Assembly (NCBI GenBank): GCA_021205385.1
Contig: JAJPXQ010000091.1
Location: forward strand, 1-50,207
Reading direction: 5' to 3'
Length of the DNA: 50,207 nucleotides
Source of the DNA: Lachnospiraceae bacterium
GTDB taxonomy: Bacteria > Bacillota > Clostridia > Lachnospirales > Lachnospiraceae
Notes under the pieces: model-generated
Database searches by the model: none
What the model was told of the DNA's origin: nothing
Seen by the model: only the letters and a program-made list of their open reading frames with translations
Position numbers and translations under genes: made by a program
In this document: in pieces, positions 1-50,207 of the stretch
How positions within the stretch are numbered: position 1 is the first letter of the stretch
Layout: every line of letters starts with the position of its first letter

Positions 1-70
1 AAATCAAGGTTTAGGCAACAAAAAACGAGGTAGCTTTTGACACTACCGGAGACCAAAGCGGGGGTAAAGA

Positions 71-3000
71 ATGGGTTTTGTGCATCTTCACGTACACACG
101 GAGTACAGTCTGCTGGACGGCTCGAACAAGATCACGGAATATGTGGCGCGGGTGAAGGAGCTCGGCATGGACAGCGCGGCGATCACCGATCATGGCGCGA
201 TGTTCGGCGTGATTGACTTTTATAAGGAAGCGAAGGCGCAGGGCATCAAGCCGATCCTGGGCTGTGAGGTCTACGTCGCGCCGAATTCCCGCTTTGACAA
301 GGAGACGACAGGCGGGGAGGACCGCTACTATCATCTGGTGCTTCTGGCGGAGAATAATCAGGGCTATCAGAATCTGATGAAGATTGTGTCCATCGGCTAT
401 ACGGAAGGCTTTTACTACAAGCCGCGTGTGGATCGTGAGGTTCTCGCGCGCTACCATGAGGGGATTATCGCGACGAGCGCCTGTCTCGCAGGCGAGGTGC
501 AGCGCTATATTGAAAAGGACCGGTACGAGGAGGCCTGCGCCGCCGCGAAGCGCTACGAGGATATTTTCGGAAAGGGAAATTTCTTTCTGGAGCTGCGGGA
601 TCACGGCATTCCGGAGCAGAAGATGGTGAATCAGGGACTTCTGCGGATGAGCCGGGAGCTCGGGATCGAGCTGGTGGCGACGAATGATGTGCACTATACC
701 TATGCGGAGGATGAAAAGCCGCACGATATTCTGCTCTGCCTGCAGACCGGCAAGCGCCTGGCGGATGAGGACCGTATGCGCTATGAGGGCGGGCAGTATT
801 TTGTAAAGTCGCAGGAGGAGATGGCGGAGCTCTTCCGCTATGCGCCGCAGGCGCTGGAAAACACGCAGAAGATTGCGGATCGCTGCAACGTGGAGATCGA
901 GTTCGGCGTGACGAAGCTGCCGCAGTACGACGTGCCGGATGGCTATACTTCCTGGGAATACTTAAATAAGCTGTGCTCAGAGGGTTTTGCGGAGCGTTAT
1001 CCTGACGACGACGGTACGCTGCGAAAGCAGCTTGACTATGAGCTTTCTATCATTCAGACGATGGGTTATGTCGATTATTTCCTGATCGTCTGGGATTTTA
1101 TCAAATTTGCCAGGGACAATGGCATCGCGGTCGGGCCGGGGCGCGGCTCGGCAGCCGGAAGCCTCGTCTCTTATTCACTGGGAATCACGAACATCGACCC
1201 GGCCAGATATCAGCTGCTCTTCGAGCGCTTTCTGAATCCGGAGCGCGTGTCGATGCCTGATATTGACGTGGATTTCTGCTTTGAACGCAGGCAGGAGGTT
1301 ATCGACTACGTCGTCCGCAAGTACGGCAAGGACCGCGTGGCGCAGATCGTCACCTTCGGGACACTGGCGGCGCGCGCGGTGCTCAAGGACGTGGGCCGCG
1401 TCATGGATATGCCCTACGCCTTTGTCGATTCCATCGCGAAGATGGTGCCGCGCGAGCTGAATATCACGCTGGACCGCGCGCTGCAGGTGAATTCGGAGCT
1501 GCGAAATCTCTACGAGACGAACGAGCAGGTGAAAGAACTCGTAGATATGTCCAAAAGGCTGGAGGGTCTGCCGCGGCACGCCTCCACGCACGCGGCGGGC
1601 GTCGTGATCAGCCAGAAATCCGTGGATGAGTATGTACCGCTCTCAAGGGCGCAGGACGGTTCAGTCACGACGCAGTTCACGATGACGACGCTGGAGGAGC
1701 TGGGACTGCTGAAGATGGACTTTCTGGGCCTCCGCACGCTGACCGTGATCCAGAACGCGGTGGAGATGGCCGAGAAGAGCAGCGGCAGGGAAATCGACAT
1801 TGACCGGATCGATTACCAGGACCAGAAGGTGCTGGATTCCCTCGGCACTGGAAAGACCGACGGCGTGTTCCAGCTCGAGAGCGCGGGGATGAAGAGTTTC
1901 ATGAAGGAGCTCAAGCCGCAGAGCCTGGAGGATCTGATCGCCGGTATCTCCCTGTACCGCCCGGGTCCCATGCAGTTCATCCCGCAGTATATCCGGGGCA
2001 AGAACCATCCGGATCAGGTCACCTATGACTGCCCGGAGCTGGAGCCGATCCTGAAGCCTACCTACGGCTGTATCGTCTATCAGGAGCAGGTTATGCAGAT
2101 CGTGCAGCAGCTGGCCGGCTATACGCTGGGGCGGGCCGATCTCGTGCGCCGCGCCATGTCAAAGAAGAAGGCCTCAGTCATGAAGAAGGAGCGCCAGAGC
2201 TTCGTCTACGGTAACGAGGAGGAGGGCGTCCCGGGCTGTATCGCGAGGGGAATTCCCGAGGCGGTCGCCAATAAGATCTACGACGAGATGATGGACTTCG
2301 CAGAGTACGCGTTCAACAAGTCCCACGCGGCGGCCTACGCGGTGGTCTCTTACCAGACGGCCTGGCTGAAGTATTATTATCCGGTGGAGTATATGGCTGC
2401 GCTTCTGACCTCGGTCATCGATAACTCGACGAAGGTATCGGAGTATATCGCGAGCTGCCGGCAGATGGGGATCCGCATCCTGCCTCCCGATATCAATGAG
2501 AGCATCGGCGTCTTCTCGGTGTCAAACGGTGCGATTCGCTATGGTCTGACTGCGATCAAGAGTATTGGCAAACCTGTGATTGCAGAGATTATCCGGGAGC
2601 GGGAAGAGCATGGGCTTTATACGGACCTCGAAGATTTTATCGAGCGGACTGCAGGTAAGGAGCTGAACAAGCGTGCGATCGAAAACTTCATCAAGGCAGG
2701 GGCCTTCGACAGTTTTCCGCTGAACCGCCATCAGATGGTGAGCGTGTATGAGCAGATTGTAGATGAGGCGACGCGGAAGAAAAAGACAGAGTTCGCGGGG
2801 CAGATGAGTCTGTTTGACTTCGCCCCGGAGGAGGACAAAGCCTCGTTCAAGGTCCGGGTTCCCCATATACCGGAGTATGGGAAGGAGGAACTTCTCGCAC
2901 TGGAGAAGGAGGTACTCGGCTTCTATATCAGCGGACACCCGATGGAGGAGTACGAGGAGCAATGGCGGCGGAAGATCAGCCATGTGTCCACGGATTTCCT

Positions 3001-3553
3001 TCCGCCAGAGGATGATGAGGACGAAAAGCTGCGCGACGGCGAGCGCGCGGTCATCGGCGGCATGATCACGTCCAGAACGGTGAAGGCGACGAAGAATAAC
3101 AAGATGATGGCCTTCATCAATGTGGAAGATATGGCAGGTTCCGTGGAGGTGATCGTTTTTCCGCGGGATTATGAGAAATATGGCAGACAGCTGAGCGTAG
3201 ACAGCATGGTTTTCGTCAGCGGCCGCGTCTCCGCGGAGCTCGACAAAGCGAGCAAGCTGATTCTCGAGAAGGTCACACCTTTTGAGAAGCCACGGAAGGA
3301 GCTCTGGATACAGTTTGCGGATCTGGAGGAGTACGGCGCGCGTGAGCAGGAGCTAAGCCGCCTGCTCACGGACAGCAGGGGGGAGGATTCTGTTGTCATC
3401 TACGTGCGGAAAGAGCGGCAGAAAAAGGTTCTCCCGGCAAGCCGGAATGTGAAGACGGACGAAGAACTGCTCGGCCGGCTGTACGCCCGCTTCGGTGAAA
3501 AAAATGTGAAACTGCTCGAAAAGCCGGTTGAAAAGAAAGCACAAATGCATTAG
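71..3553 (+). CDS. dnaE: DNA polymerase III alpha subunit (DnaE)
   Basis: Replicative DNA polymerase of the DnaE (not PolC) class, 1160 aa, the usual length. The N-terminal PHP domain is visible (HLHVHTEYSLLDG from residue 5, then ITDHGAMFG). The polymerase active site carries PDIDVDF (Asp397, 399, 401) and KMDFLGLRTL (Asp550), matching the three catalytic aspartates of E. coli DnaE. A helix-hairpin-helix stretch and an OB-fold (VIGGMITSRTVKATKNN onward) follow near the C-terminus. There is no 3'-5' exonuclease insertion, as expected for DnaE. ATG 71 follows GGGGGT at a normal distance. The gene is 38 bp from pfkA and may be co-transcribed with it. Only 70 bp upstream are visible, so its promoter is not resolved. 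Confidence 0.97.
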   Translation: MGFVHLHVHTEYSLLDGSNKITEYVARVKELGMDSAAITDHGAMFGVIDFYKEAKAQGIKPILGCEVYVAPNSRFDKETTGGEDRYYHLVLLAENNQGYQNLMKIVSIGYTEGFYYKPRVDREVLARYHEGIIATSACLAGEVQRYIEKDRYEEACAAAKRYEDIFGKGNFFLELRDHGIPEQKMVNQGLLRMSRELGIELVATNDVHYTYAEDEKPHDILLCLQTGKRLADEDRMRYEGGQYFVKSQEEMAELFRYAPQALENTQKIADRCNVEIEFGVTKLPQYDVPDGYTSWEYLNKLCSEGFAERYPDDDGTLRKQLDYELSIIQTMGYVDYFLIVWDFIKFARDNGIAVGPGRGSAAGSLVSYSLGITNIDPARYQLLFERFLNPERVSMPDIDVDFCFERRQEVIDYVVRKYGKDRVAQIVTFGTLAARAVLKDVGRVMDMPYAFVDSIAKMVPRELNITLDRALQVNSELRNLYETNEQVKELVDMSKRLEGLPRHASTHAAGVVISQKSVDEYVPLSRAQDGSVTTQFTMTTLEELGLLKMDFLGLRTLTVIQNAVEMAEKSSGREIDIDRIDYQDQKVLDSLGTGKTDGVFQLESAGMKSFMKELKPQSLEDLIAGISLYRPGPMQFIPQYIRGKNHPDQVTYDCPELEPILKPTYGCIVYQEQVMQIVQQLAGYTLGRADLVRRAMSKKKASVMKKERQSFVYGNEEEGVPGCIARGIPEAVANKIYDEMMDFAEYAFNKSHAAAYAVVSYQTAWLKYYYPVEYMAALLTSVIDNSTKVSEYIASCRQMGIRILPPDINESIGVFSVSNGAIRYGLTAIKSIGKPVIAEIIREREEHGLYTDLEDFIERTAGKELNKRAIENFIKAGAFDSFPLNRHQMVSVYEQIVDEATRKKKTEFAGQMSLFDFAPEEDKASFKVRVPHIPEYGKEELLALEKEVLGFYISGHPMEEYEEQWRRKISHVSTDFLPPEDDEDEKLRDGERAVIGGMITSRTVKATKNNKMMAFINVEDMAGSVEVIVFPRDYEKYGRQLSVDSMVFVSGRVSAELDKASKLILEKVTPFEKPRKELWIQFADLEEYGAREQELSRLLTDSRGEDSVVIYVRKERQKKVLPASRNVKTDEELLGRLYARFGEKNVKLLEKPVEKKAQMH

Positions 3554-3591
3554 ACTTAAAAGGTGCAGGCATTGTTTTCGGAGGAAATGAT

Positions 3592-4566
3592 ATGGCGAAC
3601 AAAGTGAATACAATAGGAGTCCTGACGAGTGGCGGCGACGCACCGGGCATGAACGCGGCGATTCGCGGCGTGGTGCGGGAGGCGCTTGCGAAGGGCAAAA
3701 AGGTAAAGGGAATCCGACGGGGTTACCAGGGACTTCTGGAGGAAGATATCGTGGATCTTACGAGAGAGTCCGTCAGCGAGATCATTGACAAAGGCGGGAC
3801 CTTCCTGCTCACGGCGCGCTGCGCGGAGTTCCGGACAGAGGAAGGCCAGATGAAAGGCGCGGAAATCTGCCGGAAAAACGGGATTGACGGTCTGGTCGTG
3901 ATCGGAGGAGACGGCTCCTTTGCCGGCGCACAGAAACTGGCGGCAAAGGGAATTAATACGGTTGGCGTGCCGGGGACGATTGATCTCGATATCGCCTGTA
4001 CCGAGTACACGATCGGCTTTGACACGGCAGTGAATACAGCCATGGAGGCGATCGACAAGGTGCGTGACACTTCGACCTCGCATGAGCGTGTGAGCATCAT
4101 CGAGGTGATGGGGCGCGACGCGGGCTATATTGCGCTCTGGTGCGGTATTGCGAACGGCGCAGAGGACATCCTGATTCCAGAGACCTATGACTATGATGAG
4201 CAGCGCATCATCAACCATATCGTTGTCAGCCGCAAGCGCGGAAAGAAGCATCACATCATCATCAATGCGGAGGGCATCGGGCACTCCACCTCGATGGCGA
4301 GGCGCATCGAGGCGGCCACGGGCGTGGAGACGAGAGCCACGATCCTGGGCTATATGCAGCGCGGCGGCAGTCCGACCTGCAAGGATCGTGTTTATGCCAC
4401 AATGATGGGTGCGATGGCGGCAGATCTGCTCTGCGACGGGAAGACGAACCGCGTAGTCGGCTATCAGAATGGAAAATTCCAGGATTATGATATCAATGAG
4501 GCGCTCGGCATGAACAAGGGCGTGTCCGAGTATATGATCAACGTTGCAAAGAATATGTCCGCATGA
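3592..4566 (+). CDS. pfkA: ATP-dependent 6-phosphofructokinase
   Basis: Converts fructose 6-phosphate plus ATP to fructose 1,6-bisphosphate, the committed step of glycolysis, in the cytoplasm. The 324-aa length fits the bacterial short type. The glycine-rich GVLTSGGDAPGMNA starts at residue 9. GGDGS (105-109) has Gly rather than Asp at the position that separates ATP-users from pyrophosphate-users. The catalytic motif is PGTIDLD (catalytic Asp131); the residue after it is Leu where E. coli has Asn. MGRDAGYIAL and the later RATILGYMQRGGSPT substrate loop are present. GGAGGAAA precedes ATG 3592. The stop overlaps the start of the next gene by four bases (ATGA), so the two are translationally coupled. 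Confidence 0.97.
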   Translation: MANKVNTIGVLTSGGDAPGMNAAIRGVVREALAKGKKVKGIRRGYQGLLEEDIVDLTRESVSEIIDKGGTFLLTARCAEFRTEEGQMKGAEICRKNGIDGLVVIGGDGSFAGAQKLAAKGINTVGVPGTIDLDIACTEYTIGFDTAVNTAMEAIDKVRDTSTSHERVSIIEVMGRDAGYIALWCGIANGAEDILIPETYDYDEQRIINHIVVSRKRGKKHHIIINAEGIGHSTSMARRIEAATGVETRATILGYMQRGGSPTCKDRVYATMMGAMAADLLCDGKTNRVVGYQNGKFQDYDINEALGMNKGVSEYMINVAKNMSA

Positions 4567-5333
4567 TTACCAGCACAGCCAATCCGCAGGTGAAGAACCT
4601 GCAGCAGCTTATGAAGAAATCGTCGGCACGAAAGGAGCAGGAAGTCTTCCTTGTGGAGGGCGTGAAGATGTTCCTTGAAGCGCCGCCGGAGCGCATCCGG
4701 AAGATCTACGTGTCAGAAAGCCTGTACGAAGAAAAAGGACAGGCTTTTTTCCACTGCGCGGATATGGAGATTCTGGACGACAGAGTATATAAGGCGGTCA
4801 GCGATACGAAGACGCCGCAGGGAGTCCTGTGTCTGATGGAGCGTTTTCACTATACGCTGGCTGATCTTACACAGAAATCCCATCCGTTTCTCATAGTTCT
4901 GGAGAATCTGCAGGATCCGGGGAATCTTGGCACGATCATACGCACTGCGGAGGGCGCCGGAGCGGACGGCGTGATCCTGAGCGCGGACTCTGTCGATATC
5001 TACAATCCCAAGACGATCCGTGCGACGATGGGCTCCGTCTATCGTGTGCCTTTTCTCTATGCGGACGATCTGCAGGAAGTTCTGCGCGGGCTGAAGCGGC
5101 GGGGCATTCGCAGTTACGCGGCGCATCTTGGCGGAACCTGCGGCTATGATGAGGCGGATTATCGCCGGGGCTGCGCGTTCCTGATCGGAAATGAGGGGAA
5201 TGGCCTGACTGCGGATTTAAGTGCCTGTGCAGACGTTCTGATCCGCATTCCAATGCATGGAAAACTCGAGTCTCTGAACGCGTCCGTGGCCGCTGCGATT
5301 CTGATGTATGAGGCCTGTCGGCAGAGATCATAG
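4563..5333 (+). CDS. TrmH/SpoU-family RNA 2'-O-methyltransferase
   Basis: SPOUT-class SAM-dependent RNA methyltransferase, 256 aa, most like the RlmB/TsnR-type group that methylates 2'-OH groups of rRNA; the exact target cannot be told from sequence. The N-terminal substrate-binding domain begins STANPQVKNLQQLMKK. The catalytic domain shows the three SPOUT motifs: NLGTIIRTAEGAGADG, then FLIGNEGNGL, and finally IPMHGKLESLNASVAAAI, which form the trefoil-knot SAM site. It starts inside the pfkA stop (ATGA overlap), so it is probably expressed from the same message. It ends just before the promoter of the next gene. Confidence 0.92.
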   Translation: MITSTANPQVKNLQQLMKKSSARKEQEVFLVEGVKMFLEAPPERIRKIYVSESLYEEKGQAFFHCADMEILDDRVYKAVSDTKTPQGVLCLMERFHYTLADLTQKSHPFLIVLENLQDPGNLGTIIRTAEGAGADGVILSADSVDIYNPKTIRATMGSVYRVPFLYADDLQEVLRGLKRRGIRSYAAHLGGTCGYDEADYRRGCAFLIGNEGNGLTADLSACADVLIRIPMHGKLESLNASVAAAILMYEACRQRS

Positions 5334-5340
5334 GGAAATG

Positions 5341-5369
5341 TTGACAAATTATGAAACATCTGATAAAAT
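5341..5369 (+). promoter_or_regulatory. Sigma-A type promoter for the SleB-like gene
   Basis: TTGACA at 5341-5346, a 17-bp spacer, then TAAAAT at 5364-5369 preceded by TG (extended -10). It lies 47 bp upstream of ATG 5416, in the short gap after the methyltransferase gene. Confidence 0.75.
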
Positions 5370-5415
5370 CCCTGTAATAAATGTAACACTTTTGTAATAG
5401 TTTTGGAGGTTTCAG

Positions 5416-6432
5416 ATGTTCAGAAAAGCGATGCTCTCGATTCTGCTCCTGGCCCTGTGGCTGGGTCTGACCGGCTTTTCCGGTCTGGGTTCTGAGAGCG
5501 AAGATATGTGGATGAATGTTCTCGACGATCTGACCGAGGAAGAGATTGACACAGCGCTCGCGAGCACCGAATGGGCGGGACGCGTGATAGCAAATGTGGA
5601 GGAATCCGTCAATATCCGTGAAGAGACGAGCGAGGATTCCAAAGCCGTCGGAAAGCTGTTCAAAGGAGATGCAGGCGAGATTCTCGAACAGGCAGATGGC
5701 TGGACGAAGATTCAGTCCGGCAATGTGACGGGCTGGGTCAGAGATGAATACCTGGCATTTGGCTCGGACGCCGCCGAGAGAGCGGAGGAAGACGTATCAA
5801 AGATTGCGACCGTTACGGTGGAGACGCTGAAGGTGCGCGCGGAAGCCAATACAGATTCTAAAGTGATTGATCTGATCGGCTGCGGAGAGCAGATCGAGGT
5901 CGGAGAGGAAGAAGACGGCTGGCTCGAGATCGTGTATTCAGATGGAGAAATAAACTACGTTTCCGCGGAATATGTCGAGGTGTCCTGCGAATATGGGGCG
6001 GCTAAGACAATGGAGGAGATCGAGGCGGAGGAAGCTGCCCGCAAGGCTGCCGAGGAGAAGGCAAAGCGGACGACGAATCTCGGTGCGATCGCGGCTTCGA
6101 CGGATGAGGTGACGCTTCTGGCAGCACTGATTCAGGCGGAGGGCGGCGGCCAGCCCTACGAGGGCAAGGTTGGAATCGGCGCTGTCGTTATGAACCGGGT
6201 TCGCAGTGCCGGCTACCCGGGTACGATCCAGGGAGTGATCTCCCAGCCGGGACAGTTTGGACCTGCGGCGAGCGGAAGGGTGGCGCAGATCATGGCATCG
6301 GGACCGAGTGCCAGCTGTGTACAGGCGGCACAGGCAGCGATTAACGGTGAGACGACCGTCGGTACGGCGACGCATTTTAAACGGGCCGGCAGTGCGAACG
6401 GTTATGTCATTGGAGACCATGTTTTCTACTAA
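5416..6432 (+). CDS. Secreted cell-wall hydrolase: two SH3b repeats plus SleB-type hydrolase domain
   Basis: Predicted exported peptidoglycan hydrolase, 338 aa. Residues 1 to about 22 form a signal peptide (FRKA, then a Leu-rich core). Two bacterial SH3 repeats follow: one begins near VIANVEESVNIREE and ends in GWVRDEYL, the other begins ATVTVETLKVRAEAN and ends in NYVSAEYVEV; they should bind the wall. A charged Glu/Ala/Lys linker leads to a C-terminal Hydrolase_2 (SleB/CwlJ) domain with LLAALIQAEGGGQPYEGK, including the Glu expected to be catalytic, and VVMNRVRS. SleB proteins are lytic enzymes of spore cortex, but SH3-SleB proteins also occur in non-sporulating cells, so the role may be general wall turnover. 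GGAGGT at 5405 supports ATG 5416. Confidence 0.88.
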   Translation: MFRKAMLSILLLALWLGLTGFSGLGSESEDMWMNVLDDLTEEEIDTALASTEWAGRVIANVEESVNIREETSEDSKAVGKLFKGDAGEILEQADGWTKIQSGNVTGWVRDEYLAFGSDAAERAEEDVSKIATVTVETLKVRAEANTDSKVIDLIGCGEQIEVGEEEDGWLEIVYSDGEINYVSAEYVEVSCEYGAAKTMEEIEAEEAARKAAEEKAKRTTNLGAIAASTDEVTLLAALIQAEGGGQPYEGKVGIGAVVMNRVRSAGYPGTIQGVISQPGQFGPAASGRVAQIMASGPSASCVQAAQAAINGETTVGTATHFKRAGSANGYVIGDHVFY

Positions 6433-6442
6433 AAGACCTTTG

Positions 6443-6472
6443 AAAAAGCCCTGAGTTTCAGGGCTTTTTTGT
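6443..6472 (+). terminator. Rho-independent terminator
   Basis: AAAAAGCCCTGA (6443-6454), a 3-nt loop, TCAGGGCTTTTT (6458-6469), then more T. It is a strong terminator directly after the hydrolase gene, before the purF promoter. Confidence 0.9.
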
Positions 6473-6477
6473 TATGG

Positions 6478-6506
6478 TTGCATTTTTTGCGGGCAGCAGT
6501 TATACT
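6478..6506 (+). promoter_or_regulatory. Sigma-A type promoter for purF-purB
   Basis: TTGCAT (6478-6483), a 17-bp spacer, TATACT (6501-6506). Transcription would begin near 6513. That leaves too little leader for the ATG at 6528 and favours the ATG at 6558. No purine riboswitch fits in so short a leader. Confidence 0.7.
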
Positions 6507-6557
6507 GAATAAGCGAACCTGACGTTTATGACAACAGACATTGGAAGGCAGAAACGA

Positions 6558-8006
6558 ATGGAGTACAGGAAATTGGCGGAACAGGAAGAGAATCTGGATG
6601 GCCTGCACGAGGAGTGCGGTGTGTTTGGCATTTATGATTTTGACGGAGGAGATGTGGCTTCCTCCGTTTATTACGGTCTTCTGGCGCTGCAGCACCGGGG
6701 ACAGGAGAGCTGCGGTATCGCGGTGGCCGACACGCATGGCCCGCGCAGGGTGGTGACGCAGAAAGGCATGGGACTGGTGAACGAGGTGTTCACCCCCGAG
6801 AAGCTGGAGAGCATGCACGGCGACATTGCAGTAGGGCATACGCGCTATTCTACAGCGGGCAGCAGTACGCGGGAGAATGCACAGCCGCTGGTGCTGAATT
6901 ACATCAAAGGCACGCTTGCGGTGGCGCACAATGGAAATCTGATCAACGCCCCGCAGCTGCGGCGGGAGCTGGAGTACGGCGGCGCGATTTTTCAGACGAC
7001 GATCGACTCGGAGGTCATTGCCTATCACATCGCGCGGGAGCGTGTGAAGACGAAGACAGTGGAGCAGGCGGTCGCCAATGCGATGGATAAGCTGAAGGGT
7101 TCTTATTCGCTCGTGATCATGTCGCCGAGAAAGCTGATCGGCGCGCGTGACCCCTACGGCTTCCGGCCGCTCTGCATCGGGAAGCGGGATAATACCTGGA
7201 TTCTCGCGTCGGAGACAGCGGCGCTGCACACGATTGGAGCAGAGTTTGTCCGCGATGTGGAGCCGGGCGAAATTGTCAGTATTTCCCCGAAGTACGGGAT
7301 TGAGTCGGACAGAAGCCGTTGCATCCCAAAGGAAAAGAGGGCGCGCTGCATCTTTGAGTATATCTATTTTGCTCGGACGGACAGCCACATAGATGGAGTG
7401 AGCGTGTACGCTTCCCGTATTCGAGCGGGAAAGTATCTGGCGATCGACAGTCCGGTTGACGCTGACCTGGTCGTGGGCGTGCCGGAGTCCGGCAATTCGG
7501 CGGCGCTGGGTTATTCCCTGCAGTCAGGGATTCCCTATGGCACGGCCTTCGTGAAGAACAGTTATATTGGAAGAACTTTTATCAAGCCCAAGCAGAGTAA
7601 CCGCGAGTCGAGCGTACAGGTAAAGCTGAGCGCTCTTCGGGAAGCGGTCGACGGCAAGCGCGTGATTATGATCGACGATTCGATCGTGCGCGGCACGACG
7701 AGCGACCGTATTGTGCGGATGCTGCGGGACGCAGGAGCGCGGGAAGTCCATATGCGCGTGGCCGCGCCGCCGTTTCTGTACCCCTGTTATTTTGGAACAG
7801 ATATTCCGGCGCGTGATCAGCTGATTGCCTATCATCGAACGGTTGAGGAGATCCGCGCGATCATCGGAGCGGACTCTCTGGCATATCTTAAGCTGGAGCG
7901 CTTAGGAGAGATGATCGAGGGGCTCGCCTGCTGCGCCGGATGCTTTACCGGAAAATACCCGATGGATCCGCCGACGGTGGATATTCGCGGGGACTACGAA
8001 AAATAG
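6558..8006 (+). CDS. purF: Amidophosphoribosyltransferase
   Basis: First committed step of purine synthesis: glutamine plus PRPP gives phosphoribosylamine. With ATG 6558 (GGAAGG at 6543, good spacing) the protein is 482 aa. An upstream ATG at 6528 has no ribosome binding site. The Ntn-glutaminase nucleophile is the Cys of EECGVFGIY (Cys20); the preceding residues are a propeptide, as in the Bacillus-type enzyme. The PRTase domain has the PRPP loop VIMIDDSIVRGTTS. Cysteines in RCIFEYIYFAR, YPCYFGTDI and CCAGCFTGKYP match the [4Fe-4S] ligands of the B. subtilis enzyme, so an oxygen-labile cluster is likely. purB follows after 9 bp. Confidence 0.96.
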   Translation: MEYRKLAEQEENLDGLHEECGVFGIYDFDGGDVASSVYYGLLALQHRGQESCGIAVADTHGPRRVVTQKGMGLVNEVFTPEKLESMHGDIAVGHTRYSTAGSSTRENAQPLVLNYIKGTLAVAHNGNLINAPQLRRELEYGGAIFQTTIDSEVIAYHIARERVKTKTVEQAVANAMDKLKGSYSLVIMSPRKLIGARDPYGFRPLCIGKRDNTWILASETAALHTIGAEFVRDVEPGEIVSISPKYGIESDRSRCIPKEKRARCIFEYIYFARTDSHIDGVSVYASRIRAGKYLAIDSPVDADLVVGVPESGNSAALGYSLQSGIPYGTAFVKNSYIGRTFIKPKQSNRESSVQVKLSALREAVDGKRVIMIDDSIVRGTTSDRIVRMLRDAGAREVHMRVAAPPFLYPCYFGTDIPARDQLIAYHRTVEEIRAIIGADSLAYLKLERLGEMIEGLACCAGCFTGKYPMDPPTVDIRGDYEK

Positions 8007-8015
8007 GAGGTTACT

Positions 8016-9449
8016 ATGAGCACAGACCGTTATGTAAGTCCGCTCTCTGAGCGCTATGCGAGCAGGGAGATGCAGTATATTTTTTCGCAGGATATGAAAT
8101 TCCGCACCTGGCGCAGGCTGTGGATTGCGCTGGCCGAGACGGAGCAGGAGCTGGGGCTGCCGATCACGGACGAGCAGATTGAGGAGTTAAAGGCACATGC
8201 CGATGATATTAATTATGATGTTGCGCGGGCGCGCGAAAAGGAAGTGCGCCACGACGTCATGTCGCATGTCTATGCCTACGGTGTGCAGTGCCCGAAGGCA
8301 AAGGGCATCATTCATCTCGGCGCGACCTCCTGCTATGTGGGGGATAATACGGACATTATTGTCATGACCGAGGCGCTGAAGCTCGTGAAGAAAAAGCTCG
8401 TCAACGTCATAGCGGAGCTTGCAAAATTCGCAGATGAATATAAGGAGCTGCCGACGCTGGCTTTCACGCATTTCCAGCCGGCGCAGCCGACGACAGTGGG
8501 AAAGAGGGCTTCCCTCTGGCTGCAGGAATTCTGCATGGATCTCGAGGATGTGGACTATGTGCTCGGTTCCATGAAGCTGCTTGGCTCGAAGGGAACGACG
8601 GGCACGCAGGCGAGCTTCCTCGAACTGTTTGAGGGCGACCAGGAGAAGATCGACCGCATCGATCCAATGATCGCCGAAAAGATGGGATTCGCGAAGTGTG
8701 TGCCGGTATCCGGCCAGACCTATTCGAGAAAGACAGATACGCGTGTGCTGAACGTGCTCGCAGGGATTGCGGCGAGCGCACACAAGATGTCGAACGATAT
8801 CCGGCTGCTGCAGCATCTGAAAGAAGTGGAGGAGCCCTTCGAGAAGTCGCAGATCGGTTCTTCTGCGATGGCATATAAGAGAAATCCGATGCGCAGCGAG
8901 CGCATCGCCTCGCTTTCGCGCTATGTGATGGTCGACGCGCTGAATCCGGCGATCACCTCCGCGACGCAGTGGTTTGAGCGCACGCTCGACGATTCGGCGA
9001 ACAAGCGTCTCTCGATTCCCGAGGGCTTCCTTGCAGTTGACGGGATCCTTGATCTGTGCCTGAATGTGGTAGACGGTCTGGTCGTCTATCCGAAGGTGAT
9101 TGAGAAGCGGCTGCGCAGTGAACTGCCCTTCATGGCGACCGAGAATATCATGATGGACGCGGTGAAAGCCGGAGGAGACCGTCAGGAGCTGCATGAAAAG
9201 ATTCGTACGCTCTCGATGGAGGCCGGGCGTAACGTGAAAGTGGAAGGAAAAGAAAATAATCTGCTCGAACTGATTGCGGAGGATCCCTCCTTCAATCTGA
9301 GCCTTGAGGAATTGGAGGCCTGCATGGAGCCGTCCCGCTATATCGGGCGTGCGCCGCTGCAGGTGGAGAATTTCCTGCGGGAGGTCGTGAATCCGATTCT
9401 CGAGGAAAATAAGGAACTGCTTGGCGTGAAGGCGGAAATAAGCGTGTGA
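8016..9449 (+). CDS. purB: Adenylosuccinate lyase
   Basis: Fumarase/aspartase superfamily enzyme that releases fumarate in two purine steps (SAICAR to AICAR, adenylosuccinate to AMP). It is 477 aa. The family signature loop [16 protein letters not shown] is present, as are [14 protein letters not shown] and [18 protein letters not shown], which supply catalytic His/Thr/Ser positions. AGGAGG directly overlaps the purF stop and precedes ATG 8016, so purF and purB form one operon. Its length and the tail starting NPMRSERI match the longer clostridial/eukaryote-like PurB group. Confidence 0.96.
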
Positions 9450-9457
9450 GGTGACAC

Positions 9458-10342
9458 ATGTATAGTTATCACTTCACAGAATGGCTTGCGCTGTTTTACT
9501 TCTATTGTATTTTCGGCTGGTGCTTTGAATCGACCTATGTGTCATTGAAGGAACGTCGGCCTGTAAACCGCGGTTTTATGAAGGGACCCTGGCTGCCCCT
9601 GTATGGAAGCGGCGCCGTTCTTATTCTTTGGCTGACGCTGCCGTTCCAGGAGACGCCCATCTTAGTGTATCTGGTCGGGGCGGCGGGAGCTACGGTGCTT
9701 GAGTATGTGACCGGCGTCGTGATGTTGCGGCTTTTTAAGGTGCGTTACTGGGATTACAGCGATCAGCGTTTTCAGTACAAAGGGCATATCTGCCTGTCGT
9801 CCACGATTGCCTGGGGTTTCTTAAGTCTCCTGATGGTGTATGTGGTGCATGGACCGGTGGCCGGCGTTGTGCTTGGGCTTCCGGAGGATGTGTCTTCCGT
9901 GCTTACCTTTGTAGTCACGGTTCTCATCGTGTATGATTTCCGCGGCGCGCTGAAGGAAGCGCTCGATCTGCGCGATCTGCTGATTCAGGCGGAGCAGCTG
10001 CGCGCGGAGGCGGAGCAGCGGCTGGAGGAGAAAAAGCGTGTTCTTGAGGCGGCGGCGACGTTTTCCGAGGCTGCAGCCAGGGAGACGATCGCGGAGAAGC
10101 GGGAGCAGCTTACTGGCCGTGTGGAGAAAAGCGCAGAGGGCCTTCAGGAAAAAAGGATGCAGCTTACGGACAGGACCGAACAGGAGCTTGCCGAGCTGCG
10201 GGAGCGTGCAAATCAGCTCATGGAACGGCTGGCGAAGAGTACGGATCAGCTTCGCAGGCGGAATCCTTCGCTTCGTCCGGAGCTGCCGGAGCTCAGTATG
10301 GAGGAGCTGCGGCAGCGGATTCGAAAGCTGAGAGAAAAATAG
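9458..10342 (+). CDS. PF06541-type membrane protein with a C-terminal coiled coil
   Basis: Polytopic membrane protein, 294 aa. The first ~170 residues resemble the 'putative ABC-transporter type IV' family (FGWCFESTYVSL, NRGFMKGPWLPLYGSG, LEYVTG, WDYSD). About five membrane segments lie within residues 8-165. Residues ~170-294 are a long, highly charged Glu/Arg/Leu heptad-like coiled coil facing the cytoplasm. The biochemical role of this family is not established and no ATPase belongs obviously to it, although an ABC exporter pair follows 25 bp downstream. GAGGTG next to the purB stop supports ATG 9458; it is probably the third gene of the pur transcript. Confidence 0.75.
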   Translation: MYSYHFTEWLALFYFYCIFGWCFESTYVSLKERRPVNRGFMKGPWLPLYGSGAVLILWLTLPFQETPILVYLVGAAGATVLEYVTGVVMLRLFKVRYWDYSDQRFQYKGHICLSSTIAWGFLSLLMVYVVHGPVAGVVLGLPEDVSSVLTFVVTVLIVYDFRGALKEALDLRDLLIQAEQLRAEAEQRLEEKKRVLEAAATFSEAAARETIAEKREQLTGRVEKSAEGLQEKRMQLTDRTEQELAELRERANQLMERLAKSTDQLRRRNPSLRPELPELSMEELRQRIRKLREK

Positions 10343-10367
10343 AAGGGTGACCTGAGGGAGGAAGAAT

Positions 10368-12104
10368 ATGATTAAGAAGCTGCTGGCGCACATCGGTGAA
10401 TATAAAAAGGATTCGCTACTGGCGCCATTTTACGTGACGATCGAGGTCATTCTGGAGGTGATGCTGCCGATCCTGATGTCCAGGGTGATCGACAATGGCG
10501 TGTCTACCGGAAATATGGGTTATGTAGTCCGGACGGCGCTGCTGATGCTGGCAGCGGCGATGTGCGCGCTGGCGGCGGGCGTACTGTCCGGCAGACACGC
10601 TGCGCGGGCAGCCATGGGTTTTGGCCGGAACTTAAGAAAGGCGATGTACGACAATATTCAGGATTTCGCTTTTCAGAATATCGATCGCTATTCGACGGCA
10701 GGCCTGGTCACGCGTATGACGACGGATGTGACGAACGTGCAGAACGCCTACCAGATGATTGTCCGCACGCTGGTGCGCTCGCCGATCATGATGCTGTCGG
10801 CGCTTGCCATGTGCATTTACATCAATCCGAGCCTGTCCGTGATCTATATCGTTGCGATCATTTTCCTGGTCAGCGTGCTGGCCTTTATCATGACGCATTC
10901 GTTCCCGATTTTTGACAAAATGTTTAAGGGCTACGATCGACTGAACGCGAGCGTGCAGGAGAACCTGACCGGTATCCGCGTCGTGAAGTCTTTCGTGCGC
11001 GAGGATTATGAAAATAAAAAATTCTGCGACGCGACGGATAATCTGAAAAATCTCAGCATCAATGCCGAAAAACTGGTTATTATGAATATGCCTGTCATGC
11101 AGTTTACCGTTTATACCTGTATCCTGCTGGTCTCCTGGGTCGGAGCGCGGCTGATCGTCGTGCACGGTTCCATGACGACGGGACAGCTCATGAGTCTTTT
11201 CACCTATACGACGCAGATCCTGATGGGATTGATGATGATTTCCATGGTGTTCATCATGGTGACGATGGCACGGGCCTCCGGAGAGCGTATCGTGGAGGTG
11301 CTCGATGAGAAAAGCGCTCTTACAAATCCGGAGAACCCGCTCTATGAAGTGAAGGACGGCGCGATTCAGTTTGAGCATGTGAATTTTTCCTACAGCGGCG
11401 ATGCCGATAAATGTGTTCTGCGCGACATCAATCTCGACATTCACGCGGGCGAGACGATCGGCGTGATTGGAGGAACCGGAAGCTCGAAGTCGACGCTTGT
11501 GCAGATGATTCCGCGTCTCTACGATGTCCTTTCCGGTTCGGTAAAGGTCGGCGGCAGGGATGTGCGGGAGTACGACCTTGAGACGCTGCGCGACGCGGTA
11601 TCGATGGTGTTGCAGAAAAATGTTCTCTTCTCCGGGACGATCCTTGAAAACCTTCGCTGGGGGGATAAGAACGCCAGCGAGGAGGACTGCAAAAGAGTAT
11701 GTCGTCTGGCACAGGCGGATGAATTCATCGAGAAGCTGCCGGATGGTTACAATACTTATATCGAGCAGGGCGGCACGAACGTGTCCGGTGGGCAGAAGCA
11801 GCGCCTGTGTATTGCGCGCGCTCTCCTGAAAAAGCCGAAGGTGCTGATTCTCGATGATTCGACGAGCGCAGTTGATACGCACACGGACGCATTGATCCGG
11901 AAGGCCTTTGCGGAGGAAATTCCGGATACGACAAAGCTTATCATCACGCAGCGTATTTCCTCTGTGGAGGATGCGGATCGGATTATTGTGCTTGATCAGG
12001 GGCAGGTCGTCGGCTTCGGGACACATGAGGAGCTGCTTGGGACCAATGAAATTTACCGCGAAATCTACGAACTTCAGAAGAAGGGAGGGGACGACGATGA
12101 GTGA
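10368..12104 (+). CDS. ABC exporter subunit with degenerate ATP site (half-transporter A)
   Basis: Type IV (B-family) ABC half-transporter, 578 aa: six-helix membrane domain (residues ~15-310) fused to a nucleotide-binding domain. The ATPase is non-canonical. Walker A reads GGTGSSKST, with Ser in place of the usual Gly before Lys. The residue after the Walker B Asp is Asp instead of the catalytic Glu (LILDDSTSAVD). The switch His is Gln (IITQRISS). The signature NVSGGQKQR is intact. This matches the degenerate half of heterodimeric exporters such as TM287/TM288, where the partner hydrolyses ATP. The substrate is unknown. GAGGGAGGAAG precedes ATG 10368. The stop overlaps the next start by 8 bp. 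Confidence 0.93.
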   Translation: MIKKLLAHIGEYKKDSLLAPFYVTIEVILEVMLPILMSRVIDNGVSTGNMGYVVRTALLMLAAAMCALAAGVLSGRHAARAAMGFGRNLRKAMYDNIQDFAFQNIDRYSTAGLVTRMTTDVTNVQNAYQMIVRTLVRSPIMMLSALAMCIYINPSLSVIYIVAIIFLVSVLAFIMTHSFPIFDKMFKGYDRLNASVQENLTGIRVVKSFVREDYENKKFCDATDNLKNLSINAEKLVIMNMPVMQFTVYTCILLVSWVGARLIVVHGSMTTGQLMSLFTYTTQILMGLMMISMVFIMVTMARASGERIVEVLDEKSALTNPENPLYEVKDGAIQFEHVNFSYSGDADKCVLRDINLDIHAGETIGVIGGTGSSKSTLVQMIPRLYDVLSGSVKVGGRDVREYDLETLRDAVSMVLQKNVLFSGTILENLRWGDKNASEEDCKRVCRLAQADEFIEKLPDGYNTYIEQGGTNVSGGQKQRLCIARALLKKPKVLILDDSTSAVDTHTDALIRKAFAEEIPDTTKLIITQRISSVEDADRIIVLDQGQVVGFGTHEELLGTNEIYREIYELQKKGGDDDE

Positions 12105-14013
12105 GAGGACCTTCAAAGGCCCGGGACCACGGATGAGCGGCACTTCGAAGAGCCGGACGCCGGGAAAGACGCTGAAACGACTGCTCGGCTATGTATGGAA
12201 AGATTATAAATTGCAATTTGTATTGGTGCTGATCTGTATTGCGATCGGTTCGCTGGCCGGCGTCGTGGGAAACCTTTTCCTGAAGAGCCTGATCGATGAC
12301 TATATCACGCCGCTCCTCTCGCAGTCAAGCCCGGACTTTGCGCCGCTGATCCGGGCGCTGCTGACGATGGCTTGCATCTATTACGCGGGCGTGCTGGCGA
12401 CATATAGCTACAACCGGATCATGATCAACGTGACGCAGGGCACCTTAAAGACGATCCGGGATGAGATGTTCACGCATATGGAGCGTCTGCCGATCAAATA
12501 TTTTGATACACACACGCATGGCGATGTAATGAGTTGCTATACAAACGACACCGATACGCTGCGTCAGATGATCAGCCAGAGTATTCCGCAGCTGATCAGT
12601 TCGGCGGTGACGGTTATCAGCACTTTTATCTCCATGCTCATCCTGAGCCTGCCGCTGACGGCCCTTATCGTGGTGATGATTTTCGTCATGCTGAATGTGG
12701 TGCGCACAGTCGGCGGAAAGAGCAGCGCGTACTTTATTAAACAGCAGAAGTCGCTGGGGCGTGTCAATGGCTACATCGAGGAGATGATGGAGGGTCAGAA
12801 GGTCGTCAAGGTCTTCTGCCACGAGGAGGAAGCGATCAAAAACTTTGATGTGCTGAACGATGATCTGTTTGACAGCGCAAAGAATGCGAATACTTTCGCG
12901 AACATTCTGATGCCGATCATGGGAAATCTGGGCTATATCAACTATGTGCTGACGCTGGCCCTCGGCTCGGTTCTGGCGATTACCGGGATTGGCAGTATGA
13001 CGCTCGGCACGCTGGCCTCCTTCCTGCAGCTTACGAGAAGCTTTAATCAGCCGATCACACAGATTTCGCAGCAGTTCAATTCGATTATCATGGCGCTGGC
13101 CGGCGCGGAGCGGATCTTTGAGCTGCTTGACGAGCCTGAGGAAGAGGACCATGGTTATGTCTCACTTGTAAATGTGAAGGAAGAGGCGGACGGCACGCTC
13201 ACGGAGACGGCGGAGCGCACCGGCGTCTGGGCCTGGAAGCACCCGCACAAGGCGCTCGGCACTGTCACCTATGAGAAGCTCGAGGGCGACGTGGTGCTGG
13301 ACGGCGTGGATTTCGGCTATACGGATGACAAGATCGTGCTGCATGATATAAAGATGTACGCGAAACCCGGGCAGAAGATCGCCTTCGTCGGCGCGACCGG
13401 TGCGGGCAAGACGACGATCACGAACCTGTTGAACCGTTTCTATGATATCCAGGACGGAAAGATCCGTTACGACGGCATCAATATCAATAAGATCAAAAAG
13501 CCGGAACTGCGGCGCGCGCTCGGGATCGTGCTGCAGGATACGCATCTCTTTACCGGAACGATCGCCGACAACATCCGTTATGGCAAGCTTGACGCGACGG
13601 ATGAGGAGGTCGTGGCGGCGGCAAAGCTCGCGAACGCCGATTATTTCATTACGAGGCTTCCGGACGGTTACAATACCATGCTGAGCGGCGACGGCGCCAG
13701 TCTGTCCCAGGGAGAGCGCCAGCTTCTGGCCATCGCGCGGGCGGCGGTCGCGGATCCGCCGGTGCTGATCCTGGACGAGGCGACTTCCAGCATCGATACG
13801 CGCACGGAGACGATTGTACAGGACGGCATGGATCGACTGATGAAGGGGCGGACCGTGTTTGTCATCGCACACAGACTGTCTACAATCAAGAATTCGGATG
13901 TTATTATGGTTCTGGATCAGGGCCGCATCATCGAGCGGGGCAATCATGAGTCCCTGATCGCGGAGCGCGGAAGGTATTATCAGTTATACACGGGAGCTTT
14001 TGAACTTTCATGA
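12097..14013 (+). CDS. ABC exporter subunit with canonical ATP site (half-transporter B)
   Basis: Partner half-transporter, 638 aa. Start ATG 12097 follows AGGGAGGGG and lies in the end of subunit A; a longer frame reaching back to 11908 only reads through that gene. The membrane domain (~40-350) is followed by an NBD with fully canonical motifs: GATGAGKTT Walker A, VLQDTHLFTG Q-loop, LSQGERQLLAIARA signature, VLILDEATSSID with catalytic Glu, and IAHRLSTI with the switch His. An insertion between the membrane domain and NBD (around LLDEPEEEDHGYVSLVN) makes it longer than most homologues. With subunit A it should form one heterodimeric drug/lipid-type exporter. It is coupled by ATGA to the following phosphatase. 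Confidence 0.94.
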   Translation: MSERTFKGPGPRMSGTSKSRTPGKTLKRLLGYVWKDYKLQFVLVLICIAIGSLAGVVGNLFLKSLIDDYITPLLSQSSPDFAPLIRALLTMACIYYAGVLATYSYNRIMINVTQGTLKTIRDEMFTHMERLPIKYFDTHTHGDVMSCYTNDTDTLRQMISQSIPQLISSAVTVISTFISMLILSLPLTALIVVMIFVMLNVVRTVGGKSSAYFIKQQKSLGRVNGYIEEMMEGQKVVKVFCHEEEAIKNFDVLNDDLFDSAKNANTFANILMPIMGNLGYINYVLTLALGSVLAITGIGSMTLGTLASFLQLTRSFNQPITQISQQFNSIIMALAGAERIFELLDEPEEEDHGYVSLVNVKEEADGTLTETAERTGVWAWKHPHKALGTVTYEKLEGDVVLDGVDFGYTDDKIVLHDIKMYAKPGQKIAFVGATGAGKTTITNLLNRFYDIQDGKIRYDGININKIKKPELRRALGIVLQDTHLFTGTIADNIRYGKLDATDEEVVAAAKLANADYFITRLPDGYNTMLSGDGASLSQGERQLLAIARAAVADPPVLILDEATSSIDTRTETIVQDGMDRLMKGRTVFVIAHRLSTIKNSDVIMVLDQGRIIERGNHESLIAERGRYYQLYTGAFELS

Positions 14014-14669
14014 GAAATACAGTAATTTTTGATATGGACGGGACGCTGCTGGATACGCTGGAGGATATGTATCTGAGTACGAATGTAGTGCTTACAGAGG
14101 CAGGCTTTCCGCCGAGAACCAGGGACGAGGTAAGGCAGTTTGTCGGGAACGGCTCGCGCGTACTGATGCGCCGTTGCATCGAGGGCGGCGAAGCAAATCC
14201 GAAGTACGAAGCGTGTCACGCGGCGTTTCAGGAGTATTATCATACACATCTGAATGACCACACGACCCCCTATCCGGGAGTCGTGTGGCTTCTTGATACA
14301 CTGCGTGAAGCGGGATACCCCATGGCGATTGTCTCGAACAAGACAGACAGCGCAGTGAAGGATCTGAACCGGGATGCGTTTGGCGATCGGATACCGGTTG
14401 CAATCGGGGCGCAGGACGGCGTGCGGAAAAAGCCGGCGCCGGATACGGTTTATGAAGCCATACGCAAACTGGGCGTCAAAAAGGACGCCTGTGTTTATGT
14501 GGGGGATTCCGAGACAGATCTGGAGACGGCGGCGAATGCCGGAATTCCCTGTATCTGTGTCTCCTGGGGATTCCGGGGGAGAGCTGCGCTTGAGAAGCTT
14601 GGCGCGGAGCAGATCGCGGATACAGCACAGGAGCTTCTGGACATTCTGAAAGAATACGCGGGTGAATGA
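14010..14669 (+). CDS. HAD-superfamily phosphatase, Gph/PGP-like
   Basis: Cytoplasmic HAD hydrolase of subfamily IA, 219 aa. Motif I is FDMDGTLLDT (nucleophile and acid/base Asp near residues 8 and 10). A helical cap follows, then motif II SNKTD, motif III Lys in RKKPAPDTV, and motif IV VYVGDSETDLETAANAG. The order and spacing resemble phosphoglycolate phosphatase and related general phosphatases; the true substrate cannot be read from sequence. It overlaps both neighbours by four bases (ATGA), so it sits in the middle of a coupled run of five genes. Confidence 0.88.
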   Translation: MRNTVIFDMDGTLLDTLEDMYLSTNVVLTEAGFPPRTRDEVRQFVGNGSRVLMRRCIEGGEANPKYEACHAAFQEYYHTHLNDHTTPYPGVVWLLDTLREAGYPMAIVSNKTDSAVKDLNRDAFGDRIPVAIGAQDGVRKKPAPDTVYEAIRKLGVKKDACVYVGDSETDLETAANAGIPCICVSWGFRGRAALEKLGAEQIADTAQELLDILKEYAGE

Positions 14670-15580
14670 AGATGGGACGGATGAAGAATAATCTGCTGCT
14701 CATTCTGACAGCATTGATCTGGGGCTGCGCCTTCGTCGCGCAGAGCGTCGGCATGGATTATGTTGGCCCCTTTACCTTCAATACGGTGCGCTATATCATT
14801 GGTGCGCTGGTGCTGATTCCGGTGATCCGGCTGGTGGATCACATGGAGGAAAAAAACGGGGAAACACCGGAACAGAGGCAGGAAAGGATTGGCGATAAGA
14901 AGACTTTAATAAAAGGCGGCGTCTGCTGCGGCATTGCACTGGCGGTCGCGAGCAGCCTCCAGCAGTGGGGCCTTCTGTTCACGACGGTCGGCAAGGCGGG
15001 CTTCATCACGGCGATGTATATCGTGCTTGTGCCGATTCTCAGCGTTTTCCTCGGAAAGAAGCTGCGGCTGTTGATCGTGCCCTGCGTTGCGTTGGCGGTC
15101 GCAGGACTTTATCTGTTGTGTATGACGGAGGGTTTTTACCTGAATATCGGCGATGTTTTTGTGATTGCCTGCGCCTTCGTCTTTTCGATTCATATTATGG
15201 TCATTGATCATTTCTCTCCGCTCGTGGACGGCGTAAGGATGTCGGCGATCCAGTTTCTGACCGCCGCGATCGTCTGCGCGGTGCCAACGCTCATGTGGGA
15301 GACTGCGACGCTCGACCAGGTGCCGGCGGCCTGGAAGCCGATCCTCTACGCGGGCGTTATGTCCTGCGGCGTGGCCTATACACTGCAGATCGTCGCCCAG
15401 AAAAACGCCGACCCGACGGTTGCCTCGCTGCTGATGAGCCTCGAGTCTGTTTTCTCCGTGCTGGCGGGCTGGGTGCTGCTGGGGCAGGCATTGAGCCTGC
15501 GGGAGATGCTCGGCTGCGTGTTGATGTTCGCCGCGATTGTGCTGGCTCAGTTGCCGGAGAGAAAAGACGGCCTGACATGA
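14666..15580 (+). CDS. EamA/DMT-family transporter
   Basis: Integral membrane protein of the drug/metabolite transporter superfamily, 304 aa, with ten predicted helices in two EamA repeats. Repeat one starts LLILTALIWGCAFVAQ; repeat two ends LESVFSVLAGWVLLGQ, the typical repeat-closing segment. A hydrophilic insertion of about 25 residues (EEKNGETPEQRQERIGDKK) lies between helices 2 and 3. The family exports or imports small metabolites; the substrate is unknown. ATGA overlaps couple it to the HAD phosphatase before it and hemW after it. Confidence 0.9.
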   Translation: MKMGRMKNNLLLILTALIWGCAFVAQSVGMDYVGPFTFNTVRYIIGALVLIPVIRLVDHMEEKNGETPEQRQERIGDKKTLIKGGVCCGIALAVASSLQQWGLLFTTVGKAGFITAMYIVLVPILSVFLGKKLRLLIVPCVALAVAGLYLLCMTEGFYLNIGDVFVIACAFVFSIHIMVIDHFSPLVDGVRMSAIQFLTAAIVCAVPTLMWETATLDQVPAAWKPILYAGVMSCGVAYTLQIVAQKNADPTVASLLMSLESVFSVLAGWVLLGQALSLREMLGCVLMFAAIVLAQLPERKDGLT

Positions 15581-16677
15581 AAAAACCGCTGGAGCTATAT
15601 ATTCATATTCCTTTCTGTGTGCGGAAATGTGATTACTGTGATTTTCTGTCCGCGCCGGCGGATGAGGAGACGAAGGAGCACTATGTCTCGCAGCTGCTGG
15701 AAGAGATCCGGCAGAGCGCGCCGCTTACGCGGGAGTATGAGATTACGACGGCCTTCATCGGCGGCGGCACACCGAGCATTCTTGCGGCGGAGCAGATCGG
15801 TCGTATCATGGAGCTTCTGCGGGCGCAGTTTGCCTGGCGGGAACAGCCGGAGATCACGATCGAGGCCAACCCGGGGACGCTCTCCGCAGAAAAGCTGGCC
15901 GCTTATCGCAACTTTGGTATCAATCGCATCAGCCTGGGGCTGCAGTCCGCGGACGATAAGGAACTTCAGAGGCTGGGGCGTATTCACAGCTGGGAGCAGT
16001 TTCTTACGAGCTTTCAGCTCGCCCGGGAAGCCGGTTTTACCAATATCAATGTGGATCTTATGTCGGCGCTGCCCGGCCAGACGGCGGCCGACTGGAGACG
16101 CACGCTCGAAAAGGTGCTGGCGCTGGAGCCGGAGCATATCTCCGCCTACAGCCTGATCATCGAGGAGGGCACACCCTTCTATGAGCGCTATGCGGAGCAC
16201 CCGGAGCTTTTACCCGATGAGGATGAAGAGCGCCGGATGTATTACGATACGAAGGAAATCCTGGCGGCGTATGGATATGAACGCTATGAGATCTCCAATT
16301 ACGCAAAAAAGGGCTATGCCTGCCGCCATAATCTCGGCTATTGGGAGCGGACGGATTATAAGGCCTTTGGCCTCGGTGCCGCGTCCCTGCTGGATAACGT
16401 GCGCAGCAGCAATACGCGGGAGATGGAAGCGTATCTGCGCGGCGAATTTGCCGGGACGAGCGAGAACTTAGGCAGGAAGGACATTCGCGAGGAATATTTC
16501 TTTCTTGGCCTTCGCAAGATGGAAGGCGTGGATCCCGGGCCGTATCGGGAGCACTACGCCCCGCTCTTCGCGAAGCTGGAGGAGCAGGGTCTCCTGGAGG
16601 AGAGCGGGGAAAAAGTCCGCTTGACTGACCGGGGGATCGATGTGAGCAACTACGTGTTCGCGCAGTTCCTGGAGTGA
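15577..16677 (+). CDS. hemW: HemW, radical-SAM haem chaperone (formerly HemN-like)
   Basis: 366 aa from ATG 15577, which overlaps the EamA stop; the reading frame extends upstream to 15295 but only within that gene. The radical-SAM cluster motif is HIPFCVRKCDYCDF (Cys14, 18, 21). GGGTPS and the HNLGYW motif near residue 250 identify HemW rather than true coproporphyrinogen oxidase HemN, which lacks HNxxYW and has one more N-terminal region. HemW binds haem and hands it to target proteins. It closes the five-gene coupled run begun by the ABC exporter. Confidence 0.92.
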   Translation: MKKPLELYIHIPFCVRKCDYCDFLSAPADEETKEHYVSQLLEEIRQSAPLTREYEITTAFIGGGTPSILAAEQIGRIMELLRAQFAWREQPEITIEANPGTLSAEKLAAYRNFGINRISLGLQSADDKELQRLGRIHSWEQFLTSFQLAREAGFTNINVDLMSALPGQTAADWRRTLEKVLALEPEHISAYSLIIEEGTPFYERYAEHPELLPDEDEERRMYYDTKEILAAYGYERYEISNYAKKGYACRHNLGYWERTDYKAFGLGAASLLDNVRSSNTREMEAYLRGEFAGTSENLGRKDIREEYFFLGLRKMEGVDPGPYREHYAPLFAKLEEQGLLEESGEKVRLTDRGIDVSNYVFAQFLE

Positions 16678-16688
16678 ACGACATGCCA

Positions 16689-16717
16689 TTGAAAACAGAG
16701 AGCGAATGTGGTATTCT
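16689..16717 (+). promoter_or_regulatory. Candidate promoter for the DUF4143 ATPase
   Basis: TTGAAA (16689-16694), a 17-bp spacer, TATTCT (16712-16717). The -10 box runs into the first 46-bp palindromic repeat, so a protein binding that repeat would block the start site. Confidence 0.55.
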
Positions 16718-16759
16718 AAAAGAAATTCAGGGAAGAATATACCAAAATATCTTTTAGAG
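16714..16759 (+). repeat. 46-bp palindromic direct repeat R1
   Basis: Begins TTCTAAAAGA and ends TCTTTTAGAG. About 37 of 46 positions match R2 at 18029-18074, with no length difference. Each copy is itself an imperfect inverted repeat with 10-13 bp arms around a GGGA-containing centre. R1 lies just before the ATPase gene and R2 just after it. Confidence 0.85.
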
Positions 16760-16767
16760 GTGATTGG

Positions 16768-18027
16768 ATGAACAGAGAAATAAAAAGAGATTATTATCTC
16801 GGGCAACTCATTCGCCGTATGGATAATGGCCTGATAAAAATTGTTACAGGAATTCGCAGATGTGGGAAGTCCTATTTGCTGCGCACGTTGTTTAAAAAGT
16901 ATCTTCTTGAACAGGGGATTGCGGAAGATCACATTATAGAAATGGCGTTTGATCTGTATGATAATATGGAATTCCGGGATCCGAAGCGGTTCTATCCCTG
17001 GGCCAAAGAGCAGATGAAGGACGAAGGAAAATACTATTTTCTGCTGGATGAGATTCAGCTTTTAGATGAATTTGTGAGCGTGCTCAATGGGCTTGCTGAT
17101 AAGAAGAACTGTGATGTATTTGTGACAGGAAGCAACGCGAAGTTTTTATCCAGAGATATCGCCACAGAATTTGGCGGTCGTGGTGATGAGATTCATATGT
17201 ATCCATTGAGCTTTTCCGAGTTCATGAGTGTGTATGATGGACATTATTATGACGGCTGGAATGAATATATCACGTATGGCGGAATTCCCATTGTTGTACT
17301 GGCTGAAACGGACGAGCAGAAGATGGCGCTTCTGGACAATCTGTTAAAAGAGACGTATATCAGGGACATTGTTGCCAGAAATAAGCTTAGAAATATTGGA
17401 GAAATGGAGAGATTGCTGGATATTCTCTCGTCAGCGATCGGCTCTATGACCAATCCGAATAAGCTGCAGAAGACCTTCCGGAGTGTGAATCAGTCAAAAA
17501 TTACGGCGACAACGATAACGAAATACATTGGGTATCTTGAAGATTCGTTCCTGATTGAGGAAGCAAAGAGATATGATATCAAAGGAAAATCCTATATTGG
17601 AACTCCCATGAAATACTACTTTATGGATACAGGACTTCGAAACGCGAGACTGAATTTCCGGCAGATGGAAGTAAGCCATTCCATGGAAAATGTAATCTAT
17701 AATGAATTAAGAAAAAGGGGGTTCCATGTTGATATTGGCAACTTAACGGTTGTGGAAAATGACAAAAACGGAAAGCCGGTAAAGAAACAGCTGGAAGTCG
17801 ATTTTATCTGTAACAAGGGTTCAAAGAAGTATTATATTCAATCGGCGTACACGCTTGAAACAGAGGAAAAGCTGACACAGGAAATCAGGCCTTTTACCAA
17901 AATACATGATTCGTTTAAGAAGATCATCATCACATCCAATACACCGAAACCATTTTATAATGATGATGGAATTCTGATGATGAATGTGTTTGATTTTCTT
18001 TTAAAGCCGGATTCATTAGAAATATAG
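16768..18027 (+). CDS. DUF4143-type AAA ATPase (first of three)
   Basis: 419 aa, AAA_14 ATPase joined to a DUF4143 C-terminal region. Walker A is GIRRCGKSYLL near residue 31 and Walker B YYFLLDEIQLL near 90. The C-terminal part has LEVDFICNKGSKKYYIQSAY. Its position matches the PD-(D/E)XK nuclease-like core of the family, but the usual ExK is replaced by IQSA, so nuclease activity is doubtful. Function of the family is unknown; some are thought to act in mobile-element or stress modules. GAGGTG precedes ATG 16768. Its AT-richer codon use differs from the flanking core genes, and it is bracketed by R1 and R2, which suggests acquisition as a cassette. Confidence 0.85.
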   Translation: MNREIKRDYYLGQLIRRMDNGLIKIVTGIRRCGKSYLLRTLFKKYLLEQGIAEDHIIEMAFDLYDNMEFRDPKRFYPWAKEQMKDEGKYYFLLDEIQLLDEFVSVLNGLADKKNCDVFVTGSNAKFLSRDIATEFGGRGDEIHMYPLSFSEFMSVYDGHYYDGWNEYITYGGIPIVVLAETDEQKMALLDNLLKETYIRDIVARNKLRNIGEMERLLDILSSAIGSMTNPNKLQKTFRSVNQSKITATTITKYIGYLEDSFLIEEAKRYDIKGKSYIGTPMKYYFMDTGLRNARLNFRQMEVSHSMENVIYNELRKRGFHVDIGNLTVVENDKNGKPVKKQLEVDFICNKGSKKYYIQSAYTLETEEKLTQEIRPFTKIHDSFKKIIITSNTPKPFYNDDGILMMNVFDFLLKPDSLEI

Positions 18028-18028
18028 T

Positions 18029-18074
18029 TTCTAAAAGATATTCGGGGATAATTTGCCAAAAATATCTTTTAGAG
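18029..18074 (+). repeat. 46-bp palindromic direct repeat R2
   Basis: Second copy of R1. The arms match perfectly over 13 bp (TCTAAAAGATATT and its complement near the right end). A TATAGT box (18024-18029) abuts its left edge at nearly the same place as the -10 box on R1. It lies only 14 bp before the ATG of the MoxR remnant, so it may also act as that operon's operator. Confidence 0.85.
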
Positions 18075-18088
18075 AAAAAGGAGAACCA

Positions 18089-18927
18089 ATGCAAAGTGAA
18101 CTGATTTTTTTAGAAGAGCAGAATATATCGGAGGCACTTTTACGGAAGATTGAGGAGTTCCGGGAGAGTTATCCGGTCTCAGACGCGGTGAAAAACCGCG
18201 TTACGCGGCCTTCGATTCCTTTTTACGGGAAAGAGATCCTGGAGATGGCGATCACGGCGCTGCTGCAGGGCTCAAATCTGCTGCTCTCCGGGGCGAAGGC
18301 CACCGGAAAAAATATTCTGGCGGAGAATCTGGCCTACATCTTCGGGCGCCCGACCTACAATATTTCTTTTAATGTCAATACGGACAGCAGCTCGCTCATC
18401 GGGACGGACACCTTCCGCGACAACGAGGTGCAGTTGCGCAAGGGCAGTGTCTACCGCTGCGCGGAGGAGGGCGGCTTCGGCATTTTCGATGAGATCAATA
18501 TGGCGAAGAACGACGCGGCCAGCGTGCTGCATGCAACGCTCGACCATCGACGGATGATCGACGTGCCGGGCTACGAGCGTATCGAGCTGCACCCGGCGAC
18601 GCGTTTCATCGGGACGATGAACTACGGCTACGCGGGAACGCGCGAGCTCAATGAGGCGCTGGTCTCACGTTTTCTGGTCATTGATATGCCGCCTCTGACG
18701 GAGGAGAACCTGCGGAAAATCATCGAGCACGACTATCCGGCGATCCGCCCGGACTCCTCGGCGCGCTGGGCGCGGTAAAGATTGGACTTACTCCCCTGAA
18801 AGCAGTGGAGATGGGCGTCACGAACAAGGCCTTCGATATCTTCGAGAAGGAGATTGTATCGGATATGGTCATGACCCGCATCCCGGAGGACTGGACGCGG
18901 GAAGATGTGTTCGGCGGGACGGTCTGA
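18089..18927 (+). pseudogene. MoxR-family AAA ATPase, disrupted by an internal deletion/frameshift
   Basis: ATG 18089 follows AAGGAG. The N-terminal 229 codons contain an intact AAA core: Walker A GAKATGKN, Walker B FGIFDEINMAK, sensor 1 RFIGTMNYGY, and LNEALVSRF with the likely arginine finger. The frame stops at 18778 soon after IEHDYPAIRP. From 18751, one frame over, 58 codons (GLLGALGAVKIGL through MGVTNKAFDIFEKE to TGA 18925-18927) read as the C-terminal lid end of the same family. About 30 residues that normally lie between, ending in an LDLR-type motif, are missing. The result is a deletion of roughly 90-100 bp that also shifts frame. In intact systems this ATPase acts with the downstream VWA protein, as NorQ/NorD or CbbQ/CbbO do. 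An assembly error is possible. Confidence 0.75.
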
Positions 18928-18944
18928 ACCCAGGAGGAAGAAGC

Positions 18945-20681
18945 TTGGAAGAAGAGTATCGCTACGAACTGGAAAACCGCATGCGCAACCTGCTCTGGAC
19001 CGTCAGCGGGGATTATGAGCTGGAGGCAAATCTCGATGTCGATTCGTTTCACCATTATCCCTCGATTTCTCTCTATGACGCGGTCAGACAGGGCGCTTTC
19101 GCACGCTTTTTTTCCACGGATGAGTTCGGCCTCTATCTGGTGAAGAAGCTGTATCTCGGGGCAGATGAGGCTTCCCTGATGCTGCTCGCGCAGCTGTGCG
19201 TCGATCAGGCAGCCTGCGAGAAGGCGGCACAGGAGCGCCCGGGACTGCGCTCCCTGCGGCGCAGGGCTTATGCGGATATTTTGGAACGGGATTTTGACCG
19301 GCTGGCTGCGCATCCGCTCGGGCGACTGAAAATTGCAGTGCTGCGGAACGGGATCGATGGGAATTATACTGCCGGAAAGCAGATCACGGAGCAGATGGAA
19401 GAGCTCTTCGCCCTGCGTGGCGCGACGGATACGATGGAGGTCATCCGGCAGACCGACCGCTTTTACAACCGTCTGGTCGATCCGGCTTTTGAGACGGAGC
19501 ACGGTAGTCTGGAGACGGTGCTGGCGGTCAGCGCGGAGGATCTGCAGGCTTTTGACTGGCAGGATTTCCTCGATGAGGCGGCGCTGGAGGCCGCGATGGA
19601 GCTGGAGGAAGAGGCGGCGAGCATCGACCCGGAGCAGGAGGCGCCGGAGGGGCGCGGCCACGCCGGGCGTATCCTGGTCACGGAGGAGGCCGCCCGCAAG
19701 ATGTACTCCTACATCGAGCTGAATTTCGGGAGCTCCTACATGGATGAGCGGGAGCAGGAGCGCCTGAACCGCCGCGTCTGCCGCGGCGTCCATGGGGACT
19801 GCCGGCTGTACTTTACCGACGGCATCATCGAACACGCGGTTCGCGAAAATAATACCTATGTGCTGGCCTGCCGTACCAGGGATCAGAATGAGCGCTTCTA
19901 CAGCCAGCATCGGCGCGTGTCGCGCCACAATATTGAGCAGCTCGGTCAGCTGCTGCGCCGTTCGCTGCAGGCGCGTGATGAGGAGGATCGCATGGAGGCG
20001 GCTTACGGAGCGGTTATCCCGCGCAAGCTCTGGAAGGTGGGCAGGACGGATGATCCACGTCTGTTTACGAGGACCTTCAGAAAGCCGAATTCTGATTTTG
20101 TGGTGGATGTGCTGATGGACGGCAGCGGATCGCAGAGGAGCCGCCAGAGCATGGTGGCGCTGCAGGGCTATATTCTGTCGGCAGCGCTTACGAAGGCGCG
20201 GATTCCACACCGGGTCTTAAGCTTCTGCAGCTTCTGGAACTATACGGTCATGCGCCGTTTCCGGGAGTATGATGACGGTCCCGAGGCGGACTGGAGGATT
20301 TTTCAGTTTACATCGTCCTCGAGCAACCGGGACGGCCTGGCCCTGCGCGCCGCGGCGGACGGCCTGCTGCAGCGCCCGGAGGAGAACCGCATTCTGATCG
20401 TGCTCAGCGATGGCAGGCCGAATGACGTCGTGGTCAACCGCCCGAACGTGAAGAACCCGTCCGTCTACACCGGAGAATACGCGGTGAAGGACACGGCGGC
20501 GGAGGTGCGGCGGCTTCGTGCACAGGGCATTGCCGTACTCGGCGTCTTCGTCGGCGAGGAGCGTGACCTGATGGCGGAGCGCCGGATTTTCGGCAAGGAT
20601 TTCGCCTACATCCGGGACGTGTCGACCTTTGCCCACGTGGTGGGACGCTATTTGAAAAAACAACTGGATGACCGGGACTAG
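18945..20681 (+). CDS. VWA-domain protein, MoxR partner (NorD/CbbO-like)
   Basis: 578 aa with a TTG start at 18945, chosen because AGGAGGAAG lies 4-12 bp upstream and no ATG fits. The N-terminal ~380 residues are a helical, acidic region of unknown fold, with a run rich in Glu near residue 215. The C-terminal von Willebrand A domain has a complete MIDAS: VLMDGSGSQRS near residue 390, SSSNRDGLALR, and LSDGRPND. VWA proteins of this layout pair with MoxR ATPases to remodel or insert metal cofactors in target enzymes. Here the partner gene upstream is broken, so the VWA protein may be orphaned. It is 9 bp from the next small gene. Confidence 0.88.
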   Translation: MEEEYRYELENRMRNLLWTVSGDYELEANLDVDSFHHYPSISLYDAVRQGAFARFFSTDEFGLYLVKKLYLGADEASLMLLAQLCVDQAACEKAAQERPGLRSLRRRAYADILERDFDRLAAHPLGRLKIAVLRNGIDGNYTAGKQITEQMEELFALRGATDTMEVIRQTDRFYNRLVDPAFETEHGSLETVLAVSAEDLQAFDWQDFLDEAALEAAMELEEEAASIDPEQEAPEGRGHAGRILVTEEAARKMYSYIELNFGSSYMDEREQERLNRRVCRGVHGDCRLYFTDGIIEHAVRENNTYVLACRTRDQNERFYSQHRRVSRHNIEQLGQLLRRSLQARDEEDRMEAAYGAVIPRKLWKVGRTDDPRLFTRTFRKPNSDFVVDVLMDGSGSQRSRQSMVALQGYILSAALTKARIPHRVLSFCSFWNYTVMRRFREYDDGPEADWRIFQFTSSSSNRDGLALRAAADGLLQRPEENRILIVLSDGRPNDVVVNRPNVKNPSVYTGEYAVKDTAAEVRRLRAQGIAVLGVFVGEERDLMAERRIFGKDFAYIRDVSTFAHVVGRYLKKQLDDRD

Positions 20682-20690
20682 GAGGAAGAG

Positions 20691-20918
20691 ATGAAAGAAT
20701 ACGAAGTAGTACACGAGATCTTCAATGAATGCGCGAACAATCAGATGCGGGACATCTTTTTCGAGGAGCTCTCGTTGGACGACCCGGAGCAGTACATCCG
20801 GAACAAACACAAGGATAAAGAGCTGAGTCTTGAGCGGGAGGATCTCGCGGATGGGACGATTATCTATCACGTCGAGACATCGGGGATCTCGCAGCGGTAT
20901 ACGTTCACAGAGATATAA
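20691..20918 (+). CDS. Small hypothetical protein, third gene of the MoxR-VWA operon
   Basis: 75 aa, acidic and soluble, beginning MKEYEVVHEIFNECANNQ. I do not recognise a family. GAGGAAGAG precedes ATG 20691, and it follows the VWA stop by 9 bp, so it is probably co-translated. The sequence has many charged residues and one Cys and no membrane segment. Its stop is embedded in the start of the long direct repeat, whose first hairpin can serve as its terminator. Confidence 0.7.
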   Translation: MKEYEVVHEIFNECANNQMRDIFFEELSLDDPEQYIRNKHKDKELSLEREDLADGTIIYHVETSGISQRYTFTEI

Positions 20919-21105
20919 AAAAACTTCCGTCGCCGGAAGTGTTATTTTCGAGGGAGTGGGGGCTTTTGGGAAAGCCCCCAAGTGTTATGAATGAAATACG
21001 GATATGTCGCCCTTACGTGTACTATAATAGCAATGAAATATGTCCAAATTGTGGCGACGGTCTAAAAGCATTCTAAAATTCATAAATAAAATTTGAAGAA
21101 ATTTT
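20914..21105 (+). repeat. Long direct repeat, copy A (complete)
   Basis: Matches 25134-25306 with an exact offset of 4220 bp and about 8 mismatches in 165 bp. It contains a hairpin ACTTCCG/CGGAAGT (20923-20940) followed by a short T tract, a second 9-bp hairpin GGGGGCTTT/AAAGCCCCC (20958-20979), and a 29-codon microORF. The AT-rich tail (21077-21105, AAAATTTGAA) is absent next to copy B but reappears at 33398-33430 beyond the integrated element. Copy A therefore shows the uninterrupted unit. Confidence 0.9.
20987..21076 (+). CDS. 29-aa CPNCG microprotein, copy A (putative)
   Basis: ATG 20987 to TAA 21076. The peptide starts MNEIRICRPYVYY and holds NEICPNCGDGLKAF, a zinc-ribbon-like CxxC with one further Cys. 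The same ORF occurs at 25207-25296 with two amino-acid changes near the end. There is no Shine-Dalgarno directly before the ATG. GAGGGAG at 20950-20956 lies upstream of the 9-bp hairpin, which would bring it to about 8 nt from the ATG if folded. Other frames are also open here, so translation is unproven. Confidence 0.45.
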   Translation: MNEIRICRPYVYYNSNEICPNCGDGLKAF

Positions 21106-21154
21106 TAAGCAGGTGTTGGCGAGGAGTTCGATTTCGAAGAACCGTTTCACCAGA

Positions 21155-21430
21155 TTACGAAACATCAGGTTTTGAATCGGAAAGCGTCGATTTTTCCAAG
21201 ACGCTGTCATAATATAATTCATCAGGACAGATGTCCTGACCATTGGCCCATTCCACCGAATAGCCGTTCGCAAACACGCTCTTAAAATATGTTGTATCAC
21301 CAAGTTCTCCGTACCAGCTTCCCTTAATATATGGTTTTACATCAAATATTTTCGTTTCTCCGTTGTCAAAGAGAATGCGGAGCCGATAGTTGGATAGAGC
21401 ACTGACGGTCTTTGCTGTTGGTCTTAGCAT
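21155..21430 (-). CDS. DUF2442 domain protein
   Basis: 91 aa. The DUF2442 pattern is clear: YRLRILFDNGETKIFDVKPY, then FKSVFANGYSVEWANGQD and DICPDELYYDS. Function of the family is not established. It is often found next to DUF4160 genes, as here, and such pairs have been proposed as toxin-antitoxin-like modules. It lies 27 bp downstream of the DUF4160 gene on the same strand and ends about 80 bp from the long direct repeat. Confidence 0.85.
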   Translation of the reverse strand: MLRPTAKTVSALSNYRLRILFDNGETKIFDVKPYIKGSWYGELGDTTYFKSVFANGYSVEWANGQDICPDELYYDSVLEKSTLSDSKPDVS

Positions 21431-21457
21431 AAGCTTATATTCTCCTCTTGTTTTTAC

Positions 21458-21724
21458 TTATTTTAACGGATCAATTTTAAAATAGCCATCGCCTTCATCT
21501 AATAATTTCCAGTTGGCGAGAAGTTCATCTTCATGTAGTGTCATCCAGGCTTCAATCAGTTTTAGCTTATTGCGGGGAAACGTTCCTTCCAGAATCTCCC
21601 CGTCTAAAGCAATCACAATTTCATCGTCTCCATACAGGCAGTGGATATGCGGCTTGTGATGTCTTCCGCCTTTCTCGCTTTGCATTCGTATGATAATTCC
21701 ATAAAACATAGACAGTGTGGGCAT
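21458..21724 (-). CDS. DUF4160 domain protein
   Basis: 88 aa. It has the DUF4160 core: MFYGIIIRMQSEKGGRHHKPHIHCLYGDDEIVIALDGE, with the conserved HxPHIH-type histidines, and a C-terminal LIEAWMTLHEDELLANW. The role is unknown; adjacency to DUF2442 is typical. AAGGAG precedes its ATG on the minus strand, and a TATACT box at 21775-21770 could be its -10. Together with DUF2442 it forms the distal part of the minus-strand cassette behind the restriction-modification gene. Confidence 0.85.
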   Translation of the reverse strand: MPTLSMFYGIIIRMQSEKGGRHHKPHIHCLYGDDEIVIALDGEILEGTFPRNKLKLIEAWMTLHEDELLANWKLLDEGDGYFKIDPLK

Positions 21725-21798
21725 TTTTGATAATCTCCTTTTTCATAAAATCTTGGTAATTACAAAAAGAGTATAGTAGAAGTCTATCAGTTTTTTTG

Positions 21799-24700
21799 CT
21801 ATCGAAAATAAGTAGTTATCAGCCTTTCGTTTTCTGATTTGAGTATAGCAATCTTAGTCTTGTTGTCTTCGGCAGTAGCTTTTTTGAGCTTTTGCTTTAA
21901 TGAATTTATTTCCTTTACAATGGCTTTTTGTTCGTCCTTAGGTGGAACTTGTATAACCAGATTTGCTACTCTTTGTGCCGAGGCCCTGTTATGCCGTGAA
22001 AACTTTTCAAACTCCCCTTCTACTTGCAATGCCAATGCCATATATTCTGGCATGATTTTGTCACTGTGAATTCGCAGAACGCCGCAGTGATCAGTGGGAT
22101 AGAATGGCTGATTGGCTGGGATAATGTTGACCATCCAGTCACCGTCGATGCCCCAGAGAATGGAAGGGATGGAAAAATCTGTCAGATTCTGTTTGTCTAT
22201 GCGGCCAAATTCCTCGAATACATTGGCACTGTAGACAGGGATAGTACCATCTTCCGTGATTTCCGTGGAAAGCACGCGGTTCCCAATGCTGATCTCAAAT
22301 ATAGACGTGTCAGACAGACGATAATTTGTCAGGCCGGGTGTATCTTTGAGCACGCGGGTGCGGGTGGTTTTAATTGTCTTGCTAAAGGAAACACCGGAAA
22401 AATCCAGCATATCCTGAAGGCGAAGACGATCATAATATTTCTCTAATTCAGGGACATCATAAATATTTTCGGAAAAACTGTTTCTGATCATGCCTGCCAG
22501 AGTCCTATCGTCATAACGGTCGGAATCATTGTAGAGCAGTCCGCCTGCCTTTATGATCTGAATTCCTTCCTGCCCTTTTCGGTTGCTCCATTTGTAGCCA
22601 AGGAAAGTTTCCTGATTTTTATTATCATTTGGAGCAGTGACAACGAGCGTAGACTGACGGTATACAAGCGCAAAATACAACAATTTCTCTTGTTCCAGTG
22701 AAAAAGCATAGTCATAGAAATGCTGATTGAACCATCGCATTTGTTCATCCACAGATGCACGTATGAATCCTTTTTGCCTTATCTTTGCTCCATATTCGGA
22801 GGAAGCCAGAAAAGCAGAGTAATACTGGCCAAAATAAGAGTCTTCTTTCCATTCATCATAATTTTTGGCACGATTTGTAAAATGGCAATAGACTTCCTTT
22901 GTAACACCGATTTTCCGCAGATAACCATGATAAATTGCGGAGTCTTCCCAGTCTGTAATATCTGCACCTTCATAGATGGCATGTACGCTGTCGCTCGCCA
23001 GATCTGTGTGTTTGGGAGGCTCCTCAAATTTCTGTAAAAACAAAATCACAGTATTTGTACCAGTTGCACCAAAAGTCTTACTGCCAAATTGTGCGATCGC
23101 GCGAATGTAGAAATTACGAAGCAAAAATTCCCGGGCAGCAATGAAGCTTTCGTTCTCCTTATTGAGAATGCTGCTCGGCAGAATGACGGCGGCGACGCCT
23201 AACGGTTTTAAAAGCTGAGAAATGCGTTCTACAAATAAGGTTTCTATTTCAGAACCGTCGTTAGAGATTTTGTCGAGCACTTCAAGGCTATTGTCCTTCA
23301 ATTTCAGGTGCTGCTTGAAAGCTTTGACGGAGTAGGGCGGATTTGCAGCTAAAATATCGAATGAATATGGCGTGATGTTCTTGTCCGGATAATTTTCCAG
23401 ACCGTCGCCAAATATGATGTTGCCGCCTCCCGCACCATGCATGAACAGTGAAATCTTGGAAACTCGTGCCAGACGATAGTCTTTTTCAATGCCGTAAACT
23501 TTGTTTTCGACCCATGCGTCAGGCAGCTTTATTTCCGGGTCAATTTTTTTAACGATGTTGTTCACGGCCTCACATCCTTGCGTGAGAAAATGGCCGGCAC
23601 CGCAAGCGTAGTCTACGATTTTTGGGCATTCCATACCGTCGGAGTTGCGGACAATGCTCTCGAGTGGCAGACTGTCCCAGATAAATCGAGTGATTGGAAT
23701 TGGCGTAAAAAATTGTCCCTCATTTTGCTTGAAACCTTTGTTTAACAGTTGTTCAAAGAGGTCGCCGAGCATCTGGACATCGGCTGAACCAATAATGCGA
23801 TATTCCTGAAAAAGCTGAACTACTTCCACCAAAATCTTGCCGTTCTGGTAGAATAGATCCTCATTGTGGATATCTATGAAGGAAAAATCATTGTTTGTGT
23901 AAAATTTAAGAATGCGCAGAGTATCCCTTAAATCCTGAATCATTTTCTGACGGCGTTGACCAGTATACTGTTGCACAAGATTTTCAGCATAATCATCAGG
24001 CACATAGAGAATTTTTTCCCGCATGAATTTTTCCATGCCTTCCTTATACAAGCGCTGAAGTCTGTCCTGCAGAGATTCGTAGGTATCAGTTCCCACTTTA
24101 TACTGGAATTCGACGATATCATGATCGCTTTTTTGCATTTCATCCACAAGCTTGCAGATGAATAGGGCAACTAAACGGTTGAATGCATTTTCCTTGTCAG
24201 AAACATTATTATGACGCAATATTTCTTCAAAACGATTGACAATGCGGTCATTTTCGCTGAAATCTTTTAGATCAGACTTTCGCAGCGGTTTTACTCCGAT
24301 ATTATAGGCGACAGAATCATCGCGGAAAATTATATCTCCGCAGAAGCGCTTTTCATAAGTTTCATCCCAGGTGTTGAATAACTCGGCGGTCGTGTGGGCG
24401 TAAAGGTACAGGCGAATTGTTGGGTCATTTTTGGCAGATGCTATAATATTGGCATCATCTGTGCAGTCAATACTGTCTGTGTCATAAGTCAGCTTTCCAT
24501 CATCTAGATCAGATGCATACAGAGCAAGCCACTTACAACTCTTATCCTGCTGCCAGTAAGAGAAGAGCTGTCCACCATTTGTCAACATGTTCTTTTTCTC
24601 TTTGGCGTATTCGTTTCCGGGAGTTTTGCATTCTATAATGAAGAGTAAATTCTCATCCTCATCACTTACACAGATATCAGCGCGTCCGCTTTTTCCTTCG

Positions 24701-24990
24701 TGCCCTAGTAGCCATTCTCTTTCCAGTTCGATATGTTCGGGGCGGTAGCCTTTTTCCAGGAGACGATTGACGCATTCTAACACAACAAAATTTTCTGGAT
24801 TAGAAAAATTGCAGGTCGAGCGATGCGTAACGGTAAGTCCCGCTTCCTCTGGATAAATAATTTTTTCTGAATCCAGATCCAAGATAATGGAGCAGGAAAA
24901 AGCCTCGTAATATTTTTCATACTTTTTGGGAGAAGAAGATATAAACCCCATCGTCTTAATAGCTTCTTCAATATTCTGTCGGTTTATCAT
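21799..24990 (-). CDS. Single-chain restriction-modification enzyme (type IIG-like R-M-S fusion)
   Basis: About 1063 aa. The N-terminal nuclease-like part has GRADICVSDEDENLLFIIECKT, a D...ExK core. The middle is an N6-adenine methylase: motif I DYACGAGHFLTQG near residue 460 and catalytic NPPY near 550 (LAANPPYSV). The C-terminus is a target-recognition domain (FEISIGNRVLSTEITEDGT, VPPKDEQKAIV) ending in a coiled coil, as in HsdS. Restriction, modification and specificity thus sit in one polypeptide. The frame opens at an ATG at 25035, but TATAAT at 25039-25034 overlaps that codon and looks like the -10 box, so ATG 24990 is preferred, although its ribosome binding site is weak. Base composition is AT-rich, unlike the flanking genes. 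Confidence 0.88.
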   Translation of the reverse strand: MINRQNIEEAIKTMGFISSSPKKYEKYYEAFSCSIILDLDSEKIIYPEEAGLTVTHRSTCNFSNPENFVVLECVNRLLEKGYRPEHIELEREWLLGHEGKSGRADICVSDEDENLLFIIECKTPGNEYAKEKKNMLTNGGQLFSYWQQDKSCKWLALYASDLDDGKLTYDTDSIDCTDDANIIASAKNDPTIRLYLYAHTTAELFNTWDETYEKRFCGDIIFRDDSVAYNIGVKPLRKSDLKDFSENDRIVNRFEEILRHNNVSDKENAFNRLVALFICKLVDEMQKSDHDIVEFQYKVGTDTYESLQDRLQRLYKEGMEKFMREKILYVPDDYAENLVQQYTGQRRQKMIQDLRDTLRILKFYTNNDFSFIDIHNEDLFYQNGKILVEVVQLFQEYRIIGSADVQMLGDLFEQLLNKGFKQNEGQFFTPIPITRFIWDSLPLESIVRNSDGMECPKIVDYACGAGHFLTQGCEAVNNIVKKIDPEIKLPDAWVENKVYGIEKDYRLARVSKISLFMHGAGGGNIIFGDGLENYPDKNITPYSFDILAANPPYSVKAFKQHLKLKDNSLEVLDKISNDGSEIETLFVERISQLLKPLGVAAVILPSSILNKENESFIAAREFLLRNFYIRAIAQFGSKTFGATGTNTVILFLQKFEEPPKHTDLASDSVHAIYEGADITDWEDSAIYHGYLRKIGVTKEVYCHFTNRAKNYDEWKEDSYFGQYYSAFLASSEYGAKIRQKGFIRASVDEQMRWFNQHFYDYAFSLEQEKLLYFALVYRQSTLVVTAPNDNKNQETFLGYKWSNRKGQEGIQIIKAGGLLYNDSDRYDDRTLAGMIRNSFSENIYDVPELEKYYDRLRLQDMLDFSGVSFSKTIKTTRTRVLKDTPGLTNYRLSDTSIFEISIGNRVLSTEITEDGTIPVYSANVFEEFGRIDKQNLTDFSIPSILWGIDGDWMVNIIPANQPFYPTDHCGVLRIHSDKIMPEYMALALQVEGEFEKFSRHNRASAQRVANLVIQVPPKDEQKAIVKEINSLKQKLKKATAEDNKTKIAILKSENERLITTYFR

Positions 24991-25033
24991 TGGAGCTGTA
25001 CTTTGCCTTTCTGTTTTGGTTTCCGTCAAATAC

Positions 25034-25062
25034 ATTATAAAATAGGATGCGGATAAATGAAA
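25034..25062 (-). promoter_or_regulatory. Candidate promoter of the R-M gene
   Basis: Minus-strand TATAAT at 25039-25034; the -35 region 17 bp upstream (TTTCAT) is weak. The box overlaps the first possible ATG. Confidence 0.4.
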
Positions 25063-25206
25063 GAGAAGATCGAGATTTTTGTTTGCAATCTGTTAGTTGT
25101 GTTAGCTGCTTTTGAAAATGCGGAATCCTGCGGGAATAAAAAACCTCCGTTGCCGGAAGTGTTGTTTTCGAGGGAGTGGGGGCTTTTGGGAAAGCCCCCA
25201 AGTGTT

Positions 25207-25296
25207 ATGAATGAAATACGGATATGTCGCCCTTACGTGTACTATAATAGCAATGAAATATGTCCAAATTGTGGCGATGATCTAAAAGAATTCTAA
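25207..25296 (+). CDS. 29-aa CPNCG microprotein, copy B (putative)
   Basis: Second copy of the microORF, ending CPNCGDDLKEF and stop. The 3' end of this ORF is the attachment site of the integrated element, and the att core supplies its last codons and stop, so the reading frame is unharmed. A longer frame begins at 25057, but its N-terminal part is not shared with copy A. Confidence 0.45.
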   Translation: MNEIRICRPYVYYNSNEICPNCGDDLKEF

Positions 25297-25306
25297 ACTT
25301 CCTAAA
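25274..25306 (+). repeat. attL of the integrated element
   Basis: 33-bp site matching attR (33374-33406) at 31 positions; the exact core is GATCTAAAAGAATTCTAAA at 25279-25297. Offset between the sites is exactly 8100 bp. Confidence 0.8.
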
Positions 25307-25331
25307 AAATAAATTATCTTGTTTTGTCCTG

Positions 25332-25362
25332 CTCCATTATTGCTTGAATAATGGGGCTTTTT
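25332..25362 (+). terminator. Terminator at the left end of the element
   Basis: CTCCATTATT (25332-25341), loop GCTTG, AATAATGGGG (25347-25356), then CTTTTT. It would stop transcription entering the element from the microORF side. Confidence 0.7.
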
Positions 25363-25404
25363 CGTGTCGTTCATTTTATCATGGCTTATCATATTCCGCG
25401 TGGA

Positions 25405-25427
25405 GTTGTGTCAAAAGTTGTGTCAAA
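25405..25427 (+). repeat. Left end repeat (two GTTGTGTCAAA units)
   Basis: 23 bp made of GTTGTGTCAAA, one A, and a second GTTGTGTCAAA. An identical copy in the same orientation lies at 33284-33306 near the right end. Likely arm-type binding sites for integrase or excisionase. Confidence 0.75.
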
Positions 25428-25647
25428 ATCTGAGTACGAACGATGGTGTAAATGAATCGCCCGACACATTGCTAAAGAGTAGGACGCCGGGCGGAGCTGT
25501 TTGCTGAATTATAAATTACAGTTATTAGAAATAAATGCTTGCACTCTCTTGGGCGTTCTGGTAAACTTGGGATAAACAGGGAAAACCTGATAAAACCGAT
25601 CTGTGAATGGACACAGATTGCTAACCAAAAACAACTGGAGGTAGATT
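25428..25647 (+). other. Left-end non-coding region of the element
   Basis: 220 bp between the end repeat and the excisionase-like gene, with no ORF I can support. It holds inverted repeats: CGCCCG/CGGGCG (about 25458-25493) and ATCTGTG/CACAGAT (25599-25618). These could be operators or integrase/excisionase sites. Confidence 0.5.
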
Positions 25648-25866
25648 ATGAGATCATTATTTTCAAATGCCATTTCTGGCGAAAACACCACGATTATGCC
25701 AACCAATCTTAAACCCGCTGATGCTTGTCGGCGATATGCGCGTGGACATAACTCGCTTATGTCGGACGCACGCGCGGCCGGGGCTGTTATCCGTATTGGG
25801 AGGAGCGTATTGATAAACGTTCCCAAAATGGATAGTTATTATGCCTCTCTTGCGGGGGAGGACTGA
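25648..25866 (+). CDS. Excisionase-like DNA-binding protein (DUF6462-like)
   Basis: 72 aa. The second half (LKPADACRRYARGHNSLM...GAVIRIGRSVLINVPKMDSYY) has the layout of small winged-helix excisionase-type proteins common in Lachnospiraceae mobile elements. It should bind the element's ends and direct excision with the integrase at 32090-33226. GGAGGT precedes ATG 25648. Being first after attL fits an excision gene. The match is by sequence pattern only. Confidence 0.65.
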   Translation: MRSLFSNAISGENTTIMPTNLKPADACRRYARGHNSLMSDARAAGAVIRIGRSVLINVPKMDSYYASLAGED

Positions 25867-25868
25867 CT

Positions 25869-26168
25869 ATGTTGGAAGAAATTCTCAAAGGGGGCAGGGA
25901 GCAGGCCACGCCGACGCGGGACTTGATGCGGATTCTCAGACTTGACAGCGAGCGCGAGCTGCGATTGCTCATTGCACATGAACGGGCGGAGGGTGTGCCG
26001 ATTTGTTCGACAACCACGCCGCCGGGAGGCTATTTTCTCCCGGAAAATGCGGCAGAAGCAAGGCATTTTGTGGCATCTATGGACAGCAGACTGCAAGAAA
26101 TCACGAAGGCCACGGCGGCAGTGCGGAAGTACTTGGAAACGATGGAGGAAGGTGAGGAAGATGGCTAA
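25869..26168 (+). CDS. Small HTH-type phage protein, unknown role
   Basis: 99 aa, starting 3 bp after the excisionase-like gene. The N-terminal part (TRDLMRILRLDSERELRLLIAHERAEG) looks like a short winged-helix fold. PICSTTTPPGGYFLPEN resembles a pattern seen in small phage regulatory proteins. The C-terminus is a probable coiled coil (LQEITKATAAVRKYLETMEE). It overlaps the next start by 8 bp. Specific function not recognised. Confidence 0.6.
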   Translation: MLEEILKGGREQATPTRDLMRILRLDSERELRLLIAHERAEGVPICSTTTPPGGYFLPENAAEARHFVASMDSRLQEITKATAAVRKYLETMEEGEEDG

Positions 26169-26934
26169 CCGACGCATGTTCTCCCTTGATGTAGTGGACA
26201 CGGATGCATTTCTTGAAATGCCGCTGACGACCCAAGCATTGTATTTTCATTTGGGACTTCATGCAGATGATGATGGCTTTGTGTCCGCGCCAAAGAAGGT
26301 TTTGAAGATGACGGGATGCAAAGACGATGATTTGAGGGTGCTGATTTCCAAAAATTACATTATCCCGTTTGACAGCGGAATCATAGTGATTACGAACTGG
26401 AAAGAAAACAACTATTTGAGCCCTGACAGATACAAGCCTACACGATTCCAAAAAGAGCTTGGCCTTTTAAGTGAAAATAATAGAGTTTATCAACTGTCAA
26501 CCAATGGTATACCAACCGTCAACCAATCGGGAGGCAGTTGGTATACACAGGAAAGAGAAGGAGAGGAAAGTAGAGAAGAGGAAAGGAAAGATAAAAGTAA
26601 AAGCGCGCAAGCGCGCCGGGACTCTGCCTCTCTGTTGAACGATCTGCTCCCAGAATATGATTTTTCTGAGGTGATGGTGGAAGCTCTGAGAGCATGGATA
26701 GCCTATAAGTCAGAGCGTCGGGAAGGATACAAGGAACGCGGTTTGAAAGCTCTGCTGTCGCAGGTGGCGGCGCGTGTGAATGAATACGGGGAGCAGGCCG
26801 TATGTGACTTGATGGAGGAATGCGCGGCGAATGGGTGGCGTGGAATCATTTGGGACAAGCTCGGCGGCGCGAAAGAACGAAACACAAAGGACAGGATCGC
26901 CGACCGCGTGAAGGGAGTTGATGATTGGGTATGA
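26161..26934 (+). CDS. Phage replisome organiser-like protein
   Basis: 257 aa from ATG 26161, with GGAGGAAGG 7 bp upstream; the open frame continues to 25942 but only through the previous gene. The N-terminal ~100 residues (RRMFSLDVVDTDAFLEMPLTTQALYFHLGLHADDDGFV) are a winged-helix replication-initiation domain typical of phages and integrated elements. A charged linker rich in Glu/Arg/Lys follows. The C-terminal part (ALLSQVAARVNEYGEQAVCDLMEECAANGWRGI) resembles DnaD/DnaB-type helicase-recruiting tails. It probably binds the element's origin and recruits host helicase, together with the next gene. Confidence 0.8.
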   Translation: MANRRMFSLDVVDTDAFLEMPLTTQALYFHLGLHADDDGFVSAPKKVLKMTGCKDDDLRVLISKNYIIPFDSGIIVITNWKENNYLSPDRYKPTRFQKELGLLSENNRVYQLSTNGIPTVNQSGGSWYTQEREGEESREEERKDKSKSAQARRDSASLLNDLLPEYDFSEVMVEALRAWIAYKSERREGYKERGLKALLSQVAARVNEYGEQAVCDLMEECAANGWRGIIWDKLGGAKERNTKDRIADRVKGVDDWV

Positions 26935-27824
26935 CGCGAGAAGAGTTTGGAACGCTTGTCAAGGGTATGAAAGCCGTTTATGTACAGGCTACTTTTCTAC
27001 CGGATGCGGACGCATTCAACGTCTGGTATGGACTTTTGCAGGACTTGCCTTATGATCTGGTGAGCATGGCGATTCAAGAGCACATGCTCACAGAGAAATT
27101 CCCGCCAACAATCGCGGATATCCGGGCGAAGGTGGCAGAAATCACAGCGCCGGAAGAGCTGCGCATGGGAGAGCTTGAGGCATGGGGGCATGTTTCGGAT
27201 GCAATTAACCATTCGATGTTTCTTGCGGATGCAGAAATGGAGTTTAATAAGCTGCCGCGCGTCTGTCAGATAGCTGTTGGAAATTCATCGACTTTGCAGA
27301 GCTGGCGTAACACGAGAGATCAAACAGCACAATCTCATTTTCTCCGCACGTATCGTGAAACTGTCGAGCGGCTCAAAAGGGAGCGGATGCTGCCGCCGGG
27401 GACGCGTGAACAGATCGAGGCCGCACGTCCAAAGAAAGAGCTTCCAAAGTCAGACCCGGAAAATTGCAATGCCTGTATCGGTTGCATGGAGCTGCGGGAA
27501 GTTGAGGCAGAAAGCCGTTTTGATGACGATGAAAGGATTAACGAAAGCCTAGAAGACTTGTGGCTGATTTACGGGCACTGTGAATACTTGAAAGAAGTCT
27601 ATCGGGGTGTATATGTCCAGTGTCTCAACAAATATGAGTATCTGGAAGAGGGCATTTTAGAGATTCAGAGCGTGGCGGAGTCGTATCTGGAATATAAGCG
27701 GAGGAATCACTGGAATGTGCAGGAGTTTGGCGTTTTCCTTGCGGAATTTGCTCGACACAAGGAAGAGTGGGAGGGCGGACTGTATGACGAAAAAGACGTT
27801 CATTCTATCGCGAGGATTTCTTGA
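26925..27824 (+). CDS. Helicase-loader-like protein (G39P type) with an extra C-terminal region
   Basis: 299 aa from TTG 26925, 7 nt after GGGAG; ATG 26931 two codons later is the alternative. The first ~75 residues (MTREEFGTLVKGMKAVY, FLPDADAFNVWYGLLQDLPYDL, LTEKFPPTIADIRA) match the loader/inhibitor of phage G40P helicase. The central part (YRETVERLKRERMLPPG) also fits. Such proteins usually end near residue 180. Here an uninterrupted frame adds about 120 residues containing CNACIGCMELREVE and an acidic, Tyr-rich tail. I do not recognise that part; it may be a fused metal-binding or regulatory domain. Confidence 0.75.
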   Translation: MGMTREEFGTLVKGMKAVYVQATFLPDADAFNVWYGLLQDLPYDLVSMAIQEHMLTEKFPPTIADIRAKVAEITAPEELRMGELEAWGHVSDAINHSMFLADAEMEFNKLPRVCQIAVGNSSTLQSWRNTRDQTAQSHFLRTYRETVERLKRERMLPPGTREQIEAARPKKELPKSDPENCNACIGCMELREVEAESRFDDDERINESLEDLWLIYGHCEYLKEVYRGVYVQCLNKYEYLEEGILEIQSVAESYLEYKRRNHWNVQEFGVFLAEFARHKEEWEGGLYDEKDVHSIARIS

Positions 27825-27860
27825 TGGATTTCCAAAATCACATGAAAGGGGGCGAAATAG

Positions 27861-28238
27861 TTGCGAAGTCGGAAGTATGACGAGGTACTTTTACAGTGCT
27901 GCCTTGACGGTCAGACGGTTGCGCAGACTATGAAGGCAACGGGGTTGAGTAAAAAGACCATTTGCGAGTACCGGGCAGATCGGGACTTCCAAAACGAACT
28001 GGCGCGGAGACGTGTTGCAGCAGTTCAGGCGGCAGTCAGTAAAATGTCAATGAGCCTGTCGGAGATCGTCGAGGTTGTGATTGCGATCGCAAAGGATGAC
28101 AAAATTTCCGCTCAGATTCGGCTTAATGCGGCTCAAATTCTGCTGAGCCAATGCCGGAATTGGACGGAGACGGCGGACATCCTGACGCGGCTCGAAGCTA
28201 TAGAAACGGCTATCAATGGTGAAAAGGTGTCCAGTTAG
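27861..28238 (+). CDS. Helix-turn-helix protein, phBC6A51/terminase-small-like
   Basis: 125 aa from a TTG start at 27861, preceded by AAAGGGGG; no ATG suits. The N-terminus has an HTH (LDGQTVAQTMKATGLSKKTICEYRADRDF). Behind it is a helical repeat region (SLSEIVEVVIAIAKDDKISAQIRLNAAQILLSQC). This layout is typical of small phage HTH proteins annotated as phBC6A51 family, some of which act as terminase small subunits. If so here, it could redirect packaging of a helper phage. No large terminase is present. An 18-codon ORF (27825-27881) bridges the gap from the previous gene but shows no family. Confidence 0.6.
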   Translation: MRSRKYDEVLLQCCLDGQTVAQTMKATGLSKKTICEYRADRDFQNELARRRVAAVQAAVSKMSMSLSEIVEVVIAIAKDDKISAQIRLNAAQILLSQCRNWTETADILTRLEAIETAINGEKVSS

Positions 28239-28249
28239 GGGGTGCAGCT

Positions 28250-28702
28250 ATGAAGGACATAGAACGGCGTTTGACAACGCTTGAGGGCGCAGCAGAGGCT
28301 ATTTTGAGTGAGCGGCGGAGGCATGAACCTTATGCGCTGGTGAAGCCTGTGTCAATTTTGCGGGATGATGTGATTCTGGAATTTTACGAGCGCGGCGCAT
28401 ACACAGAAAGGCCGGAAGCTCATGAGAATCTATCACTGGATGAAGTTCTGGAGCAGTTGAGGAAAAGACCGGAAATAAGTTGCGTATTGGTGAGCTATGG
28501 GGATTGCACGGAGTGGCTACATAGCACGATACAGACAAGCGATCTTTACACAGCTGAGCAAAAGCGGCGCTTTAAAGCCGAAGATGCAGAACAGTTTGAG
28601 GAAATCCGGCTGTTGTATGAGCTTCCAGAATGGGAGCAGGTGGTTGAAAGAATATCAAAATGGCCGCAAAATGGGCGGCTGAGAAAGGAGTTTTTAAAAT
28701 GA
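28250..28702 (+). CDS. Hypothetical protein of the element
   Basis: 150 aa, acidic, no recognised domain. It begins MKDIERRLTTLEGAAEAILS, a likely short coiled coil. Later it has LSLDEVLEQLRKRPEISCVLVSYGDCTEW and a charged C-terminus. GGGGGTG precedes ATG 28250, and the stop overlaps the next start by 4 bp (ATGA). It sits in the rightward replication/packaging transcript. Confidence 0.65.
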   Translation: MKDIERRLTTLEGAAEAILSERRRHEPYALVKPVSILRDDVILEFYERGAYTERPEAHENLSLDEVLEQLRKRPEISCVLVSYGDCTEWLHSTIQTSDLYTAEQKRRFKAEDAEQFEEIRLLYELPEWEQVVERISKWPQNGRLRKEFLK

Positions 28703-29583
28703 GTGTAGTTTGTTGTGGAGTCTGTTGTGATGCGGAAATTTATGAGAAGTACCGGGGAAAGACATTTGTTATTGGCAGTCGTGAGCTCGGGCTTGCGGAG
28801 ATCGAGGACATCGTAACGGGGCGGAGCAGCGCAGAATACCAGAGAAAGGACCGCGATATTTACGACGCGGCAAGGGCGGTATATGACAGGATCGCCGGAG
28901 AAATCAAAAATTATTATGCAGCCAGAGACGGCAGAAAGGATTTTACAGCTATGAAGCACAGCAATTTTAAGGACTATGTAGCAGACATTCGGATGGTTTA
29001 CAACAGCGCGGCGGAACAGATTGCAGCAGCCACGGCAACGCGGGACGTGGCGGTGGAGACATGGAAGGACACGCAGCAGCGCAGCAAAGACGAGGCAACG
29101 CTTGCACGAGGCAAAAGCCGCTATCTGGACGCTATGAACGATTACCGGGTAAAGGTGGAGGAGATCAAGACCGCGACAAAAGAGGCCGTCAAAGAGCTTT
29201 CTGGTGCGTATGACGAGCATCTGGCGGCATTCTATGAGGTTACGCCGGACATGGTGGACGCGAACACGGTCACGATTCTGAAAGCCGGGATTTGCGACGC
29301 GGGCGATCTGGCGGCACTTGCAGAGCGATTCCATGGCAATGTCACAATGCTGCGAATGATCGGCAAAGCAGCGGCCACAGCTGACGGAGCTGGCGATCTG
29401 GCGGCACGGATTAAAGCAGCAGGACATGGACGCAGAGAGCGTGAGCTTTTCGACGAAGCTTTAGAAGTCGCGGAAAGGGTTATTTCGTCAGATGAAAAAT
29501 GGGCGGCGATCAACCTGAAACGCCTTGAAAAGCGTATTGCAGAAATAAGCGAGAATTTCGAGAGATTGGTGGCGAGGCCATGA
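28699..29583 (+). CDS. Hypothetical helical phage-type protein
   Basis: 294 aa from ATG 28699, with AAAGGAG 8 bp upstream; a start at 28660 is unsupported. The N-terminus contains five Cys within the first 11 residues (CCGVCC pattern), possibly metal-binding. The rest is strongly helical, with Ala/Glu/Arg-rich stretches (VDANTVTILKAGICDAGD; DLAARIKAAGHGRREREL; AINLKRLEKRIAEISENF). I do not recognise a family. Coupled by ATGA overlaps to both neighbours. Confidence 0.65.
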   Translation: MSVVCCGVCCDAEIYEKYRGKTFVIGSRELGLAEIEDIVTGRSSAEYQRKDRDIYDAARAVYDRIAGEIKNYYAARDGRKDFTAMKHSNFKDYVADIRMVYNSAAEQIAAATATRDVAVETWKDTQQRSKDEATLARGKSRYLDAMNDYRVKVEEIKTATKEAVKELSGAYDEHLAAFYEVTPDMVDANTVTILKAGICDAGDLAALAERFHGNVTMLRMIGKAAATADGAGDLAARIKAAGHGRRERELFDEALEVAERVISSDEKWAAINLKRLEKRIAEISENFERLVARP

Positions 29584-29786
29584 GAACAACGTCACCTCTT
29601 GGGGCGATCAAAGAGTATTGCTTGGAGTGCTGCTGTGGTCAGAAAAACGAAGTGAAGCACTGCACTGTCACGGATTGCGCCCTGTATGATTTCCGTTTTG
29701 GTCACAAGCCCAAAAACACCGAAAAAAACGGGGGTTTTTCGGACGATGTATCTACGGACGGGGAAATTATCATTGAAAGCGTTTGA
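29580..29786 (+). CDS. Small Cys-rich zinc-binding phage-type protein
   Basis: 68 aa. It opens MRTTSPLGAIKEYCLECCCG and continues with KHCTVTDCALYDFRFGHKP. This four- to six-Cys pattern (CxxC...CxxxxC) is found in small conserved proteins of Gram-positive phages and mobile elements, and probably binds zinc. Its role is unknown. It overlaps the previous stop (ATGA) and is the last gene before the bidirectional hairpin at 29874-29915. Confidence 0.7.
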   Translation: MRTTSPLGAIKEYCLECCCGQKNEVKHCTVTDCALYDFRFGHKPKNTEKNGGFSDDVSTDGEIIIESV

Positions 29787-29873
29787 ATCCAAAAAACCTT
29801 AAAAAAATATGGGGTTTTGAGAGCAAAAAGGGCATTGTAGAAGCGCCCTCCGCCTGTTTAAGCGTCCTGCTCC

Positions 29874-29915
29874 CATTCAGAAATGAAAATAATCGGGAGC
29901 AGGACACACATTTAC
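29874..29915. terminator. Large inverted repeat between convergent genes
   Basis: GTCCTGCTCCC (29874-29884) pairs perfectly with GGGAGCAGGAC (29905-29915) across a 20-nt loop. It separates the rightward genes from the leftward toxin gene, whose stop codon falls inside it, and may terminate both. T tracts are poor. The same 11-bp motif recurs elsewhere in the element. Confidence 0.55.
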
Positions 29916-30184
29916 AGGCCGAACAGGTCAGAATGCGATCCGGTGCGGACAAGGTAAAGTTCTTCCCCGTCCACGCGGTAGATCAGCAACCAGTCCGGCA
30001 GGACGTGGCATTCACGACATCCGGTATAATTCCCAGTGAGCATGTGCTCCCTGTTTTTATCTGGTAACGGTTCAGGGATGCGGAGCGTGTCAATAATGGC
30101 CTGTAATAGATCAAGATTGTAGCCGCGCTTTTTGCACAGTTTATAGTCTTTCTTGAATTTTGTACTGGCGTTTAATTTCAACAT
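29912..30184 (-). CDS. YafQ-family mRNA interferase toxin
   Basis: 90 aa. It has the YafQ/RelE core: FKKDYKLCKKRGYN, then TGCRECHVLPDWLLIYR and LVRTGSHSDLF. The histidines and Asp expected for ribosome-dependent mRNA cleavage (H-x-x-x-D and RTGSHSDLF) are in place. The open frame begins at 30244, but ATG 30184 starts 4 bp after the antitoxin stop and gives the usual toxin length. Part of a two-gene operon with the antitoxin upstream. Confidence 0.9.
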   Translation of the reverse strand: MLKLNASTKFKKDYKLCKKRGYNLDLLQAIIDTLRIPEPLPDKNREHMLTGNYTGCRECHVLPDWLLIYRVDGEELYLVRTGSHSDLFGL

Positions 30185-30188
30185 GGGC

Positions 30189-30410
30189 TTAATCCTCGTC
30201 GAGCATGGCGAAGAAATCCGCAGTTGCTCCCGTGAAGTGTTCACCTGCTCCCGTCTGGATCATGTGATCGACCTCTGCAATGGCTTCCAATGTCTCGGTG
30301 TTTGGCGTGTGTTCTGGTACAGCTGCACCTTGCAGGTAAGCAATAACATAGACCAGTTTACTTTCTGGTATTTGGTCAATAAGGTCTTTTGCAAAGTCTC
30401 GGTTGCTCAT
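30189..30410 (-). CDS. Antitoxin partner of the YafQ-type toxin
   Basis: 73 aa from ATG 30410, which has AAGGAAGG at the right distance; an earlier in-frame ATG (30428) overlaps that site. The C-terminus (ETLEAIAEVDHMIQTGAGEHFTG...DFFAMLDED) is the toxin-wrapping tail seen in RelB/DinJ-like antitoxins. The N-terminus (SNRDFAKDLIDQIPESKLVYVIAYLQGAA) is a short helical domain seen in clostridial antitoxins rather than a classic ribbon-helix-helix. It lies directly upstream of the toxin. DNA-binding autoregulation may depend on the RHH gene upstream instead. Confidence 0.8.
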   Translation of the reverse strand: MSNRDFAKDLIDQIPESKLVYVIAYLQGAAVPEHTPNTETLEAIAEVDHMIQTGAGEHFTGATADFFAMLDED

Positions 30411-30455
30411 AATGCACCTTCCTTTCATGGTTTATTGTACGCGGTGGCGGTGTGG

Positions 30456-30641
30456 TTATGCGTCGCGCTCGATGCGTTCATCGATGGCTTTTTTTATATA
30501 GCCGTTGATGGTTTCACCTGCTGCCCCTGCTGCCGTTTTGATCTCCTCATACTTTTCTTTCTGAACATCAAGGGGGATGCGCTTTAATTTTGATTTTTGA
30601 TAGCTGTACAAGTACTCTTTGCGCTGCTCAGTTAATGCCAT
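30456..30641 (-). CDS. Ribbon-helix-helix (Arc-like) regulator
   Basis: 61 aa from ATG 30641, preceded by AGAAGG. The fold is readable as a basic strand (SKLKRIPLDVQ) followed by two helices (KYEEIKTAAGAAGETINGYIKKAIDERIE), as in Arc/MetJ-type repressors. It is transcribed away from a region with three TTATGTACATAA palindromes that overlap its own candidate promoter and the divergent rightward one. It is therefore the best candidate for the repressor of that switch. Confidence 0.85.
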   Translation of the reverse strand: MALTEQRKEYLYSYQKSKLKRIPLDVQKEKYEEIKTAAGAAGETINGYIKKAIDERIERDA

Positions 30642-30714
30642 TTGGATACCTTCTTTCTGTTCTGGTGGTTCACGGGGACGCAAAAATAATCGGCCTCTCC
30701 TCCATTATGGCTAT

Positions 30715-30820
30715 ATTATAACATCGAAGGCAAGCTATGTACATAACAAAAATGCACAAAGTTATGTACATAATTTTGTGAAAAATGTCAATAGACAGTT
30801 ATGTACATAACTGCTATAAT
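30715..30820. promoter_or_regulatory. Divergent promoters with three operator palindromes
   Basis: Palindromes: TATGTACATA at 30736-30745, TTATGTACATAA at 30762-30773 and at 30799-30810. Rightward promoter: TAGACA (30792-30797), 17 bp, TATAAT (30815-30820), with the third palindrome filling the spacer. Leftward promoter: TGTACA (30743-30738), 17 bp, TATAAT (30720-30715), with the first palindrome on its -35. Repressor bound to all three would shut both directions. Confidence 0.8.
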
Positions 30821-30970
30821 ATAATCATCAAGAGAAACAAGAACAGCGAAACCGGAGCAGACGGGGACGTGACGCCGGACAGGATGAAGGGAGATTGTGA
30901 GGGCCGCAGGAGCCGCCTAATACTTCAAAAGCCTGCCGGGGCTGTCCCACCAAAAGATGGAGGTAACACA
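30821..30970 (+). other. 150-nt leader of the rightward small-gene transcript
   Basis: GC-rich leader with no supported ORF; an in-frame ATG at 30884 exists but lacks a good ribosome site. Short complementary runs (GCCTGCC, GGGGCTGTCCC) suggest local structure. GGAGGT at about 30959 serves ATG 30971. Confidence 0.4.
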
Positions 30971-31249
30971 ATGACAGAGAGGATGATTGAAAACCGCGTT
31001 GCGAAGCTGAACGAGCTGAGCGGTCAGATCACAGAGCTGGAGGCGCAGGCGGAGGCAATCCGGGCGGAGCTGAAAGCGGACATGGAGACGAAGGGCGTGG
31101 AGGAGCTGAAAACGAAGCACTTCACAATCCGTTGGAAGGAGATCATGAGCAGCAGGCTTGACGGGAAGAGATTAAAGTCAGAGCTGCCGAGCGTGTACGA
31201 CAGATTTTGCAGAATCAGCACGAGCCGTCGATTCACTGTAACGGCGTAA
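30971..31249 (+). CDS. Small phage-type protein, Gp157-like C-terminus
   Basis: 92 aa from ATG 30971 with GGAGGT 6 bp upstream. The N-terminal half is a coiled coil (RVAKLNELSGQITELEAQAE). The C-terminal half (HFTIRWKEIMSSRLDGKRLK...STSRRFTVTA) resembles the end of siphovirus Gp157-type proteins. Role unknown. First gene of the transcript driven by the operator-controlled promoter at 30792-30820. Confidence 0.65.
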   Translation: MTERMIENRVAKLNELSGQITELEAQAEAIRAELKADMETKGVEELKTKHFTIRWKEIMSSRLDGKRLKSELPSVYDRFCRISTSRRFTVTA

Positions 31250-31256
31250 CAAAAAG

Positions 31257-31286
31257 CCCTTGTCAGAGCGGCAACTCTGACAGGGG
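31257..31286 (+). other. 12-bp stem-loop after the Gp157-like gene
   Basis: CCCTTGTCAGAG (31257-31268), loop CGGCAA, CTCTGACAGGGG (31275-31286). It is strong but has no T tract, so it is more likely an mRNA-end stabiliser or attenuator than a simple terminator. Confidence 0.6.
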
Positions 31287-31370
31287 AGCAACCCAACAAC
31301 ACACAAAAAGGGATGCAGGCGGATTATACCACGTCCTGCTCCCGGCTGTCAAAAGAAGGAGGAGAAAGCA

Positions 31371-31553
31371 ATGGCGAAAATAGTAGGGACAGCGGCTGAC
31401 GGAAAGCCCATCTATGAGCTGCCGGAGCATTCGTATGATCTGCTGCTCAAACTCTGGGCGCGGTCGCAGGGGATGGAGATTGTCAGCGTGAAGAAGATAC
31501 CGAAGGAGGAAGCCGGTCACCGGCTCTTGGAAGAAGGGAGAGAGATGAAGTGA
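31371..31553 (+). CDS. Small hypothetical protein of the element
   Basis: 60 aa, mixed charge, starting MAKIVGTAADGKPIYELP. GGAGGAG precedes ATG 31371. No family recognised. Its TGA stop is shared with the GTG start of the next ORF (GTGA overlap), so the two are coupled. Confidence 0.65.
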   Translation: MAKIVGTAADGKPIYELPEHSYDLLLKLWARSQGMEIVSVKKIPKEEAGHRLLEEGREMK

Positions 31554-31726
31554 CAACACAGGAGCAAATATTTTTGGTGGGCGTGGAGATGGTCGATATT
31601 TTGGAAAGGACAACGCCGGAAAGATTTGGGCAGTACAAAAAGGATTTCATGGAGCAGGTCGCAGATCATCCGGGTGCCAGAAAATTCATTGAAGCAGTAT
31701 TTGATATCGCAGAGAAAGGGCGGTAA
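31550..31726 (+). CDS. 58-aa hypothetical protein, GTG start
   Basis: Starts at GTG 31550 inside the previous stop codon and ends TAA 31726; GGGAGAGAG lies just upstream. The peptide begins MTTQEQIFLVGVEMVDILER and includes FGQYKKDFMEQVADHP. It is helical and acidic with no known family. The coupled start and the ribosome site make it a plausible gene despite its size. Confidence 0.55.
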   Translation: MTTQEQIFLVGVEMVDILERTTPERFGQYKKDFMEQVADHPGARKFIEAVFDIAEKGR

Positions 31727-31730
31727 CGGT

Positions 31731-31880
31731 ATGGACGAAAATAGTACGGTCAAAGACCTGTTGAATCAGGTGGCCAACACAAGGCATTGGGTGGACGAGA
31801 TAAACAAGGCATATCTTGGCATAGATACGACTGAGATCATCAAGAAGCTGGTGGAGAAAGGGGAAAGAGATAGATCATGA
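31731..31880 (+). CDS. 49-aa hypothetical protein
   Basis: ATG 31731, 4 bp after the previous stop, preceded by AAAGGGCGG. Sequence starts MDENSTVKDLLNQVANTRHW and ends in a charged helix (IIKKLVEKGERDRS). Probably helical; no family recognised. Its stop overlaps the next start (ATGA). Confidence 0.5.
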   Translation: MDENSTVKDLLNQVANTRHWVDEINKAYLGIDTTEIIKKLVEKGERDRS

Positions 31881-32023
31881 TTGAGATTTATGTGGGCGAG
31901 CTGCGGATGGATGAGAAAGCTCTGCAATATACATCGGACGAGGAGATCAGAAAGCTCAGGGAGATCGCCGGTAACATTGCAAAGAGGTCACGCACGGAAG
32001 AACAGCAGGCGAAAGAAAGATAG
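31877..32023 (+). CDS. 48-aa hypothetical protein
   Basis: ATG 31877 to TAG 32023, overlapping the previous stop, with GGGGAAAGAG upstream. Sequence MIEIYVGELRMDEKALQYTS followed by a charged helix (IRKLREIAGNIAKRSR). No family recognised. Last of four coupled mini-genes before the integrase. Confidence 0.5.
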   Translation: MIEIYVGELRMDEKALQYTSDEEIRKLREIAGNIAKRSRTEEQQAKER

Positions 32024-32038
32024 CAGATTAACGACACC

Positions 32039-32063
32039 GGGAGCAGGACGATCACCTGCTCCC
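32039..32063 (+). terminator. Hairpin upstream of the integrase
   Basis: GGGAGCAGG (32039-32047), loop of 7, CCTGCTCCC (32055-32063), then ATTTATC. Perfect 9-bp stem built from the element's recurrent motif. The T tract is weak; it may attenuate read-through into int. Confidence 0.55.
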
Positions 32064-32089
32064 ATTTATCAAGAGAAAGGTGGGACGAT

Positions 32090-33226
32090 ATGGCAGATTT
32101 ACCAAAGGGCATTACACTGAGAGCAGATGGGCGCTATATGTGGCGCTTCGTATACGAGGGCGAGGCTTATTGCGGATACTGTAAAACGATCAGCGAGGCG
32201 AAGAAAGAGCTGCGAGATCGGCGCTATGAAGTTGAACACGGTATCAATTCAAAACAGCGGGCGGTTACGTTGAACGCATGGTTTGAGGAGTGGCTTGACA
32301 CGTACAAGATCGCAGTTTGCAAAGAGTCCACAATCCGCACATACAGGTATACTTACGAATGGCATATCAAGCCGATGCTTGGCGGGAAACAGCTTCGAAA
32401 GATACGGCCAGACATGATCCAGAAACTTCTCAACAAAGAGGCCGGAGAGTTCTCCGAGGCGACGGCAAAAAGAGTCAAGGCTCTGCTCCACAACTGTTTA
32501 CAGCAGGCGGTCAGAGTTGAGCTTATATCAAGGAATCCCATGGACAGCACCAACCCACCCAGATACAGGAAGACGGAGAAGAGGGGCGCGCTTTCAGAGA
32601 AGGACGAACGGGCATTTCTGGAAGAAGCGAGAACAAGCCAATACTATCCGCTCTATCGCATGGCGAGTCTTACGGGCATGAGAAGCGGGGAGATTCTGGG
32701 GCTGCAATGGGACAACGTTGATTTCCAAAAGGGAGAGATACACGTCACACACACATTGAAAAACGACACCGGGCGCGGTCAGTATCTTGACACTCCCAAA
32801 TCGGAATCGAGCCGTCGTATTATACCGATGGAAAAGGGCGGCGCGCTTTACAATCTGTTGAGGAAACAGCGGCAAGATCAGCGCCTACAGCGCATTCAGG
32901 CCGGGCAATACTGGCAACCGCGTGAAGGCCTTGAAAACATGGTTTTTACAACGAGATACGGGACGCCGTTCTTTGCCGTGAGCGTCTGGACAGATCAGAA
33001 GCGGATTATCGAACGGCTGCGGGAGCAGGGCGTGGAGATCGGTAACTTTTCCTTTCATGGTTTGCGGCATTGCTTCGCAACAAGGTGCATTGAGAACGGC
33101 ATGGACCTGAAAACCTTACAGGCAATTCTCGGGCACTCCACGCTTTCAACAACGGCTGATTTATATGTCGATGTGATGGAGGAAACGAAGCGCGAAGAGA
33201 TGAAAAAGATCGCGGCGGCGTTATAA
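32090..33226 (+). CDS. int: Tyrosine recombinase/integrase (Tn916/phage type)
   Basis: 378 aa. The N-terminal arm-binding domain (LPKGITLRADGRYMWRFVYE) is followed by a core-binding SAM-like domain (residues ~60-165) and the catalytic domain. Catalytic residues are visible: Arg198 in LTGMRSGEIL, His323 and Arg326 in HGLRHCFA, His349 in LGHSTLSTTADLY, and nucleophile Tyr359. AAGGTGGG precedes ATG 32090. The gene is next to attR with a terminator after it, the usual position. It should catalyse recombination between attL and attR at the microORF 3' end. Confidence 0.95.
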   Translation: MADLPKGITLRADGRYMWRFVYEGEAYCGYCKTISEAKKELRDRRYEVEHGINSKQRAVTLNAWFEEWLDTYKIAVCKESTIRTYRYTYEWHIKPMLGGKQLRKIRPDMIQKLLNKEAGEFSEATAKRVKALLHNCLQQAVRVELISRNPMDSTNPPRYRKTEKRGALSEKDERAFLEEARTSQYYPLYRMASLTGMRSGEILGLQWDNVDFQKGEIHVTHTLKNDTGRGQYLDTPKSESSRRIIPMEKGGALYNLLRKQRQDQRLQRIQAGQYWQPREGLENMVFTTRYGTPFFAVSVWTDQKRIIERLREQGVEIGNFSFHGLRHCFATRCIENGMDLKTLQAILGHSTLSTTADLYVDVMEETKREEMKKIAAAL

Positions 33227-33234
33227 GACAAGGG

Positions 33235-33265
33235 CAGCAGGCCAGTGTATGAGCCTGCTGTTTTT
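33235..33265 (+). terminator. Integrase terminator
   Basis: CAGCAGGC (33235-33242), 10-nt loop, GCCTGCTG (33253-33260), TTTTT. Confidence 0.85.
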
Positions 33266-33283
33266 CTGCCTTTTTCATGAAAA

Positions 33284-33306
33284 GTTGTGTCAAAAGTTGT
33301 GTCAAA
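33284..33306 (+). repeat. Right end repeat (two GTTGTGTCAAA units)
   Basis: Identical to 25405-25427 over 23 bp and in the same orientation, here about 90 bp inside attR. Probable arm-type recombinase sites. Confidence 0.75.
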
Positions 33307-33373
33307 TTCAAAAACGGGAGCAAAAGGAAGCTGAAAAAAGCCAGAATTTACAGCGTTTCTTGTCCTGCTCCCT

Positions 33374-33430
33374 GCGACGATCTAAAAGAATTCTAAAATT
33401 CCTAAACAAAATTTGAAACAAATCTTAAAT
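33374..33430 (+). repeat. attR plus the displaced right end of long repeat copy B
   Basis: 33374-33406 matches attL at 31 of 33 positions (core 33379-33397). The following AT-rich stretch (to about 33430, with AAAATTTGAA) aligns with the tail of intact copy A at 21077-21105. Joining 25297 to 33398 rebuilds an uninterrupted repeat. Confidence 0.8.
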
Positions 33431-33471
33431 AGTTAGAGGTACAGTCCGGCGGAAATCCGGGAAAATATCCC

Positions 33472-33501
33472 TTGACAGAGTCGCGGAATCCGTGCTATGA
33501 T
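33472..33501 (+). promoter_or_regulatory. Promoter of the riboswitch-controlled transporter
   Basis: TTGACA (33472-33477), 18-bp spacer, TATGAT (33496-33501). The start site would fall right at the 5' edge of the aptamer. Confidence 0.75.
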
Positions 33502-33509
33502 GCGACGGA

Positions 33510-33598
33510 CATGAGGGAGTAGTTGGCACTTTCCAGTGTTGCAAGTCAACATACTGATCCTGAGAGGATCTGGCTTGTATGAAATAACGAGACTCATG
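33510..33598 (+). ncRNA. yybP-ykoY (Mn2+) riboswitch aptamer
   Basis: The closing P1 stem is CATGAG (33510-33515) with CTCATG (33593-33598). The conserved family segments lie inside it: GGGAGTAG on the 5' side and AACGAGACTC on the 3' side, with two stem-loop arms between. The class senses Mn2+ and usually turns on Mn exporters. Position, promoter, following terminator and a GDT1-family gene all agree. Confidence 0.8.
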
Positions 33599-33631
33599 TA
33601 TGGCACTGGCTGCCGTACATGGGATTGTGGA

Positions 33632-33664
33632 GGCAGCTGAATTGTTATCAGCTGTCATTTTTTA
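33632..33664 (+). terminator. Riboswitch expression platform (intrinsic terminator)
   Basis: GGCAGCTGA (33632-33640), 7-nt loop, TCAGCTGTC (33648-33656), then ATTTTTTAT. Upstream GGCTGCC (33608-33614) can pair with the GGCAGC half, giving an antiterminator. Mn binding would favour read-through. Confidence 0.75.
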
Positions 33665-33691
33665 TGGCGGCATACATGAGGAGGAATGCTT

Positions 33692-34369
33692 ATGTTACTG
33701 TTTTTCCAGATCCTGTTTACGATGTTTATCGCGGAGATGGGCGATAAGACACAGCTTCTGATGATCGCAATGACTTCCCGTTACAAGCTGCGGGATATCA
33801 TCATCGGAACTGCCGCTTCCATTCTGGCGCTGAACGCGATTGCAGTCGGCCTGGGGGCGGTGATCAGCGAGTTTATCCCCGGCTGGCTGATCAAGATCGT
33901 CGCTGCGGTCGCCTTCTTCTATTTCGCATGGTCCAGCCTGAGGCAGGAAGATGAGGAAGAGGAAGAAGCCGCTGCGAAGGAAGGACATCCGATTCGCGTT
34001 ATCTTTGGAACCTTCTTTCTCGCGGAACTCGGCGATAAGACACAGCTGACCGCCATCGCTTTCGCCGCGAATACTGGCCTTCAGCAGGCACTCAGCGTGT
34101 GGCTGGCATGTTCCATCGGCCTTTTTGCCGCAGATCTGGTCGGCATGATGGCGGGATATCTGCTGGGGAGCAAGATGCCGAAGGGTTTCCTGAATACGCT
34201 GGCTTTTATTATTTTTGCAGTGTTCGGATTTACCACAATGGCAGAGGGCGCGGGCCTGCTGCTGGGTGAGGGAATGATTCGTTGGTATATTGCCATAGCT
34301 GCGGCTGCTGTGTTCGCCGTGGCATGTTTTATTACCTGGAGAAAACACAGCGGATGTCCTAATCCATAA
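33692..34369 (+). CDS. GDT1/TMEM165 (UPF0016) family Mn2+ exporter
   Basis: 225 aa from ATG 33692; GAGGAGG lies at proper distance, while ATG 33686 is too close to it. Six membrane helices in two repeats, each with the family motif: AEMGDKTQLLMIAM near residue 15 and AELGDKTQLTAIAF near 115. An acidic/Glu-rich cytoplasmic loop (RQEDEEEEEAAAKEG) joins them. Homologues such as MneA export Mn2+. The yybP-ykoY riboswitch upstream strongly supports Mn homeostasis. Its 3' end overlaps the convergent deacetylase gene by 11 bp. Confidence 0.92.
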   Translation: MLLFFQILFTMFIAEMGDKTQLLMIAMTSRYKLRDIIIGTAASILALNAIAVGLGAVISEFIPGWLIKIVAAVAFFYFAWSSLRQEDEEEEEAAAKEGHPIRVIFGTFFLAELGDKTQLTAIAFAANTGLQQALSVWLACSIGLFAADLVGMMAGYLLGSKMPKGFLNTLAFIIFAVFGFTTMAEGAGLLLGEGMIRWYIAIAAAAVFAVACFITWRKHSGCPNP

Positions 34370-35084
34370 TGACCTGATCTACCGTTACAAATTCAAAACC
34401 TTCGGCCTGCAGGAGCGGGATGATCCGTTCCACAGCCTGTACAGTGCTCTCGTAGCTGTCATGCATCAGGATGATATCATTTTCGGACGCTTCTTCTGCG
34501 ACCTGCTCCACGATCCGGTCGACATTTTCAGTCGTCCAGTCGAGCGTATCGATGCTCCACATGACGGGGATCAGGTCGAGCTCATCCTCGAGATCCGGAT
34601 TCCAGGTGCCGAACGGGGGACGGACATACTCCGTCCCCTGACCGGTCAGCTCCTCGATGAGCTCACTGGTCTCCAGAATCTCCGCACGTGCTTCCTCGAG
34701 GGAAAGTGTCGTGATCTGTACGTGATGCCAGGTGTGGTTGCCGATCAGGTGGCCCTGCGCTGCGATTTCCTTTACAATATCCCCATATAATTCTACATTT
34801 TCCCCCAGTAAGAAGAAGGTGGCCGGGACATTTTCCCGCGCGAGGACTTCCAGCATCAGCGGCGTACAGACAGGGTGCGGGCCGTCGTCGAAAGTCAGAG
34901 CGATGCGTTTTGTCTCTGCATTGTCTGCAGCAATTATGGCCATTGCACTTTCTTCGCCGGGCGTTGCCGCGGACATGGCAACCGGTGTTCCGTCACTTCC
35001 GTTTTCCCATAATATTTCCCCGTACAATCCGACACAGATACCGCAAAGGATCAGCGCTGTCAGCGCGGAACACCATCGTCTCAT
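34359..35084 (-). CDS. Secreted/anchored polysaccharide deacetylase (NodB fold)
   Basis: 241 aa from ATG 35084, which has GGGGAG 7 nt upstream; an in-frame ATG at 35108 is less likely. An N-terminal hydrophobic signal-anchor (MRRWCSALTALILCGICVGL) is followed by the NodB domain: TFDDGPHP (catalytic and metal Asp), HTWHHVQ (metal His pair), RPPFGTWN, WSIDTLDW and a final LMHDSYEST. It probably removes acetyl groups from peptidoglycan or another wall polymer, as PdaA/PgdA-type enzymes do. Catalytic residues are intact. Confidence 0.92.
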   Translation of the reverse strand: MRRWCSALTALILCGICVGLYGEILWENGSDGTPVAMSAATPGEESAMAIIAADNAETKRIALTFDDGPHPVCTPLMLEVLARENVPATFFLLGENVELYGDIVKEIAAQGHLIGNHTWHHVQITTLSLEEARAEILETSELIEELTGQGTEYVRPPFGTWNPDLEDELDLIPVMWSIDTLDWTTENVDRIVEQVAEEASENDIILMHDSYESTVQAVERIIPLLQAEGFEFVTVDQVIMD

Positions 35085-35255
35085 GGCAGCTCCCCTCTTT
35101 CCCATCATTTCAGTCTATGCTGATGCAGCACATATCATGAGAGCGTCCGCCTGCAGCAGGCCGATGTCAACCTTCCGGTATCGGGCAGATATTTACGAAA
35201 AAGCCAAGTTATTGTAATGGCATTTGCATGGTTCAGGCGAAAAAAGCGGTGAGGA

Positions 35256-36557
35256 TCACAGGAGTTCTTTTGTTTTTCGTACAAGATACAGCGGAAGATT
35301 GGTAATAGACCCGTTTTTCCGATACCCGCGCTTCGAAAACCGAATCGCGTATTCAGGCTGATGATCGGCAACATATCTTTTAAAGGATGGCGCTGACTTA
35401 TCTTCCCCTCCTTTTGCTTCCACAGGGATAATCTCCGTCCCATACTGAAGCACAAAATCAATCTCACTGTTTTTGTCGGAGAAATAATGCGGTTCCACTT
35501 CAAACTGCCCGCGAAGCTGCTGCAAAATAAAGTTTTCCGTCAGCGGTCCCTTGAACTGATAGTCTGATTTCAGAAGAATCGCGCTGTTGTCAATACCAGC
35601 CATGTGCTTTAGCAGACCGGTATCAAACACAAAGAGTTTAAACTGGTCGAGTTTGTCAAAGGCGGAAAGTGGATGTTCCATTTTTGAAACATTATAGACG
35701 CGGTTCAGCATACCGGCGGAGACAAGCCATTCGATGGCTTCCTCAAAATCACGCGCCCTGCCGCCTTCGCGGACTGCGCCATACATGAATTTTTCATTGG
35801 GCTTGGCAAGCTGGGTCACGATACTGCGGAAAACCATGAGGATGCGTCCACTGTTGATTTTACCGTTATGCTTGGAAAAGTCATTCTCATAAATGGCGAT
35901 AAGCTCCCGCTGTATCTGACTGATTTTTGCCGGGTCTTTGTACTTGATCCAGGAAGCCACGCATTCAGGCATCCCGCCGATAATGAGATAGTTATTGTAC
36001 GCTTCCAGCAGGCGGTTATGAAAAATATCCTCGATCGTCTGTCCTTTCTGAATACTATCGTAATACCTGTAAAGTGCCGGGTCAGTCGCCTCCAGAAATT
36101 CATCAAAGGCAAGCGGATACAGTTCCAGCAGATTCACCATTCCCACCGGATAAGATTTCGGCTGCGCAAGCAGGGTGCCGAGCAGACTGCCCGCCGCGAT
36201 CACATGATAGTCGTTTGCTTTTTCTTTAAAATATTTAAGCGTATTCAATGCCTCGGGGCATTCCTGTATTTCATCGAACAGGATCAGCGTTTTTCCAGGA
36301 AGAATCTTCTGTCCGACGATCATAGAAAGCAATTCGATGATCCGTTGAGGATTTTTATTTGTTTCAAATATGGATTTCAATTCATCCTCTTCATCGAAAT
36401 TAAAATAGACATAACTTTCATAGCAGGACTGACCGAACTCTTTCATGAGCCATGTTTTGCCGACCTGGCGTGCGCCCTTTAACACCAGCGGCTTGCGAGA
36501 GTCACTGGATTTCCAGTCTATTAAATCCTGAAGAGCACTTCGTTTCAAGTAAATCAC
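35256..36557 (-). CDS. DUF4143-type AAA ATPase (second of three)
   Basis: About 433 aa. The frame opens at 36620, but TATACT at 36584-36579 lies inside that extension and looks like its promoter, so translation likely begins at GTG 36557 (or TTG 36548). Walker A KGARQVGKTWL, Walker B LILFDEIQECPEAL, and a C-terminal nuclease-like core EIDFVLQYG...IIPVEAKGG that keeps the Glu-x-Lys. The family's function is not established. It is AT-richer than the adjacent core genes. Confidence 0.85.
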   Translation of the reverse strand: MIYLKRSALQDLIDWKSSDSRKPLVLKGARQVGKTWLMKEFGQSCYESYVYFNFDEEDELKSIFETNKNPQRIIELLSMIVGQKILPGKTLILFDEIQECPEALNTLKYFKEKANDYHVIAAGSLLGTLLAQPKSYPVGMVNLLELYPLAFDEFLEATDPALYRYYDSIQKGQTIEDIFHNRLLEAYNNYLIIGGMPECVASWIKYKDPAKISQIQRELIAIYENDFSKHNGKINSGRILMVFRSIVTQLAKPNEKFMYGAVREGGRARDFEEAIEWLVSAGMLNRVYNVSKMEHPLSAFDKLDQFKLFVFDTGLLKHMAGIDNSAILLKSDYQFKGPLTENFILQQLRGQFEVEPHYFSDKNSEIDFVLQYGTEIIPVEAKGGEDKSAPSFKRYVADHQPEYAIRFSKRGYRKNGSITNLPLYLVRKTKELL

Positions 36558-36682
36558 CGACCTTTCCCGGTTACTGATAGTATAACACGTTTTTCTGGAT
36601 TTACAAAATGAATTTTGCACATTTTTCTTTGAAAATTGAATTCAAAAACACACATTTTTCTTCTTTTATGGATAAGCGGTGC

Positions 36683-36696
36683 ACATGTATACATGT
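36683..36696. promoter_or_regulatory. Perfect palindrome upstream of the 5-oxoproline operon promoter
   Basis: ACATGTATACATGT, a 14-bp perfect palindrome ending 11 bp before the -35 box. The TGTATACA centre recalls GntR-type operators; no regulator gene is in this operon. Confidence 0.5.
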
Positions 36697-36707
36697 ATAA
36701 AAAAATA

Positions 36708-36736
36708 TTGACACTCATCCCGATTTACAATATAAT
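36708..36736 (+). promoter_or_regulatory. Consensus promoter of the transporter-pxp-acc operon
   Basis: TTGACA (36708-36713), 17 bp, TATAAT (36731-36736): a perfect sigma-A match. It leaves a leader of about 125 nt with an AAAGAGTA/TACTCTTT stem (about 36765-36812), which could be a regulatory fold. No known riboswitch was recognised. Confidence 0.85.
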
Positions 36737-36868
36737 AAAATCAAATTTAAAATTTCAGAAAAAAGACAAAGAGTACACGAAGGCGTGACGATATGCTGTT
36801 TGTATACTCTTTCTTTATAAATTGGAATTTTAAAGAAGAAATCCACAGGTTTAAAAGGAGGAAATGCT

Positions 36869-38089
36869 ATGAGTGAAAACAAGAAAAAAGCCGCGGGCGG
36901 CGGAGCGATTTTAGGAGCCGCGTTCCTGATGGCGACGTCTGCGATCGGACCGGGCTTCCTGACGCAGACCGCGACCTTTACGAGCAGTCTGGGAGCGAGC
37001 TTCGGTTTTGTCGTGCTGGTGGCGGTCATCCTGTCGGCGATCGCGCAGCTGAATATCTGGAAGGTGCTGTGCGGCACGGGATACAGAGGACAGGATATCG
37101 CGAATAAGCTGCTTCCTGGTCTCGGCTACTTTGTATCGTTCATGATCGTGCTTGGCGGTCTCGTATTCAATATCGGAAATGTCGGCGGTGGCGGCCTCGG
37201 ACTGAACACGCTGTTTGGCCTTCCCCTGAAGGCGGGTTATGTCGTGGCGGCAGCGATCGCGATCCTGGTCTTCTGCCTGAAGAACGCGAAGGCGGCCATG
37301 GACACGCTGACCAAGGTGCTCGGAGGCATCATGATCGTCGTGATCCTGGTGATCATCTTCGTCGTGCAGCCCCCGGTTGGAGAAGCGCTGAAGAATACCT
37401 TCATGCCTTCGTCCGGTCTCACCGCGACCTTTGACCCGATCCTGACGATCCTCGGCGGCACGGTTGGCGGATACATCACCTTCGCGGGCGCGCACCGCCT
37501 GATCGATGCGGGTGTCACCGGCGAGGAGAACAAAGGGGAGATCCAGAAGAGCTCCGTTATGGGAATCATCGTGGCTGCGGTTGTCCGTGTGCTGCTGTTC
37601 CTGGCTATCTTAGGTGTTATCGCGAAGAACGCCGGTGTTACGCTGGATTCCAGCAACCCGGTTGCGGACGCGTTCCTGCTGGGCGCGGGCCAGATCGGTT
37701 ATCGCTTCGCGGGCCTGGTGCTGAGCTGTGCAGCTGTCACCTCTATCATCGGTGCGGCTTACACCTCGGTCTCCTTCCTGAAGACTTTCAATAAGAACAT
37801 TGACGCGCATGAGAATCAGTGGGTGATCGGCTTCATCGTCGTCTCCACCATCATCATGCTTCTGGTCGGCACGACGCCGGCAGTGCTGCTGGTATTCGCG
37901 GGTGCGTTCAACGGCCTGATTCTTCCGATCACGCTGCTGATCTGCCTGATCGCAGCGAAGAATAAGAAGATCGTCGGCGACAGCTTCAGCTACTCGAACG
38001 TCCTGTGGGTGCTGGGCCTGATCGTGGTTGTGATCTCCGGTTATCTCGGAATCACCACTTTCGTCAGCAAGATTGCGGGCCTGTTCTAA
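36869..38089 (+). CDS. NRAMP-like transporter of the 5-oxoproline operon (YcsG-like)
   Basis: 406 aa, about eleven membrane helices, related to the NRAMP superfamily. The helix 1 region reads ATSAIGPGFLTQTATFTSS. Canonical metal-transporting NRAMPs have DPGN there, and that motif is absent, so metal transport is doubtful. B. subtilis YcsG, a member of this branch, sits beside ycsF and kipIA. Linkage suggests import of 5-oxoproline or a related acid. AGGAGG precedes ATG 36869. It is first in the operon. Confidence 0.85.
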   Translation: MSENKKKAAGGGAILGAAFLMATSAIGPGFLTQTATFTSSLGASFGFVVLVAVILSAIAQLNIWKVLCGTGYRGQDIANKLLPGLGYFVSFMIVLGGLVFNIGNVGGGGLGLNTLFGLPLKAGYVVAAAIAILVFCLKNAKAAMDTLTKVLGGIMIVVILVIIFVVQPPVGEALKNTFMPSSGLTATFDPILTILGGTVGGYITFAGAHRLIDAGVTGEENKGEIQKSSVMGIIVAAVVRVLLFLAILGVIAKNAGVTLDSSNPVADAFLLGAGQIGYRFAGLVLSCAAVTSIIGAAYTSVSFLKTFNKNIDAHENQWVIGFIVVSTIIMLLVGTTPAVLLVFAGAFNGLILPITLLICLIAAKNKKIVGDSFSYSNVLWVLGLIVVVISGYLGITTFVSKIAGLF

Positions 38090-38113
38090 ATTTCATGACA
38101 TGTGTGAGTGTGG

Positions 38114-38136
38114 GGAGGGTGTGAACAGCACCCTCC
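38114..38136 (+). other. Stem-loop between the transporter and pxpB
   Basis: GGAGGGTG (38114-38121), 7-nt loop, CACCCTCC (38129-38136), followed by TTAT rather than a T run. Probably an mRNA-processing or attenuation hairpin that sets expression of downstream genes apart. Confidence 0.5.
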
Positions 38137-38155
38137 TTATGCGTAGGAGGACAAA

Positions 38156-38884
38156 ATGCAGAATATAAAAATTGTGGCGGCAGGGGATTCCTCCATCCTG
38201 ATCGAGTTCGGCAGCGAGATCAACCCGGAGATCAACCGGAAGATCACTTCGACGGTGCAGCTGATCCGGGCGCAGCAGATCGAGGGTATCGTGGATATGA
38301 TCCCTGCATTCTGCTCGCTTCTGATCAATTACGATCCGCGGATTATCACTTATGATAGGATACAGAGCCGCATGGCCGAGCTGGTGAAAATGGATGTGAA
38401 AGCCTCGGCGCAGAAGAAAAAGGTATTCGAGATCCCTGTCTGTTACGGTGGGGACTTTGGGCCGGACATCGAGAATATTGCCGCGAACGCGGGACTCAGC
38501 GTGGAGGAAGTGATAAAGATTCATTCTTCCAGCGATTATCTTATCTATATGCTGGGTTTTCTTCCCGGCTTCTGTTATCTGGGAGGTCTGGATGAGCGCA
38601 TTCACACGCCGCGGCTCGCGAATCCGCGTGTGAAGATTCCGGCGGGCAGCGTCGGGATCGGCGGTTCTCAGACAGGAATCTACCCTCTCGATTCCCCAGG
38701 CGGCTGGCAGCTTATGGGCCTGACTCCGGTGAAGACCTATGATCCGGACCGTGAGACACCGATTCTTCTGGAAGCCGGGGATTATATCCGTTTCGTCCCG
38801 ATCGACCGGGAGGAGTTTGACAGGATCAAAGAGCTTGTGGACAAGAATGAATACGAGTGTGTGATCCGGGAAGGGGAGGTGTAG
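38156..38884 (+). CDS. pxpB: 5-oxoprolinase subunit B (KipI/AHS1)
   Basis: 242 aa, full-length allophanate-hydrolase-subunit-1 fold. Characteristic motifs: LGFLPGFCYLGGLDERIHTPR, then PAGSVGIGGSQTGIYPLDSPGGW. With PxpC and PxpA it forms the ATP-dependent prokaryotic 5-oxoprolinase that opens pyroglutamate to glutamate. B. subtilis KipI also inhibits the KinA kinase. TAGGAGG precedes ATG 38156. The pxpC ATG comes 1 bp after its stop. Confidence 0.92.
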   Translation: MQNIKIVAAGDSSILIEFGSEINPEINRKITSTVQLIRAQQIEGIVDMIPAFCSLLINYDPRIITYDRIQSRMAELVKMDVKASAQKKKVFEIPVCYGGDFGPDIENIAANAGLSVEEVIKIHSSSDYLIYMLGFLPGFCYLGGLDERIHTPRLANPRVKIPAGSVGIGGSQTGIYPLDSPGGWQLMGLTPVKTYDPDRETPILLEAGDYIRFVPIDREEFDRIKELVDKNEYECVIREGEV

Positions 38885-38885
38885 C

Positions 38886-39890
38886 ATGGGAATTCGCATA
38901 TTGAAAGGCGGCATGCTGACCACGGTGCAGGACCTGGGGCGCGCGGGCTATCAGAGCCAGGGCTTCAGCGTTGCGGGCGTCATGGATGTACGTTCCTTCA
39001 AGATCGCCAACCTCCTGCTGGACAATCCGGAGAATGAGGTGGTGCTGGAATTCACGCTGATCGGACCGATGGTGGAATTTACTTCGATCTCGATTGTCGC
39101 GATCACGGGCGGGGACTTTCAGCCAACGGTAAATGGGGAACCGGTGGAGATGTACAAGGCGCTTTACATGAAGAAGGGAGATATCCTGAAATTCGGCAGT
39201 GCGCGGACAGGCAGCCGGGGGTATCTGGCTTTCGGCAGTTACCTCGACGTGCCGGTCGTGATGGGCAGCCGCTGTACGAACCTCAAGAGTCGTCAGGGCG
39301 GCTTCAAGGGCAGGAAGCTCGAAGCAGGAGATTATATTCATTTCCGGAAGAAATGCCAGTATCTGCCATTTTTCCTGTCGAGGAAGCTGGATCTCCATGA
39401 GTTCGACCAGAATGAAGCGGAGCTGCGCGTCGTGATGGGACCGCAGGACGACCGTTTCAGCAAGCAGGGAATCGAGACCTTTCTGAACAGCGAATACACG
39501 GTGACCAGCGACTTTGACCGTATGGGTTGTCGTCTCGACGGGCCGTTCATCGCGCCGAAGGAGACCTCGGATATCATTTCAGACGGGATTGCTTTTGGCT
39601 CGGTGCAGGTGCCCTCACACGGCAAGCCGATCATTCTGCTGGCGGACCGGCAGACGACCGGCGGCTACGCGAAGATCGCCACGGTGGCGAGCGTAGACAT
39701 CCCGAAGCTCGTGCAGCGCAAGACCGACCATAAGATCCGTTTCCGCGCGATCACGGTCGAGGAGGCGCAGAAGCTCTATATGGAGGAACTGCGGGAACTG
39801 GACGAGATGCGGAAGGTGATTCACAAGCCCTGCAAGGAAGTGCTGGAGTGCAGACTGCCCGCCAAACGGCTGGCAAAGCTGTTTGAGTAG
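38886..39890 (+). CDS. pxpC: 5-oxoprolinase subunit C (KipA/AHS2)
   Basis: 334 aa, allophanate-hydrolase-subunit-2 fold. Starts IRILKGGMLTTVQDLGRAGY, the hallmark N-terminus, and contains GYLAFGS, RVVMGPQDDRFSKQGI and the C-terminal PILLADRQTTGGYAKIATV-type segment. Partner of PxpB. GGGGAGGTG from the end of pxpB serves as ribosome binding site. Confidence 0.92.
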   Translation: MGIRILKGGMLTTVQDLGRAGYQSQGFSVAGVMDVRSFKIANLLLDNPENEVVLEFTLIGPMVEFTSISIVAITGGDFQPTVNGEPVEMYKALYMKKGDILKFGSARTGSRGYLAFGSYLDVPVVMGSRCTNLKSRQGGFKGRKLEAGDYIHFRKKCQYLPFFLSRKLDLHEFDQNEAELRVVMGPQDDRFSKQGIETFLNSEYTVTSDFDRMGCRLDGPFIAPKETSDIISDGIAFGSVQVPSHGKPIILLADRQTTGGYAKIATVASVDIPKLVQRKTDHKIRFRAITVEEAQKLYMEELRELDEMRKVIHKPCKEVLECRLPAKRLAKLFE

Positions 39891-39918
39891 AGAACTCAGA
39901 AGGAGGAGAATAAAATAT

Positions 39919-40416
39919 ATGAATCTCGAGAAAATAGAAGGCCTGGTAAAAATTATAGAAGAGTCGTCGCTGAATGAGTTCACCTACGAGGAGGGCGACG
40001 TGAAGATCACGATGAGCAAGCTCGATCATCCGAAGGGACCGCATCCGGGCGGCCCCGCTCCGATGCCGATGCCTTACCCGGTGCCGATGATGCAGCCGAT
40101 GGGCGGCGCGATGCCGATGGAGGGCATGGCCCCGGCAGCACCCGCAGCAGCGCCGGAGGAGAAGAAGGAGGAAGAACCGCTGTTCATCACCTCCCCGATC
40201 GTCGGCACCTTCTATTCTGCGCCGGCGCCGGACGCGCCCGCATTCGTGAAGGTGGGAGATCAGGTGAAGAACGGCGCGACCGTCTGCATCCTGGAGGCGA
40301 TGAAGCTGATGAATGAGATCCAGTGCGAGTATGACTGCCAGATCGAGGCGGTACTGGTCAGCAATGAGCAGAAGGTAGAATACGGCCAGCCCCTGTTTCG
40401 CGTGAAGCGTCTGTAA
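39919..40416 (+). CDS. accB: Biotin carboxyl carrier protein (AccB-like)
   Basis: 165 aa from ATG 39919, with GGAGGAG upstream; the frame extends to 39883 through the end of pxpC. An N-terminal helix (NLEKIEGLVKIIEESSLNEF) is followed by a Pro/Met/Ala-rich linker (~50-90). The biotinyl domain has EAMKLMNEI with the biotin-accepting Lys, and SPIVGTFYSAP. Such proteins normally serve acetyl-CoA carboxylase, but no accA/accD is near. Setting within pxpABC suggests service to this operon. Confidence 0.92.
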   Translation: MNLEKIEGLVKIIEESSLNEFTYEEGDVKITMSKLDHPKGPHPGGPAPMPMPYPVPMMQPMGGAMPMEGMAPAAPAAAPEEKKEEEPLFITSPIVGTFYSAPAPDAPAFVKVGDQVKNGATVCILEAMKLMNEIQCEYDCQIEAVLVSNEQKVEYGQPLFRVKRL

Positions 40417-40428
40417 AGGAGGTCCTCT

Positions 40429-41793
40429 ATGGAATTCCGTAAAATACTGATCGCCAACCGCGGCGAGATCGCGGTGCGGATCATCCGCGCCTGCAGAGAT
40501 ATGGGAATCCGCAGCGTGGCCGTCTATTCGAAGGAGGATGCGAAGAGCCTCCATGTCCAGCTCGCGGATCAGCGCATCTGCATCGGCGAGGGGCCTTCAA
40601 AAAACAGTTACCTCAACATGGATCGTATCATCACAGCGGCGCTGAACATGGGCGCTGACGCGATCCACCCGGGCTTCGGTTTCCTCTCGGAGAACAGCGA
40701 GTTTGCCCGCAAGTGCGAGGAAAACGGGATCACCTTCATCGGGCCGGAAGCGGATGTTATCGACCGCATGGGCAATAAATCGCAGGCCAGAAAGACGATG
40801 ATGGACGCCGGCGTGCCAGTCGTGCCGGGGACGAGAGAGCCCGTCTACGACGCAGCAGAGGCGCGGGGGAAGGCTGAGGAGATCGGCTATCCCGTGATGA
40901 TCAAGGCTTCCTCCGGCGGCGGCGGCAAGGGCATGCGTGTAGCCGCCTCAGACGACGAGTTCGAGTTTCAGTTCAACATGGCTCAGCGCGAGTCCGCGAA
41001 TGCTTTCGGCGATGACACGATGTACATCGAGCGCTTTGTGGAGAATCCGCGCCATGTGGAGATCCAGATCATGGCCGATCAGCTCGGGCATGTCGTGGCG
41101 CTCGGGGAGCGCGACTGCTCCGTGCAGCGCAATCACCAGAAGCTGATCGAAGAGTCCCCGTCCCCGGCGATTACACAGGAGACCCGGGACAAGATGAACG
41201 AGTACGCGGTGCTGGCGGCGAAGACCGTCGGCTACACGAACGCGGGGACGATCGAGTTCATTGTCGCGCCCACGGGCGAATTCTTCTTCATGGAGATGAA
41301 TACGCGTATCCAGGTGGAGCATGGCGTGACCGAGATGGTGACGGGCACGGACCTCATCATTGAGCAGATCCGCGTGGCGATGGGGCTGCCTCTGAGTTTC
41401 ACGCAGGAGGACATTCAGCCCCGCGGCCATGCGATTGAGTGCCGCATCAACGCGGAGATCCCGGAGATGAATTTCATGCCCTGTCCCGGTCTGGTCGAGC
41501 ACATGCACCTGCCGGGAGGCAACGGCGTCCGCGTGGACACTGCGCTCTACAGCGGCTATCAGATTCCCTCGGAGTATGACTCCATGATCGCGAAGGTGAT
41601 CGTGCACGCGCCGGACCGCGAGGCCGCGATCAGGAAGATGCGCGCGGCGCTGGAGGAGATGCTGATCATCGGAGTCAAGACAAATCTTGATTTTCAGTAC
41701 CAGATGATGCGCCATCCGGTCTTCTGCGAGGGACGTGCGGACACGGGCTTCATCGAGCGGATCATGCAGAAGGGTTCGAACGGAAAGAAGTAA
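40429..41793 (+). CDS. accC: Biotin carboxylase (AccC-like)
   Basis: 454 aa, ATP-grasp enzyme that carboxylates biotin on the carrier using ATP and bicarbonate. It has NRGEIAVRIIRACRDMG, the glycine-rich ATP loop KASSGGGGKGMRVA, ERDCSVQRNHQKLIEE, and catalytic EMNTRIQVEHGVTE. Complete length and motifs. AAGGAGG precedes ATG 40429, 12 bp after accB. Its place between pxpC and pxpA is noted under findings. Confidence 0.94.
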   Translation: MEFRKILIANRGEIAVRIIRACRDMGIRSVAVYSKEDAKSLHVQLADQRICIGEGPSKNSYLNMDRIITAALNMGADAIHPGFGFLSENSEFARKCEENGITFIGPEADVIDRMGNKSQARKTMMDAGVPVVPGTREPVYDAAEARGKAEEIGYPVMIKASSGGGGKGMRVAASDDEFEFQFNMAQRESANAFGDDTMYIERFVENPRHVEIQIMADQLGHVVALGERDCSVQRNHQKLIEESPSPAITQETRDKMNEYAVLAAKTVGYTNAGTIEFIVAPTGEFFFMEMNTRIQVEHGVTEMVTGTDLIIEQIRVAMGLPLSFTQEDIQPRGHAIECRINAEIPEMNFMPCPGLVEHMHLPGGNGVRVDTALYSGYQIPSEYDSMIAKVIVHAPDREAAIRKMRAALEEMLIIGVKTNLDFQYQMMRHPVFCEGRADTGFIERIMQKGSNGKK

Positions 41794-41818
41794 CGATTTT
41801 CAGGAAGGGGATAAGAAA

Positions 41819-42586
41819 TTGTTTCGAGTAGATTTAAACAGCGATCTGGGCGAAAGTTTCGGAAATTATAAGATCGGGTCGGACGCGGAGATCATTCCGC
41901 TCGCGACCTCCGTCAACGTGGCCTGCGGCTATCATGCTTCCGATCCGATGGTCATGAGCCGGACGCTCGATCTGGCCGGAGCGGCCGGTATCGGGATCGG
42001 CGCGCATCCGGGATTCCCGGATCTGATGGGTTTCGGCCGCCGGGAGATGGCAGTCAGTCCCGAGGAGGGGAAGAACTATGTGCTGTATCAGCTGGGCGCG
42101 CTCGACGCATTTTGCAGGACGAAGGGCCTGAAGATGCAGCATGTGAAGCCGCACGGCGCGCTCTACAACATGGCGGCGAAGGACTACGCGCTCGCGCAGG
42201 CCATCTGCGAGGGTATCAAAGAGTTTGACAGCGATCTCATTGTGCTCGCGCTCTCGGGCGGCGAGCTGGCGCGCGCGGCCATGGATATGGGCCTTCGCAC
42301 CGCGCAGGAGGTCTTTTCAGACCGCGCCTACGAGGAGGACGGCACGCTTGTGAACCGCCGGAAACCAGGCGCGATGATCACCGACGAGGATGAGGCGGTC
42401 CGCCGTATCGTGCGCATGGTCAAGGAGCAGAAGGTAACGGCGATCACCGGCAGGGACATCCCGATCAAAGCGGATTCCATCTGTGTCCACGGCGACGGTG
42501 CAAAAGCGCTCGCCTTTGTGAAGGGGTTGCGAGAGACGCTCACGGCGGAGGGCGTGGAGGTGTGTCCGCTCTCAAAAATCTGCTAA
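41819..42586 (+). CDS. pxpA: 5-oxoprolinase subunit A (LamB/YcsF)
   Basis: 255 aa with TTG start 41819, 8 nt after AGGAAGGGG; the frame reaches 41735 only through the accC end. Motifs: VDLNSDLGESFGNYKIG, VNVACGYHASDP, IGAHPGFPDLMGFGRR, and HVKPHGALYNMAA, all diagnostic for the family. Final gene of the operon and third 5-oxoprolinase subunit. A terminator follows at 42611-42650. Confidence 0.93.
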   Translation: MFRVDLNSDLGESFGNYKIGSDAEIIPLATSVNVACGYHASDPMVMSRTLDLAGAAGIGIGAHPGFPDLMGFGRREMAVSPEEGKNYVLYQLGALDAFCRTKGLKMQHVKPHGALYNMAAKDYALAQAICEGIKEFDSDLIVLALSGGELARAAMDMGLRTAQEVFSDRAYEEDGTLVNRRKPGAMITDEDEAVRRIVRMVKEQKVTAITGRDIPIKADSICVHGDGAKALAFVKGLRETLTAEGVEVCPLSKIC

Positions 42587-42610
42587 ACAATATAGAAATG
42601 ATTTGATACA

Positions 42611-42650
42611 GGGGTATTTATCGTTATTGTGCGATAAATACCCCTTGTTT
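42611..42650 (+). terminator. Terminator of the 5-oxoproline operon
   Basis: GGGGTATTTATCG (42611-42623), 8-nt loop, CGATAAATACCCC (42632-42644), TTGTTT. A perfect 13-bp stem. Confidence 0.88.
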
Positions 42651-42664
42651 GGGTTATAATCCTT

Positions 42665-42693
42665 TTGACAAAGCAGAACATATATGCAATAAT
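42665..42693 (+). promoter_or_regulatory. Promoter of the third DUF4143 ATPase
   Basis: TTGACA (42665-42670), 17 bp, AATAAT (42688-42693), 45 bp before ATG 42739. Confidence 0.6.
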
Positions 42694-42738
42694 AAAATTG
42701 AATTTTTGATTTGCATAAAATATACCTGGAGGTAAGTC

Positions 42739-43953
42739 ATGTATTACGAGCGCTCGATTGAGCCGGTTATCAGAAAGATGAATGACACGTTTCCTGTCCT
42801 GATTGTCACGGGACCAAGACAGGTTGGGAAGACGACGCTTCTGACGAGACTGGCGGGAAAAGACCGTAAAATTGTGTCTTTGGATAATCCGACGATCCGC
42901 GCGGCGGCCAGAAGTGATCCGGAGTTGTTCTTACAGAGGTATGCGCCGCCGGTTCTGATTGATGAGGTGCAGCATGCTCCGGAGCTGTTTGATTATATCA
43001 AGGTTTATGTAGATCGGGAGAAGAGATGCGGTGATTTCTGGCTGACTGGCTCCCAGACCTTCCATATGATGAAAAACGTGACGGAATCTTTAGCAGGGCG
43101 TGCGGGAATCGTTCGGATGTCAGGTCTTAGCAATGACGAGATTCGGGGCGTGCACTTTTCTCCTTTCCGGGTCGATATTCCAGAGCTCACGCAGCGTGGG
43201 AAGGATGTGCCGCCCATGGACATCATGGAGATTTTCCAAAGAATTTTCCGGGGCTCTCTGCCGCGGCTGTATGAAAACGAGGATGTTGATCAGTTTCAGT
43301 ATTATGAATCTTATCTCGAGACTTATATCAGCCGTGATGTGCGGGATCTGACACAGGTAGGAGATGAGATGTCCTTCTTCCGTTTTATGAGTGTGGCTGC
43401 GGCGAGGACTGCTACGAATGTCAATTATGAGACGCTGGCTTCGGAAGCAGGTATCAGCGCGCCGACCGCGAAGCAGTGGCTGTCCATGCTGGTCTCTTCC
43501 GGACTTGTCGCCCTGATTCAGCCCTATGCGAATAATGTGCTGAAACGCGTGATCAAAGCGCCGCGCATGTATTTTCTGGATACCGGACTCTGCGCACATC
43601 TGACTCGCTGGAGCAGTGCGGAGGTACTCGAACAGGGGGCAATGTCGGGAGCCTTTTTTGAGACCTGGGTGGTGTCTGAAATTTATAAAAGCTACCTGAA
43701 CGCAGGGAAGCGCCCGCCGCTGTATTTCTACCGGGACAGTAATAAAAAAGAGATCGATCTGATCGTTTACCAGGATGGGATCCTCACGCCGATCGAGATA
43801 AAAAAGAGCGCCGCGCCGAAGGATGCATTGAGAAATTTCTCGGTTCTCGAGCAGTTGAAGACGGAGATCGGAACCGGCGCGGTCATTTGTATGGCTGCAG
43901 ATCTGCTTCCGGCTGACCGGAAGAACTGGTTTGTCCCGGCCTGGCTGATCTAA
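42739..43953 (+). CDS. DUF4143-type AAA ATPase (third of three)
   Basis: 404 aa. Walker A VTGPRQVGKTTLL near residue 24, Walker B PVLIDEVQHAPELFDYI, a sensor-like WLTGSQ, then the DUF4143 region with EIDLIVYQDGILTPIEIKKS, an intact-looking E...ExK nuclease-like core. Winged-helix segment around NYETLASEAGISAPTAKQW. The role of the family is unknown. GGAGGT precedes ATG 42739. Codon use here is closer to core genes than in the first two paralogues. Confidence 0.87.
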   Translation: MYYERSIEPVIRKMNDTFPVLIVTGPRQVGKTTLLTRLAGKDRKIVSLDNPTIRAAARSDPELFLQRYAPPVLIDEVQHAPELFDYIKVYVDREKRCGDFWLTGSQTFHMMKNVTESLAGRAGIVRMSGLSNDEIRGVHFSPFRVDIPELTQRGKDVPPMDIMEIFQRIFRGSLPRLYENEDVDQFQYYESYLETYISRDVRDLTQVGDEMSFFRFMSVAAARTATNVNYETLASEAGISAPTAKQWLSMLVSSGLVALIQPYANNVLKRVIKAPRMYFLDTGLCAHLTRWSSAEVLEQGAMSGAFFETWVVSEIYKSYLNAGKRPPLYFYRDSNKKEIDLIVYQDGILTPIEIKKSAAPKDALRNFSVLEQLKTEIGTGAVICMAADLLPADRKNWFVPAWLI

Positions 43954-43982
43954 TATGTCCGGCATGTTTTCACAATTCTCCG

Positions 43983-44011
43983 TTGACTTGCCACATGTGA
44001 TTCGATAGAAT
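43983..44011 (+). promoter_or_regulatory. Promoter of argS
   Basis: TTGACT (43983-43988), 17 bp, TAGAAT (44006-44011). The leader to ATG 44070 is about 50 nt, too short for a T-box, so argS is not T-box controlled here. Confidence 0.65.
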
Positions 44012-44069
44012 AGTTGCGTAAGTCAAATAAAGAGAACGTCTTAAATGGATGACAGCGGGAGGAGAGACG

Positions 44070-45836
44070 ATGAAGAAAATACTGGAGCTTCTGGACGAGG
44101 AACTGGGACAGGCCTTCCGGGCGGCAGGCTATGATGAGAAATATGCGCGTTCGGCACTGTCAAACCGTCCGGATCTGTGTGAATATCAGTGTAATGGGGC
44201 GATGGCCGCGGCGAAGGAATATCATAAAGCGCCGATTCAGATTGCGGAGGCTGTGGTGGAGCAGCTGCAGGATTCGAAGTTGATCGCGGACGTGCAGGCG
44301 GTGAAACCCGGTTTTATCAATTTAAAGCTCAGCGCGGAATCTTTGAGCGCGTATCTGGGCGGGATGCGCGCGGATGAGCGTCTCGGCTGTGAAAAGGCGC
44401 AGCAGCCGAAGACTATTATTATTGACTATGGCGGGCCGAACGTCGCGAAGCCGCTGCATGTCGGGCATCTGCGCTCGGCGATCATCGGCGAGAGCGTTAA
44501 GCGGATTGCGCGCTTTGCGGGTCACACTGTCATCGGGGACGTGCATCTCGGCGACTGGGGCCTGCAGATGGGGCTCATTATCACGGAGCTGAAGGAGCGC
44601 AGGCCGGAGCTTCCGTATTTTGACGAGACTTATGAGGGCGAGTACCCGGCGGAGGCGCCCTTCACGATCTCGGAGCTGGAGGAGATCTATCCGACCGCCA
44701 GCGCGCGCTCGAAGGAGGATGCGGAATATAAGGAAGCGGCCATGCAGGCGACCTTTGAATTGCAGCATGGGCGCAGAGGCTATCAGGCGCTGCTCGGACA
44801 TATCCTGAACGTGTCGGTAACGGACCTTAAAAGAAATTATCAGAATCTGAACGTGGAATTTGATCTCTGGAAGGGGGAGTCTGACGCGCAGCCTTACATT
44901 CCCGACATGGTGCAGCGTATGCGGGACGAGGGCTATGCGTACCTGAGCGACGGCGCGTGGGTCGTCGATGTGAAGGAGGAGAGCGACACGAAGGAGGTGC
45001 CGCCCTGCATGCTGCTGAAGTCTGACGGTGCTTCGCTCTATACGACGACCGATCTGGCGACGATCGTGGAGAGGGAGAAGGACTATCATCCGGATGAGAT
45101 CATCTATGTCGTCGACAAGCGGCAGGAGATGCACTTCATCCAGGTCTTTCGCTGCGCGAAGAAATGCGGTCTGGTCGGTGAGAATACGAAGTTCACTTTC
45201 CTCGGCTTCGGTACGATGAACGGAAAGGACGGCAAGCCTTTCAAGACGCGCGAGGGCGGCGTCATGCGTCTCGAGTATCTGATTGAAAATATCAACGAAG
45301 AGATGTTGAAAAAGATCCAGCAGAGTCGCCCGATGGATGACGCGGAGGCGGAGGAGACTGCGAAGATCGTGGGGCTCGCAGCTCTTAAATACGGCGATCT
45401 GTCCAATCAGGCTTCAAAGGATTATATTTTCGATGTGGACCGCTTCACTTCTTCAGAAGGAAATACCGGCCCCTATATCCTGTACACGATCGTCCGCATT
45501 AAGTCGATTCTGAAGAAGTACGCGGAGCTTGGGGAGGAGAGCGATGGCGTGGAGATTCGCCCGGCCACTTCGGAGAGCGAGAAGGCATTGCAGCTCGAGC
45601 TCGCGAAGCTGAACGGCGTGATGGAGAGCGCATGTGAGGAGTATGCTCCGCACAGGGTCTGCGCCTACATCTACGATCTGGCGAATGCATTCAACAAATT
45701 CTATCACGAGACAAAGATTTTCGGCGTGGAGGACCGTGAGGTCCGGGCGGGCTATATCGAACTTCTGAATCTGACAAAGCGGGTGCTGGAGACGTGTATC
45801 GACGTGCTGGGATTTGAGGCTCCCGAGAGGATGTAA
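44070..45836 (+). CDS. argS: Arginyl-tRNA synthetase
   Basis: Class I aminoacyl-tRNA synthetase, 588 aa from ATG 44070 with GGGAGGAG upstream. The N-terminal Add-1 domain (residues 1-100) precedes the catalytic core. The HIGH motif reads KPLHVGHLRSA near residue 137. The KMSK region is the degenerate GKPFKTREGGVM typical of many ArgS. The DALR anticodon-binding domain closes the protein (NGVMESACEEYAPHRVCAYIYDLANAF). Four bases separate it from the next gene. Confidence 0.95.
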   Translation: MKKILELLDEELGQAFRAAGYDEKYARSALSNRPDLCEYQCNGAMAAAKEYHKAPIQIAEAVVEQLQDSKLIADVQAVKPGFINLKLSAESLSAYLGGMRADERLGCEKAQQPKTIIIDYGGPNVAKPLHVGHLRSAIIGESVKRIARFAGHTVIGDVHLGDWGLQMGLIITELKERRPELPYFDETYEGEYPAEAPFTISELEEIYPTASARSKEDAEYKEAAMQATFELQHGRRGYQALLGHILNVSVTDLKRNYQNLNVEFDLWKGESDAQPYIPDMVQRMRDEGYAYLSDGAWVVDVKEESDTKEVPPCMLLKSDGASLYTTTDLATIVEREKDYHPDEIIYVVDKRQEMHFIQVFRCAKKCGLVGENTKFTFLGFGTMNGKDGKPFKTREGGVMRLEYLIENINEEMLKKIQQSRPMDDAEAEETAKIVGLAALKYGDLSNQASKDYIFDVDRFTSSEGNTGPYILYTIVRIKSILKKYAELGEESDGVEIRPATSESEKALQLELAKLNGVMESACEEYAPHRVCAYIYDLANAFNKFYHETKIFGVEDREVRAGYIELLNLTKRVLETCIDVLGFEAPERM

Positions 45837-45839
45837 AAC

Positions 45840-46625
45840 ATGAGCGGAAGACGGACGCTGTATCAGCTGTGGAGGGCGGTTTACCCGGTTTTGCTTTACC
45901 TGGTTATTCAGCTTGTGGTGAGCGCCATTTTTGCGGTGGCGCTGGTAAAGTGCGCGGAATTCGGCTGGGTGGACGACTATCTGGACGCTTATCTGGACAG
46001 CACGACGCTGATTCTGCTGATCAGCGCGCTGATCGGCGTTCTGATCTTTGGTCTGTTGTATCGGAGAGACACGCGAAGGAGACATATGGAACCGGCAGCG
46101 TGGCAGCAGAGTCTGCTGTGGGTTCTGCTTGCAGCGTCGGCGCTCGCCATCGTTGGCAATAATCTGATGAACCTGACACCGCTTGCGGAAATGTCGGAGA
46201 GTTATCAGGAGACGAGCGCGGCGCTGGATACCGGCAGTATCTGGGTGCAGATCGCCTGCGTGGCTTTCGCCGCGCCTGCCGTGGAAGAACTGGTCATGCG
46301 GGGCCTTCTGTATGGGCGGCTCCGGGAGATTATCCGCCCGTCCTGGGCGATCTTTTTCAGCGCGCTGATCTTCGGCATTTTCCATGGAAATATCGTGCAG
46401 GGCATTTATGCGTTTGCGCTGGGAATCTTTTTCGCGTGGCTTATGGAGCGTTATCGTACGATTTTCGTGCCGATTCTCGCGCATGTGTCGGCGAACCTGT
46501 TTGTCACAGCGCTGTCTGACAGTGGTCTTTATGATCTGATCTTTGTGAGCGCGCCGGTCTTTCTGGCGGTGACGGTGGTCTGTGTTCTGATCTTTGCTCT
46601 GTCGTTTTACAGACTAAAAGACTGA
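45840..46625 (+). CDS. CPBP-family intramembrane metalloprotease
   Basis: 261 aa, eight predicted membrane helices. Conserved motifs of the Abi/CPBP (Rce1-like) family: APAVEELVMRGLLYGRL (EExxxR), FGIFHGNIVQG and ILAHVSANL. These Glu/His residues coordinate the catalytic metal. The family includes prenyl-protein proteases and bacteriocin self-immunity proteins. No bacteriocin gene is nearby, so the substrate is unknown. It follows argS by 3 bp and probably shares its transcript. Confidence 0.9.
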   Translation: MSGRRTLYQLWRAVYPVLLYLVIQLVVSAIFAVALVKCAEFGWVDDYLDAYLDSTTLILLISALIGVLIFGLLYRRDTRRRHMEPAAWQQSLLWVLLAASALAIVGNNLMNLTPLAEMSESYQETSAALDTGSIWVQIACVAFAAPAVEELVMRGLLYGRLREIIRPSWAIFFSALIFGIFHGNIVQGIYAFALGIFFAWLMERYRTIFVPILAHVSANLFVTALSDSGLYDLIFVSAPVFLAVTVVCVLIFALSFYRLKD

Positions 46626-46735
46626 TTTTTCATATTTTATCGACAAAGCCCGACATTTATATAGTGGTAAGAACCTCCTGTTCCGGTTAAAATGGGATTC
46701 ATAATAAATGTTTACCAGACAGGAGGAACAGAATC

Positions 46736-47074
46736 ATGATGGAATCAAGTACCTTTCACACGCAGACCCGGGAGCTTTTGCTGGATCTTGGAATCACTCC
46801 AAACTATACCGGGTATTTCTATCTTACGGATGCGCTGGAGATGATCTCGGAAGAGCCGCAGCGGCTTCTTCAGGTTACCAAACGGGTCTATCCGGAGATA
46901 GCCGGCCGCTACAACACCTCAGCGCCGGCTGTAGAGCGTTGCATGCGAACCGCAGCGGAAATAGCGTGGAAAACCAATCCGGAACTTCTGCAGAAGCTGG
47001 TTGGCCATCAGCTGTATAAACGATTGAAAGTCGGCAAGTTTCTTGCGGTGCTTTCCCTTGGATTAATATCATGA
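46736..47074 (+). CDS. Stand-alone Spo0A C-terminal DNA-binding domain protein
   Basis: 112 aa consisting of little more than a Spo0A_C (sporulation initiation) domain: LLLDLGITPNYTGYFYLTDA, then VTKRVYPEIAGRYNTSAPAV and ERCMRTAAEIAW, the recognition-helix region. The phospho-receiver domain of true Spo0A is absent, so it cannot be phosphorylated in the usual way. It may bind 0A-box-like DNA constitutively or compete with Spo0A. AGGAGGA at 46721 supports ATG 46736. The C-terminal hydrophobic tail (FLAVLSLGLIS) is unusual. Confidence 0.85.
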   Translation: MMESSTFHTQTRELLLDLGITPNYTGYFYLTDALEMISEEPQRLLQVTKRVYPEIAGRYNTSAPAVERCMRTAAEIAWKTNPELLQKLVGHQLYKRLKVGKFLAVLSLGLIS

Positions 47075-47102
47075 ATCTTAAGGAAAAAAGAATTTTAAAA
47101 AA

Positions 47103-47145
47103 TTAGCACTCAAAGCTTGACTTGGCTAACAATAAGCGTTATAGT
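47103..47145 (+). promoter_or_regulatory. clpB promoter overlapped by a CIRCE-like element
   Basis: TTAGCACTC (47103-47111), nine bases, CTTGGCTAA (47121-47129): the left CIRCE half is perfect, the right half keeps 5 of 9 positions of GAGTGCTAA. Promoter TTGACT (47117-47122), 17 bp, TATAGT (47140-47145). HrcA binding would cover the -35 box. Confidence 0.65.
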
Positions 47146-47195
47146 TCGGATAGAACAAAAAATCAAGCACAGTTTAAGCGAGGAGGCGAGTGCAT

Positions 47196-49772
47196 ATGAA
47201 TATACAGAAATTTACACAGAAATCAATCCAGGCAGTGAATGAACTGGAGCATGTCGCGCTGGAGTACGGACATCAGGAGATCGAGCAGGAGCATCTGCTC
47301 TACTGTCTGCTGCATCAGGACGAGAGCCTGATCGCACGGCTGCTTCCGAAGATGGATGTGGACGCCACGCTGTTCGGCGAGCGCCTGGAGGAAGCATTGA
47401 ATAAGCGCGTGAAGGTCTCGGGCGGTCAGCCTTATATTGGTCAGTACCTGAATCGCGCGCTGGTGAATGCGGAGGATGAGGCGAAGCAGATGGGCGACGA
47501 GTACGTCTCTGTCGAGCACCTGTTTCTCGCTCTCCTGGACAATGCGAGCCCGTCGATGAAGACGCTGTTTCGCGAGAATGGCATCGACCGGAATAAGTTC
47601 CTGCAGGCGCTCTCGACCGTGCGCGGTAATCAGCGTGTGACGACGGATAATCCGGAGGCGACTTACGATACGTTGAATAAATACGGCTACGATCTCGTGG
47701 AGCGCGCCCGGGAGCAGAAGCTCGACCCGGTGATCGGCAGGGACACGGAGATCCGCAACGTGATCCGTATTCTCTCGAGAAAGACGAAGAACAATCCGGT
47801 ACTGATCGGTGAACCCGGCGTCGGCAAGACCGCCGTCGTGGAGGGCCTGGCGCAGCGGATCGTGCGCGGCGACGTGCCGGAGGGCCTGAAGGAGAAGAAA
47901 ATTTTTGCGCTCGATATGGGTGCGCTGGTCGCGGGCGCGAAATACCGCGGTGAATTTGAGGAGCGTCTGAAGGCGGTGCTCGAGGAAGTGAGGAAGAGCG
48001 AGGGTAAGATCATCCTCTTCATCGATGAGCTGCATCTGATCGTCGGCGCGGGCAAGACCGACGGTGCGATGGACGCCGGAAATATGCTCAAACCCATGCT
48101 GGCGCGCGGTGAGCTGCACTGCATCGGCGCCACGACGCTGGACGAATACCGGCAGTATATTGAGAAGGATGCAGCGCTCGAGCGTCGTTTTCAGCAGGTG
48201 CTGGTCGACGAGCCCTCGGTGGAGGACACGATTTCGATCCTGCGTGGGCTGAAGGAGCGCTATGAGGTGTTTCACGGCGTGAAGATCACGGACTCCGCCC
48301 TCGTGTCGGCGGCTACCCTCTCCCACCGCTATATTTCCGAGCGTTTCCTGCCGGACAAGGCGATCGACCTCGTCGACGAGGCCTGCGCGCTGATCAAGAC
48401 GGAGCTCGACTCCATGCCGACCGAGCTCGACGAACTGCGCCGCAAGGTGCTGCAGCTCGAGATCGAAGAGGCTGCCCTGAAAAAGGAGACTGATCGTCTG
48501 AGTCAGGATCGCCTGGCCAGCCTGCAGAAGGAGCTGGCGGAACTGCGCGATGAGTTTAATAATAAGAAGGCACAGTGGGACGATGAGAAGCAGTCTGTCG
48601 ACCGTCTGTCGAAGCTGCGCGAGGAGATCGAGGACGTCAACAAGCAGGTGCAGGCTGCGCAGCAGAATTATGATCTGGAGAAGGCTGCCCAGCTGCAGTA
48701 TGGCCGTCTGCCGCAGCTGCAGAAACAGCTGGCGGAAGAAGAGGCGAAGGTAAAGGACAAGGATCTCTCGCTGGTCCACGAGAGCGTGACCGATGAGGAG
48801 ATCGCCCGTATTATCTCCCGCTGGACGGGCATTCCGGTCGCGAAGCTGACCGAGAGTGAGAGAAATAAGACGCTGCATCTCGACGACGAGCTGCATAAGC
48901 GCGTGATCGGCCAGGACGAGGGCGTGCAGAAAGTGACCGACGCGATCATCCGCTCGAAGGCGGGTATCAAGGATCCCTCGAAGCCGATCGGCTCCTTCCT
49001 GTTCCTCGGCCCCACCGGCGTCGGCAAGACCGAGCTGGCGAAGGCGCTGGCGGCGAGCCTGTTTGACGACGAGCAGAACATGGTCCGTATCGACATGAGC
49101 GAATACATGGAGAAATATTCCGTGTCCCGCCTGATCGGAGCGCCTCCCGGATATGTGGGCTATGAGGAGGGCGGTCAGCTGACCGAGGCTGTCCGCAGAC
49201 GCCCCTACTCTGTCGTGCTCTTCGACGAGGTAGAGAAGGCGCACCCGGATGTCTTCAACGTGCTGCTGCAGGTGCTGGACGACGGGCGCATTACGGACTC
49301 GCAGGGACGCACGGTCGATTTCAAGAACACGATCCTGATCATGACCTCCAATATCGGCTCACCCTATCTGCTTGAGGGCATCGATGAGAACGGCGATATC
49401 CGCCCGGACTGCGAGGAGAAGGTTATGGAGGAGCTGCGCGCGCATTTCCGTCCGGAGTTCCTGAACCGCCTTGATGAGACGATCCTGTTCAAGCCGCTGA
49501 CGAAGGACAATATTGGCAGCATCATTGACCTGATGCTTGCGGACGTGAACCGCCGCCTGGCGGACAGGGAGCTGTCCCTTACGCTGACCGACGCCGCGAA
49601 GGCTTACATCGTCGAGAACGGTTACGACCCGGTCTACGGCGCGCGCCCGCTGAAGCGCTATATCCAGAAATATGTGGAGACCGCCGCGGCGCGCTATATC
49701 CTCTCCGGAGAGGTCGGCGCCGGCAGCGTGATGACCGTCGATGTCGGCGCGGATGGACTCTGCATCCATTAA
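47196..49772 (+). CDS. clpB: ATP-dependent disaggregase ClpB
   Basis: 858 aa from ATG 47196 (GGAGG 9 nt upstream; a GTG at 47190 is too close). Clp N-domain repeats (residues 1-150) are followed by AAA-1 with [13 protein letters not shown] near 206 and [13 protein letters not shown]. The middle coiled-coil domain (~400-525) distinguishes ClpB from ClpC. AAA-2 has [13 protein letters not shown] near 605 and [14 protein letters not shown]. No ClpP-binding IGF-type loop seen. It resolves protein aggregates with DnaK. Heat-shock control through HrcA is suggested by the upstream CIRCE-like site. Confidence 0.96.
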
Positions 49773-49783
49773 CTACAGTCTGC

Positions 49784-50207
49784 TCAGCTCAGCATATGAT
49801 ACTCCCGATAGAGATCCTGGCGTATGTCAGGATCTCTTACTGCGCGGTGGAGGTCATCCATACGCCCATCCTGCAGGAGAGAACCTGTCAGCCGTGCAAA
49901 GAGGTCTTCCCCGACGGCTCTTCCCCGATTCATGCCTTGATTCATGCCCTCTGAGATGCCACGCTCCATACCCTCGGAAATGCCGCGTTCTATCGCTTCC
50001 TGTCTCATATCATCTAATGCCTTGCACATATTAAAAGTCTCCTTTCCGTCTTCTTCCTGGTCTTCTATGTATTGCTGCAGTGCATCGTCACGCAGCAGTA
50101 CTGCTATCATCCTGCCTGTTTCCTGATCAAGTCTCTTATATGCAGGTTCTTCCTGCACTTCCTGATAGAGTGCAGCTCTGTTCTGATCTTTCTGCAGAAG
50201 TCTGAGA
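49784..50207 (-). CDS. Rpn/PD-(D/E)XK transposase-like nuclease, C-terminal part (cut by window end)
   Basis: At least 140 codons, open to the edge of the window with no stop, so the N-terminus lies beyond position 50207. The visible part is the variable tail of the Rpn-family nuclease group: YKRLDQETGRMIAVLLRDD followed by ERGISEGMERGISEGMNQGM, a repeated EGMxRG linker common in these proteins. The nuclease core would be upstream and is not visible. Convergent with clpB, 11 bp apart. Confidence 0.65.
   Translation of the reverse strand, partial: LRLLQKDQNRAALYQEVQEEPAYKRLDQETGRMIAVLLRDDALQQYIEDQEEDGKETFNMCKALDDMRQEAIERGISEGMERGISEGMNQGMNRGRAVGEDLFARLTGSLLQDGRMDDLHRAVRDPDIRQDLYREYHMLS

Follow-up and report, generated by a model that had tools for sequence, protein, structure and literature searches.

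An 8.1-kb phage-satellite-like element at the upstream edge of a putative small-RNA gene in a Lachnospiraceae bacterium

Among described systems, the PrrF1/PrrF2 locus of P. aeruginosa is the nearest precedent for the locus reported here. As far as it is described in PMC8373256, it consists of tandem, intergenic small-RNA (sRNA) genes of ~90% identity, at which genomic islands (PAGI-97B and others) insert. The islands have unrelated recombinases and keep at least one of the RNA genes intact; the locus contains imperfect direct repeats of 159/156 bp, and the cargo of PAGI-97B includes a restriction system (PMC8373256).

The DNA analysed here (the window) is a stretch of 50,207 nucleotides from a Lachnospiraceae bacterium. 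We consider it highly probable that it carries an 8.1-kb phage-satellite-like element with its own tyrosine integrase, that the 19-bp core of this element lies at the promoter-distal edge of a ~98-nt sRNA gene on the minus strand, and that the locus has been reused and the RNA gene duplicated (Table 1).

Both this locus and PrrF1/PrrF2, as presented in the same source, combine tandem sRNA genes (putative in our case) and direct repeats with different recombinases and restriction cargo. The PrrF islands are about 20-60 kb in size and occupy the 3' ends of the RNA genes or positions close by (PMC8373256), whereas here 8.1 kb are inserted at a promoter edge. Unlike PrrF, our locus also hosts a second class of element inside the RNA body, which brings a replacement 3' half; the RNA has no Rfam match, and the host belongs to a different phylum. 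As in the tRNA and tmRNA islands covered in PMC4383910 and PMC12424338 (Islander/TIGER), a piece of the element restores the RNA-gene target, but the target is a putative sRNA gene without Rfam match, and elements enter it at two different places, of which one belongs to the promoter region. The PICMIs, according to the account in PMC10803314, are likewise minimal satellites (6 kb) with a fixed site and 17-bp direct repeats; their hosts are Vibrionaceae, where they integrate downstream of fis, a protein gene, and they carry AlpA and a primase, in contrast to the DnaD/G39P pair found here.

Boundaries of the element and empty sites in relatives

The 19-bp core GATCTAAAAGAATTCTAAA occurs exactly at 25279-25297 and 33379-33397, a spacing of 8100 bp, and recomputation confirmed the coordinates that an earlier, sequence-only reading had given for the cores and the 33-bp attL and attR. 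No match to GATCTAAAAGAATTCTAAA with three or fewer mismatches was obtained in 100 shuffles. A third core-like site with two mismatches lies on the plus strand at 21059-21077, within copy A of a 172-nt repeat (copy A, 20918-21089; copy B, 25138-25309; 95% identity). Copy A is near-intact and can serve as an internal empty-site reference, as had been proposed. The tail missing from copy B does reappear after attR, because the right part of copy A (21054-21108) matches 33374-33428 with 85% identity. The GC content is 0.49 in the element and 0.54 in its flanks. The 11-bp repeat GTTGTGTCAAA has four occurrences in the window (25405, 25417, 33284 and 33296), two at each end of the element.

Relatives with an empty site exist. 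When the element is removed from the window, the joined flanks are 97.5% identical over 443 nt to the corresponding site in relative G002, in one collinear match, and the site is also empty in G001 and G013. The same attL-type left junction is present in G007 and G008; attR was looked for in these two genomes and not found, and the element there looks decayed. Overall, the promoter side is unoccupied in 11 of the 13 type-1 loci of the fetched relatives, with an attL-type junction in the other two. The locus has the gene order orf75 - sRNA - GDT1 or polysaccharide deacetylase. Flanking att repeats, an empty site in a relative and an intact integrase adjoining one att site (the right end) are the marks of a site-specific tyrosine-integrase element. 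Judged by its sequence, the element is real and its boundaries are placed at the cores (25279/33397).

Table 1. Coordinates of the element, its target and neighbouring features in the window
Feature	Position	Strand	Evidence
Integrated element, core to core	25279..33397	+	Exact 19-bp cores, empty site in G002, GC
attL	25274..25306	+	33-bp match to attR, two mismatches
attR	33374..33406	+	33-bp match to attL, two mismatches
Left arm-type repeat pair GTTGTGTCAAA, 12-bp spacing	25405..25427	+	11-mer search of window
Right arm-type repeat pair GTTGTGTCAAA	33284..33306	+	11-mer search of window
Putative small-RNA gene, copy B	25138..25235	-	Covariance-model hit 25127-25241, 97.6 bits (copy in training set); hairpin, terminator
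Putative small-RNA gene, copy A	20918..21015	-	Covariance-model hit 20907-21021, 102.2 bits (copy in training set)
Predicted promoter region, copy B	25236..25297	-	-10 near 25241-25249; upstream edge is att core; alignments
Cargo: Type IIG restriction-methylation enzyme, DUF4160, DUF2442	21155..25035	-	PADLOC REase_MTase_IIG 3e-284; Pfam
DUF6462 protein, candidate excisionase	25648..25866	+	Pfam PF20063 2.3e-8
Phage protein, function unassigned	25869..26168	+	phrog_2113 7.6e-13
DnaD-like helicase loader	26161..26934	+	PHROG 4.6e-59
G39P-like helicase loader/inhibitor	26931..27824	+	PF11417 3.6e-5; phrog_9804 2.9e-37; phrog_2289 5.5e-11
Terminase-small-subunit (TerS)-like HTH protein	27861..28238	+	PHROG 3.8e-5 (weak)
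Protein of no assigned function, travels with TerS-like gene	28250..28702	+	Same order in G263, G062
Protein of no assigned function	28699..29583	+	Relatives between TerS-like and tape-measure genes in G263/G062
YafQ-type toxin	29912..30181	-	PF15738 8.6e-35
Probable antitoxin partner	30189..30407	-	Position only
Arc-like small regulator	30456..30641	-	phrog_13890 4.1e-12 (no known function); phrog_582 Arc-like repressor 0.0023
Three ATGTACAT palindromes, candidate operators	30737..30808	.	Between divergent genes
Tyrosine integrase, 378 aa, intact	32090..33226	+	PF00589 5.2e-25, PF14659 8.9e-14

The integration target

The repeat looks like a ~98-nt putative sRNA gene on the minus strand. The RNA probably starts near 25235 in copy B and near 21015 in copy A, and the terminator of copy B is at the low end (25138 side). 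Per-sequence folding gave a hairpin of at least 6 bp in 73 of 73 copies, and positions of its inner stem are occupied by several pair types, indicative of compensatory changes as assessed without a shuffle control. Automatic consensus folding (MAFFT/RNAalifold) recovered 3 pairs only; it was uninformative because type-2 copies have a 2-nt shift in the stem, and per-sequence folding was used instead. An intrinsic terminator is predicted on the minus strand in 65 of the 73 copies; in a slightly different later run the minus strand passed in 64 and the plus strand in 35. We chose the minus strand because of this stronger terminator signal and the position of the -10; the same counts disfavour an RNA in plus-strand orientation. 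A -10-like hexamer (at least 5/6) is found at the same place in 13/14 type-1, 22/22 type-2 and 24/29 type-3 copies. A promoter and a terminator bounding a short conserved transcript, here seen in sequence only, are what is expected of an sRNA gene. By its position in the alignments, the att core is the upstream edge of the predicted promoter. Direct repeats with an 11-bp period were seen by eye in the promoter of copy B.

Several choices define these counts. The 73-copy set includes L135, a promoterless left remnant in G012, and leaves out a cut-off left fragment (L185), copies near contig ends and identical RNAs. The type-1 set was first counted as 15 copies and reduced to 14 when L135, which runs into element DNA past the junction, was dropped. 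The diverged copy in G007 does not contain the search word, and neither set includes it. The collecting pattern fixes part of the conserved sequence, and invariance is therefore partly by construction; 30 copies with their loci were found without this pattern. For the covariance model, 64 non-redundant sequences were reduced to 46, hand-chosen for alignment, of which 23 entered the model; seven of the 30 copies listed for alignment A1 lack a clear terminator-like tail, and these seven were among the sequences left out of the 46.

The sRNA was matched in 17 of 17 genomes of the genus, with three copies in the source genome by model search. A search across the family, with strict filters and nine candidates scored per genome, gave a lower bound of 6/397 genomes (4/334 genera). 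The closest integrase elsewhere (59% identity) is in G062, which is not among these six genomes. Rfam 15 at gathering score gave no family match in the window, and tRNAs only at the repeats of L020, L045, L095 and L110; the best permissive match for the sRNA was RNAI, with an E value of 0.21. A tRNA or tmRNA as target was rejected, there being no such gene in the window.

The site-specific integration at copy B proposed by the sequence-only reading holds up: attL and attR bound the element, and an integrase lies next to one of them. That reading had, however, taken the target to be the 3' end of a small protein gene, a repeat encoding a 29-aa peptide with a CPNCG motif, of which integration would leave the final codons and the stop in place. 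The 29-codon ORF is indeed open in both copies of the window and in 10 of the 14 type-1 copies, and there are weak Pfam matches below the cut-off (DUF1272, E 0.02; Zn_ribbon_20, E 0.035). It is broken in the other four type-1 copies, by a stop after 11 codons in G002, where the DNA is 93% identical, and at 16 codons in G001, G013 and G014; all 14 of 14 type-2 copies have a stop after 16-18 codons. The pN/pS ratio is 1.73 for the 14 type-1 copies and 1.57 for the 10 open ones alone, codon position 2 is the most variable, and third positions show no accumulation of substitutions, which is not the pattern of a reading frame conserved under purifying selection. Conservation instead tracks the hairpin, terminator and promoter of the other strand. 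A microORF target is thus largely refuted, and we regard it as very unlikely indeed. Nor would a small protein gene be an unusual target, as had been claimed: streptococcal elements treated in PMC4701971 integrate at the 3' ends of rpsI, rpmG and rplL.

Gene content: satellite or prophage remnant

The integrase carries the motifs TGMRSGE, HGLRH and LGH, presumably in the roles such motifs have in integrases. The PICIs and other phage satellites are about 8-15 kb in size. At 8.1 kb, our element fits this range and is devoid of capsid and tail genes: in a scan of 17 proteins of the element, the weak TerS hit was the only match to a structural PHROG. The TerS-like protein had no match with E <= 0.001 in fold searches and none among annotated phages. 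The DnaD-like and G39P-like loaders represent replication genes of the element's own; no primase was seen in it. Family searches gave no match for the product of the probable antitoxin gene. Taken together, these genes suggest that the element is a phage satellite.

Among the PICIs and Streptococcus satellite prophages (PMC6813308), Javan595 and Javan230 are, by their annotated records, similar in size (9-10 kb) and have the integrase at one end. Their annotations list a DnaD-like protein followed by a helicase loader and no structural genes, the same as here, and DnaD relatives in Streptococcus satellites are 47-48% identical over the N-terminal half. In Javan595 and Javan230 the integrase and regulator diverge from the rest, whereas ours lies at the far end and reads in the same direction as most genes; also unlike them, the small regulator is located mid-element and TerS is weak.

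In viral contigs, a search that detects close relatives only found none of the integrase or the 294-aa protein, and annotated phages gave no DNA match to the element. A 16-mer of the core occurs in 50 stretches of viral contigs, and the full 19-mer in one; none of the 50 has the longer att context or element proteins. The sRNA pattern had 0 matches in viral contigs.

Could the element be a decayed prophage whose late genes are gone, and of which attL, attR, the integrase, the replication genes and part of the packaging region remain? The order of the TerS-like gene and the genes at 28250 and 28699 corresponds to regions leading into the tape-measure gene in G263 and G062, and the related elements of G007 and G008 show signs of decay. 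The element is nevertheless compact, its integrase is intact, its arm sites are symmetric and it has replication genes, and the relatives of its DnaD-like protein include those of Streptococcus satellite phages (9-14 kb), though also of full phages. In G012, the same RNA gene is occupied by an independent element of 12.5 kb with a comparable layout (regulator, anti-repressor, replisome organiser, G39P-like loader, integrase). We judge a prophage remnant to be rather unlikely.

Reuse of the locus

Elements of the second class interrupt the RNA body and bring a substitute for its 3' half, terminator included. Their integrase is 27-29% identical to that of the 8.1-kb element and adjoins a full sRNA copy. 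The example in G012 measures 12,497 bp and is bounded by 112-nt perfect repeats; that in G004 measures 10,187 bp and has 50-nt repeats. Like tRNA genes, the putative sRNA gene appears to serve two integrase classes, each at a sublocation of its own. The covariance model gave no match to the sRNA-like sequences that adjoin integrases in L068-L070.

For the satellite-like element, we envisage that the integrase binds to the GTTGTGTCAAA arm pairs at the two ends, with strand exchange inside the 19-bp core. As the element contributes a core copy of its own, the putative RNA gene remains whole, including its -10 and direct-repeat region, and DNA further upstream of the promoter is displaced 8.1 kb to the right. 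Elements of the distantly related integrase reuse the locus by entering the RNA body with their replacement 3' half. Since the RNA gene is duplicated around the Type IIG restriction cargo, three cores lie in tandem, and excision circles of cargo only, element only or both jointly are therefore conceivable.

One tentative explanation of the duplication, which we do not favour, is that the RNA gene and the Type IIG cargo form a cis-mobilizable (CIME-like) module, accreted by the same integrase at the core of copy A. The two-mismatch core-like site of copy A and the 55-nt tail it retains, homologous to the attR flank, fit this idea, and accretion of CIMEs at attR is described in PMC5704250. However, the stretch common to copies A and B is 172 nt long, well in excess of a core, and homologous recombination between the repeats therefore explains the duplication equally; moreover, inserted DNA separates orf75 from the sRNA in other relatives that have no second full copy.

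A more far-reaching idea, which we consider improbable, is that the satellite uses the sRNA control region as a switch and that, given the replacement of the 3' half of the RNA by the second class, satellites compete for, and re-edit, one host regulatory RNA. With the core as the last conserved promoter block on the outer side, integration swaps the DNA upstream of it, so that integration and excision would reset expression of the RNA.

Being often unannotated, sRNA genes are integration targets that are easily overlooked. The sRNA described here is an uncatalogued candidate regulator, and if the arrangement is general, empty-site comparisons would offer a route to finding conserved RNA genes.

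Boundaries of the integrated element

Joining the flanks of the element without 25298-33397 gives a 443-nt sequence that aligns in one piece to a contig of a related genome (G002:C20), with 97.5% identity and one gap. In G002 the tail and the GDT1 gene come directly after the repeat. In 11 of the 13 relatives fetched, nothing occupies the repeat's promoter side, and a match of GDT1 or polysaccharide deacetylase lies within approximately 90-340 bases. The sequence-only reading had proposed insertion into copy B of the repeat, and strains with an empty copy B do exist (G002, G001 and G013). The remaining two relatives, G007 and G008, contain the window's attL junction. In G007 it is accompanied by the left arm sites; in G008 the similarity past the core extends for a few dozen bases only, and contig C63 of G008 retains a YafQ relative and an arm-site region, without a core. 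The remainder of the element looks decayed in both genomes, and a search for their right junction did not find it. These comparisons indicate that the integration is real.

The junction alignment of the sequence-only reading holds: attL and attR have 33 bp in common, with two mismatches. No match to the 19-bp core was found in 100 shuffles. The window is the entire contig C143 of a 3.1-Mb genome in 167 contigs; a 17-bp form of the core (≤1 mismatch) occurs at three sites in the whole genome, all within the window, compared with one site for the reversed control pattern. The window also contains four copies of GTTGTGTCAAA, two per element end and 12 bp apart, which we take, by analogy with lambda-type integrases, to be candidate arm-type sites. 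Beyond the right junction, a sub-threshold riboswitch match directly upstream of the GDT1-family transporter gene is a plausible candidate Mn riboswitch.

Positions of the element, its target repeats and neighbouring features in the window
Feature	Position	Remark
Repeat copy A	20918-21089	172-nt pair with copy B, 95% (repeat finder)
Core, variant	21059	two-mismatch form of GATCTAAAAGAATTCTAAA
Repeat copy B	25138-25309	
attL	25274-25306	
Core, exact	25279 and 33379	GATCTAAAAGAATTCTAAA, 19-mer
Palindromes	30737-30808	three copies of ATGTACAT
attR	33374-33406	
55-nt repeat family	33374-33428	85% like right part of copy A (repeat finder)
yybP-ykoY manganese riboswitch match	33502-33665 (+)	33.1 bits (gathering 45), E 1.2e-7
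GDT1-family transporter gene	33686-34369	

Gene content of the element

The left end of the element encodes a DUF6462 protein, a phage protein of unknown function, a DnaD-like loader and a G39P-like loader/inhibitor, followed by a TerS-like protein and two unknown proteins. In the middle, on the minus strand, are a YafQ toxin, its probable partner and an Arc-like regulator. Three ATGTACAT palindromes, possible operators of the element's switch, separate the Arc-like gene from those leading to the integrase. Next come a gene whose protein weakly resembles siphovirus Gp157 and some small ORFs, and the tyrosine integrase, which is intact, is last.

A scan of 17 element proteins revealed no recognisable capsid, portal, tail or large-terminase family. 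Relatives of the TerS-like protein occur in five further genomes of 397 sampled. In the best two (G263 and G062), relatives of the two genes that come after it in the element lie next to it, ahead of a tape-measure gene; given this gene order, the TerS-like block is probably phage-derived. A single-sequence model of the TerS-like protein (mean pLDDT 81) gave no fold match at E ≤ 0.001; its weak viral matches include proteins named terminase small subunit. Relatives of the DnaD-like protein are found in the satellite phages Javan421, 595 and 230, and in full phages too. We lean towards a satellite-like element; the main rival reading is a prophage remnant.

A putative small-RNA gene as the target

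The target looks like a small-RNA gene encoded by the minus strand. The repeat is matched in 17 of 17 genus genomes and in one genome outside the genus (61 searched). Type-1 copies share one locus, orf75 - repeat - GDT1 or deacetylase, and type-2 copies lie elsewhere. A TATAAT-like box (≥5/6) is present at a fixed position in 13/14 type-1, 22/22 type-2 and 24/29 type-3 copies, and types 1 and 2 have direct repeats with an 11-bp period upstream of the -10 (judged by eye, unscored). The -10 is followed by a conserved leader, a GC-rich hairpin, a ACUCCCUCG stretch, and a terminator hairpin with U-run. A hairpin of at least 6 bp forms in all 73 distinct copies, and its pairs from the third one inward are of several standard types; the terminator is present in 65 copies (66 by a simple T-run count). 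The plus-strand control also passes the terminator test in 35/73 copies, so the strand was assigned from the -10 and from the minus-strand terminator signal, which is the stronger of the two. The predicted RNA has no match in Rfam. Our covariance model, whose training set included the window copies, detects three copies in the window's genome and gives matches in at least 6 of 397 family genomes. A named-genome scan returned 75 stretches titled Lachnospiraceae, Lachnoclostridium, Merdimonas, Merdisoma and other Clostridia. As a speculation, the pyrimidine-rich ACUCCCUCG might pair with ribosome-binding sites. In one type-2 copy (L044, from G008) the promoter-side repeat GTGACCAAAGTGTGG is tandemly duplicated by a 22-nt insertion, which would fit an array of protein-binding sites.

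The sequence-only reading had taken the target for a small protein-coding gene. We reject this micro-ORF: its frame breaks, its pN/pS is 1.73 over 14 distinct type-1 copies (1.57 among the ten open ones), and the second codon position is the most variable. The 29-codon ORF is open in 10 of 14 distinct type-1 copies, and ends after 11 codons in G002 and after 16 in G001, G013 and G014; the G007 copy lacks the search word and is therefore not among the ORFs read from the alignment. All 14 type-2 copies in the oriented alignment stop after 16-18 codons. The surprise expressed at a protein-gene target would be weakly grounded even if the ORF were real, since integrases commonly target 3' ends of protein genes (PMC4701971).

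Copy B is 97% identical to G002, versus 93% for copy A. The interval between them has a lower GC content (0.42) and encodes a Type IIG restriction enzyme (PADLOC 3e-284) and DUF4160 and DUF2442 proteins. In other relatives orf75 and the RNA gene are separated by different DNA (~0.4-10.4 kb), with no second full copy there. The tandem arrangement may reflect CIME-like accretion, or it may reflect homologous recombination.

Integration sites within the RNA gene

The window's core corresponds to CTAAAAGAATTCTAAAA, the well-conserved block that lies furthest out in type-1 copies, ~30-50 bp upstream of the -10. In G012, a 12,497-bp element is flanked by a left fragment that lacks the promoter and by a full copy, and the 112-nt perfect repeat spans terminator, hairpin and leader. 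G004 has a 10,187-bp element with 50 nt of repeat. Both integrases adjoin the full copy and are 29% (G012) and 27% (G004) identical to that of the window. The G012 element encodes a repressor-like protein, an anti-repressor, a replisome organiser, a G39P-like loader and a minor-head-like protein. In G011 the corresponding place contains a fragment of an integrase; G005 and G015 have left fragments, with no integrase found within the stretch read.

Among 46 integrase loci fetched, the 17-bp core (≤3 mismatches) is present only at the window's own. The nearest other integrases are 59% (G062) and 43% identical, and at this distance a change of site is expected, so the comparison weighs neither for nor against the integration model. 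Five loci of distant integrase relatives (L064, L065, L066, L067 and L080) share a downstream motif, AAGTTTTGTTTTA..GGAAGGTC..CGAAC (by eye), which is followed by a similar ORF in L065 and L080. To us the motif resembles a preQ1-type riboswitch leader; these loci have no Rfam match at gathering score, and the motif may mark a further integration site at a regulatory RNA. Beside integrases ~36% identical to the window's (L068, L069 and L070) lies sequence similar to the control region of the sRNA (ATGTGTCCAAAGTATGT-like repeats, TAGTATA, hairpin), with no match there to the covariance model. Near four type-3 copies (L133, L153, L189 and L196), a tyrosine-recombinase gene starts ~280-315 bp away on the promoter side.

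In the library searched, phrase searches on attachment sites in sRNA genes gave nothing and broader terms led to one paper (PMC8373256); other reports may exist. That paper describes P. aeruginosa PrrF1/PrrF2, a tandem pair of sRNA genes into which islands with different recombinases have inserted, a direct precedent for an integration site in an sRNA gene. With the window's core at the promoter edge and the G012 and G004 cuts elsewhere, the compared loci indicate that integrases of two classes cut one RNA gene at two different sublocations; a full RNA gene is retained in each of the window's genome, G004 and G012.
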